Positions 1-37,837 of a stretch of 37,837 nucleotides of DNA are shown in pieces (position 1 is the stretch's first letter; the number at the start of each line of letters is the position of its first letter). The notes under the pieces are model-generated. The model ran no database searches and was not told where the DNA came from. It saw only the letters and a list, made by a program, of their open reading frames with translations. Location of the stretch: positions 2,029,743 through 2,067,579 of the forward strand of contig CP070702.1 of assembly GCA_020349905.1 (NCBI GenBank), given 5' to 3'. The position numbers and the translations under genes are program-made. Origin of the DNA: Candidatus Eiseniibacteriota bacterium. Lineage in GTDB: Bacteria > Eisenbacteria > RBG-16-71-46 > JAFGJU01.

Positions 1-68
1 GCTCAGCAGGATAGAGCAACGGATTTCTAATCCGTCGGTCGGGGGTTCGAATCCCTCCAGGCGTACCA
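1..68 (+). tRNA. tRNA-Arg(TCT), 5' end cut by window edge
   Basis: The window opens at the D-arm (GCTC...GAGC, positions 1-17). The anticodon stem ACGGA/TCCGT encloses the loop TTTCTAA, giving anticodon TCT (Arg, AGA codons). The T-loop TTCGAAT, the 3' acceptor strand, the discriminator A65 and an encoded CCA (66-68) follow. About nine 5' bases (acceptor strand and positions 8-9) lie outside the window. It is the first of three tandem plus-strand tRNAs. Confidence 0.93.
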
Positions 69-76
69 CGGATTGT

Positions 77-154
77 GGTGGACGTAGCTCAGTTCGGTAG
101 AGCCCTGGACTGTGGATCCAGTCGTCGCGGGTTCAAATCCCGTCGTCCACCCCA
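77..154 (+). tRNA. tRNA-His(GTG)
   Basis: The acceptor strand GTGGACG (78-84) pairs with CGTCCAC. The anticodon stem CTGGA/TCCAG holds loop CTGTGGA, giving anticodon GTG (His). G77 can serve as the histidine-specific G-1 opposite discriminator C151, as expected for bacterial tRNA-His. CCA is encoded at 152-154. It starts 9 nt after tRNA-Arg(TCT), so the two are probably co-transcribed. Confidence 0.95.
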
Positions 155-179
155 CCGCAAACATCCTCATTCTCCGAGT

Positions 180-861
<682 letters not shown>

Positions 862-865
<4 letters not shown>

Positions 866-1602
866 GTCGAACGATGCTTGCTCCCGCCTGCGATGGCCTT
901 CTTCTGGATCTTAATAAGCTCCCTGATTCCCGCCCCTGCAAGCTCGAGCATCTTGTGCATCTCTTCTTCCGTGAAAGGCCGTACCTCGGCCGTACCCTGT
1001 ATTTCGACCAACCTCCCCGAGGCTGTCATGGCTACGTTCATGTCCGTGTACGCTCTGCGGTCCTCGTCGTAACAGAGGTCCAGGACCGTGGTCCCGTCCA
1101 CGATCCCTACGCTCACGGCGGCCACGGGCTCGGCCACCGGGATGCTCTGGATGCTCTTTGAGTCCACGAGCCGCTGCAGGGCCTCGTGGAGAGCCACGAA
1201 CGCACCCGTGATGGATGCGGTGCGGGTCCCTCCGTCCGCCTGCAGGACGTCGCAATCAAGTATCACACTTCTCTCTCCCAGAACGTTTAGGTCGGTCACC
1301 GCCCTCAGGGCTCTGCCGATGACCCTCTGAATCTCGGAAGTGCGCCCACCCACTCGTCCCCGGTGGGACTCCCTATACGTCCTCTCCTGCGTGCTTCTCG
1401 GAAGCATGCCGTACTCGGCGGTTATCCAGCCGCTGCCCAACCCTTTCAGAAACGTCGGCACTCCGGGTTCTACGGTCGCCGCGCACACCACTTTGGTGTC
1501 TCCCATCTCCACGAGTGCCGAGCCGTCGGCGAACTTGAGGTATTCCGTCTTTATTCTGACCTTGCGCATCTCGTTGGGTTGTCTTCCGTCAACTCTCTTC
1601 AT
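862..1602 (-). CDS. rph: RNase PH (tRNA nucleotidyltransferase)
   Basis: Phosphorolytic 3'-5' exoribonuclease that trims the 3' tails of tRNA precursors. The 246-residue length is normal for the family. Recognisable blocks: MKRVDGR start, [23 protein letters not shown] with the arginine-rich phosphate-binding segment that follows, GRALRAVTD, and [19 protein letters not shown] with the catalytic aspartates. The ATG at 1602 is preceded by GGAGA at about 7 nt. The gene is 75 bp downstream of murI and overlaps rdgB by 4 bp. Pairing with rdgB places RNA maturation and nucleotide-pool cleaning in one transcript. Confidence 0.96.
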
Positions 1603-1677
1603 CTGCCGTCTCCGTCTTGATTTCGTCCGAACGCGGTCTCGCCGCGTTTTCCATGGGGCAGGGGAATCTCAACGCCG

Positions 1678-2514
1678 TCAGCAGCGTCGCTCTTCGGCCC
1701 GCTCATACCAGGGAACGTCGGACTGGGGTACAAGGGTCAACCCGTCGATGGGCCGTCCCAGAAAACGCTCCCCTATCTCCCTGAACTTTCTGGGGATGTC
1801 GCTCACGTAGAAGTGCCTGTACACCTCGCCTCCGCCCGCGGCTTCCAGACCTTCTCGCTTGAGAATACCCGTAACCTCCTTCACGGCCTCCTCCCCGGAA
1901 TCCACAAGCCTCACGTGCTCTCCGATTGCTCTCTGGATGATGTTACGCAACACGGGATAGTGGGTGCAACCCAACACCAGGACGTCTATGTTCGCCGTCT
2001 TGAACTCATCAAGATACTCCCTTGCCACGGCCTCCGAGACCGGGTGCGATACCCAACCTTCTTCCGCAAGCGGCACGAAGAGTGGGCAGGGCCGCGACGT
2101 GGTTTTCACGGACGCGTCTTCTGCGTGTATTGCCCGTTCGTACGAGCTACTCTCGATCGTTGCGAGCGTGCCGATTACGCCGACGGACCTCCGCCGCGTC
2201 AGGCGAACTGCTGCACGGGCACCCGGCTCTATCATCCCTACCACGGGAACGTCGAAGGACCGTTGCAGATCATCGAGCGCCACTGCCGAGGCGGTGTTGC
2301 ACGCAACGACCACGAGCTTCACACCGTGCTTGAGCAGGAACTTCGTGTTCTCGAAGGCAAATCTCTTCACTGTCTCCTCGGACTTAGAGCCGTACGGCAC
2401 ACGAGCCGTGTCGCCGAAGTAGACAATGCTCTCGTCCCGGAGGTGTGAAGCCAGATGCTTGACTACGGTGAGTCCTCCGATTCCCGAGTCAAAGACGCCG
2501 ATGGGTGAATTCAT
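1678..2514 (-). CDS. murI: Glutamate racemase
   Basis: Converts L-glutamate to D-glutamate for peptidoglycan, using two catalytic cysteines and no cofactor. At 278 residues it has the normal length. It shows the N-terminal GVFDSGIGG with catalytic Asp (residue 9), ACNTAS with Cys72, and LGCTHYP with Cys183. The start is placed at ATG 2512-2514 because AGGGAA lies about 7 nt upstream and the family starts just before GVFDSG; an upstream in-frame TTG at 2547 would lie in the end of the preceding gene. It sits between a GerM-domain protein and rph, in a cell-wall oriented group with the amidase. Confidence 0.96.
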   Translation of the reverse strand: MNSPIGVFDSGIGGLTVVKHLASHLRDESIVYFGDTARVPYGSKSEETVKRFAFENTKFLLKHGVKLVVVACNTASAVALDDLQRSFDVPVVGMIEPGARAAVRLTRRRSVGVIGTLATIESSSYERAIHAEDASVKTTSRPCPLFVPLAEEGWVSHPVSEAVAREYLDEFKTANIDVLVLGCTHYPVLRNIIQRAIGEHVRLVDSGEEAVKEVTGILKREGLEAAGGGEVYRHFYVSDIPRKFREIGERFLGRPIDGLTLVPQSDVPWYERAEERRC

Positions 2515-2537
2515 TCGAGTTCCCTGTCCACAGCTCC

Positions 2538-3113
2538 CTATTGCCAATCGAACACGCTCAGAGGTTCGGACGTGTCGTAGTGGCCGCCGATTGACTCGGC
2601 GGCGATGCCTTCTACGAGTATCTGCACCTGGTTGATGTCGGGGAAGTTGGCCGAAACCGTGCGAACAATGGAGGCCAGCAGTATGTACTCCTGGGTCGAC
2701 CCCCCTGCAAAACCTGTCCGCAGCTCCTCCGAGAAATCCAGATACGCTGTTCCCCCTTCAACGTAAGCGCTTATCAGTTGGGTCCCTTCCGGAACCGTGC
2801 TCGTCCCGCTCTCAGGAGGGCCGGCCAGAAGCTCCCTCACTATGCTCGCCAGAAGCGTGGCGGGCTCAGAGGAAGCCATTATTTCCTGTGTGGCCTCGAC
2901 GAGCGAGGTGCCGTCCGCCGAGCCGAAGTAGAGAAGCACGGCCCTGGTTCCGACCTCCACTTCCACCGGCGAAGGCCTCCCGGGCGCGAAGGTCTCTTCA
3001 GCCGGAGGCCTGCGCCTCGAGACGCTCACGACGACCACGACTGTCACGAGGCAGACCAGAAGGAAGATGAGTAGCTTAAGTCTCCTGGACGCGCCTGGTT
3101 CGGATGGGCTCAT
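2538..3113 (-). CDS. Membrane-anchored GerM-domain protein
   Basis: 191 residues: a short cytoplasmic N-terminus, one hydrophobic anchor (about residues 12-30, rich in L/V), a proline-rich linker, and a C-terminal GerM-like domain (about 55-185). The domain carries the features of that family: a V-L-L-Y-F strand, an RELLAGPP motif, VPEGT..ISAYVEGGTAYLDFSEEL, and a long second helix-strand repeat ending in VQILVEG. GerM domains occur in envelope proteins of sporulating and non-sporulating bacteria, commonly next to amidases and murI, as here. ATG 3113 has GGAGA about 6 nt upstream. The function is probably peptidoglycan-associated; the exact role is unknown. Confidence 0.82.
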   Translation of the reverse strand: MSPSEPGASRRLKLLIFLLVCLVTVVVVVSVSRRRPPAEETFAPGRPSPVEVEVGTRAVLLYFGSADGTSLVEATQEIMASSEPATLLASIVRELLAGPPESGTSTVPEGTQLISAYVEGGTAYLDFSEELRTGFAGGSTQEYILLASIVRTVSANFPDINQVQILVEGIAAESIGGHYDTSEPLSVFDWQ

Positions 3114-3140
3114 CTGTCTCTCCGTTCTGAAAAGGCCTTC

Positions 3141-3176
3141 CCTGTTCGCACAGAAGAGGCCCTGTTGTCGAACAGG
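3141..3176 (-). terminator. Inverted repeat between amidase and GerM genes
   Basis: CCTGTTCG (3141-3148) and CGAACAGG (3169-3176) form an 8-bp perfect stem with a 20-nt loop in the 90-bp gap. On the minus strand it follows the amidase stop and precedes the GerM ribosome site, with a short CCTTTT run just after. It may be a weak terminator or an mRNA-processing hairpin. Confidence 0.4.
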
Positions 3177-3203
3177 AGGACACGCGTTGCCCGGTTCGCC
3201 CGC

Positions 3204-4592
3204 CTATCGCATGCCCTGTCGAACAAAGTTCTGAATACCCTCGGCTATCGCTGCCGCTATCTCGCTCCGTGAAGAAGAGCGGGCGAGGATAGACTCATCC
3301 TCCCCACTTGTCAGAAACCCACAGTTAACAAGAACAGAGGGCATGTCTACGCCTTCCAGCGCAAGTACCGGCGCCTTGCGAACGCTCAACTCTCTAAGGC
3401 CCGTCGCACCCAGACTGCCCGAGAGGGCGCTCGCGAGCGCCAGGCTCGAGCGGGTGTAGCCTTCGGGAACGCGCTGCCACGAACTCAGGGTAACGGCACC
3501 GCCCTTGTGCCTGGGGGAGAGGGATTGGAGGCCACCGGAGGCCTTGAAGACCTCGATGCTGTATCCGCGAGCCAGAGAGCTGGGATATCCGTCGCAGTGA
3601 ATGCTGACGTAGATGTCGCCTTGAAGGGCGTTGGCCCTGGATGCCCTCGATTCTAAGCTCTGCTGCGAATCGTCGTCCCGGGTGAGAAACACCTCCAGGT
3701 TCCCCGCACGGGTCAGGATGGTGCGCGCCTCACGTGCTATCTGAAGCGTCAAGTTCTTCTCCAGAGTCCCGTTCTCACCCCTTACGCCCATGTCCTTGCC
3801 GCCATGGCCCGGGTCAAGGACGACCACCCGATACATCCCGCGCGGCAGCTCGACGCCAAGCGGCGTGAAGCCGAGGGCTCGCATTCTGAGGGCCGAAGAA
3901 GTGAACCCAATGATTATCCGGTCGGGTCCGCTCTCTCTCTTGAGAACGTAGCCCACGACGCGCGAATCAGGCCTGATTCTGACCGCGATGCGTCCCCCGC
4001 CTTCTTCGAGTTCCAGCTTCTTGACGAGACCGCCTTCCCGGGCAGGAAGCGTGCCCGCGACGCCGGCATCTTCGAGCAGGATTATGAACGACTCGGAAGA
4101 CAGAGAGATGGGAGAGTAATCGATTCTCTCCGCGCTCTCGATAGTCACGTATGTAAGTTCTTCGGAAGGCTCGAGCGACACGACGACAGGGGTCATTCCG
4201 CTTCGGATGACGGAGAGAGTCTTATTGGCCGGATTCCAGACGATTCTCTTCTGAAAGACCTGAGGAAGTATATCGGAAAAGAGCTCGACCGGAACGTAAG
4301 GCATTCCGCTCCGGAAAAGCACCGGCGCGGTCAGGACGAAAGCCCGGTCCCCCACCACCACTACCGGACTCCCTACCGTCAGCCGTATCCTGGTGCCTTC
4401 GACGTTGAGAACGGCCTTCCGCGTCTCGACCTTCCAGAACTTCGTGGCACCCAGCAGGAGGGCGGCGTCGTTTATAGAGACGTAGTACCTGCCGTCAATC
4501 TCGGAGGCTCTCCTGGCCTCGGAGGCCGCGGAAGGCGACACCGCCACCAGCAGAAGGCACACGAGCAGGGAGTGTATCGATCTTCTTCTCAT
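3204..4592 (-). CDS. Secreted N-acetylmuramoyl-L-alanine amidase-like protein (Amidase_3), catalytic Glu replaced
   Basis: 462 residues: signal peptide (about 1-23), an N-terminal copper-amine-oxidase-N-like/stalk domain (about 30-130), an AMIN-like beta domain (about 135-235) and a C-terminal Amidase_3 zinc-hydrolase domain (255-460). Zinc ligands are intact: H263 in DPGHGG, E278 in LEKN, H332 in SIHCDG. The usual catalytic glutamate in the LVExGF motif near the C-terminus is Asn423 here (LVNCGF). That substitution would be expected to abolish or strongly lower classical amidase activity. ATG 4592 gives a clean signal peptide; a TTG at 4616 is in frame and cannot be excluded. Neighbours smpB, GerM and murI make a cell-wall role likely, perhaps as a glycan-binding or regulatory pseudo-enzyme. 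Confidence 0.88.
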   Translation of the reverse strand: MRRRSIHSLLVCLLLVAVSPSAASEARRASEIDGRYYVSINDAALLLGATKFWKVETRKAVLNVEGTRIRLTVGSPVVVVGDRAFVLTAPVLFRSGMPYVPVELFSDILPQVFQKRIVWNPANKTLSVIRSGMTPVVVSLEPSEELTYVTIESAERIDYSPISLSSESFIILLEDAGVAGTLPAREGGLVKKLELEEGGGRIAVRIRPDSRVVGYVLKRESGPDRIIIGFTSSALRMRALGFTPLGVELPRGMYRVVVLDPGHGGKDMGVRGENGTLEKNLTLQIAREARTILTRAGNLEVFLTRDDDSQQSLESRASRANALQGDIYVSIHCDGYPSSLARGYSIEVFKASGGLQSLSPRHKGGAVTLSSWQRVPEGYTRSSLALASALSGSLGATGLRELSVRKAPVLALEGVDMPSVLVNCGFLTSGEDESILARSSSRSEIAAAIAEGIQNFVRQGMR

Positions 4593-4627
4593 GCAAGGGT
4601 CTCGGGTTCTCGACAATCCCGGCGTGT

Positions 4628-5110
4628 TCAGCGGCGCTTGGATCCGCGCCTCTCCAGCTTGAGCGCTCTCTCCATCTCGCGCTGGTGCTCCCGCCGGGCT
4701 ATGTCCTCTCTTCGATCGTACTGTTTCTTTCCTCGCACAAGGGCAAGCTCTACCTTGGCGTGTCCACCTTTGAAGTAGACGCTCAGGGGAACGAGGGTGA
4801 GACCTCTCTCGTTGACCCTCCCCGTGAGCCTGCGAATCTCTCTTCTATTAAGCAGCAGCTTCCTCACCCGCAAAGGCTCGTGGCCGAAGCGCCCGGCCTG
4901 TTCGTAGGCTCCGATGTGCATGTTGTGGAGGAAGACTTCGTTTCTCTCCACGGTGGCGTAGCTGTCGCGAATGTTCGCCTTTCCGGCGCGCAGCGACTTT
5001 ACCTCGCTTCCCAGAAGTGCCATTCCTGCCTCGATGGTCTCCAGAATCGAGTAAAGAAAACGTGCCTTTCGGTTCGTGCAAACTCGTTTCAGCGTGGGTT
5101 CGGAACTCAT
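4628..5110 (-). CDS. smpB: SsrA-binding protein SmpB
   Basis: Binds tmRNA and carries it to stalled ribosomes for trans-translation. The 160 residues match the family: CTNRKARFLYSILETIEAGMALLGSEVKSLR-type core near the N-terminus, FLHNMHI, the LLL(N)RREI block, LVPLSVYFKGGHAKVELALVRGKKQYDRRE, and a basic C-terminal tail (KLERRGSKRR) that inserts in the mRNA channel. ATG 5108-5110 has no clear Shine-Dalgarno sequence. A possible promoter places the transcription start next to the ATG. No tmRNA gene (ssrA) was found in the adjoining intergenic region. Confidence 0.96.
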   Translation of the reverse strand: MSSEPTLKRVCTNRKARFLYSILETIEAGMALLGSEVKSLRAGKANIRDSYATVERNEVFLHNMHIGAYEQAGRFGHEPLRVRKLLLNRREIRRLTGRVNERGLTLVPLSVYFKGGHAKVELALVRGKKQYDRREDIARREHQREMERALKLERRGSKRR

Positions 5111-5117
5111 CTACTGA

Positions 5118-5146
5118 CCGATAACAGAAACGCGCATCGTTTTCAA
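5118..5146 (-). promoter_or_regulatory. Possible smpB promoter (near-leaderless)
   Basis: On the minus strand, -35 TTGAAA (5141-5146) and -10 TATCGG (5118-5123) are separated by 17 bp. The -35 is good and the -10 is weak. If used, transcription would begin about at the smpB ATG, in keeping with the missing ribosome site. Confidence 0.35.
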
Positions 5147-5347
5147 CAGCAGGCTCGCCTCGCGGAGGAGACGTGAACCAGCATCGAACGCAGACTAGAG
5201 TCTATCATACGTGGGCCGGCCACTCTATCGCGTTATTGCCCGCCTCGACTCTCTGCTGGTCCAGCGAGCGCAGGAAGCAGAACTCTCGCCCCTGCCGCCA
5301 TCGCGCCCGCCCGGAACTGCGCGCCCCTGTTCGCCGTCAAGATACGG
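5147..5347. other. Intergenic stretch without recognised gene
   Basis: Between the smpB 5' end and the tRNA-Leu promoter I see no tRNA, no tmRNA-like segment, and no reading frame with a ribosome site and codon pattern like the neighbours. The region separates divergently transcribed smpB (minus) and tRNA-Leu (plus), so it is expected to hold promoters only. Confidence 0.5.
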
Positions 5348-5375
5348 TTGCAATGCGGCCGGCCTGTGATATCAT
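5348..5375 (+). promoter_or_regulatory. Sigma-70-like promoter for tRNA-Leu
   Basis: The -35 TTGCAA (5348-5353) and -10 TATCAT (5370-5375) have 16-bp spacing, predicting a start near 5382, about 48 nt before the mature tRNA 5' end. This fits an independently transcribed tRNA. Confidence 0.6.
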
Positions 5376-5429
5376 GTTCCTCCCGGGGCCGCAAGATACT
5401 GCGTACCAACCCTGCGGAGCCCGAAGAGT

Positions 5430-5516
5430 GCGGAAGTGGCGGAACTGGCAGACGCGCTGGGTTCAGGGTCCAGTGAGGGCAACCTCTTGGGGGTTCAAAT
5501 CCCCCCTTCCGCACCA
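5430..5516 (+). tRNA. tRNA-Leu(CAG)
   Basis: The acceptor GCGGAAG (5430-5436) pairs with CTTCCGC (5506-5512). The anticodon stem CTGGG/TCCAG encloses loop TTCAGGG, giving anticodon CAG (Leu, CUG). A long class II variable arm (GAGGGCAACCTC) is present, with T-loop TTCAAAT, discriminator A5513 and encoded CCA (5514-5516). A sigma-70-like promoter lies upstream and a hairpin directly follows. Confidence 0.95.
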
Positions 5517-5519
5517 CCC

Positions 5520-5548
5520 TGCGGCTGACACCGGAACGAGGAGCCGCA
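5520..5548 (+). terminator. Hairpin between convergent tRNA-Leu and lipoprotein gene
   Basis: TGCGGCT (5520-5526) and AGCCGCA (5542-5548) form a perfect 7-bp stem with a 15-nt loop. It fills the 33-bp gap between the tRNA-Leu 3' end and the stop of the convergent lipoprotein gene (5550), so it could end transcription from both sides. There is no U-rich tail, so it may be factor-assisted. Confidence 0.45.
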
Positions 5549-5549
5549 T

Positions 5550-5885
5550 TCACCTGCTGACTTGATTCGGGGTGTTGCTACCAGGGGGGTTCTGTGCGGA
5601 TTCCGTGGCCAGTGCGGGGTCTTCCTTTCTGAGCCTCTTCTTGGCGATATCCAGCTGCTTCTTGCTTAGCCCGTACCTCTTTCTGACCGTCCGCTCTGAG
5701 TATCTGGCGCGCCAGTCTCTCTCGAATCTCCTGTTGGACGCGTTCTCCCGCCTCTGTCTCCCGTCCCTGACTTCCTGGTCCTTCCCGCGGCTCTGAGCGC
5801 CTCCGCCTCTGGCGACCCTGTCCTCGGGCTGGGCACAAGAGAACGTCAGCAGGGCCAGAAAGAGCAGCGCGAGCAGGTTCCTCAT
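5550..5885 (-). CDS. Small basic putative lipoprotein
   Basis: 111 residues starting at ATG 5883-5885, with GGGAGA about 8 nt upstream. A hydrophobic leader (LLALLFLALLTFSC) ends in a Cys that could be lipidated, although the lipobox (TFSC) is not canonical. The mature part is unusually rich in Arg, Lys, Glu and Gln (SKKQLDIAKKRLRKED), predicted as charged helix, with a Pro/Asn/Ser C-terminal tail. I do not recognise a family. A promoter 90-120 bp upstream suggests a monocistronic gene. The longer frame upstream of this ATG has no ribosome site and is probably not translated. Confidence 0.6.
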   Translation of the reverse strand: MRNLLALLFLALLTFSCAQPEDRVARGGGAQSRGKDQEVRDGRQRRENASNRRFERDWRARYSERTVRKRYGLSKKQLDIAKKRLRKEDPALATESAQNPPGSNTPNQVSR

Positions 5886-5977
5886 CCGTGGCTCTCCCGT
5901 CGTACGAGAACGTAAACCTCGACCCGACGAGCCGGGCGAGGGAGATTCTCCATGCAAATTCGCACTCTCCGGCAGGC

Positions 5978-6006
5978 ATCGTATCAGAAGCGCGTGCGCT
6001 CATCAA
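5978..6006 (-). promoter_or_regulatory. Promoter upstream of lipoprotein gene
   Basis: Minus-strand -35 TTGATG (6001-6006) and -10 TACGAT (5978-5983) with the ideal 17-bp spacing predict a start near 5971 and an ~85-nt leader before the ATG at 5885. Confidence 0.6.
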
Positions 6007-6017
6007 TTCCAAAAGGT

Positions 6018-6042
6018 GTCCGGTTCAGGAGTCCGGTTCAGG
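6018..6042. repeat. 12-bp direct repeat, 13-bp period
   Basis: GTCCGGTTCAGG occurs at 6018-6029 and again at 6031-6042, just upstream of the -35 element of the lipoprotein promoter. This is a short tandem duplication or a possible two-site regulator target. Confidence 0.55.
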
Positions 6043-6216
6043 TGCCCGGCCGAGGTGTCCGATTCCCCCTACCCGAGAGTCTGCCCCTCTCGAGGGTGGA
6101 GGCTCTCTGGTCTGTGCTTCTCTCTCCAGCGTCGATTCCCGCTCGCTCCGGCCACGTGTTCCTCGGTGCGGCGTGGCAATACTCAAGCAAGCTCGTTCTG
6201 ACTCACCGATGTTCGC

Positions 6217-6237
6217 GCCCCGCGCTGGGGCTTTCTT
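6217..6237 (+). terminator. Plus-strand hairpin with T-rich tail
   Basis: GCCCC/GGGGC (6217-6221 and 6227-6231) with a 5-nt loop is followed by CTTTCTT on the plus strand. No plus-strand gene is known here, so this is either chance or the end of an unannotated plus-strand transcript. Confidence 0.25.
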
Positions 6238-6264
6238 GTCCGGCGACGCCGGGAGAACCGGGAG

Positions 6265-6879
6265 CTATCTGAACAGGGCCTTTATGCTCCCCCACGATTC
6301 TGTCTCCACGGACGTTGCGCAACCGTTCGGGCCTCCCGGCGTGGGAGGGCAGTCAGTTCCCAGCGGAGGCTCGGTTCCCAGATAAGGATTGAGCGCATCG
6401 AAAATGAACCACTCGGCCATGCCGTCCGGCTTTCTTCCAACGGAACGGTCCGTGCCCGCGGCCGCCCCCGAGTAAGTGCAGCAGTCGACCTGGAAGCTGT
6501 CGGCTCCGACGAACTTCCAGAGCCGCACGGTGTCCCCTGAGTTGCTGAGGCTCAACCCGTAGGCGGGATAGCCGTTCTCACGTTCCCAGGCGTAGGACTC
6601 GCTCCCGAACACGACCAGGTGCCCGTGGCCGACGAGCACGCCGCTGAAGGCGTATCTCCAGGTCGTATCGGCGTCGGCCAACCAGTAGCCGTCCAGGCTG
6701 ACCGGAGAACCGGAGGCATTGTATATCTCGACCCACTCGTCGTCGCGGTAGTAGTAGGCACTGTCCCCGTCCCAATCGATGGAAGGAGAAGCCAGCACCT
6801 CGTTGACGACCACTTGTGCGGAAGAGAATCCGGGAAAGAGAATCACGAAAAGCGGCAGAATGAAGGCAATGCGTTTCAT
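6265..6879 (-). CDS. Secreted lamin-tail-domain protein with C-terminal WGxIK motif
   Basis: 204 residues. A signal peptide (1-21, ending SSA) is followed by a lamin tail domain (LTD) that starts VVVNEVLASP and includes DEWVEIYNASGSPVSLDGYWLAD, LVVFGS and the typical SVGRKPDG.AEW segment. LTDs are extracellular Ig-fold domains often found on surface proteins and secreted nucleases. The C-terminus has a short Cys/Pro-rich linker and ends in SWGSIKALFR, which looks like a discrete tail rather than part of the LTD and may be a sorting or anchoring signal (inference). ATG 6879 has a GGGAGG-type site about 9 nt upstream. It lies 102 bp downstream of carbamate kinase, separated by a strong hairpin. 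Confidence 0.85.
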   Translation of the reverse strand: MKRIAFILPLFVILFPGFSSAQVVVNEVLASPSIDWDGDSAYYYRDDEWVEIYNASGSPVSLDGYWLADADTTWRYAFSGVLVGHGHLVVFGSESYAWERENGYPAYGLSLSNSGDTVRLWKFVGADSFQVDCCTYSGAAAGTDRSVGRKPDGMAEWFIFDALNPYLGTEPPLGTDCPPTPGGPNGCATSVETESWGSIKALFR

Positions 6880-6962
6880 CTTCTCATCCTCCCTTCAACC
6901 CATCACCACGCCGTTGCCTTCAGAGCAATGCGCACCGAGGAACACAGTAGCTGGAAAGCGCG

Positions 6963-6983
6963 GAGGCCTCTACCCGAGGCCTC
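6963..6983 (-). terminator. Hairpin at the end of carbamate kinase gene
   Basis: GAGGCCTC (6963-6970) and GAGGCCTC (6976-6983) are each self-complementary and form an 8-bp stem with a 5-nt loop. The repeat overlaps the arcC stop codon (6982-6984). It is a plausible transcription end for the long upstream operon, though without a clear U-tract. Confidence 0.5.
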
Positions 6984-7929
6984 AAGGAATTATCCGAGTT
7001 CCTGCTCTGCCCTGGATGGCCAGGGCAATCTCCAAGTGTGAAGCTATGACTACTTCCCTACCACCCCCGTTCAGAAAATCGATGGCCGCCTCTATCTTGG
7101 GGCCCATGCTGCCGGGAGGAAACTCACCTGCCTCGAGGTACCTTCCGGCCTCGGCCGCGCTCATGAGGTCCACGTCCAACTGGTCGGGCTTACCGAACCG
7201 AAGAGCCACCTTGGGCACCGCCGTCACCATGACCAGCGCCTCCACACCCTGTTCAGCTGCCAGCACGCCGGAGGAGAAGTCCTTATCTATCACGGCCTCC
7301 ACGCCCGAGAGGGAGCCGTCGCGGTCCCTGACCACAGGAATGCCACCGCCACCTGCGGCAATCACTATTTTCCCCGACCGCACCAGCTCTCCTACCACCT
7401 CGCTCTCCACTATCTCGAGCGGGCGCGGGGAGGGAACCACCCTCCTGTAGCCCCTGCCGGCGTCTTCCGTCATGACCCAACCCTTCTCGGCGGCGATGTT
7501 CTCGGCGGTGGTTCTGGTGTAGAAGGGACCGATGGGTTTCGTGGGCTCCCTGAAGGCCGGGTCCTCCGGGTCCACAACGACCTGCGTGATGACGGTCACG
7601 ACTGTTTTCGAAATCCCCGACTTCTCCAGCTCGTTCCGGAAGACCTGCTGGATCATGTAGCCCAGGCCACCCTGCGAATCAGCTCCACAGATATCGAGGG
7701 GCATGGGGGGCACGATGTCTCGCGCGGCCTCGTTGCGGATGACTATGTTCCCCACGACCGGCCCGTTGCCGTGCGTGACGATGAGTTGCGTTCCACCCTG
7801 CACGACTTCCACCATCTGGCGGGCCGTGGAACGCGTAACTTCGATCTGCTCCTCTATTGTCCCGGTGCCTTCCGCCGGAATGATGGCGTTGCCGCCGAGG
7901 GCAAGTACCATGCTCTTGAACGAATCCAA
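6982..7929 (-). CDS. arcC: Carbamate kinase
   Basis: Transfers phosphate between carbamoyl phosphate and ADP, yielding ATP, ammonia and CO2. The 315 residues carry the family blocks: VLALGGNAI, THGNGPVVGNI, GADSQGGLGYMIQQ, KPIGPFYT, GRGYRRVVPSP, IAAGGGGIPVV, EAVIDKD, and PGSMGPKIEAAI with a final Gly-rich turn. TTG 7929 is chosen because GGAG lies 6 nt upstream; an internal ATG at 7911 lacks such a site. It is the last gene of the 16-7 kb operon, downstream of a class I aminotransferase. No arginine deiminase or ornithine carbamoyltransferase is in the window, so the source of carbamoyl phosphate is not visible. Confidence 0.94.
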   Translation of the reverse strand: MDSFKSMVLALGGNAIIPAEGTGTIEEQIEVTRSTARQMVEVVQGGTQLIVTHGNGPVVGNIVIRNEAARDIVPPMPLDICGADSQGGLGYMIQQVFRNELEKSGISKTVVTVITQVVVDPEDPAFREPTKPIGPFYTRTTAENIAAEKGWVMTEDAGRGYRRVVPSPRPLEIVESEVVGELVRSGKIVIAAGGGGIPVVRDRDGSLSGVEAVIDKDFSSGVLAAEQGVEALVMVTAVPKVALRFGKPDQLDVDLMSAAEAGRYLEAGEFPPGSMGPKIEAAIDFLNGGGREVVIASHLEIALAIQGRAGTRIIP

Positions 7930-8013
7930 TATCTGCTCCGCGTCAGGAGATACGATTCAGCGGGCTGCCCGGTGCGGGGTCCGCGGGTCTTCGGGGCCGA
8001 AGAAGTCCTCTCC

Positions 8014-9174
8014 CTATCGACCCTCGATGAGCTCCCTCATCCGACCGAGTCCCTTCTGGATGTTCTCCACCGAATTGGCGTAGGAAAGTCGCAGATAGCC
8101 CTTGCCGAACTCCCCGAAGGCCGTGCCGCTGAGGACAGCGACTCCCTTCTCTTCGAGAAGCCTGGACGCGAGCTCTTTGCAGTCGATCCCTGTCTTCGTG
8201 ACGTTGGGAAACACGTAGAAGGCGCCCCTCGGAGTCAGACAACTGACGCCCTTTATGGAATTGAGTCCCTGCACCATGACTTCCCGGCGCCTCTTGAACT
8301 CGGCGACCATCTTCCTGGAATCCTCCTGGGGTCCTGTTATGCCCTCGATGCCGGCACGCTGGGTGAAGGAGCACGTGCACGACGTGCAGTTGGTCTGAAG
8401 TCTGGAAACGTGGGCAGCCAGCGTCTCGTTCATCACGCCGAATCCCAGGCGCCAGCCCGTCATCGCGTAGGTCTTGGAATAGCCGTCCAGTATGATGGTC
8501 TTCTCCTGCATGCCGGGGAGAGTCGCGATGCTCACGTGCTCACCTTCATAAAGAATCTTGCAGTAGACCTCGTCAGTCAGCACGAACAGGTCTCTGTCTC
8601 GAACGAGCTCCGCGATTCTCTCGAGCTGGGCCCGCTCCAGGACGCCACCCGTGGGATTCTGGGGCGAATTGAGTATTATCATCCTGGTCCTGGGAGTGAG
8701 GAGACTCTCGAACTCGTCGAGGTCGATGCCGAAGTCGTTCTCCTCTCTCAAGCGCATCGGTACGGCCTTGGCACCCAGAAACTCGATCACCGACTCGTAG
8801 ATGGGAAAACCGGGATTCGGGTATATGGCGTCGTCCCCCTCTTCCAGGATCGCCAGGGCCGAGAAGAACAGTATGGGTTTGGCGCCAGGAGTCACTACCA
8901 CGTTTTCCGGTCGCACTTTCATTCCCCTGTCCTTCGAGACGTACTTTGCGAGCTCCTCCCTGAACTCGGGCAATCCTGCCGACGGACCGTAGTGAGTGTA
9001 GCCCTCCTCCAGGGCCTTCACGGCTGCCCGAGAGATGTTGGCCGGCGTGTCGAAATCGGGCTCCCCTATCTCGAGGTGGATGACCTCCACCCCCTTGGCC
9101 TCTAGCTGTTTGGCCCTGGCCAGTACTTCGAACGCCGTCTCCGTGCCCAGTCTTTTCATGCGCTTCGCGTACAT
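8014..9174 (-). CDS. Class I/II PLP aminotransferase (aspartate aminotransferase-like)
   Basis: 386 residues of fold type I. Substrate-loop HLEIGEPDFDTP (33-44), YGPSAGLPEFRE, NSPQNPTGG with Asn173, TDEVY with Asp201, and the Schiff-base Lys234 in GYSKTYAMTGWRLGF are all present. The C-terminal LRLSYANS carries the alpha-carboxylate Arg. It transfers amino groups between an amino acid and a 2-oxo acid; the specificity (Asp, Ala or aromatic) cannot be fixed from sequence. ATG 9174 has GGGGG about 6 nt upstream and lies only 21 bp after the HhH-barrel gene. Carbamate kinase follows after 84 bp. A Cys pair (CTSCTC) within the domain is unusual. Confidence 0.92.
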   Translation of the reverse strand: MYAKRMKRLGTETAFEVLARAKQLEAKGVEVIHLEIGEPDFDTPANISRAAVKALEEGYTHYGPSAGLPEFREELAKYVSKDRGMKVRPENVVVTPGAKPILFFSALAILEEGDDAIYPNPGFPIYESVIEFLGAKAVPMRLREENDFGIDLDEFESLLTPRTRMIILNSPQNPTGGVLERAQLERIAELVRDRDLFVLTDEVYCKILYEGEHVSIATLPGMQEKTIILDGYSKTYAMTGWRLGFGVMNETLAAHVSRLQTNCTSCTCSFTQRAGIEGITGPQEDSRKMVAEFKRRREVMVQGLNSIKGVSCLTPRGAFYVFPNVTKTGIDCKELASRLLEEKGVAVLSGTAFGEFGKGYLRLSYANSVENIQKGLGRMRELIEGR

Positions 9175-9195
9175 GCTCTACCCCCGTGGTAGGAA

Positions 9196-11094
9196 TCAAA
9201 AGGCAAAATCGAGCTGGAAGCCGAGCTCGGTATCAACTGTCTCTCCCGTCCTGTGCGTCTGCGAGACCTTGGCAGCCGCTTTGAGCTTCTTCCCGGCCGC
9301 TGCGAGTATGATATACCACCTCACGCCTTCGTCCCAGAGAGGCATGAGGGTCACGCGACCCGGCAGGTCGCCCTCGTATTCATAAACTCTAGACTCGTAG
9401 GACGAGGTATTAAAGTATATCACACGTCCCTTGAGAGTCACCAAATTCCGGGTCCTGTAGTTGAAATCCACGAAGCTGAGAGAACCCTTTTCCCCCTTGC
9501 CGGCTCTGACTGTCGAAAACCTCAGTCTTGACTTGAGCCGCGCGCTGGGATTCCACGACACGTCGGTGTGGACCGTCTCCCTGGTGGAGAGTGAGGAGAC
9601 TCTGCCGTATTCGTCCGAAGGGTCCGCCTCGGAGACTTCCCGCCTGGAAAGCTTTCCCCTGACCCTCACCGTGATGCCTGAGCCGAACTGCTGCTCTACG
9701 GAGCCGGCCGTCTCGTAGCCGGAGGTGGGGAAGCTCTCCCTGAGGGTCGGTCCGGGGTGCTGCACGCCGTCGATGTATGCCCGCAGCTTGTACCGTCCCA
9801 CGCGTGCCTGTGCCCCCAGGTATACCCCTCTCTCGTTCCAGGGGTCCCCCCCCGAGAACGAAGAAGCGCGCAGGTTGTAGAAGTCGCTGTCGTATGACCT
9901 GAACACGCTGGCCACCTCCACGTCGTTCACGACACACACCCAGCCCAGCAGGAACGCTTTGCTGCCTCCTTCCATGAGCGCCCCCTCTCCGAAGAGGCTG
10001 GCTCGCCCGAATGACCACCTGCCACCCAGACCGCCCACAGACGTCCTGTCCCCGGAGAAGTAATACGAATCGGACGCGTCCCCTCCGGACAGGGCCGGTT
10101 CGTAGCCGGCGGTGTAGAACGTGCCTTCCAGAAAGAGGCTTCCCGAGTACTCTCCTGCGAGGCGGAGCGCGAACAACTCCTCGCTCAGCGCGTCCTTACC
10201 TGCGACCTCCCAGTCCTCTCTGTGCAAGCCCGACTCCCCCAGTCTCCTGGCGGTCCCGTCGTCGTTGAGAAACGCATCGAGCCTGCTCCTGGAGAAGAGT
10301 GCGTCCAGGAAAACCCCGTGCCGCGCCAGCTGGACGTGAGCACCTCTAAGCGCCCCGTTCTCTACGGAGGAACGGTAGCCTTTCACGCCGGAACCGCTTC
10401 TGTCCGTTTGCGAAACGGTCTCGTAGCCCCTGAAGAAACCCTGCGGAGCCCAGAGCACGAGCCCCTGCGCAAACTCCGCAGAGAGGTCCCCGACGGAGAA
10501 GGAAGAGAGAACGGATTCCCTCCTGAGGGTGGCGTAGCCGGCCTGGAAGTCTCCGGCCGAGCTCTCTCCCTCATCCTTCTCAGCAAGATAGCAGAGCTCG
10601 ATATGCTGGGAGGGTCTCGAGGTGAAACGGGTGTAGAACCGCAGGTCTTTCGCTGTGCGGGTCTCTTTCTCGCCGACGAGTCTCACTCTTACCTCCAGGG
10701 GTATCCAGAACGGGATTCCCTTCGACGTCACGGCGAGGTAAGAACTCAGGGCCTGAAGAAACTGATAGTCCACGCCAGGTATGACGCTCAGCTCCACGAG
10801 AGACCGGAAACGACCCACTTTTTCCCTGAGCGAGACGATTCTCTGTGCAAGAAGCGGGGAGATCCACGGCAGTTCAGCCAGCTCGGAGGCGGAGGCGGAA
10901 TTGATGTCCATGGGTCTGCCCTCGAGCCTCTCCAGTCTGTCGACCACGAAGGACGCTTCGGAGACTCCTGCCTCTTCCCCTAGAGCGTCCTCGACTTCCT
11001 GAGCCTCGAGCCGGCGAGGGGTGATTTCGCACAAAAGAAAAAGGCTCAGAGTAAAGACCGCCAAGGCCGGCCAGACTCTCATCGCCCTGCCCAT
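9196..11094 (-). CDS. ComEA-like helix-hairpin-helix domain fused to predicted outer-membrane beta-barrel
   Basis: 632 residues from ATG 11094 (AGGAG just upstream); ATG 11082 is a possible alternative. Signal peptide about 1-31, then a double helix-hairpin-helix (62-120) closely resembling ComEA: DINSASASELAELPWI, LAQRIVSLRE, GRFRSLVELSVIPGV. The remaining ~500 residues are alternating amphipathic strands rich in Tyr, Ser, Gly and charged turns. The protein ends in an aromatic strand (FQLDFAF), as outer-membrane barrels do. HhH pairs usually bind the DNA backbone without sequence specificity, so a periplasmic DNA-binding plug on a barrel is suggested. Barrel prediction is by pattern only. 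It follows an LTD/FlgD protein and another OMP in the same operon. Confidence 0.75.
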   Translation of the reverse strand: MGRAMRVWPALAVFTLSLFLLCEITPRRLEAQEVEDALGEEAGVSEASFVVDRLERLEGRPMDINSASASELAELPWISPLLAQRIVSLREKVGRFRSLVELSVIPGVDYQFLQALSSYLAVTSKGIPFWIPLEVRVRLVGEKETRTAKDLRFYTRFTSRPSQHIELCYLAEKDEGESSAGDFQAGYATLRRESVLSSFSVGDLSAEFAQGLVLWAPQGFFRGYETVSQTDRSGSGVKGYRSSVENGALRGAHVQLARHGVFLDALFSRSRLDAFLNDDGTARRLGESGLHREDWEVAGKDALSEELFALRLAGEYSGSLFLEGTFYTAGYEPALSGGDASDSYYFSGDRTSVGGLGGRWSFGRASLFGEGALMEGGSKAFLLGWVCVVNDVEVASVFRSYDSDFYNLRASSFSGGDPWNERGVYLGAQARVGRYKLRAYIDGVQHPGPTLRESFPTSGYETAGSVEQQFGSGITVRVRGKLSRREVSEADPSDEYGRVSSLSTRETVHTDVSWNPSARLKSRLRFSTVRAGKGEKGSLSFVDFNYRTRNLVTLKGRVIYFNTSSYESRVYEYEGDLPGRVTLMPLWDEGVRWYIILAAAGKKLKAAAKVSQTHRTGETVDTELGFQLDFAF

Positions 11095-11124
11095 AATCTC
11101 CTGTAAATAAAGAAGTTGCGCAAC

Positions 11125-11222
11125 CAGAAGCCGCCCCGGGACACCGGCCAGGAATGTTACCAGCTGGCCCCGGCAGCGGCAAGTGCTTTCTTCCGCGGGC
11201 ACTTTTGTTCCCGCGGCTTCTG
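11125..11222 (-). promoter_or_regulatory. Structured leader upstream of HhH-barrel gene
   Basis: The 170-bp gap after the OMP gene holds nested inverted repeats. CAGAAGCCGC (11125-11134) is perfectly complementary to GCGGCTTCTG (11213-11222). CCGCGGG (11193-11199) pairs with CCCGCGG (11210-11216), which overlaps the long stem and so excludes it. GGCCAG (11146-11151) pairs with CTGGCC (11164-11169). Two mutually exclusive folds are typical of RNA switches or attenuators. I do not recognise a known riboswitch class. The open frame through this region to 11292 is probably not coding, as the signal peptide lies after it. Confidence 0.4.
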
Positions 11223-11264
11223 TTCCTCGTCCAGGTGCCACCATCTCCTCGAGCTCCACTGCCG

Positions 11265-12080
11265 TCACTTGCCCCTCGCCTTCGCGGGCCAATTCAGCGT
11301 GAAGACGTCCGTCCGCCCCAGAACAGAATGAAAGGAAGTGGCCGTCTCCAGACCCACCGGCCCCAGGCGCAGGCCGAAGCCCAGTGTCAATTCAACCGGC
11401 TCCGTCTGGACTCCGCACCTCAGGCGGATTCCCTGCTCCGGCTCCAGCTCCACACCGAAATGAAGACAAGAAGACGCTGTCGTGCGCTTGCGCATCTCGC
11501 AGGCAGCGGTCACGTTCGAAGCGGGCCTGAGTAACAACGCGAAAAGCACTCCCCTGGGAAGCGTTCCGCTGTCGCGGCTGGTTGCCGGGTTGCACACGCC
11601 CACGCACGCCTCGAGTTGCGGAAGCGGTCTCACCCTGGCCCCGGCGCTGGCGCCCACGAGACGGGTTTCTCCCACGTTCTCTATGAACATGGAATAAAGA
11701 CCCAAGCAGAGCGAGACCTCGACCGACTCGGTGAGCAGACCCGAGGCCGACGCCGATAAGATGCCTTCCTGATGCAAATCGCTGCCTCGCCCGGCAAACC
11801 CAAAGGTGAGCACGTTCTCTCGCAGGCGGAAGCTGCACGTCACACTCCTCTGGGAAAGCTCGTCCATACCGAAGGGAGAGCAGAAAGTGAAGCTCACCAC
11901 GCCGGGGGACCCTGAAGCTGGAAGCGGCGAAAGGCACAGGGCCCCGCAGGCGGACACACTCAGGCAGTCCCCCATGCCCGCGCTTCTAGAATCTACGACC
12001 ATGCCTTCGAACGCGGCTCCCGTCTCACCCGCGTGCAGAGCCAGCGAAATGCACAGACACAGCGCCGCCAGTATTCTCAC
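11265..12080 (-). CDS. Predicted outer-membrane protein, PorQ/PorV-like
   Basis: 271 residues. GTG 12080 overlaps the stop of the upstream LTD-FlgD gene by 4 bp (GTGA), which argues for translational coupling. A signal peptide (1-23) is followed by SRSAGMGDC, reminiscent of the 'R..GMG.A' start of PorV/PorQ (UPF0164-like) barrels, then alternating strand-like segments (VTCSFRLRENVLTFGFAGRG, ELTLGFGLRLGPVGLETATS). It has more cysteines than is usual for such barrels, about a dozen. The last residues (KARGK) are not a typical barrel end. Probably an outer-membrane partner of the surface protein encoded just upstream; the family assignment is tentative. Confidence 0.6.
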   Translation of the reverse strand: MRILAALCLCISLALHAGETGAAFEGMVVDSRSAGMGDCLSVSACGALCLSPLPASGSPGVVSFTFCSPFGMDELSQRSVTCSFRLRENVLTFGFAGRGSDLHQEGILSASASGLLTESVEVSLCLGLYSMFIENVGETRLVGASAGARVRPLPQLEACVGVCNPATSRDSGTLPRGVLFALLLRPASNVTAACEMRKRTTASSCLHFGVELEPEQGIRLRCGVQTEPVELTLGFGLRLGPVGLETATSFHSVLGRTDVFTLNWPAKARGK

Positions 12081-13849
12081 GGCCCACCTCGACTCCCGAC
12101 CCGCGGCGTCACCACCACGGTGCTCTTAAGACTCCGCCTGTCCCCGCCCGGGCCCGCAACGTCCAGGTGCACGATGTAGACGGCGGGAGGAACGAACCGG
12201 CCGTCGCGGTCGGTACCGTCCCAGATGGCCCGAACCACAGTCCCCACCTTCCTGCGGTCGATGAGTCTCCTCACCACTCGCCCGTCACAATCAAAGATCG
12301 TGAAGTTCACCTTCGCCCCGTGTGCGGGAAGGGAAAAGGAGAAGACTACGGTGTCGTCCAGGCCGTCCCCGTCAGGAGAGATAACTCGACTGCTCATCCC
12401 AATCTCGGACGTCCCGCCAGGTCGTAGCGACTCCGCAACGCTGTTGGGGCCGCACGGCGTGGAACCGTCGAGCGACACACTGGAGGACCAGTTGACCGCC
12501 AGCCGGCTGCTCACCCAGGGAGAGACCCGCTCCAGAGAGGCGCCGCTTCGAGTCGACCAGTCCTCCGAGTAGGCCACTACGTCGCTGTGACAGCCGGTGC
12601 TGTCCTTCACGCAGACCACGTCAGCATACTCGCTCCCCCCCGAGGAGTAGTTGTTCAGCGTGATCCACCCTCCCTCTGGTTCCACCACGCGCGACCGACA
12701 TTGCGGATTCTGTTCCAGGAAGAGACCCCTGTCCTGCGTCACCACAACGTACTCCTCGGGACCCAGGGTGAACGTGAGGGGACTCAAGTACGCCCGCTTC
12801 CTGGAGGAGTCCTCAAGCCACCACCCTCTCAAGTCCACGACGGCCCCCGATTTGTTCAAAAGCTCCACCCACTCCGGGCCTCCAGAGGCCGGCGCATACC
12901 TTATCTCGTTCACCACCACGTCCCCCTCTCCGACGCGCACGCAGGAGGCTGCCGCGTCGTTGTAAGGATTCTCGTCTCCCTCCAGCTTAAGCTCCGCCTG
13001 AATGGTCAGGCTCCCCTCCTGCTCCGGTCGCCACTGGACGCAGACACGTTCCGCGCGCTCGCCCGAGATGGCAGGTGCCGCCCTGGAACCCAGAGGCCGG
13101 CGCTCAACGCCGTTGACGCCGAAGAACTCAACCACGCACTCACCGCTCTCGAGCTCGCGCGCCCCGAGGTTTTCTATCTCGACAGCGACTTCCGTTTGCT
13201 CGAACTGGAGAGGGAGAAGAGGATTTGTGCTCAAGCTTCCGGGCACGATGCCCGCGTCCAGGACACACGCGTTGCGCCTGCCCGGGGAGGGAGCCGCGAG
13301 AGGACGAAAGTCCGACGAGTTGTCGTCGGAGTCCGCACCGTCCGGCCACCTGCCCACGCTGCTGCCGGACGGAGCGTCCTCGGCCGGAGCGGTCTCGAAA
13401 TACCCGTAGAACGTGTGCGCTCCCCAGCCGAGGAGGTCCACCACGAAGTCGCCGCTTCTCAATCTGCACGCGTCCGGACCGTTTTGCAGGTCCAGAGGTG
13501 TGACGAAGTCAGGGGGCGGGCTAAGCGCCTCCTCTCCTACAACCACGAAGCCGCCCGGCTCTAAGAAGAAGTCCGAACCCCACTCGAACGCGGGCTTCCA
13601 GTCGTCTTCCTTCGCACCGTTTCCCGTCTCCAACAGGAACCCCTTCAGAGAGACCAGAGAGTCCGTGGAGTTGTAGAGTTCCACGAACTCCAGGCCGTCG
13701 TCCGGACCCTCCGGGTCGTAGAGCACTTCGTTAATCACTACTGCGGGAGAACCCTGGCAATCGTGCGTGCCGGCGAGCAGTGAAGCGAAGACCGAAACGA
13801 AGAAGAACAGAGTGCACGAGACAAGAGAGAAGAGGCCGCCACCCATCAT
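12077..13849 (-). CDS. Secreted surface protein: two lamin tail domains, CARDB-like domain, FlgD-type C-terminal Ig
   Basis: 590 residues. Signal peptide about 1-33. First LTD about 35-195 (VVINEVLYDPEG, LEFVELYNST, SVGRWPDGADSDDNSSDFR). An Ig/CARDB-like linker runs about 200-305 (VAVEIENLGARELESG). The second LTD is about 308-465 (VVVNEIRYAP, PEWVELLNKSGAVVDLRGWWLED). A C-terminal FlgD-like Ig domain spans about 485-585 (SPDGDGLDDTVVFSFSLP, IFDCDGRVVRRLID, WDGTDRDGRFVPPAVYIVHL). Such C-terminal domains often mark exported surface proteins in FCB bacteria. ATG 13849, or the next codon ATG 13846, follows GGGAGG. The gene is 24 bp after the VWA gene and overlaps the OMP gene. Confidence 0.85.
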   Translation of the reverse strand: MMGGGLFSLVSCTLFFFVSVFASLLAGTHDCQGSPAVVINEVLYDPEGPDDGLEFVELYNSTDSLVSLKGFLLETGNGAKEDDWKPAFEWGSDFFLEPGGFVVVGEEALSPPPDFVTPLDLQNGPDACRLRSGDFVVDLLGWGAHTFYGYFETAPAEDAPSGSSVGRWPDGADSDDNSSDFRPLAAPSPGRRNACVLDAGIVPGSLSTNPLLPLQFEQTEVAVEIENLGARELESGECVVEFFGVNGVERRPLGSRAAPAISGERAERVCVQWRPEQEGSLTIQAELKLEGDENPYNDAAASCVRVGEGDVVVNEIRYAPASGGPEWVELLNKSGAVVDLRGWWLEDSSRKRAYLSPLTFTLGPEEYVVVTQDRGLFLEQNPQCRSRVVEPEGGWITLNNYSSGGSEYADVVCVKDSTGCHSDVVAYSEDWSTRSGASLERVSPWVSSRLAVNWSSSVSLDGSTPCGPNSVAESLRPGGTSEIGMSSRVISPDGDGLDDTVVFSFSLPAHGAKVNFTIFDCDGRVVRRLIDRRKVGTVVRAIWDGTDRDGRFVPPAVYIVHLDVAGPGGDRRSLKSTVVVTPRVGSRGGP

Positions 13850-13873
13850 CCACCTCCCGTTCCACCAGGCGAC

Positions 13874-16063
13874 TCAGGGAAGTCCTGAACGTCGCCTCAG
13901 CCACCATTCGAGGGCCATCGACGCTGCGAAGACCGCAAAGAGAAGAGGATGATTCCAGAGCTTGACCTGCCTTTCAACGGTGGCCTTCCGGCCGAAGGAT
14001 TCCAGCTCCAGACGCAACTCATCCACTTCATCCGCCCGAAAGAATTTACCCCCAGAGGCCTCGGAAACGTAGGCAAGGAGTGCGGGGTCCGGGAAAGGAT
14101 CCCCGTGCTCCGGTCCCATCGTGTCCACCACGAACTTGCCGCCGGGAAGGGCGGCCTCGTTCCCGTCCCCGGTCGAGAAACGGTACTGGTACCCACCGGG
14201 GCTCAGAACACCGAAGCTGGTCTCGAACGCGCCCCCTCTTTCCTCAACAGAGATAGGCTCCAGTAGTTCCCCGGCTTCGTTCGTGACCTCGGGGGAAGGT
14301 CCAGGCAGTCCTTCCGAGGCTCTGGCCGTAAACGTCACCTCCTCCCCGTGCTTGAACACCCAGGAAGTAGGTCTCACCTCGCCCACGCGCTCCTGCTCGG
14401 ACTCGGATAGCCACCACATCCCGTTCGACACGAATCTCTCAAAGAGGGTTTCGGAACCACCTGCCGCAGGCAGGGTGAAGTCCCATCTCCAGAGGCCGCT
14501 CGCAGCCACGTGAAGGACCCTGCCCCTGCCGTACTGGCCCGCTACGACGAGCGGAAAGTGCTCCTCTCCCCGGGTCGCCTCGATCAGAACGGAGGAGCCC
14601 TGCTTCGCGGACTCAAGTGAGTGCGCTCCCACGAGGGGAGTCACGTCCTCCCACGCGCGAGCGTTCGAGGACGCCTCTCGTTCGACGTCGCAGATGGGGT
14701 GCCGGGAACCCTCGGACGTGAGACGACAGTTCAGGTATTCCTGACGTCCCCAGAGCTGGGCCTTCCGAATTCGCGCCGGGAGAATGCTGGTAATCGCCGC
14801 CGGCGCCTCGGCCAGTCCTGCGGACCCCAGGACGAACAGCCCTCTCCCTGAACCGACGAAGCTCTCCAGGGCCTTCCACATTCCCGGGCTCATGCGCGCG
14901 GCCGCCCCGTCGTCCAGCAAGACAACAGAGCTCTGCGCGAGCTGCCCAGGAGAGAACTCCACGGGCGGGGGGAAGGTGGGCTGTCTGGCCTTTGTCTCTC
15001 CGTCGGACACCAGGACGAACGTGGGCTCGAGCCTCGGGTCGAATTCCATCTGCCTCTTCAGAAACGTGAAGTCCCAGGACAGGTCTCCCTGGAGATAGAG
15101 GACCTTGAGCTTTTCGCTCATCACGCTCAGCGCGAACGAGGCGGCGTTGTTTACTGCGGAGAGCTCCCCCGTAACAGCCGGGATGCTCACCGAGTAGAAG
15201 TGAATCCCTGCCGAGCGAGGTCTCACGGAAAGCAGGAGCTCGGTCTCCGCCGAGCCGGCGAGCTTCAGCATCCCCCTCGAGACCACCGCCCCTTCTTCGA
15301 AGACCATCACCGGGACCTCCAGATTCTCGAGGCCGTGTCCCTTCACCCGCACCAGCACCGGGACCTCTGCCCCGGCGTAGCCGGAAGCCGGGCACATCAC
15401 TCCTGTTATCTGGACGTCCCTCACTGGGCCCTCCTTGGCCGCAGCCAGGGCGTATACGGGCAGCCTGAGTCTCTTTGCGACCCCGGACGGGTCGGGGCCG
15501 AACGAACTGCTTCCGTCGGACACCAAGACCACCGCTGCCGCGCCTGCGCCCACTTCGGATGCCGCCTTCTCAAGTGCGCTTCCGAGCGCGCTGCGCGCGC
15601 CGGTTGGGCGTTCTGCCGCCTCCTTCAACGTGCCGCCGGGCTGCCTGATGTCGTCGGAAAACAAGAAGACGGAAGTCTCGAATCTTCCCGGAAGTCCCTC
15701 CACCAGACGGCGCGCGGCCCCGGTCGCGACCTCTGCCCTTGTGAGTGAAGAATCCGCTGTCGGGGAAGGGTCAAAGGGCAGGCCCATGCTGGCTGAGTTG
15801 TCCAGCAGAACAAACACCCTGGGCCGTTGCGTCCTGTCAGCTTCCAGGCTCAGGGTCGGACCCAGGAGGGCCAGCAGGACACACAGAAGCGCCAGGGTCC
15901 TCAGGCCAGCGAGCAGCCGCCTCCTCCCGGTGCTGATTCGAGTGCCTCTCTGTGCGTAGACATGCACGGCCAGAAGCACCAGCAGCAGTACGGCCGCAAG
16001 CAGGGTGAACGTGTTAGAGACGGGCGAGAAGTGAAGCCCCTTTATCGAGAAGAGGAGAAACAT
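13874..16063 (-). CDS. VWA-domain membrane protein (BatA/GATase-like family)
   Basis: 729 residues from ATG 16063; an in-frame GTG at 16138 is possible. Two N-terminal membrane helices (about 18-37 and 52-72) precede a von Willebrand A domain with the MIDAS motif DNSASMG (88-94). Next come Ig-like regions (about 250-340), then a GATase-like/ThuA-like region containing VLYLQGDLSWDFTFLKRQ, VVLLDDGAA and the GQYGRGRVLHVAASGLWRWDF block seen in this family. A last Ig-like part and a C-terminal membrane helix (LFAVFAASMALEWWL) end it. Proteins of this layout occur beside MoxR ATPases and in envelope stress loci; no MoxR ATPase is in the window. It is first gene of the operon, with promoters just upstream. 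Confidence 0.85.
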   Translation of the reverse strand: MFLLFSIKGLHFSPVSNTFTLLAAVLLLVLLAVHVYAQRGTRISTGRRRLLAGLRTLALLCVLLALLGPTLSLEADRTQRPRVFVLLDNSASMGLPFDPSPTADSSLTRAEVATGAARRLVEGLPGRFETSVFLFSDDIRQPGGTLKEAAERPTGARSALGSALEKAASEVGAGAAAVVLVSDGSSSFGPDPSGVAKRLRLPVYALAAAKEGPVRDVQITGVMCPASGYAGAEVPVLVRVKGHGLENLEVPVMVFEEGAVVSRGMLKLAGSAETELLLSVRPRSAGIHFYSVSIPAVTGELSAVNNAASFALSVMSEKLKVLYLQGDLSWDFTFLKRQMEFDPRLEPTFVLVSDGETKARQPTFPPPVEFSPGQLAQSSVVLLDDGAAARMSPGMWKALESFVGSGRGLFVLGSAGLAEAPAAITSILPARIRKAQLWGRQEYLNCRLTSEGSRHPICDVEREASSNARAWEDVTPLVGAHSLESAKQGSSVLIEATRGEEHFPLVVAGQYGRGRVLHVAASGLWRWDFTLPAAGGSETLFERFVSNGMWWLSESEQERVGEVRPTSWVFKHGEEVTFTARASEGLPGPSPEVTNEAGELLEPISVEERGGAFETSFGVLSPGGYQYRFSTGDGNEAALPGGKFVVDTMGPEHGDPFPDPALLAYVSEASGGKFFRADEVDELRLELESFGRKATVERQVKLWNHPLLFAVFAASMALEWWLRRRSGLP

Positions 16064-16155
16064 GTCAGAAGACCCACGGCGTCCAGGAACCCTCTCCCGG
16101 ACAAAGAAGAATGCCGGAAGATTCGATGCTGAAGTCACGCTTCCGAGTCAACAAG

Positions 16156-16161
16156 AGTATA
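16156..16161 (-). promoter_or_regulatory. Extended -10 element upstream of VWA gene
   Basis: TATACT on the minus strand is preceded by TGT (TGn extended -10), predicting a start near 16149. No good -35 accompanies it. It lies between the stronger promoter at 16223-16251 and the ATG at 16063. Confidence 0.4.
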
Positions 16162-16222
16162 ACAGAAAACCGGGACAGGTGGTTCGCGAGTGGAATGACA
16201 GGTCGAATGCTGGGGTAAGAGA

Positions 16223-16251
16223 AGATTACCCGAGACGTCTGGCACTGTCAA
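16223..16251 (-). promoter_or_regulatory. Strong sigma-70-like promoter of the VWA operon
   Basis: A perfect -35 TTGACA (16246-16251), 17-bp spacer and -10 TAATCT (16223-16228) on the minus strand predict a start near 16216 and a ~150-nt leader. It sits directly after the hairpin that follows the STAS gene, so it marks a transcription-unit boundary. Confidence 0.65.
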
Positions 16252-16285
16252 GCAGATTTCGGGGGAGAGATCGATTTAGCACAGA

Positions 16286-16357
16286 AGTCTTCTGAGCAGT
16301 CTTCTGAGCACAGCAGTGTTGGCGTTGCCTCAGAAGAAGGCTAGAGAAGAAGGCTAG
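16286..16357. repeat. Two adjacent tandem duplications at the end of the STAS gene
   Basis: AGTCTTCTGAGC is repeated exactly (16286-16297, 16298-16309), and AGAAGAAGGCTAG is repeated exactly (16332-16344, 16345-16357). The second copy of the latter contains the STAS gene stop (16354-16356), so the unduplicated form would also carry a stop at the same place. Confidence 0.85.
16300..16337 (-). terminator. Hairpin after STAS gene
   Basis: TCTTCTGAG (16300-16308) and CTCAGAAGA (16329-16337) form a perfect 9-bp stem with a 20-nt loop, 16 nt after the stop on the minus strand. The duplicated first arm offers a second choice of partner (from 16288). There is no U-tract. Probable transcript end of the 29-16 kb unit. 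Confidence 0.5.
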
Positions 16358-17388
16358 AACGAATCCGCGTACTGCCTGCGTTTCTCCTTCGTCTCCAGGT
16401 TCAGCCGCTTTAGCTCCAAGAAGAGAGAGAGCGGGTTGATGGGCTTTCGATAGCCCCGTCTGACCAGTTCGGCGCGTATCTTAAGACACCCGAATTCGGG
16501 ATGTTCCTTCACGGTCTCGAGTATCATGGGTTCGATTTCACGGTTCACGGCGCCCGTTCCTATGAGCTGCTGGCCCGCGGGCTCCGGGGTAGTGTTGGCT
16601 CCGGCGAGGGGACGCACCTGCTCGGCGGGCGAGGCCTCTTCCACGACTTCGGCCTTTATCTGCTGTTTCACGTCCGGATTGAGCGGGTCCACGATCTCCA
16701 GCTCCGTCTCGTTGGAGAACTCTTCGGCCGCCTCACGAGAGGGTTCCATCTCCTGCGTGGCCGCTTCAGCGGACTCACCCGTGGGTTCTATCTCCTGGGT
16801 GGCCACTCCTGTCTGGGCCAGAGGCCGGGCTTTGCCAAGGCCCCCGCCTTCAACCGTCTCAGTCTGGTTGGGAGATTGTGAAGTCTGTTCCGGTGACGTC
16901 TCTACGGCCGCGTCGGCGTCGTGTGAAGCCTGCTCCGGGGACGCGTCTCCGGCAGCCCGGGCCTCCACGTCACTCGCGGCTCCGTAAGTGCGAGACCCGG
17001 TACCCGGCGGCGTCTGACCTGCGGCCGGGCGGGGTTGCTCAAATCGCTCGACGGCCTCCTGGATTGTTCGGAAAGACTCCAGGATGTTATGGAATTCCAG
17101 AAGCTCGAACACCTCAGCAACTTCGGGGGTCATTCCCGTGAGCTTCAGGTCGCCGCCGCTTTCTCTGATGCCTCTTATCTCGCTTATGAAGATGCCCCAG
17201 CCGGCGCTGCTGATGTAGGTCACCTTGCTCAGATCTATGACGATGTGGAACTGATGGTCCTTCAGAAGGAACTGCAGACGACGCTCCAGCTCGTGCGAGG
17301 TGGTTGTATCGATCTGGCCCAGCACGCGGACCACGACTATCTGGTAGCGAGAGCCGGCCTGTTCAACTATTACGTCAATGCCCTTCAT
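16354..17388 (-). CDS. STAS-domain anti-sigma-factor-antagonist-like protein with C-terminal transposase-type helix-turn-helix
   Basis: 344 residues. ATG 17388 overlaps the upstream stop (ATGA) and has GGAGGAG about 5 nt upstream, so the longer frame is not used. STAS domain 5-115: IVVVRVLGQIDTTTSHELE, IVIDLSKVTYISSAGWGIF. Ser61 aligns with the phosphorylated serine of SpoIIAA/RsbV, while the usual preceding Asp is Ser60. A long acidic, Gln/Glu/Pro-rich linker (about 118-280) carries repeated ATQE(I/M)EP units. The C-terminal domain (283-344) resembles the second winged-helix of IS481/IS3-type transposases (ETVKEHPEFGCLKIRAELVRRG) and matches the C-terminal domain of the upstream kinase/phosphatase. 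It is the likely substrate of that protein. The HTH fusion is not part of the classic RsbV architecture. Confidence 0.85.
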   Translation of the reverse strand: MKGIDVIVEQAGSRYQIVVVRVLGQIDTTTSHELERRLQFLLKDHQFHIVIDLSKVTYISSAGWGIFISEIRGIRESGGDLKLTGMTPEVAEVFELLEFHNILESFRTIQEAVERFEQPRPAAGQTPPGTGSRTYGAASDVEARAAGDASPEQASHDADAAVETSPEQTSQSPNQTETVEGGGLGKARPLAQTGVATQEIEPTGESAEAATQEMEPSREAAEEFSNETELEIVDPLNPDVKQQIKAEVVEEASPAEQVRPLAGANTTPEPAGQQLIGTGAVNREIEPMILETVKEHPEFGCLKIRAELVRRGYRKPINPLSLFLELKRLNLETKEKRRQYADSF

Positions 17389-19949
17389 TTGGTCTCCTCC
17401 TCCGCTGCCGGGGATTGGGTGGCAGTGAATATCTCCTCCGATTCCTGGCCAGCCTGTGTGTAACCTGTCTCGGAACTCAAACCGGTCTCCTCGCCCTGAC
17501 AAACCGCTTCTTCCACCGGCGCTTCACGACTGCGTCCGGACGAAGAAACGTCAAGATCCATGATCTTTGCGCGCCCTTCTGCAGCAAGCTGCTCTCTCTC
17601 TCGCCTGGTGCTCAGCTTGAGCCTTCTCAGACACGCGTATATCTTCCTGGGCGACACGTCCAGCCCGCCGTACTCGACCTGCTTCAATTGGCGGCTGATG
17701 CGCTTCGGGCCGTAGGCGGGAGATTCACTCACGATCCTGAGTATCCTCTGCTGGACCTCCAGGCTCACCCGTCCGAGCCTTTCCAGGGCCCTCGGAGTTT
17801 TATCCCGCAGCCCGTCCTCTCCCAGCTCGTGCATCCTTCTCCGGTATCTGTAGTACGTGGAGGGAGAGACCTTCATGATCTCGCAGGCCTCGCCCACCGA
17901 AACCCCTTCGCTTTCGACGAGGTCAATGAGCCGCCTCCTGACGTCATATATAATATCGTCAGCAACGGCCTTTTCCTTTATGGCAACCAGCGTGATGTCG
18001 TCGTTCTGCGGTTCTCCCCCAGTGAAGTCCGCCACTTCCCGGTTCAACGTGTCGGCGAACTCCTGGGAGGTCATGTGCCCGTGCTTCTTGATGGCCTTGA
18101 GCAGGCGCTCCTCTCCGAACTGCTCACTGGCCGAGTTCATGGCCTCAGTTATTCCGTCCGTGTAGATCACTAGCATGTCTGACTGCTTGAGCTTGATGGT
18201 CTCGGTCCCGATGGACTTCTCGAAGAGCGAGTGGTCTGCCAGGTCGATGCCCACGGGGAACCCCTTGGGATTGAGGAAGTAGGTCTCGCTTGAGTCACCC
18301 CTGTAGAGGACCATGGGATTGTGCCCGGCGCTTGCGTAGCTTATCACCCTGTGCCTGGAATCCAGCACCACGTAGAAGATGGTAACGAACATGCCCTTCT
18401 TCATGTCCTCCGTGACGAAGCTATTCATCCTGGAGACGACGTCCCTGGCGGACCTGTTGCCCCTGGCCTCCATTCTGAGGGCCGTCCTGATCATTGTCAT
18501 GACGAGCGAGCCGGGCACTCCCTTGCCCGACACGTCTCCGACAACGATGCCGAGCGTGTCGTCGTCCACCCAGACGAAGTCGTAGTAGTCTCCGCCCACC
18601 TCTTTGGCGGCCCTGTAGAGGGTCCCTATCTCGAACCCTTCCGCGTCAGGCACCCTGCCCGGCAACAGGGACTGCTGTATTTCCTGTGCCACCTGCATTT
18701 CCTTCTGCAGACGCTCCTTTTCGACGACGCTGTGCTGCGCCTTGCGGAAGCGCGCGGTTATCTCGTTGAAGGCCCGGGCTATCTCGTCTATCTCGTCCGG
18801 CCCTCCCTCCTCGAGCGTTCTGTCGAGCATTCCTTCCCCGATCGCGCGAACGCCGTCGGAGAGCTTCTGTATGGGCTTGACAAACAGGGAGACGACCGAC
18901 CAGATCGCGAAGCTGCCAACCACAAACACCAGCAGCGCGATGAGCACCATTGCCCTTCTGGCCCTCGCCACGTAGAAACTGATGGAGTCCATCCTTATCT
19001 GTACGTGGACCGTACCCAGCTCCGTTGCAGGAGAGCCTGGCGTGTGTATCACGACGGGTGTCGCGAGGGGGATGAGCGCGTTCCCGGGCTTCTGGCCCTC
19101 GGCCCGAGCTTCGGAGAGGACAGACTCGTATGACCCGAAGAGCTGAGAAGGCTTGCCACTCGCCCAGACGTTGCCCTCCGTGTCAACGACCACGATGCTG
19201 GCTATGTAGGGGGTCTCCTCGAGGGTCCTGGCGATTGTCTCGTTGAGCAGCGTCTGCTCAACCGAAAGAGCCATTCTGGACAGAAGGAGCTCGGTGCTCT
19301 GTCTGGCCATTGCGTTTGCGATGGCCTCTCCCTTCGAGGTGATGTTCTCCACTATCGCCTTCTCCTGGCGCACGCCGAAATAGGAAAAGGCGACCGCGAT
19401 GATGGTGAGCAGGATTCCCGAAGCGTAGACGCTGAACTTGAATCGCAGGCTCTTGTGCCATATCGTCTTTCTCCAGGCAAGAGGAGGACGCTTTCGCTTG
19501 CCCAGGAGGTTTTTTCTCATCGTGAGCACGTTCCCGGCCGGGGTCGCATCGTAATTGACCTCGTCCATGAGCCGGTTCATGAGAAAGAGACCGAGCCCGC
19601 CCTTTCTTCCCGTGGCAACGTAGCGTCTGAGGTCCGGCGTGTGGATCTTCTGAAGTTCGAAGCTCTCTCCCTGGTCGGTCAGCGAGATGGAAAGATGGTT
19701 GGGGCCCGACGTGGAGATGTTGATTTCTATCGAGCCGTCCTTCTCCCTGTAAGCGTGCTTGATTATGTTGGCGCACGCCTCGTCGATGGCCAGTTTCATG
19801 GAGTTGGTGGTCTTTGAGGCGACACCGAGTTCCGCGCAGACTTCGTCAACGAAGTCCCTTATCCTCCCAAGTGACCTCTCGTGCCCCGGCACTTTCAGTT
19901 GGAATGACTTGTCGCTCCTGTCGCCGAAGACCCGTCTTACCAGAGTCAT
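17385..19949 (-). CDS. Membrane kinase-phosphatase fusion: RsbW-like HATPase, sensor, HAMP, SpoIIE/PP2C, transposase-type HTH
   Basis: 854 residues from ATG 19949, one base after the previous stop. N-terminal RsbW/SpoIIAB-like serine-kinase ATPase (1-150): N-box DEACANIIKHAY (56-67), G1 DQGESF (92-97), G2 GGLGLFLM (117-124). TM1 is about 172-192, an extracytoplasmic sensor 193-330 (VVVDTEGNVWASG), TM2 333-356, HAMP/coiled coil 357-430. SpoIIE/RsbU PP2C phosphatase spans 436-657: GGDYYDF (452-458), VGDVSGKGVPGSL (470-482), YTDGITEA (596-603), NDDITLVAI (649-657). Then come two helix-turn-helix units (about 683-720 and 730-785) of the IS481/IS3 transposase N-terminal type and an acidic tail. 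It should both phosphorylate and dephosphorylate the STAS protein encoded next. Domain order and HTH are unusual. Confidence 0.9.
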   Translation of the reverse strand: MTLVRRVFGDRSDKSFQLKVPGHERSLGRIRDFVDEVCAELGVASKTTNSMKLAIDEACANIIKHAYREKDGSIEINISTSGPNHLSISLTDQGESFELQKIHTPDLRRYVATGRKGGLGLFLMNRLMDEVNYDATPAGNVLTMRKNLLGKRKRPPLAWRKTIWHKSLRFKFSVYASGILLTIIAVAFSYFGVRQEKAIVENITSKGEAIANAMARQSTELLLSRMALSVEQTLLNETIARTLEETPYIASIVVVDTEGNVWASGKPSQLFGSYESVLSEARAEGQKPGNALIPLATPVVIHTPGSPATELGTVHVQIRMDSISFYVARARRAMVLIALLVFVVGSFAIWSVVSLFVKPIQKLSDGVRAIGEGMLDRTLEEGGPDEIDEIARAFNEITARFRKAQHSVVEKERLQKEMQVAQEIQQSLLPGRVPDAEGFEIGTLYRAAKEVGGDYYDFVWVDDDTLGIVVGDVSGKGVPGSLVMTMIRTALRMEARGNRSARDVVSRMNSFVTEDMKKGMFVTIFYVVLDSRHRVISYASAGHNPMVLYRGDSSETYFLNPKGFPVGIDLADHSLFEKSIGTETIKLKQSDMLVIYTDGITEAMNSASEQFGEERLLKAIKKHGHMTSQEFADTLNREVADFTGGEPQNDDITLVAIKEKAVADDIIYDVRRRLIDLVESEGVSVGEACEIMKVSPSTYYRYRRRMHELGEDGLRDKTPRALERLGRVSLEVQQRILRIVSESPAYGPKRISRQLKQVEYGGLDVSPRKIYACLRRLKLSTRREREQLAAEGRAKIMDLDVSSSGRSREAPVEEAVCQGEETGLSSETGYTQAGQESEEIFTATQSPAAEEETK

Positions 19950-19950
19950 C

Positions 19951-21924
19951 TCACTGCGCCGTCCTTTCTCCTGAGGAGAGCCTGGCCTTCGCCTTTTCGA
20001 TGTTCTTGGTAACCATTTCATTGTCGGGGTCCATTTCCAGGATCTTCTGCCAGGATTCAATGGCCTTCTCGTATTCGCCGGAGTTGAAGTGATTCATGCC
20101 TTCCACGTACAGCTCTCTTATGTCCTCCTCCACCTTCGGCTTCGGAGGAGAGAGCCTCTCTTCTATTCTTTCGGCAAATCTCAGGGCGTCTTTATCAGCC
20201 GGATAGAGCCGCAGCACCTCGTTCACCATGGCCTTGGCGTCCTGGTAGTCCCCTCTCTCGTAAGCCCTTACAGCCCGCGTGTACAGCCCGAGCGCGTCTA
20301 TCCTGCGCCTGGCTTCTGCCAGGTTCTCATCCATGCTCTCCAGTGACTTCTTCGATTCATCGAGCCCGGCCAGGGCAACCGGGTTGTCGGGTTCAAGCAG
20401 CAGTACCCTGTTCCAGGCAGAGAACGCCTCCAGATGCTTCCCGGATGCGGCAAGCTGTCGCGCCTGCTCGACGCGCGCGCTCACCTCGTTCGAGACGAGC
20501 GAGTCCGCGCGGGATATCCAGGCCGAGACTTCCTGATTCTCCGGCTCCAACCGGCTTGCCTGTCCGAACTTCAAGAGGGCCAGCCTCAGCTCGCCCTGTT
20601 CCAGGAACTCCCTGCCCAGTTCAACCAGGACGTGCACCCTCACCTGGAGCTCCGCCCTTCGCGCCTCTTGCTCTGTCTTCTCGGCCAGGGCTTGTCTGGC
20701 CCTGCCGATGCCCTCGGCCGCCTCCGCGTTGCCCGGCTCATACTCCAGTACCAGGTTCCACTCCTCGAGCGCTGCAGAGTAGCTGCTTTCGGCGAAGGCC
20801 TCGCGCGCGAGCTGCATGTGTGCGTCTATCTTCCTCGACCTTTCCTCTTTCAGCATTCTGGCCACGTCCCGCTGCCGCTCCAGAACCTCGCGCTGCCTCC
20901 TGATGGCCACGGGGTCTCCGAACGCGGCGGAGACAGAGAACTGATGCAGGCTTCCGAGTTCGGTGCTTCCCATCGAATAGTCGAAGCTGTAGTCCCTCCA
21001 TCTGACCCCGGCTCCCGCAGTGAACTTGCCCTCCTTGAGCCCCATTCTGAGCGCCACCAGGTTGTCTATGAGATACTCCCCACCCAGAGACACGGCAGTC
21101 GGGGCCCTTTCCGGAAGGGAAGCATCCGCTGCCAGCGTTACCGCGTCCTGGTTGTCCCTGAAGGCCCCGCGGTATGCCGCGCCGATGCGCACCGTGCGAG
21201 GGGTTCTCTCGACCCTCTCGACCAGCTTAAGCTTGGCCCCCGGCACGTCGCGCAGGGCCAAGCCCAGGGTGAAGCCTTCCAGGTAGGGAATCGGGTACAT
21301 GGCTCCCAGGTCGAAACCGACTCCGCCGGCGCTGTGGTCCCCCATCCTCTCGCTCACTATCTTCAAGGACGCACCCACCCTGACGTCGAACAGTGCCTCC
21401 CGGCCGTAGGAGAAGAGCATCTCGCTCTGCGAGAAATCTATCTCTCCCAGGTGTCTGCTCCTCGAGTCGTAAGCCTGTATTCCGCCCGTTCCAACTCTTA
21501 TGAAGGCGAAGCCGAAACTGCCGAAACGGACCGTGGGCTGGCACACGGAGAAGAAGTCGTAAGAGCTGCCCTCAAACAGAGTGGAGTGAAAGCCTGCGAC
21601 GCTCGTCTGCTCCAGACGCGGAAGCCCAGCAGGGTTCCAGTAGAGCGCGGTCGCGTCATCCGAGACCGCCGTGAACGCCCCGCCCATTCCGAGAGCCCTC
21701 GAGCCTGCCCCCAGAGAGAAGACGCTCTCCGTTCCACCCGAGGCGCTGCTGGCGGCCGTCGCCGGGCAGGTCGCGCCTGCAAGCAGCACAACCGACACCA
21801 GGATCGTCGCAAGCATGTGCGCCGTCCCGAAGCGAAGCCGTCCAGACGCACGCACCGCTCCCTTTCCGGACTGGTCGCCTCTCCCGGCTCTCAGTTTGAA
21901 GCCTCTAGTGTCAGTCACTCTCAT
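19951..21924 (-). CDS. PorV/UPF0164-like outer-membrane protein with C-terminal TPR domain
   Basis: 657 residues. ATG 21924 overlaps the giant gene stop (ATGA). The hydrophobic signal segment (about 37-58, ending TAASS) is preceded by 36 basic residues; an ATG at 21816 would give a normal signal peptide, so the true start may be internal. The PorV-like barrel region (about 62-325) opens with SLGAGSRALGMGGAFTAVSDDATALYWNPAGL, diagnostic for the family. A charged coiled coil (about 335-355) leads to four or five TPR-like helix pairs (358-650; for example YSAALEEWNLVLEYEPGNAEA, YEKAIESWQKILEMDPDNE). In type 9 secretion PorV carries cargo from the translocon to the surface. Here it follows the gene for a FlgD-domain giant, a plausible cargo (inference). 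Confidence 0.85.
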   Translation of the reverse strand: MRVTDTRGFKLRAGRGDQSGKGAVRASGRLRFGTAHMLATILVSVVLLAGATCPATAASSASGGTESVFSLGAGSRALGMGGAFTAVSDDATALYWNPAGLPRLEQTSVAGFHSTLFEGSSYDFFSVCQPTVRFGSFGFAFIRVGTGGIQAYDSRSRHLGEIDFSQSEMLFSYGREALFDVRVGASLKIVSERMGDHSAGGVGFDLGAMYPIPYLEGFTLGLALRDVPGAKLKLVERVERTPRTVRIGAAYRGAFRDNQDAVTLAADASLPERAPTAVSLGGEYLIDNLVALRMGLKEGKFTAGAGVRWRDYSFDYSMGSTELGSLHQFSVSAAFGDPVAIRRQREVLERQRDVARMLKEERSRKIDAHMQLAREAFAESSYSAALEEWNLVLEYEPGNAEAAEGIGRARQALAEKTEQEARRAELQVRVHVLVELGREFLEQGELRLALLKFGQASRLEPENQEVSAWISRADSLVSNEVSARVEQARQLAASGKHLEAFSAWNRVLLLEPDNPVALAGLDESKKSLESMDENLAEARRRIDALGLYTRAVRAYERGDYQDAKAMVNEVLRLYPADKDALRFAERIEERLSPPKPKVEEDIRELYVEGMNHFNSGEYEKAIESWQKILEMDPDNEMVTKNIEKAKARLSSGERTAQ

Positions 21925-24900
21925 TTCGCCACCGCGATCTTAAAAGTCGCGTCCACTCCGTTCGCCTCGAGCTTGCAGATGTAGACCCCGCTCAAGACGA
22001 ACTCTCCCCGCCCGTTCCTGCCGTCCCACTCTATCTCCCTCAATCCTCTTCTGCCCTCCTGGTCCCGGTCCGAGTACGCGACGGAGAAGACCAGCTTCCC
22101 GTCGAGCGTGTATATCTTCAGCGATACTCTCGAATCCTCGTTCAGGTAGTAAGAGATGGCCGTGGATTCCTTGCCGGCTTGAAACGGATTGGGATAGTTG
22201 TGCACGCCCGCAAAAAGCCTGGAAGGAGGCGTCAGGACCCCCTGGAAGCTTCCGCCACCGGGACCCACGACTCCGAGCGCGTTGCCGGAGACGGCGTCAA
22301 AGACGTCGAACGCGGAGGCGTCCTCTATCTCCAGCGCCACTCCACCCACGCGCGGGCTCTGGGAGACGTCCACGGCCACGAGGAGCGTGTCGCTCTGACC
22401 CGTGGCAAGAGTGTCGGCCACCGGAGACAGGTCCACGCGCACGGGGTTAGTCGTGAACCCCGTGGCGATGCCGAGAAGGACGTCGGGCGCGGAATATCTC
22501 GACACTTTCACCGCGGAGAGAGCCGCCGAGGGATCGAGGAGCCTGGCGCTGCCCTCTCCCGTGACGTAGAGCGTGACGCTTCTCAGGCCGATGGGACTGC
22601 CCTCTCCCGTCTCGACGGGATTCTCTATCCGCAGGGCCATGAACCGAACCGACAGCTCGCCGGCAACTACCTGGAGCGGCGGCTCGATCAAGGGCAGCAC
22701 TTCCACGACCATGTCCTTGGACTCTGCGTAGACTCCGATCTCCCTGGTTCGCAGCGAAACGTGGGCCGCAGCGTTTGTGTTCTCGTCGTCTGGAATCCCG
22801 GAGATGGTTGCTGTTATGTACTCTATGGAGGAGTTCACGGACGGAGCCGTCACGTTCCAGCGAACAGGAACTCCGACGGAGAAATCCTGTTCTGCGCTCG
22901 CTCCACCGGAGATGGAATAGCCGGACGGCAGCGACAGGGCCACCCGGCCGCTTCCGGAAACGGCCGCCGTTCCCCCGTTGAGCACCGTGGCCTCCAGAGT
23001 GAATGTCTCTCCCAACCTGAGGCTCCCGTCGGTGGCGGCAGGCGGGGCCACGATGGCCAGAGCAAGAGACAGCGAGGCCCTTTCCACCGTACTCAGGTAG
23101 AGGGACCTGCTTGCGCCCGTGGTGTCCGCCTCCTGCCCAGTGTTGACCGCGCCAGGGAGACGTTCCAGAGATACCAGGAACGCGGAGGAACCCGTGGCGG
23201 AGGCAGGGGAGCTCAGCGACCACTCGACCGGGACTCCCGGAACGAGAGGCTGGGTCGCGGGCGAGAGAAGAACGAAGCCGGCAGGTATGCTTATTCGCAA
23301 CGCACCCGAGCCGTCGAATGCCCCCTCACCCAGATTCGTCACCGCCGCGCCTATCTTGAAGTTCTGTCCTGTTGAAAGCGTTCCGTCCGTCGCACCCTGA
23401 GGTTCTTGCACGAAGGCGTCCAGCGTGAGACGGGCGGGCATTTGTATTGTCACTTCTGTCGTGTCGTCCACCGAAGGGGCAACGGACAGCGGAAGCCCGC
23501 TTATGCCACCTGTGGCAGACTGTATCTGGGCCGTGAACCTCTCCGCGCCCGGGGCGGCTGCCGCCTGAACGGAGATGCTGGCCGCTTCCTTACTCCCTCC
23601 CTGGACGGACTGAATCACGGCTGCGCCGCTGATGAGGGAGCCGCCCGCGGTGGAGAGCTGCACGACCACGTCTCTGGCCTCCTCCTGTCCCAGGTTCTCG
23701 ATCTCCACTCCGACCTGGAAGGTTTGAGACGTGTCCACGTAGGGGGCGTTGGGGGAACTGGAGACCGTGGAATAGACCCTCACGTCTCCTGAGGCGCTGA
23801 CTGTCACGCTATCTGGAGAGGTACCTAGCGTCTGGGAAAAGTAGAACCCGTTCCAATCAGTCCCGGTCACTTCCAGTGACCCGGAATAGGAACCCGCGGC
23901 TATGACGGCACCGTCGATCGTCATGCCCTTAAAAGAGAGCGAGGTGATGCCGTGACCCGCCACGGCGCAACCGCCGGAGCAATCCACCGTGTCGGCCAAC
24001 GCGTCGAGACGGAAAAGACTCGAATCGGCGACAAACAGGGTGGCATCACCAATGTTCTCCACACCCACAGAGAAACTGACGTCCTGCCCCTGAGCCACCA
24101 CGCCGGGCTTGACCGAGCCGTAGAGGTATCTCAAGAGAGCGGGGCTTTGCACCGAAAGCTCGCCCTGCGGCGAGTAGATTGTTCTCTGAAACGGCACGCC
24201 GTTTTCGACCCCTTCCACCGTGGCGTCAACCCTGTAGACCTGGTTCGCCATGGCGGCGTGTACGGTGTCGGACACGAAACTGAGCTGGGCAGTGCTCTGG
24301 GACGCGATCTGAAGGACCGCGCCCTGGCCGCTGGCCAGAAACTCACGCTCCGCGTCTCTGAAGCGAATGTCACAGAGAGCAGGGTCGATGCTGACCGGCG
24401 CGTCTCCGGTGTTGGCCAGCTGCATTGTGAAGGCCGCAACCTGTCCGCGCGTGACCCTGAGAGGACTGAGACTTCCCGCGACCCACTCGAGCGCCGCCCG
24501 TCTCTGAACCAGGATGCTGTCGCTCCCGGTGGCCAGAAGGCTGTCGCGCAGGACTCCGTTTTCCCGCAAGCGCATCAACAGCTCCGGAAGGTAACGGCCG
24601 GTCGTGAACCCCGTGTCTACCTCCGAGGAAGAGAAGCGAAGCACTTGCACCGAGTCCCCCTCGATGGCCAGGGAGTCGGAGAGAAACGCCAGGAAGGTGG
24701 CCGGAGGGCTTCCGAAACTGATACGAGTCTGAGGTTGCACGAAAGCGGTTGCCTGCCCGATGTTTCGTAGCGTCACTTCGAAGGCGGGCTCGTAGCCGGT
24801 GCTCAACGTTTCTGGCTGAACAGCAACGTACTCCAGCACGGCCGGAAGCTGTGCCGTCACGCTGTCCGGGTCACAGTAGAGGGTGTCTGAGAACGAGGCT

Positions 24901-27900
24901 CCGTTCTCGGTTCCACTCAGGAACAGTCCCACGGAGTAAGTGTCCGCGCCGAGTGAAAGTGACACCTGCGCGGCCTCGAACTGAACGCTCGTCTCCCTTG
25001 CGCCGCCCAGCAGAATGGGCGCCGCGAGAGAGGCGACGTATTCCGAGCCCTGAGGACCGAACGCCAGGTATGTTCCCGACGTGTCCAGCGCAACGGGGGC
25101 CGTCCCAGAATTCATTATTCTGGCCGAGAACGAATGGGTTTGCCCGACCGAGACGCTCCGCCTCGAGAGACTTCCGCTAACGTAGGAGAGGACCGCAGGA
25201 CTCTGCACCGACCACGCTGCGGTGCTGTCGGCACCCGAGTCGCTCACCCCTACTCCGGACGCGGAGCCGGACGCGAAGCCGTCGATTGTACACGGCCCCA
25301 GAGGGGCCAACTGGTCCACGTCAACCTCGAATGAGAAGAGACCGATTTCGCCGGCCTGCAGAGTGTCCGGCAGTGCGGGCGAGACCAGAGAGTCGATGTG
25401 GCCGGCGCTGGAAAAAGTGAGTCCCGTCGCCGTTATCTGGAGAGGAACCGATGCCGGGTTCTCGACAGTCATCTGGACGGGCACGTCCCTGCCCCCCCTT
25501 GTCACGCTGCTCTGGGCCAGGACAGTGCGAACCCTTATGGACACAACGCTCACGGTGCTGGTGCCGGCCTGCAGGCTCTGGGTGAAGGAGCTGCCGGCTC
25601 CGTCGTACCCGGTGAGACTGAGAATCGGAGAGTAGGAACCTGCATCAAGCTCCACAGGGACGGCCGTTGCCTGGAACGTGAGAGTCGCTGTGCCTCCTCC
25701 TGCCAGCACGACGACCGTGTCCGGGAGATTGGCCGTGTACGTTCCGTCGTTTCCGTCCTCCAAGGTGAACGCGGAGGATGGAACCAGATACACCCTGCTC
25801 CCGCCGATGTTTCGGACCTGAAGCGAAAACGAGACCACCTGGCCCGGAGCCACTACCGCCGGGGAGATGGAACCGGCCACGTACTGGACCCGCGGCGGGG
25901 AAAGAAGCACGAGCCGGACAGACCCCGCGGCCGTTCCCTGGACCGAGCTTACGCGCACCGTATCGGAGCCCGCGGTGCTGCCCGCTCTGAGGGCAAAGGA
26001 AGCGATCCCGTTGGCAGCGGTGAACACCTGAATGCCCGGGACCACGCTGTCTACGTCGGACGCCACGACCTTGCTCAGGAGGCTGGTTGCAGTGACTTCT
26101 GTACCCGGGCCCACGTTGTTCCCGTAGGCGTCGGTGAAAGGACCGGTCCCGACAAGCACGAACGATGTGCCGTCGGCAGTGAGCGTGTCCTGGACCGGAT
26201 AGACGGACACCGTTCCCGCCGGAAAGGCGGGAGCCAGGCTGATGTTCCCCTTCGAAGCGTCTATCAATGCTCCCTGCGTGTCTTCTGCAAGCAGGGTGAT
26301 GTTCCCTGCGGCCGTGTCGGTCAGCTTGAGTCTGGATTGCGAGCTTCCAGAGACAAGTCTGAGCGAATCCGCGTTCGAGACCGACCAGGACGCCCCTCCG
26401 TCGACCGATATCCTGCCGGTCCCGGAGGAAGACGTGAGTCTCACGAGACTCGTGTCCGAGGTGTCCAAGTTCCCGAAGCTGTCGATGGCCTCGACCGAAA
26501 CGGAGAGAACCGCCGCCGCCGTGTCGGCCAGGGCGGAGGCGGGTAGAATGCGAAGGGCGGTCGCGCCCGCCGGCGTGGACGTTGCGAAGACGTCGGACAC
26601 AGCGTCGTGAGGGACCGTCGTACAGTACGCGTCCATGGTGTCGCTCCGGCCCGAGAACTGGGACGCGCGGTACAGAACGGTGATGACTCCGGAAGCGTCC
26701 GTGTTGCCCGTCTGAATCGAAGCCCCGCCGGAAGTATTGTTAGGATTCGCGGGGTCGTCCTCCAGCGAGCCGTCTGCCGAGTCCTTTATCACGACGCTCG
26801 TCTGTTCCCCGCTTTTCAAGTTTCCAAAGCTGTCTCTCACCGTTGCGCTCAAGACCTGGGTGCCCCCGGCGTTCACGTTGAAAGACCCTCCGGGCGCGAT
26901 GACGACGCTGGCCGCGCTCCCGGCCACGACCTGAAGCCCGCCAGAGTCACCGTCTATCTGTGGCTGCGAGGTGTCGGCCGCAGAAAGGGTGTGCACGCCG
27001 CTGGTGGTTAGCCGTAGAGAGCCCGCCAGCCTCTGAAACCCGCTGTCGGCGGCAACAAACTGGTAGTAAGGGGGAAGCACGGTGCTGTCTCCCGCGTCAG
27101 TACAGGAGAAGCCCACGACCCCCGTGTAGCCGGTGGCTCTGTTTCCGTAGACGTCCCTGCCCTCCACGTCCACGTCCAGCCAGCTTCCGGCAGGGGCCCA
27201 GCTCGCCGAGGCGGTCAGCACGAGCGCGTCACAGGCCGAGGCGACGACGGTTATGCCTCCCTGGCTGCCGTTCACGGACGGCTGCAGGGCGTCGGTGGCA
27301 ATCACGGACTGCTCGCCTGAGGTGGTGAGCGTGACGGAGAGAGGAAAGACGTGCCGCCCGCTGTCCGAGACCGCGAACGTGTAGTCGGGAGGAAGAATTG
27401 TCTGGGGATTTCCGTCCGTGCTGGAAAACTGCACGGTCCCCGTATAGTCCTTCACCCTGTTTCCGTGCGCGTCGTTCACGGCCACCACAACGTCGCTCAC
27501 GGTGCCTGCGATGACCGGGTCAGTGACACCCGACACGTCGAGCGCAGCGGCGGACGAATGGTCAACCACGACGTAGGCGGTTTCGACCGGAAAGGTCGGC
27601 GCGTTCGTGTCTGCGTCCATCACGGCGACGAGGAACTCAGAGGCGTTCGTATCGTAGTAGTCGAAATATGCCCGGGAGCTGTCCGCGGGCATCTGAACGT
27701 CGAATATCTGTACCGCTCCCTCGCGCTGCCTGAATATCCCGCTCGGCGAATTGGTCCACAGGAAGAGCGTCTGGGAAAGAGACACGGGAGAGACGTTTCC
27801 GTATACGTCCCTGGACAGGACGGTGAAGGTGCCCTGCGAGCCTGCCTCCAGAAACAAGGTGTCCGGGACCAGATCCAGCACGGAAGGCGGCGCGGCAGAG

Positions 27901-29048
27901 ATAACCGTGGGAGCGGGACCGAAGTCCAGAATCCCCGCGTTCAAGGTATCTACTGCCCTGACGTAGATGGCCTCCGCGACGGTGTAGACTTCCGTGGCGG
28001 TTCCGACGCCTGCGGCCAGGGACAGAGTGGTATCGGAGAGACTCCCCGCTGCCCGCGTGGTGCCGAGTGAATCCAGCCAGGCGCTCAGCCAGAGACCCGC
28101 GTCGCTGCCCGGCCCGGAGGTGACAACGTTTCCGTCCGCGTCCAGTGCGGCCACAGAGACCTGGAAGGCTGCCCCGGCCACTGCGCTGCCCGGCTGCGCG
28201 ACGTCCAGCCTGGAATAGGACCCGTGGGTGACTGTGACAACGCCCGTGGAGTCAATGTGGCCGAAGTCGTCCTCTGCGATTACGTAGCCGGTGCCCACGG
28301 TGGTCGCATCGAACGTGTTCGTGGAGTCCTTGCCTCCGCTGAGTGTTCCGATGCCTGCGCTCAGGCTCCACGTGCAGGCGACGCCCCCCGTGGGGTTACC
28401 GTACGCGTCTTCGCCCCTCACTGAGAAGACATTCGAATTGTCGTCAGCCGTAAATGCCAGGTCTCCCGCTTCGCTTCCGGCGAAGTATACAGTCACGTCC
28501 ACCGCAGTTCCTGCGACAACGTTGACCGTGGGAGAGCCGGAAGTGAGCGCTTGAGGAGACGTCCCGTCCGGGTCGCTTTTCACCGTAAACTCTACGGAGT
28601 CCTGGGCGACCGTTTGAGTCCTCGCGAAGGCGGAAGAGGCCCCGTAGATGACCTCCACGTACTCTCCGTTCCTGAAGATCTTGAAGAACTTGCCCCCAAG
28701 ATAGAGGCGGATGGTCTGGCCGGACACTGTCACTGAATCGAGGTCGTCCGCGTCACCAGCCATTGCCCGCACAAATCCTGCCTGCACGGAGTCTGACACC
28801 TGAGGAGCACTCCATCCCACAGGGATGTCAACGCTGACCATCCCTCCGAGCCAGTCGAAGTCCTCCGTCGCGGTGTATCTTATCGTCCAGCGGTTGTACG
28901 TGCCTGCCTGGGGGTCTATCACGGGCCACATCTGGGCGGTGCCGCTTCCCGGTCCGGCCAGGGCGGTGCCGGCGGCGGCCCAGAGAAGGAACGCCGAAAT
29001 GACGAGGAAGCGAACTCTGATTGAGGCTCTAAAGTGAGTGCTTCCCAT
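21921..29048 (-). CDS. Giant secreted multi-domain Ig/CARDB surface protein with FlgD-type C-terminal domain
   Basis: 2375 residues. Signal peptide 1-31 (LLWAAAGTALA). The N-terminal third (about 180-1080) is a series of Big_1/invasin-like Ig units marked by D-x-YGN/D-x-FGN motifs (EDAYGNP, RDVYGNVS, NDAHGNRVKDYTG, RDSFGNL). About 1080-1700 holds six repeats of ~115 residues with the theme PAxLxYVxGSLSPxxVxxGQ...FSxxVxNxG. Three CARDB-like domains follow. The last ~95 residues form a FlgD/T9SS-A-like domain starting HNYPNPFQAG and containing IYTLDGKLVFS and EIEWDGRNGRGE. Cysteines are very scarce, as in surface fibres. It is first gene of the signalling unit. The role is probably adhesion or envelope layer; no enzyme domain is seen. 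The start codon has only a weak ribosome site. Confidence 0.88.
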   Translation of the reverse strand: MGSTHFRASIRVRFLVISAFLLWAAAGTALAGPGSGTAQMWPVIDPQAGTYNRWTIRYTATEDFDWLGGMVSVDIPVGWSAPQVSDSVQAGFVRAMAGDADDLDSVTVSGQTIRLYLGGKFFKIFRNGEYVEVIYGASSAFARTQTVAQDSVEFTVKSDPDGTSPQALTSGSPTVNVVAGTAVDVTVYFAGSEAGDLAFTADDNSNVFSVRGEDAYGNPTGGVACTWSLSAGIGTLSGGKDSTNTFDATTVGTGYVIAEDDFGHIDSTGVVTVTHGSYSRLDVAQPGSAVAGAAFQVSVAALDADGNVVTSGPGSDAGLWLSAWLDSLGTTRAAGSLSDTTLSLAAGVGTATEVYTVAEAIYVRAVDTLNAGILDFGPAPTVISAAPPSVLDLVPDTLFLEAGSQGTFTVLSRDVYGNVSPVSLSQTLFLWTNSPSGIFRQREGAVQIFDVQMPADSSRAYFDYYDTNASEFLVAVMDADTNAPTFPVETAYVVVDHSSAAALDVSGVTDPVIAGTVSDVVVAVNDAHGNRVKDYTGTVQFSSTDGNPQTILPPDYTFAVSDSGRHVFPLSVTLTTSGEQSVIATDALQPSVNGSQGGITVVASACDALVLTASASWAPAGSWLDVDVEGRDVYGNRATGYTGVVGFSCTDAGDSTVLPPYYQFVAADSGFQRLAGSLRLTTSGVHTLSAADTSQPQIDGDSGGLQVVAGSAASVVIAPGGSFNVNAGGTQVLSATVRDSFGNLKSGEQTSVVIKDSADGSLEDDPANPNNTSGGASIQTGNTDASGVITVLYRASQFSGRSDTMDAYCTTVPHDAVSDVFATSTPAGATALRILPASALADTAAAVLSVSVEAIDSFGNLDTSDTSLVRLTSSSGTGRISVDGGASWSVSNADSLRLVSGSSQSRLKLTDTAAGNITLLAEDTQGALIDASKGNISLAPAFPAGTVSVYPVQDTLTADGTSFVLVGTGPFTDAYGNNVGPGTEVTATSLLSKVVASDVDSVVPGIQVFTAANGIASFALRAGSTAGSDTVRVSSVQGTAAGSVRLVLLSPPRVQYVAGSISPAVVAPGQVVSFSLQVRNIGGSRVYLVPSSAFTLEDGNDGTYTANLPDTVVVLAGGGTATLTFQATAVPVELDAGSYSPILSLTGYDGAGSSFTQSLQAGTSTVSVVSIRVRTVLAQSSVTRGGRDVPVQMTVENPASVPLQITATGLTFSSAGHIDSLVSPALPDTLQAGEIGLFSFEVDVDQLAPLGPCTIDGFASGSASGVGVSDSGADSTAAWSVQSPAVLSYVSGSLSRRSVSVGQTHSFSARIMNSGTAPVALDTSGTYLAFGPQGSEYVASLAAPILLGGARETSVQFEAAQVSLSLGADTYSVGLFLSGTENGASFSDTLYCDPDSVTAQLPAVLEYVAVQPETLSTGYEPAFEVTLRNIGQATAFVQPQTRISFGSPPATFLAFLSDSLAIEGDSVQVLRFSSSEVDTGFTTGRYLPELLMRLRENGVLRDSLLATGSDSILVQRRAALEWVAGSLSPLRVTRGQVAAFTMQLANTGDAPVSIDPALCDIRFRDAEREFLASGQGAVLQIASQSTAQLSFVSDTVHAAMANQVYRVDATVEGVENGVPFQRTIYSPQGELSVQSPALLRYLYGSVKPGVVAQGQDVSFSVGVENIGDATLFVADSSLFRLDALADTVDCSGGCAVAGHGITSLSFKGMTIDGAVIAAGSYSGSLEVTGTDWNGFYFSQTLGTSPDSVTVSASGDVRVYSTVSSSPNAPYVDTSQTFQVGVEIENLGQEEARDVVVQLSTAGGSLISGAAVIQSVQGGSKEAASISVQAAAAPGAERFTAQIQSATGGISGLPLSVAPSVDDTTEVTIQMPARLTLDAFVQEPQGATDGTLSTGQNFKIGAAVTNLGEGAFDGSGALRISIPAGFVLLSPATQPLVPGVPVEWSLSSPASATGSSAFLVSLERLPGAVNTGQEADTTGASRSLYLSTVERASLSLALAIVAPPAATDGSLRLGETFTLEATVLNGGTAAVSGSGRVALSLPSGYSISGGASAEQDFSVGVPVRWNVTAPSVNSSIEYITATISGIPDDENTNAAAHVSLRTREIGVYAESKDMVVEVLPLIEPPLQVVAGELSVRFMALRIENPVETGEGSPIGLRSVTLYVTGEGSARLLDPSAALSAVKVSRYSAPDVLLGIATGFTTNPVRVDLSPVADTLATGQSDTLLVAVDVSQSPRVGGVALEIEDASAFDVFDAVSGNALGVVGPGGGSFQGVLTPPSRLFAGVHNYPNPFQAGKESTAISYYLNEDSRVSLKIYTLDGKLVFSVAYSDRDQEGRRGLREIEWDGRNGRGEFVLSGVYICKLEANGVDATFKIAVAK

Positions 29049-29065
29049 GGGTGTAACTGTTCCAG

Positions 29066-29077
29066 CCGAGGCCTCGG
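29066..29077. promoter_or_regulatory. Perfect 12-bp palindrome before giant gene
   Basis: CCGAGGCCTCGG is fully self-complementary and lies 18-29 nt upstream of the giant gene ATG, where a ribosome site or operator would act. No function is known. Confidence 0.35.
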
Positions 29078-29093
29078 AAGATGACTTTCCAGA

Positions 29094-29119
29094 GGGGCTA
29101 ATCTCTTACCAGAGACCCC
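29094..29119 (-). promoter_or_regulatory. Hairpin in the leader of the giant gene
   Basis: TCTCT/AGAGA (29102-29106, 29111-29115) with a 4-nt loop is enclosed by GGGG (29094-29097) and CCCC (29116-29119), with a one-sided 4-nt bulge. It lies in the 181-bp gap after the CDP-alcohol transferase gene. It may end that transcript or act in the giant gene leader; it has no U-tract. The remainder of the gap shows no clear promoter. Confidence 0.35.
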
Positions 29120-29229
29120 GCATTTCGGTTTGAAAACAAAGGACTTCTAGCGACGAAACTGAGGTTGCAACAAGCATGCCACGGAGGGGGGCGCCCGGAG
29201 GCGCGGGCGGAGGCCGCGGGCGAGGAACT

Positions 29230-30147
29230 CTACGAACCGGGGCGCGTCTCTTCCCGAGCCGGTTCCTCCTCGGCCGAAACCACTCGGGGGTACAGCCGAA
29301 GGCTGTAGGTGCCCATGACGAAGACGTGGAGAATCGTGCCGACCATGAGGATGGCCAGGGCTATCTCCAGGAGTCCGACGAGTCTGTCTCTCATCAGCGG
29401 GACGCCATAGTCCTGCAGGTACATGAGCACCAGGATCATGCACGCCAGAAAGACGGCCGAGAGCTTGCCGAACACGGTGGGCCGTATCCTGACGGGTCCG
29501 CGAAAGACGTAGATGTACGCGGCGCCGCCGAGAAGAAAAACGTAGCGAACCGTGAGAAGCAGGCTCAGAAACAGGGGAAGCCGTCCCGAGAAGCTCAGAG
29601 CCCACACGACGCTCGTGTTGAACGCCGCGTCTACGAGCGGATCCATGACCAGGCCCATCCTGGTCTCTTGAGAGAACTTCCTGGCCACGTAGCCGTCCAC
29701 GACGTCGCTGACAGCCCCAACCACGAACAGCGCGACTGCGTACCCGATGTGCCCGCTCATGATGAGAAGAAAGAGCCCGGGAATTAGGGAGAATCGCAGG
29801 AGGCTAAGAGCATTCGCGGCCGTGACTTTGCCGACTGCCGCGCCATTTGAATCACGGCTGAGACCGGTGTGAACGAGCGGCCACAGGAAGGCCAGCACCA
29901 GCCAGCCGCTGCTCCACAGCAGGAACTTCACGCCGACCGCTCGGTCGATGAAGACGGAGAACCAGGTAGAGAGAAGGAATACGACACCGAAGAGGAGAAG
30001 AGTGACCACCAGGAGAGACCTGACGAACTCGGGGTTCTCTTCCAGGCTCTCCCTCACGCGCCGCGAGATACCCACCACGTATCTGCCGGTCGCAGCGGGC
30101 GTGTGACGTTCCCTCCTGAGACGTATCAGAAGCCTTTCGTAGAACAT
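29230..30147 (-). CDS. CDP-alcohol phosphatidyltransferase family membrane protein
   Basis: 305 residues with about seven hydrophobic helices. The family signature D-x2-D-G-x2-A-R-x8-G-x3-D-x3-D is complete: Asp148, Asp151, Gly152, Ala155-Arg156, Gly165, Asp169, Asp173. These residues bind metal and CDP. The enzyme transfers a phosphatidyl or similar group from a CDP-linked donor to an alcohol, as in phosphatidylglycerophosphate, phosphatidylserine or phosphatidylinositol-phosphate synthesis. The ~100-residue N-terminal extension with two extra helices is longer than in PgsA, so the acceptor is not assigned. It lies 6 bp after ppdK. The acidic C-terminus (SAEEEPAREE) is cytoplasmic by pattern. 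Confidence 0.87.
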   Translation of the reverse strand: MFYERLLIRLRRERHTPAATGRYVVGISRRVRESLEENPEFVRSLLVVTLLLFGVVFLLSTWFSVFIDRAVGVKFLLWSSGWLVLAFLWPLVHTGLSRDSNGAAVGKVTAANALSLLRFSLIPGLFLLIMSGHIGYAVALFVVGAVSDVVDGYVARKFSQETRMGLVMDPLVDAAFNTSVVWALSFSGRLPLFLSLLLTVRYVFLLGGAAYIYVFRGPVRIRPTVFGKLSAVFLACMILVLMYLQDYGVPLMRDRLVGLLEIALAILMVGTILHVFVMGTYSLRLYPRVVSAEEEPAREETRPGS

Positions 30148-30153
30148 CGGGCA

Positions 30154-32955
30154 CTACACGGTCAGACTCTCTCTCACTCCGGCCTCCCTCAGCTGGGCCT
30201 GTGCCGCGGAAAGTCTGGCAATAGGGACTCTGAAAGGTGAACAGCTCACGTAGTCAAGTCCTATCTCGTGACAGAAATTGACGGTAACAGGTTCACCGCC
30301 GTGCTCCCCACAGATGCCTACCTTAAGATCCTTTCTAGCCTGCCTCCCCTTCTCCACGCTCCACCTGGTGAGCCCCCCAACACCCTTCTTATCTATCGTC
30401 ACGAACGGGTCGATCTCCAGCACGCCGCTCTCTACGTAGTCGGGAAGGAACTTGCCGGCGTCGTCCCTGGAAAAACCGAACGTCATCTGGGTCAGGTCGT
30501 TTGTGCCGAAAGAGAAGAACTGGGCCTCGCGGGCGATCTCGTCGGATGTGATGGCGGCCCTGGGAACTTCTATCATGGTGCCCACAAGATAGTCAACCTT
30601 CACCTTGTGCCTGGCCATCGTCTCCTCCGCCACGCGCACCACTATCTCCTTCTGTCTGACAAACTCGTTCACGTGTCCGACCAGGGGTATCATGACCTCC
30701 GGGATGACGCGCTTGCCCTCAACGGCCAACTGGCAGGCCGCCTCGAAGATGGCGCGAGCCTGCATCTCAGTTATCTCGGGAAACGCTATCCCCAACCTGC
30801 ACCCCCTGTGACCCAGCATCGGGTTGAACTCGTGCAGGTCGTTCACCCTGCGAAGCAGGGCCTTCTTGCTCTCGATCTCATCAGAGGGAGCCTTTCTCTC
30901 CTCCAGCAGCGCCAGCTCCACCATGAGCTCCTCTCTCCTGGGAAGGAACTCGTGGAGCGGCGGGTCCAGCGTGCGTATGGTCACGGGAAAGCCTTCCATC
31001 TCCTTGAAAAGGCCCACGAAGTCCGACCTCTGGAACGGAAGCAGCTCTTCGAGCGCGCCTTTGTATATCGCCATGGGCTCGCGCATTCTCTCCGCGGCCT
31101 CCGAGAGTTGCTTCTCCAGACGTTCCTTTTCCTTCCCCGAAGCCTTTTCGAGCTGGCTCGCGAGCGCCTGCACTTCCCTCTCCGCCGCCTTCGCCTCCGC
31201 CGCGTACATGATCATCCGCTGAACCACGGGCAGCCTCTCCTCGGCAAAGAACATGTGCTCGGTCCGGCAGAGACCGATGCCCTCGGCTCCGAAGGCCCGG
31301 GCCTGCGCCGCGTCCGCGGGAACGTCCGCGTTGGCCCTCACTTTGAGCCTTCTCACCTCGTCCGCCCAGCCCATGAACTCGGCGAACTCCCCGCTCACCT
31401 TGGGTTCCACGGTAGGGACCTCTCCGAGGATGACGTCGCCCGAGGACCCGTCTATGGTTATGAGGTCCCCTTCTTTCACCGTCGTCTTACCCACGGTGAA
31501 AGACCTTTCCTTTTCATTCACCTTCACGGCGGAGCACCCGGCAACGCAGCTCTTGCCCATCCCCCTCGCCACCACGGCGGCGTGCGAGGTCATTCCCCCG
31601 GTGGAAGTGAGGATTCCTTCCGAGGCGTGCATGCCGTGGATGTCGTCCGGGTTAGTCTCGTTCCTCACAAGTATCACGCTCTTGCCTTCCCTGGACCACT
31701 CGACCGCCGCGTCGGCGGTGAAGACGGCGGCTCCGCTCGCAGCGCCGGGCGACGCTGCAAGCCCTCGAGCCAGAACCTCGAACTTCTGGCGCCTGTCTAT
31801 CTGGCGATGCAGCAGCTGGTCCAGGGCCTCCGGTGGCACCCGCAGTAGGGCCTCGTCCTTGCTGATGAGCCCTTCCTTCTGCATGTCGATGGCGATCTTT
31901 ACCGCAGCGGAACCGGTTCTCTTTCCGGTCCTGGTCTGCAGGATGTACAGGCGTCCCTCCTGAATCGTGAACTCGAAGTCCTGCATGTCCTTGTAGTACT
32001 GCTCCAGCTTCTGAACGATGTCGGAGAGTTCCCTGTAGACCTCGGGCATCTCCCCGGCAAGCTCGTCCACGGGCCTGGGCGTCCTTATCCCCGCGACCAC
32101 GTCTTCGCCCTGGGCGTTCATGAGGAATTCGCCGTAGAATTTCCTCTCTCCGGTCGAAGGATTCCGCGTGAATCCCACGCCGGTCCCCGAGGTGGCACCC
32201 ATGTTCCCGAAGACCATCGCCTGCACGTTCACCGCGGTTCCCAGACTGTCGGGAATACCGTGCTGTTTTCTGTAGAAGACGGCGCGAGGGTTGTTCCAGG
32301 AGCGAAACACAGCGTCTCTGGCCGCCGCGAGTTGCTCCCGGGCGTCCTGCGGAAACTCGACGCCCTTCTCCCTGCGTATCTGTTCCTTGAAACGCGTGCA
32401 GAGCTCCTTCAGGTCCTTGGCGTCCAGCTCGGTGTCCTGGGAAACCCCTTTCCTCTCCTTCAGTTCCAGGAGCTCTTCTTCGAACAGGGCCTTCCCCACG
32501 CCCAGCACCACGCTGCCGAACATCTGGATGAACCTCCTGAACGCGTCGTAGGCCAGACGCTCGTTGCCAGTTCTCGCTGCCAGCCCGGCCACGCTCGCGT
32601 CGTTCAGCCCGAGGTTCAGGATGGTGTCCATCATCCCCGGCATGGAGAACTTGGCTCCGGAGCGGACTGAAACAAGAAGGGGGTCGTTCTCGTCCCCCAA
32701 CTTCTTTCCCATGACTTTCTCTAGTTTCTCGAGCTGCCTCTGCTCCTCTCTGAGGTATTCCTCGGGCAGCTTGCCCTTGCTCCGGTAGAACAGGAGGCAC
32801 ACATCGGTGGATATCGTGAACCCCGGCGGTACGGAGAAGCCGGCGCTCATCATCTGCGAGAGCCCCGCCCCTTTGCCGCCCAGCACGTCTTTTATGCGCT
32901 CGCCCAGCGTACCCTTCTCTTCACCGAAGAAGAAAACGTACTTCTGTTCGCTCAT
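30154..32955 (-). CDS. ppdK: Pyruvate, phosphate dikinase
   Basis: Interconverts pyruvate, ATP and phosphate with PEP, AMP and pyrophosphate. 933 residues: N-terminal ATP-grasp (GGKGAGLSQM, VSVRSGAKFSMPGMMDTILNLG), the phosphohistidine domain with catalytic His458 in GGMTSHAAVVARG, and the C-terminal PEP/pyruvate TIM barrel (GIGLCRTEHMFF, VGTMIEVPRAA, FFSFGTNDLTQ, and the catalytic-Cys motif GICGEHGGEP). It is about 50 residues longer than usual because of a charged coiled-coil insert (about 584-632) before the LLPFQRSDF motif. ATG 32955 has a GGGAGGGG site. It is 12 bp after the class III aminotransferase gene, in a pyruvate and amino-acid metabolism operon. Confidence 0.97.
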   Translation of the reverse strand: MSEQKYVFFFGEEKGTLGERIKDVLGGKGAGLSQMMSAGFSVPPGFTISTDVCLLFYRSKGKLPEEYLREEQRQLEKLEKVMGKKLGDENDPLLVSVRSGAKFSMPGMMDTILNLGLNDASVAGLAARTGNERLAYDAFRRFIQMFGSVVLGVGKALFEEELLELKERKGVSQDTELDAKDLKELCTRFKEQIRREKGVEFPQDAREQLAAARDAVFRSWNNPRAVFYRKQHGIPDSLGTAVNVQAMVFGNMGATSGTGVGFTRNPSTGERKFYGEFLMNAQGEDVVAGIRTPRPVDELAGEMPEVYRELSDIVQKLEQYYKDMQDFEFTIQEGRLYILQTRTGKRTGSAAVKIAIDMQKEGLISKDEALLRVPPEALDQLLHRQIDRRQKFEVLARGLAASPGAASGAAVFTADAAVEWSREGKSVILVRNETNPDDIHGMHASEGILTSTGGMTSHAAVVARGMGKSCVAGCSAVKVNEKERSFTVGKTTVKEGDLITIDGSSGDVILGEVPTVEPKVSGEFAEFMGWADEVRRLKVRANADVPADAAQARAFGAEGIGLCRTEHMFFAEERLPVVQRMIMYAAEAKAAEREVQALASQLEKASGKEKERLEKQLSEAAERMREPMAIYKGALEELLPFQRSDFVGLFKEMEGFPVTIRTLDPPLHEFLPRREELMVELALLEERKAPSDEIESKKALLRRVNDLHEFNPMLGHRGCRLGIAFPEITEMQARAIFEAACQLAVEGKRVIPEVMIPLVGHVNEFVRQKEIVVRVAEETMARHKVKVDYLVGTMIEVPRAAITSDEIAREAQFFSFGTNDLTQMTFGFSRDDAGKFLPDYVESGVLEIDPFVTIDKKGVGGLTRWSVEKGRQARKDLKVGICGEHGGEPVTVNFCHEIGLDYVSCSPFRVPIARLSAAQAQLREAGVRESLTV

Positions 32956-32967
32956 CGGCCCCTCCCT

Positions 32968-34356
32968 TCACTTTCCCGGCCTATCGCTCCCCGGTTGTTT
33001 TCGCTGTTCGAGGTCAGTGAGTGCTTCGTCGAACACTTCGAGCGCGAACTCGGCCTCTTTCTTCGTGACCACGAGCGGAGGCGAGAATCTCAAAGCGCTC
33101 TCACCGCACGGAAGCACCAGGAGTCCCTTCTCAAAGCAGCGGTTGACGAGCCAATCGCGCTTCTCCGGGTCTGCGTCTTTGCTGCCCGGTGTCTTGAGTA
33201 CTTCGATGCCGATCATGAGCCCCTTGCCCCTGATCCAGCCGATACTGGAGTGTCGCGTCTCGATTTCCTTCAGCGACTCCATCAGGAAGTTGCCCATCTT
33301 CTCGGCGTTCTGAATGAGCCCCTTCTCCAGCAGGGAAATCGTCTCCAGCGCGGCCGCGCAGCTGAGGGGATTGCCGCCGAAGGTGCTCCCGTGGGCCCCA
33401 CCTTCCCACTCCATCAGAACCGAGCGGGCTACCGTGGCTCCCAGAGGAAGCCCGGATGCCACGCCCTTGGCGATGGTAACGACGTCCGGAGCTATGTTCC
33501 AGTGTTGAATCGCAAACATCTTCCCGGTCCTTCCCATGCCGGATTGAATCTCGTCAGCCACAAAGAGGATGCCGTACTTCTCCGCCAGCTTCTTCAGACG
33601 GCTGTGGAACCCGTCGGGCGGGACTATGTACCCTCCCTCGCCCTGTATCGGCTCGACGAAGATTGCCGCGACGTCCTCGGGCGGAGCGGTCTTCTTGAAC
33701 ACGACCTCTTCGATGAAGTTGACGCAGGCGAAGTCGCACTGCGGATAACTCAGATTGTAGCGACAACGCAGGCAGTCTGCGTACGGCACGTGTGTCACGC
33801 CAGGAAGAAGCGGGGAGAAGTAGCGTCTCTGCAGGGCCTTGCTGGCCGTCAGGGAAAGTGAACCCATCGTGCGGCCGTGAAAGGCGCCGTAGAAGGCAAT
33901 CGCCTGCGTACGCCGCGTCTGGTATCGACACAGCTTGATTGCCGCCTCCACGGCCTCGGCCCCCGAGTTGCACAGCAGTACGCGCTTGGAGAACCTGCCG
34001 GGAGTTATCTGCGTCAGCTTCTCGGTCAGCTCCACCTGAACCGGATAGTAGAAGTCCATCCCGCACATGTGGAGAAAGCGGGAAGCCTGGTCCCTTATGG
34101 CCCTCACTACGGCGGGGTGGCTGTGCCCAGTGGAACAGACCGCGATGCCAGCAGTGAAGTCCAGAAAGCGATTTCCGTCAACGTCCCACAACCACGTCCC
34201 CTTTCCCCTGTCCACCACGAGCGGGTAAATCCTCACGTGGGACTTGGTCATGTAAAGCCTGTCTTTCTGAATGAGTTTGGACGCCTCCGACCCGGGCAGA
34301 GTCCTGGTCTTTCTGATTCCCTTCTTGTCTGCCAAGCCGTTCCTCCCCGATTTCAT
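32968..34356 (-). CDS. Class III PLP aminotransferase (GABA/omega-amino acid type)
   Basis: 462 residues of fold type [13 protein letters not shown] (130-141), [31 protein letters not shown] with Asp268, and Schiff-base Lys297 in [14 protein letters not shown] are present. A four-cysteine segment C195-x2-C198-x8-C207-x3-C211 inside the large domain is characteristic of an archaeal/thermophile-rich subgroup and could bind a metal. The likely reaction is transfer of a terminal amino group (GABA, lysine or ornithine) to 2-oxoglutarate. ATG 34356 overlaps the aldehyde dehydrogenase stop (ATGA). The pair would turn an omega-amino acid into the semialdehyde and then the acid. The substrate is not determined. 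Confidence 0.92.
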
Positions 34357-35843
34357 TCAATCGTCACGGCGTCTATCTGCGCCTTCTGCAGCCGTCCACT
34401 GTAGTCCACGTATATGGACTTCCATTCCGTGAACACGTCCAGAACAGCGGTTCCCGATTCCCTGTGGCCGTTCCCGGTGTCCTTCACCCCTCCGAACGGC
34501 AGGTGGACCTCAGCGCCGATGGTGGGGCCGTTTATGTAGGTTATGCCCGCTTCAATGTCTCTCATCGCAACGTGTGCGGTGTTCACGTCGGACGTGTAGA
34601 TAGAGGAGCTGAGCCCGTAGTCGCTGTTGTTGAGTATCGCAATCGCTTCGGACAGACTCCCGGCCTTGAGCACCGAGAGGACCGGCCCGAATATCTCCTC
34701 CTGTGCGATTCTCATGTCGGGCTCCACTCCGTCAAACACAGTAGGCTCGTAGAACCAGCCCTTCTGACACTCCCCCTCTTCGTACGCCTTGCCTCCGGCA
34801 ACCAGCTTCGCGCCTTCACCCAGGCCGATGTCCACGTACGACTGGATCTGCTCCCTCTGTGCCTTGTTTACGAGCGGTCCCACGTCCGTGCGGCTGTCCA
34901 GCCCGTTGCCCAGCTTGAGCCCCTCGACCCTCTCCAGGAACATTGAGAGGAAATCGTCCTTTATCTTCTCGTGCAAGATGAGACGGCTTGTGGCGGTGCA
35001 GCGCTGTCCCGTGGTCCCGAAGGCGCCCCACAGGGCCCCCTCCACCGCGAGCTTCAGGTCCGCGTCGTCCATCACTATCTGGGCGTTCTTCCCCCCCAGC
35101 TCCAGAGAGATTCTCTTGAGTGTCTTTCCTCCGGAAGCGGCTATCTGCTTGCCCACGTCGGAGGAACCCGTGAAGGAGATGAGTCTCACCCTGGGGTGTT
35201 CCACGAGCGGCGTGCCGACCCCCGAGCCGGTTCCGTGGACCAGGTTGACCACGCCAGCCGGAAGCCCCGCCTCTGCAAGAATCTCGACCAGCCTGACGGC
35301 GGTGAGGGGAGTATCGCTGGCCGGCTTGAAGACGACGGTGTTGCCGCAGAGAAGAGCCGGAAAGATTTTCCACGTAGGTATGGCCATGGGGAAGTTCCAG
35401 GGGCTTATGATGCCGCACACGCCGATCGGCTGCCTTATGGACATGGCGAACTTGTTGGGGAGCTCCGCAGGAGTTGTCTCTCCGAAGAGCCTCCTGCCCT
35501 CGCCGGCAGCGTAGTAGGCGGTATCGATCCCCTCCTGGGTGTCGCCCCGCGTCTCCTGGATTATCTTGCCCATTTCTCTCGTCATGTCTCGGGAAATCTC
35601 CTCCTTGTGCTTTCTGAGGAGTTCCCCGGTGCGAAAGAGTATCTCGCCTCGTTTGGGAGCAGGAACCAGTCTCCATTTCTTGAACGCTTCCTCCGCCGCC
35701 GCCACGGCGTCGTCAACGTCCTCCGCGCCTGACTTAGGGAAGACTCCGATCAGCTCATCCCAGTTGGCGGGATTCCTGTTTTCGAACTTCTCCTTGTTCT
35801 TGGAGCCGACCCACTTGCCGTTTATGAAGTTCTTGTACTCCAT
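34353..35843 (-). CDS. NAD(P)-dependent aldehyde dehydrogenase
   Basis: 496 residues, a typical ALDH superfamily enzyme. Oxyanion Asn150 (SPWNFP), cofactor Lys173 (FKPAS), the FTGSSDVG Rossmann loop, general-base Glu248 (LELGGKNAQ) and catalytic Cys282 (GQRCTATS) are all intact, as is [10 protein letters not shown]. The C-terminus ([15 protein letters not shown]...[13 protein letters not shown]) places it with semialdehyde-type ALDHs. With the overlapping class III aminotransferase, the best guesses are succinate-semialdehyde or aminoadipate-semialdehyde oxidation. ATG 35843 has AGGGGG about 7 nt upstream. The 112-bp gap before it shows no strong promoter. Confidence 0.95.
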
Positions 35844-35955
35844 CTTCTACCCCCTCGTTCTGACAAGGTCCACCCTTTCATCAAGAACCGCCGAAGTCGA
35901 AGCAGTACCGCACCAACCTCAGCGGCTCGGAATGGACGTTCTACAATGGAGGAAC

Positions 35956-36870
35956 CTAGCGGATAATCACGAAGTGACCTTTGTACTGTTCGCCGCCCTC
36001 GCCCTCGACAAGAAACACATACACTCCCGGAACGACCTCCTCTCCGTGCTGGTTAGTGAGGTCCCAGTTGAGGGCGCCGCCGTAGCTGCCATAGTTGAAA
36101 TAGTCCGGGTCAGGATGTACGAGCGAAGTCACCAGGTCTCCCGCCACCGTGTATATTTCCACGATGGCCCTGGCAGGGAGGTTGATAAACTGAATTCGCC
36201 TTCCTTCGCTGGCGTCCCAGGGAGCGCTTCCGTGGTAAGGGTTCGGAACGACCCACACTCTTTCTATGTTTCGGTTCTGCTCGGCCACGGGATGAACGGG
36301 CATGTACGTGAAGCAGTCGGCCTTGGCGCTTCTCCGGGTTCCCGTAGAGTCGAAGTACGTGACCGCGTAGTAATAGCCCAGGCCGTTGAAGGGACCCGGA
36401 ACGTCCAGGCTGATTCGCATCCTGGCGTAAACAGAGTCAAACCCTATCACGGTCCTGACAAGCCTTATCTCGAAGATCGAGTCCGGATCCACGAACTGCC
36501 TGAGAGTCCCCCTGAACGTCCAGCTCACGCTGTCGGCCCGCGTGAACTTTCTCAGGAGCATCATCCGCGATGTGTCAGGCACTTCGCTCCGCCAGAGACA
36601 GTAACCGCCGAACTTGTACTGGTTCGGAACGGGTTGCCCTAGAGCCCTCAAGCTGTCCGTTATCTGCGCCAGCCTGTCTTCCACGTACGTGGACCAGATG
36701 AGCGACGCCACCCTGTCTCCGCAGCTGACATCCAGAAATTCCGGATGCAGAGAGGCCTGAGCCGCCGCGTGGGAAAAAAGCAGGGGAACGGCCAGCGCAC
36801 AAAGCACCAGAGACAGCAGCAGCGACGACCAGGAGAACGACCAAGAACGGTCCCTTACTTGCTCAGCCAT
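35956..36870 (-). CDS. Secreted protein with C-terminal FlgD/T9SS-A-like Ig domain
   Basis: 304 residues. ATG 36870 has GGAG just upstream. Signal peptide about 1-38 (LLLSLVLCALAVPLLFSHAAAQ). A central Ig/FN3-like region (about 40-205) carries GLGYYYAVTYFDSTGT. The C-terminal domain (about 212-304) starts with VWVVPNPYHGSAPWD and has FINLPARAIVEIYTVAGDLV, LNWDLTNQHGEEVVPGVYVFLV, the hallmarks of the FlgD-Ig/T9SS type A sorting-like class. Otherwise no known catalytic domain. It follows the partial gene at the window edge after 89 bp. Probably a surface or matrix protein. Confidence 0.82.
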   Translation of the reverse strand: MAEQVRDRSWSFSWSSLLLSLVLCALAVPLLFSHAAAQASLHPEFLDVSCGDRVASLIWSTYVEDRLAQITDSLRALGQPVPNQYKFGGYCLWRSEVPDTSRMMLLRKFTRADSVSWTFRGTLRQFVDPDSIFEIRLVRTVIGFDSVYARMRISLDVPGPFNGLGYYYAVTYFDSTGTRRSAKADCFTYMPVHPVAEQNRNIERVWVVPNPYHGSAPWDASEGRRIQFINLPARAIVEIYTVAGDLVTSLVHPDPDYFNYGSYGGALNWDLTNQHGEEVVPGVYVFLVEGEGGEQYKGHFVIIR

Positions 36871-36959
36871 AGACTCCTTCCTGCAGTGATTACTTCCCGT
36901 ACAAAGTCACTTCTATCTACCGGGGCGTGTTCGCCCGATTTCCCTGTAACTCCCTGAGC

Positions 36960-37837
36960 TCAACGCCTCGTCACCCTGGCGGGCGATGCGCCCATGTCCT
37001 CGTACATCCAGTCGACGGCGTAGACTCCCAGAGACTCCAATTGCGTGTCGTAGAACATGTGTATCGGGAACCCCATGTAGATGACCTTGGAACCTGCGTA
37101 CACGTCGTGGAAGCGGAATGCACACGCCTTTCTATTGTAGATGGACGTTGGGTAGTTCGCACTGTAGAAATAGAGCGTGTCCGGTCTCTGCTCCAGGTCG
37201 GGGTCCTGCATGGCCGTTGTCACGGCCTCTATCTTGCTGAGCCCATAAGTCGGAGACATGCCACCCTTGGCGAGGTCGAGATTCAGTGTCGGTAGCGCGT
37301 CGGAGTGCTTGCGGTTGGGAATGGCCCATTTAAACCCGTCACCCTGGTTCAAGGGGGTTATGACGGGCCTGTTGACCTCACCCGAGATCTTTAGATACTT
37401 GGCCGCAAACGACTCCGGACTCGGCTCAGAAGGATAGCTGAACTGCTCCGGGTTGTCGGAGGAACCCCGCACTATCTCCCTTCCAAACAACCACAGCCGA
37501 CCTCCACCCTTGAGATACACGTCCAGAATGCCGTCCTCAACCACACGCCTCAGACCCGTATCAAACTGGTTCTGTGTGGCGTCAGCGTCCCACACAAGGA
37601 ACTTGTAACGCGAAAGCTCTGAAAGCGGGGGCTCCTCAACCGTCTTCAGCTCCCGAGGTTCACCGCCCCAGCCCGCCTTGAAGCAGTTGAAGACGTAGAA
37701 GGTGTCCGTGTAAGCCAGGACCCGCTGCAAAACCATATTCATCGTAGCGTCGTGGTCTATGTCACGTGGCAACGTGTCAAAGAAATCGTCCACAAGCAAA
37801 ACGTCACGGTCAAAAAGAAACTCTATAAGCTCAAGCT
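36960..37837 (-). CDS. GATase-like/ThuA-like fold protein, 5' part outside window
   Basis: The frame is open to the right edge (LELIEFLFDRDVLLVDDF... before the TTG at 37799), so the gene begins beyond 37837. The visible ~292 residues show a Rossmann-like start (VLLVDDF), a strand-turn RYKFLVWDAD, a glycine-rich GGGRLWLFG loop and an end VIYMGFPIHMFYD...VDWMYED. These resemble glutamine-amidotransferase-like domains of surface or envelope proteins, but the visible strand loops lack an obvious catalytic Cys. It has no FlgD domain at its C-terminus. The function is unknown. Confidence 0.7.
   Translation of the reverse strand, partial: LELIEFLFDRDVLLVDDFFDTLPRDIDHDATMNMVLQRVLAYTDTFYVFNCFKAGWGGEPRELKTVEEPPLSELSRYKFLVWDADATQNQFDTGLRRVVEDGILDVYLKGGGRLWLFGREIVRGSSDNPEQFSYPSEPSPESFAAKYLKISGEVNRPVITPLNQGDGFKWAIPNRKHSDALPTLNLDLAKGGMSPTYGLSKIEAVTTAMQDPDLEQRPDTLYFYSANYPTSIYNRKACAFRFHDVYAGSKVIYMGFPIHMFYDTQLESLGVYAVDWMYEDMGASPARVTRR

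Follow-up and report, generated by a model that had tools for sequence, protein, structure and literature searches.

The window, that is, the whole analysed stretch of 37,837 nucleotides from a Candidatus Eiseniibacteriota bacterium, encodes a secreted protein with lamin-tail domains (LTD protein, 12077..13849), a small outer-membrane protein (small OMP, 11265..12080) and an HhH-barrel protein, here termed HHB (9196..11094), all on the minus strand and at the positions given in the preliminary description. The small OMP and LTD genes share a 4-nt overlap. The longest open reading frame of HHB begins with TTG at 11292, and AGGAG precedes an ATG at 11094; this ATG is the likely start and gives a protein of 632 aa with a signal peptide, a periplasmic HhH pair and a predicted 24-strand outer-membrane barrel. 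Downstream of HHB lies a class I/II aminotransferase gene (8014..9174, minus strand; Pfam Aminotran_1_2, E=2.5e-73), a homologue of which also follows HHB in L002, L003 and L005, and which is a conserved neighbour in Eisenbacteria, probably without a functional link to HHB.

The HhH domain (residues 44-122; 10729..10965, minus strand) comes after the signal peptide and is periplasmic, as had been proposed. It was matched by Pfam HHH_3 (PF12836) well above chance (48 bits, where the cut-off is 27; E=1.4e-12), and the HHB family profile matched the ComEA chains 8dss (E=3.3e-11) and 8dfk (E=1.3e-9). Both TIGR ComEA models stayed under their cut-offs (31.2 against 152.35 bits and 28.5 against 53.1 bits). 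In the alignment, the hairpins of the window protein were PWIS and PGVD, not GIG, and the domain therefore keeps the HhH fold but lacks the glycines that usually contact DNA. The near match to ComEA claimed earlier holds as homology, but reaches neither the curated ComEA cut-offs nor the GIG hairpins. Across the family, the GhG DNA-contact hairpin was kept in 0/65 members at the first position and in 2/65 at the second, and the domain is acidic (charge -2 in the window, family median -6). Since nearly every member lacks these hairpins and the domain carries a net negative charge, a role as DNA binder is unsupported, and judging by sequence we rejected the domain as an ordinary DNA binder. The preliminary description had seen in it a DNA-handling domain, and had named the lack of DNA-contact residues, together with constant company of an unrelated pathway, as evidence to the contrary; the first of these two is what was found.

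An AlphaFold2 model of HHB, built on 65 homologues, was confident (pLDDT 90.5, pTM 0.87) and predicted 24 strands of at least 9 residues between 131 and 631, with a terminal Phe, so the roughly 500 residues after the HhH pair (131-632; 9199..10704, minus strand) are modelled as the Phe-ending barrel that had been suspected. No family model covered these residues in profile scans including Pfam and TIGR models, a PHROGs search gave no match, and Foldseek alone returned generic barrels and nothing more specific. In the Pfam scan up to E=1, HHB matched neither the secretin domain PF00263 (PilQ/GspD) nor the plug PF07715 and barrel PF00593 of TonB-dependent receptors. The nearest solved barrels were the ushers FimD and PapC (VIA-align, Z about 15, rmsd 3.4-5.1); despite this score and the 24 long strands, the Pfam scan gave no match to the usher sequence family. 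The best-conserved segment of the barrel was the loop 208-248 between strands 5 and 6 (10351..10473, minus strand; FGQGLxLW...ENxxxxG), with a mean column entropy of 1.53 bits versus 1.7-2.3 in other barrel segments, and this loop is possibly folded into the pore.

Neighbourhoods of HHB were compared in set A (83 loci, once L001, L003 and L004 had been removed because they duplicate the window, L026 and L027) and set B (38 loci, with L147 excluded for its short length and lack of an HHB match). The small OMP was the usual upstream partner, lying directly upstream of HHB in 73/83 loci. Its AlphaFold2 model (pLDDT 88.2) was a 14-strand barrel with N-terminal helices, its best Foldseek matches were PorV 8gl6_F and 6h3i_F, and structural alignment gave VIA Z values of 26-28 to TodX/FadL-type channels and PorV, with both groups tied. 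The PorV_fam model scored 12.9 bits in the window and 42 and 56 bits for homologues (E=7e-11 and 4e-15), all under its cut-off of 90 bits. The second outer-membrane protein announced upstream of HHB is therefore predicted to be a FadL/PorV-type barrel. The LTD protein carries two LTD stretches (Pfam, E=1.7e-28) and a FlgD/CHU_C-like C-terminus; of the LTD-LTD-FlgD architecture first assigned to it, the lamin-tail part stood, and the FlgD_ig match, like that of CHU_C, stayed under cut-off. This gene was seen in Eisenbacterial loci only (the window and L005, the latter with a clustering relative upstream), so it is no general part of a channel, contrary to what had been suggested, and is a probable surface cargo local to Eisenbacteria. 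LTD genes were also rejected as a general neighbour of HHB: the cluster that joined them reflects common CTD-type tails, not LTD domains, as established in three Bacteroidota proteins of that cluster.

HHB is an undescribed family of Bacteroidota and neighbouring phyla, found across many bacteria; our literature searches found no description of an HhH-barrel protein. It was present in 194/247 Bacteroidota-wide genomes (E<=1e-20; 11 genomes whose match fell between 1e-10 and 1e-20 were scored as without full-length HHB), where absences are soft because many of the genomes, being MAGs, may be incomplete. A first, biased set of genomes, drawn entirely from HHB loci or from relatives that carry HHB, had SprA_N in 53/54 cases and, together with porD near HHB, suggested that HHB belongs to type IX secretion. 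In the even sample of 247 genomes, however, HHB was present in 57/57 SprA-negative genomes, 54 of which the FMO protein identified as green sulfur bacteria, and HHB was therefore rejected as a T9SS part. Among Eisenbacteria, SprA_N was found in 39/47 genomes and full-length HHB in 4/47.

The same data bear on the main rival explanation, in which HHB would be a pore for protein export or surface assembly, comparable to an usher or a small SprA; its shuttle would be the FadL/PorV-type protein and its cargo, in the window, the LTD-FlgD protein. The usher-like 24-strand barrel, the PorV/FadL fold of the small OMP and the SprA_N count of the biased set agree with such a pore, as do the T9SS gene porD (NF052317) near HHB in 13/83 and 12/38 loci, CTD-type secreted proteins near HHB in the window, L043 and L046, and SprA near HHB in L051. 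Yet HHB was kept by every SprA-negative genome, neither the small OMP nor porD adjoins it in 12 green sulfur loci, the small OMP family was present in only 1/9 SprA-negative HHB genomes, and an operon with ComEC would be left unexplained. We consider an export pore rather unlikely.

ComEC (PF03772, E=2.3e-58) lies directly downstream of HHB in 19/83 loci of set A and 2/38 of set B, which bears out the conservation with ComEC in related genomes that the preliminary description had proposed to look for. In the HHB tree, from which five sequences were left out as duplicates or fragments, all ComEC-linked loci (21/21) formed one clade (support 0.997), and no ComEC was seen beside HHB among the loci outside it; the linkage arose once. 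Within this clade, the pair was kept without the small OMP in L063, L064, L068, L093, L104 and L112, and without SprA in the genome G112. ComEC was also present in G059; the HHB locus of this genome, L026, is identical in ORF lengths and coordinates to L003 of the same-family genome G001. Among the 247 genomes, HHB was found in 0/4 of those without ComEC and in 4/36 of those with strong DUF5689 matches, versus 190/211 others; the Fisher p values (0.002 for ComEC absence, 7e-22 for DUF5689) overstate these contrasts because they rest on few clades. The 4 genomes with both DUF5689 and HHB count against an uptake role, and DUF5689 was not found beside ComEC in the flavobacterial genomes whose coordinates were compared by eye.

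These distributions weigh against a further explanation, in which HHB would be a porin for envelope maintenance or polymer import with no relation to DNA, its HhH domain only a structural remnant and its ComEC operon a chance neighbourhood in one clade. Such a porin would fit the near-core distribution of HHB in groups where, to our knowledge, transformation is rarely reported, the degenerate HhH domain and the single origin of the ComEC linkage. It is nevertheless at odds with the absence of HHB from ComEC-less and most DUF5689 genomes, and with the persistence of the HHB-ComEC pair while other neighbours change, and it appears unlikely to us.

We tentatively favour a third reading, and think it quite possible, that HHB is an outer-membrane DNA-uptake pore whose HhH domain has turned into a plug or docking domain. 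The DNA-uptake channel originally envisaged would thus keep its barrel fold and its ComEC neighbourhood, and lose the HhH pair as DNA binder and the LTD-FlgD protein as a general part. The data show the architecture, the family, its neighbourhood and its distribution; that DNA is the substrate, that the HhH domain is a gate and what the partners do are inferred. On this reading, HHB would be the outer-membrane pore of a competence pathway in Bacteroidota and neighbouring phyla, working with inner-membrane ComEC and not necessarily using a secretin or type IV pilus. The pilus-usher-sized barrel would have room for double-stranded DNA after the conserved inner loop has moved. At its periplasmic mouth, the ComEA-derived HhH domain, its DNA-contact hairpins lost, would serve as gate or docking site and pass DNA on, either to ComEC itself or to a separate ComEA. 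The neighbouring FadL/PorV-type protein would seal the pore laterally or bear a protein that captures DNA at the surface, which in the window could be the LTD protein.

The evidence for a route distinct from ComEA/PilQ, as first proposed, is divided. Besides HHB, the window genome encodes a PilB-type ATPase, two secretins and a canonical ComEA whose hairpins read GIG, so that no route other than PilQ need be assumed for it, but 23/45 HHB genomes tested had no secretin match, including 10/17 green sulfur genomes among them. Natural transformation is described for the green sulfur bacterium Chlorobaculum limnaeum in PMC3613366. For Porphyromonas gingivalis, PMC11532111 states that competence needs ComEA and ComEC; its authors call it unclear how DNA crosses the outer membrane to reach the periplasm, and note that no T2SS or T4SS has been identified. 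The wider proposal, that HHB is the missing DNA-import pore of Bacteroidota, green sulfur bacteria and relatives, in which barrel and ComEA-derived gate lead to ComEC independently of secretin and type IV pilus and are replaced by a DUF5689/TonB-type barrel system in Flavobacteriaceae, is more doubtful, though conceivable.

HHB, a large pore protein with a worn-down DNA-binding-type domain, may be the missing DNA-uptake gate of some bacteria, and offers a concrete, deletable gene family for the outer-membrane step of DNA uptake. If so, it would be a type of DNA-uptake pore distinct from the secretin route, one that much of the phylum has conserved, and would bear on gene acquisition by these bacteria. 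If not, HHB is still a widespread, uncharacterised protein with a predicted 24-strand outer-membrane pore and a frequent partner.

Compared with known systems, HHB shares a homologous HhH pair with ComEA (PF12836, COG1555) and differs by its fused 500-residue barrel, its lost GhG hairpins and its acidic HhH domain, besides the separate canonical ComEA in the window genome. With FimD/PapC it shares 24 long strands and a similar barrel (355-371 residues aligned, rmsd 3.4-3.8 for the cryo-EM structures) and likewise a long loop between early strands, perhaps a pore plug; it differs in its about 10% identity, in lacking an usher family match and in the N-terminal HhH that replaces the usher domains, and no chaperone or pilin gene was seen among the neighbouring genes of the window. 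The small OMP resembles PorV/FadL in its predicted 14-strand barrel and N-terminal helices, and is set apart by its sub-cut-off PorV_fam scores. A further parallel is in Riemerella anatipestifer, also of the Bacteroidota, where PMC8459023 proposes an outer-membrane barrel and an HhH protein acting with ComEC (RA0C_RS04915/04920/02645), and reports RA0C_RS04920, of the DUF5689 type, to be essential for transformation. In that system, as presented there, the barrel bears a carboxypeptidase-regulatory domain and is accompanied by a DUF5689 protein and by an HhH protein encoded separately, unlike the fused HHB, and the distribution of the Riemerella-type DUF5689 is nearly the reverse of that of HHB.

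On the minus strand of the window, a 754-aa gene, weakly matching VWA, is followed by the LTD-LTD-FlgD gene (12077-13849), the small OMP gene (11265-12080), HHB (9196-11094) and an aminotransferase gene, with intergenic gaps of 24, -4, 170 and 21 nt. HHB, the 632-aa HhH-barrel protein, is a real, conserved protein, whose barrel is 59% identical to that of the nearest named relative retrieved, a Candidatus Eisenbacteria MAG (L026). It is ordinary as a genome-annotation item and unexplained as a family, and searches of open-licence PMC papers turned up no HhH-barrel description. The preliminary description, an HhH pair after the signal peptide and then a Phe-ending barrel, was borne out: the pair scored 48 bits against HHH_3 (cut-off 27), and AlphaFold2 with 65 homologues (pLDDT 90.5) predicted 24 strands of at least 9 residues, the final residue being Phe. 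Residues 131-632 matched nothing in family-model searches including Pfam and PHROGs. DNA binding by the HhH domain was not sustained. The GhG glycines of HhH motifs contact DNA; among 65 HHB sequences, the two positions held Gly in 3 and 0 (hairpin 1) and in 53 and 3 (hairpin 2), so that GhG was complete in 0/65 and 2/65, respectively, and the domain is acidic. Given this loss, a gate or docking role fits better.

One scan of genome contigs returned 335 relatives (80 kept) from Bacteroidota, Ignavibacteria, KSB1, Zixibacteria, one Caldithrix MAG and Eisenbacteria; full-length HHB occurred in only 4/47 genomes of the window's own phylum. In an even sample of 247 genomes across Bacteroidota in the database's sense (the phylum of G080, green sulfur bacteria included), 205 matched at 1e-10 and 194 at 1e-20. 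Neighbourhoods were read in 83 loci taken by best score, a biased set from which the small OMP model was built, and in 38 loci hand-chosen out of the even sample. The small OMP, a predicted 14-strand FadL/PorV-type barrel, lay directly upstream of HHB in 73/83 and 17/38 loci and was absent beside HHB in all 12 green sulfur loci of the second set. Within a chosen subset of 62 genomes, its family (E<=1e-21) was present in 10/11 with HHB and SprA, 1/9 with HHB without SprA and 0/42 HHB-negative genomes. Conservation of a ComEC neighbourhood was supported: ComEC was directly downstream of HHB in 19/83 and 2/38 loci, all 21 in one clade (support 0.997). Inside this clade the pair outlasts other neighbours, being flanked by gyrB upstream and recQ downstream in L112 (named by eye) versus the small OMP and enoyl-CoA hydratase in Pedobacter L047.

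The LTD and small OMP genes look like a cargo-carrier pair. A second secreted-protein/OMP pair of the same appearance is formed by a 2375-aa protein (CARDB, C-terminal FlgD_ig) overlapping a 657-aa protein with UPF0164 and TPR matches (19951-29048, minus strand); UPF0164 we take to be PorV-like. A separate 204-aa protein (6265-6879, minus strand) carries one lamin-tail domain (E=2.6e-12), and an 891-aa protein (17385-20060, minus strand) combines HATPase, HAMP and SpoIIE phosphatase domains with helix-turn-helix domains at its C-terminus, its gene being overlapped by the following STAS gene. In type IX secretion (T9SS), the C-terminal domain of substrates is bound by PorV, according to part of PMC10994853. 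Bacterial lamin-tail domains occur with nucleases such as ExeM, whose LTD was not needed in vivo to degrade extracellular DNA (sections of PMC6085458), and also in DNA-degradation loci (an excerpt of PMC8289736); DNA capture by the LTD protein is speculation.

SprA_N in 53/54 HHB genomes of the first search, and porD near HHB (13/83 and 12/38 loci), first suggested T9SS membership. This was ruled out, because all 57 of the 247 genomes missing SprA_N carry HHB; 54 of these 57 encode FMO, a green sulfur bacterial protein. The PorV-like partner may tie HHB to T9SS cargo where both exist. In a Bacteroidales MAG (L051:9974-20236), SprA (2440 aa) lies two genes downstream of HHB. SprA of the window genome (G000, 2.69 Mb) sits in a 1439-aa open reading frame (L153, G000:C1:1501255-1502448), against 1977-1999 aa in G001-G003, and may be shortened or frameshifted.

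As the favoured reading, we tentatively propose that HHB is a DNA-uptake pore, drawing on the signal peptide and HhH pair, the predicted barrel, the conserved loop 208-248, the PorV/FadL-type partner and the ComEC operon of one clade. Loop and HhH would close the pore and, on moving, would let DNA pass, to be pulled onward by ComEA and ComEC. Among solved structures, the ushers FimD and PapC came top (Z about 14-15, 331-371 residues), and smaller porins were only slightly behind. An export pore is a less likely reading of HHB than an uptake pore, and an unrelated envelope porin is slightly less likely again. In favour of DNA uptake, HHB was absent from all four ComEC-negative genomes of the even sample (Fisher p=0.002), which look related because their SprA scores are alike. 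It occurred in 4/36 genomes with strong DUF5689 (E<=1e-40) compared with 190/211 others (p=7e-22), a contrast that may reflect one replacement in Flavobacteriaceae; both p values ignore kinship. DUF5689 marks RA0C_RS04920, transformation-essential in Riemerella (part of PMC8459023).

A route beside ComEA/PilQ held only partly. Secretin matches were lacking in 23/45 HHB genomes tested, including 10/17 green sulfur bacteria, a group in which Chlorobaculum limnaeum has natural transformation in use (passages of PMC3613366). For P. gingivalis, PMC11532111 describes a need for both ComEA and ComEC and calls the crossing of the outer membrane unclear. However, the window genome has two secretin matches and a canonical short ComEA (LPGIG...VRGIG) with a PilB/GspE-type ATPase on one side and a TonB-dependent receptor on the other (L152:6825-10597; G000:C1 about 12.8-16.6 kb), so HHB is not needed for the conventional route there. 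HhH matches adjoining PilB-like ATPase frames recur in relatives, e.g. L006-L008 (named by eye).

Follow-up and report, generated by a model that had tools for sequence, protein, structure and literature searches.

The gene pair at 16354..19949 of the window, the 37,837-nucleotide stretch of DNA from Candidatus Eiseniibacteriota analyzed here, encodes a membrane-bound kinase/phosphatase and a STAS protein, both of which end in helix-turn-helix (HTH) domains of transposase type. A partner-switching module is commonly taken to lead to a sigma factor, and where no such factor is present its output is often obscure. In the present pair the proteins themselves display a candidate output, one that is conserved in several phyla and therefore open to direct testing. 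Judging from the sequence, we tentatively favor, at a little short of an even chance, a partner-switching module whose output may have been rewired from a sigma factor to putatively DNA-binding, transposase-type domains. That the two proteins stay paired, and beside genes for outer-membrane export, points to a phosphorylation switch that may reach DNA with no dedicated sigma factor of the usual kind.

The enzyme and its STAS partner

All features described lie on the minus strand. The bifunctional enzyme (854 aa, 17385..19949; delineated by open reading frame, start, Pfam, NCBIfam and hydropathy) begins at the ATG at 19949, in a frame that extends to 20060, and is composed, in order, of an RsbW-type kinase, a first membrane span, a weakly matched Cache-like sensor, a second span, HAMP, a SpoIIE/PP2C phosphatase and two HTH units, HTH1 and HTH2. 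The kinase domain (HATPase_c_2, 19512..19880; Pfam E=2e-28, above cut-off) carries N-box residues E57 and N61, G boxes, D92, G94, G118 and G120, all invariant in the 10 orthologs compared. Hydropathy peaks at residues ~170-194 and ~325-360 predict the two membrane spans; between them lies a putative periplasmic sensor resembling sCache_3_2 (19107..19367), whose Pfam match is below cut-off (E=6e-5; 23.5 bits against 28.4). The HAMP (18750..18887; E=4e-11) and SpoIIE/PP2C (17976..18566; E=1e-51) domains are both above their cut-offs, and the metal-site aspartates of the phosphatase, D454, D472, D598 and D650/D651, occupy invariant columns of the ortholog alignment. Pfam detects no response-regulator (REC) domain in the enzyme, which has the two membrane spans and HAMP instead.

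The STAS protein (344 aa, 16354..17388, from open reading frame and start) is encoded from an ATG at 17388 that overlaps the stop of the enzyme gene. Its STAS domain (17041..17388) is of the anti-sigma-antagonist type (Pfam E=1e-19; NCBIfam ant_ant_sig above cut-off), with a predicted phosphosite, Ser61 (YISSAGWG), that is invariant in 9 orthologs. A variable linker joins this domain to the C-terminal HTH.

Transposase-type tails on both partners

The enzyme tail consists of HTH1, of HTH_28/29 type (17805..17951; Pfam, AlphaFold and family comparison), and HTH2, of HTH_32/HTH_21 type (17583..17765; Pfam, profile-profile comparison and AlphaFold), which is homologous to the HTH of the STAS protein (16363..16545; profile-profile comparison, HTH_21 in Eisenbacteria tails and AlphaFold). 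The original prediction placed two enzyme HTHs at about residues 683-785; two units are indeed present, in a slightly wider span, ~671-800 in the 854-residue numbering. It also named three Pfam families to search. HTH_29 and HTH_32, together with HTH_28, are above their cut-offs in the enzyme, but HTH_21 is below its own, and the STAS tail of the window is not recognized when taken alone (HTH_21 E=0.095). HTH_21 is nevertheless matched by 8/8 Eisenbacteria STAS tails, at best with 8e-6. AlphaFold models the enzyme tail as two three-helix HTHs, their cores mostly at a pLDDT of ~90 or above, and the STAS tail with the same helix spacing (pLDDT ~80-86).

A search of the whole 2.69-Mb genome with the enzyme tail returned only itself and the STAS tail, the latter with E=3e-4 by single sequence and 1.1e-7 by profile, and profile-profile comparison of the STAS tail with HTH2 gives E=1e-13 to 3.5e-16; these searches rule out a chance or low-complexity likeness. 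The IS481 transposase model (NF033577, transpos_IS481) is matched, in its N-terminal part that binds DNA, by 59/59 enzyme tails tested, with E=1.7e-21 for the tail of the window and E=3e-20 for the full enzyme, HTH1 and HTH2 together covering profile positions 2-115. In 47 genomes of the phylum, the longest matches of the tail outside the family are DDE transposases; the non-family matches include the DDE transposases L174, L160 and L162, the first two of which span both units. The best Foldseek matches, all weak (E > 0.1), include TnsB, the Pax6/Pax5 paired domain and SETMAR, all of which bind DNA through tandem HTHs, and neither tail drew a convincing hit from a sequence search of the PDB. 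An HTH module of transposase type is thus supported by sequence comparison, and the Pfam, IS481, profile-profile and AlphaFold results uphold what had been proposed, namely that both partners carry such domains and that the tails resemble each other and the HTH region of IS481-type transposases. The reported lack of a DDE core likewise stands: Pfam finds no DDE (rve) match in the enzyme or its partner, and there is no room for one after the HTHs.

The pN/pS of the STAS-HTH is 0.12-0.29 in 4/5 closer pairs and 0.54 in the fifth, against 0.56-0.81 in the adjoining linker. By this measure the HTH tails are under purifying selection. The original prediction was to be given up if the tails matched no winged-helix HMM or predicted HTH fold, or if they were poorly conserved and a nearby sigma factor beyond the window was the conserved partner; given that the tails show both conservation and purifying selection, neither applies.

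Operon, distribution and sigma factors

The enzyme is found in 80 further loci from several little-studied phyla. The original prediction looked to related genomes for the same architecture and for a linked sigma factor; the architecture recurs in these loci and a linked sigma factor was not found. The usual gene order is giant surface protein, PorV/TPR protein, enzyme and STAS, and its conservation over several phyla argues against mobility of the module. Recent local transposon insertion is ruled out by this order and by the same architecture in many further loci; recruitment of the transposase-type HTH is ancient and common to several phyla, not local.

The upstream neighbor (19951..21924) belongs to the PorV/PorQ family of outer-membrane proteins (NCBIfam PorV_fam, 115 bits; cut-off 90) and has TPRs at its C-terminus; its cluster is present in 72 of the compared loci. 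The giant surface protein (2375 aa, 21921..29048), first in the conserved order and with its cluster present in 54 of the compared loci, ends in a T9SS type A sorting domain (TIGR04183, 28.6 bits; cut-off 23). SprA_N matches in the genome point to a SprA-like translocon. With its PorV-family and type IX cargo-like genes, the operon appears to be a type IX secretion-associated locus, for which export is predicted.

The claim that a sigma factor is absent holds for the conserved neighborhood. At ~85 loci no sigma gene adjoins the module and there are three distant matches only, as judged with a model built from 9 of the genome's 14 sigma matches, for which those same training sequences are the sole control. 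It does not hold for the genome, which has 14 sigma-70-type (sigma-70-region-2) matches, RpoN, and an ordinary RsbW-RsbV-sigma cluster without HTH tails at 0.96 Mb; the match nearest to the module is ~22 kb away, on the opposite strand.

A putative sigma-54-type -24/-12 promoter, TGGCATGCTTGTTGC (29167..29181), lies upstream of the giant gene (0.2 such sites expected per window), and a promoter of this type heads the operon in 7/7 Eisenbacteria genomes examined. It was recognized by reading the seven upstream regions, after k-mer comparison had given little: k-mers were little above shuffles, and an HTH operator upstream of the operon was not found. In the one complete chromosome checked from other phyla, no sigma-54 promoter was matched beside the operon, and the start of the giant gene reads N there. 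A TTGCA/TGCAA element seen by eye upstream in the other Eisenbacteria family is not put forward, since a strict inverted-repeat test was passed in just a single genome.

Candidate output, alternatives and known systems

If the output is DNA binding, an envelope signal, probably tied to the surface system that PorV and the giant protein form in this operon, would set the balance of kinase and phosphatase. The kinase domain would hold unphosphorylated STAS-HTH at the membrane and phosphorylated STAS-HTH would be set free, or the reverse. STAS-HTH would then contact DNA, beside or together with the tandem HTH of the enzyme, which may itself provide a membrane-tethered DNA contact, and transcription would change as a result, plausibly that of the own operon and of other surface genes. 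A more specific version, which we consider possible but less than probable, holds that a transposase-derived bipartite module has been split between enzyme and STAS, that serine phosphorylation decides whether its parts meet on DNA, and that it acts there directly, without a sigma factor of its own, as a switch from envelope to genes that serves the PorV/type IX-like surface proteins of several candidate phyla. It also looks as if bacteria long ago recruited a transposase DNA-binding region into signaling proteins, and the pair may represent a regulator of PorV/type IX-like surface systems outside Bacteroidota.

Do the tails contact DNA, or do they contact each other? The HTH folds might have lost DNA binding and be a docking device that brings STAS to the kinase/phosphatase, for instance with the STAS tail paired to HTH2, an explanation that we hold to be unlikely but deserving of serious weight. 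A separate STAS protein with a tail occurs in 36 loci, with one real exception, whereas separate STAS proteins are tail-less when the enzyme itself contains fused STAS domains, a pattern compatible with a tether and with an output alike. In favor of DNA contact, most lineages have basic STAS tails (mean +7.9 in KSB1-like, +9.2 in FCPU-like and only +2.6 in Eisenbacteria genomes). In favor of docking, HTH2 bears conserved acidic residues at positions that are basic in the STAS tail. Aromatic residues (GWF) are also frequent in the recognition-helix region of the STAS tails, and KSB1-type genomes have enzyme HTHs that are near neutral, features that would suit protein contacts and count against the reading of DNA. 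The fused lineage, however, retains both enzyme HTHs, basic (net charge ~+5 each) and well conserved (mean pairwise identity 78% for HTH1 and 65% for HTH2), with no STAS tail to bind, and the role of the enzyme HTHs is therefore independent of the partner's tail. Docking also leaves HTH1 without a counterpart on STAS, and RsbU/SpoIIE phosphatases use loops of their catalytic domain to recognize STAS (PMC11418112).

The gene order kept over several phyla, and the C-terminal TPR-like sequence of KSB1-type enzymes, which resembles that of the PorV neighbor, would suit a role like that of SypE/SypA of Vibrio fischeri, in which STAS phosphorylation steers post-transcriptional assembly or export of the giant PorV-linked protein and the HTHs are secondary. 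We consider this rather improbable, since it gives no reason for the conserved tandem HTH of the enzyme and the HTH of STAS. More doubtful still is a conventional partner switch that acts on a sigma factor from another locus, for instance by cross-talk with the cluster at 0.96 Mb: the genome offers that cluster and its 14 sigma matches, but the missing sigma neighbor at ~85 loci, the distance and strand of the nearest match, and the fusion of the kinase to its own phosphatase and membrane sensor speak against it, and the tails would stay unexplained. Finally, in Goldbacteria-like genomes without an adjacent STAS gene, HTH1 goes undetected and HTH2 is either weak or undetected too, as might be expected if the tails were functionless remnants of a fusion with a transposase; but the tails are conserved from phylum to phylum, their pN/pS is lower than in the linker and 59/59 still match the IS481 model, which makes this the least credible explanation by far.

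Among openly licensed papers, the titles and abstracts retrieved for these domains contained no description of HTH-tailed STAS or SpoIIE proteins, which does not prove absence. Like the RsbU-RsbW-RsbV and SpoIIE-SpoIIAB-SpoIIAA systems of Bacillus, the pair has an RsbW-type kinase, a SpoIIE-type phosphatase and a STAS substrate with an invariant serine, here predicted to be phosphorylated; it differs in that kinase and phosphatase form one membrane protein, without a linked sigma factor, and that both partners bear transposase-type HTHs. SypE-SypA shares an N-terminal serine kinase and C-terminal serine phosphatase in one protein, a linked STAS partner and a tie to a surface-structure locus. 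SypE, however, has a central REC domain (PMC3610818), whereas the enzyme described here has two membrane spans, a Cache-like region, HAMP and C-terminal HTHs, and its STAS partner bears an HTH. The best NCBIfam match of the enzyme is to SiaA-type SpoIIE phosphatases, over its HAMP-SpoIIE part (residues 333-657; 83 bits against a cut-off of 700), with the N-terminal RsbW kinase and the HTH tail outside the match. Transposases of IS481, and also of IS3, IS630 and ISNCY, have the tandem HTH in the same order (profile positions 2-115), whereas here it lacks a DDE core, is fused to signaling domains and is conserved with an operon. SETMAR and other domesticated transposase DNA-binding domains similarly join such a module to an unrelated enzyme (PMC6326780); SETMAR arose in animals ~50 million years ago, while the module described here is bacterial, common to several phyla and split over a kinase/phosphatase and its substrate.

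Architecture and origin of the paired tails

The enzyme gene (17385-19949, minus strand, 854 aa counted from ATG) and the STAS gene (16354-17388, minus strand, 344 aa) overlap in their coordinates. Pfam places HATPase_c_2, HAMP, SpoIIE, HTH_28, HTH_29 and HTH_32 above cut-off in the enzyme, sCache_3_2 (weak) and HTH_21 below it, and matches the STAS domain of the partner. Close relatives share without exception the N-box and G-box residues of the kinase, the aspartates of the phosphatase and the serine of STAS. The original prediction that the enzyme ends in two helix-turn-helix units (HTH1, HTH2) agrees with its three above-threshold HTH families and with AlphaFold models, in which its tail forms two three-helix units and the STAS tail one, the latter with the helix spacing of HTH2. 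The window's own STAS tail alone is too divergent for Pfam, but ortholog tails match HTH_21. The likeness of the two tails, noted earlier as shared residue patterns, is recovered by profile-profile comparison at E=1e-13 with close relatives and 3.5e-16 with a wide set; a search of the whole 2.69-Mb genome with the enzyme tail returns nothing but that tail and its STAS counterpart. STAS tails group together (99/94) in a tree built from HTH2 units, so that, as far as 65 columns can resolve, the STAS tail has a single origin.

The proposed kinship with IS481/IS3-type transposases is likewise borne out. Among NCBIfam models the best match is IS481, of whose 284 positions the enzyme tail covers 2-115 (full-protein E=3e-20), with IS3, IS630 and ISNCY next in line, and 59 of 59 enzyme tails match the IS481 model; as noted at the outset, no DDE core is left in the proteins. 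Outside the family, the longest matches across 47 genomes of the phylum are DDE transposases, judged by reading the sequences, aligned across both HTH units (loci L174 and L160) or part of them (L162). The remaining matches are mostly short frames of ~100 aa; the one read, L161, has an IS3-type transposase frame after it. Foldseek hits are weak, with TnsB and Pax paired domains foremost and SETMAR lower. The transfer appears to have run from transposase to signalling protein.

Between relatives, pN/pS (Nei-Gojobori, ranges for closer pairs) is 0.12-0.29 for the STAS-HTH (one pair 0.54), 0.10-0.14 for the STAS domain and 0.56-0.81 for the linker; in the enzyme it is 0.17-0.44 for HTH1, 0.35-0.56 for HTH2 and 0.03-0.17 for SpoIIE. 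Ratios are higher throughout (STAS-HTH 0.90, STAS 0.42) in the most distant pair, the window against the second Eisenbacteria family, which was set aside because synonymous sites are near saturation. In the fused-STAS lineage, mean pairwise identity is 78% for HTH1 and 65% for HTH2.

Distribution and gene neighbourhood

Two of three genomes of the window's own family, and all nine sampled from the second, encode full-length relatives, which were not found in the other sampled families of the class. The genome collection has relatives at 80 loci. Their genomes carry the labels Eisenbacteria, Krumholzibacteriota, Latescibacterota, KSB1, Calditrichota, FCPU426, Firestonebacteria, Goldbacteria and others, some of these labels being doubtful because the genomes are metagenome bins. 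Domain scans sorted 79 of the loci. At 36 loci an enzyme with HTH1 and HTH2 accompanies a separate, tailed STAS protein (class i). At 19, the Krumholzibacteriota type (L047-L052, L055-L062, L069, L074, L098, L107, L115), the HTH-bearing enzyme carries between one and three fused STAS domains C-terminal to its HTHs, and separate STAS proteins, where seen, are tail-less (ii). Ten have HTHs and no STAS seen in the locus, some being cut by contig ends (iii). Nine Goldbacteria-like loci (L105, L106, L108, L109, L110, L112, L113, L116, L123) have no adjacent STAS, HTH1 undetected and HTH2 weak or undetected (iv); these enzymes are flanked by a PorV gene on one side and his-type genes on the other. 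At two loci a truncated or masked tail leaves HTH1 alone visible (v), and three pair HTHs with a separate tail-less STAS (vi): contig ends truncate L070 and L088, whereas L072 is a real exception. In two Eisenbacteria genomes the STAS gene is apparently broken, within the STAS domain (L035:7851-8523) or the tail (L038:13586-14245), by assembly error or real loss.

Gene order is kept: giant surface protein, PorV/TPR protein, enzyme, STAS. The PorV/TPR protein and the 2375-aa T9SS cargo-like protein (19951-29048, minus) are upstream neighbours conserved across several phyla; the window's PorV-family protein and the giant protein's C-terminal T9SS sorting domain exceed NCBIfam cut-offs, and SprA_N matches occur in the genome. 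Downstream (12077-16138, minus) lie a lamin-tail-domain protein and a 754-aa membrane protein with no Pfam match, related to one following the module in Krumholzibacteriota (gene cluster 7 of the comparison). There, the genes after the enzyme are often those of a ParA-like ATPase, a TPR protein and two STAS proteins without tails. At KSB1/Calditrichota-type loci (L076-L104, L111, L114, L118-L122, L124), obg-like and dprA-like genes are often downstream, and many enzymes, as read from sequence, extend beyond the HTHs through a long, acidic linker to a TPR-like end resembling the TPR-like sequence of the PorV-type neighbour.

A sigma factor had been described as absent. This stands for the module, since 1.09 Mb of family loci contain no sigma gene adjoining it (the three matches are kilobases distant), but not for the genome, which at 0.96 Mb carries a classical RsbW-RsbV-sigma cluster (L179, G000:C1:960444-961536). 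Its RsbW-like (174 aa), STAS (103 aa) and sigma (178 aa) proteins all lack a tail of this kind, and the cluster is a natural control.

A sigma-54-type promoter

The pattern TGGCAYN5TTGC stands 5' of the giant gene, on the coding strand and once per sequence, in 7/7 Eisenbacteria genomes; in the window it lies at 29167-29181 (minus), with 0.2 occurrences expected per window. Genome-wide it occurs 23 times versus 9 for the reversed control, and RpoN is encoded in the genome; therefore the operon probably depends on sigma-54 in Eisenbacteria. No such promoter was seen at the operon in the single chromosome examined from other phyla. Some 120-130 bp before the promoter, at similar distance in L180, L181, L182, L183, L184 and L186, lies a TTGCA...TGCAA-like element, which passed a strict test in one genome only and is a possible activator site.

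Possible DNA binding or docking, and known partner switches

Are the tails there to bind DNA or to hold the partners together? Starting from what is directly shown for the pair, its domain content, homology, conservation and gene order, we infer that an envelope signal would be received by the enzyme, whose kinase/phosphatase balance would govern the switch; STAS Ser61 would be phosphorylated, the STAS-HTH retained or released, and DNA bound with an effect on transcription. Homology of the tails to transposase DNA-binding regions suggests DNA binding, as do the conserved and basic enzyme HTHs of the lineage without a partner tail and the STAS tails, basic in most lineages. Alternatively, the tails could serve as a contact between STAS protein and enzyme. 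Consistent with such docking, the STAS tail is present where STAS is separate and absent where it is fused to the enzyme, its recognition helix is often aromatic, the enzyme HTHs are near neutral in KSB1 types, and matching positions of the tails carry opposite charges. Both may be true, the tails meeting on the same DNA.

In a review of STAS-only proteins the words 'DNA-binding' and 'fused' do not occur (PMC8256260). SpoIIE and RsbU recognise their STAS substrates via loops of the phosphatase domain (PMC11418112), hence a tail is not needed for STAS recognition in Bacillus. The pair would work like a known partner switch but, as far as linkage tells, without the sigma output. Like the enzyme, SypE joins kinase and phosphatase in a single protein; unlike it, SypE has a REC domain, in whose stead the enzyme carries a membrane sensor and HTHs (PMC3610818).
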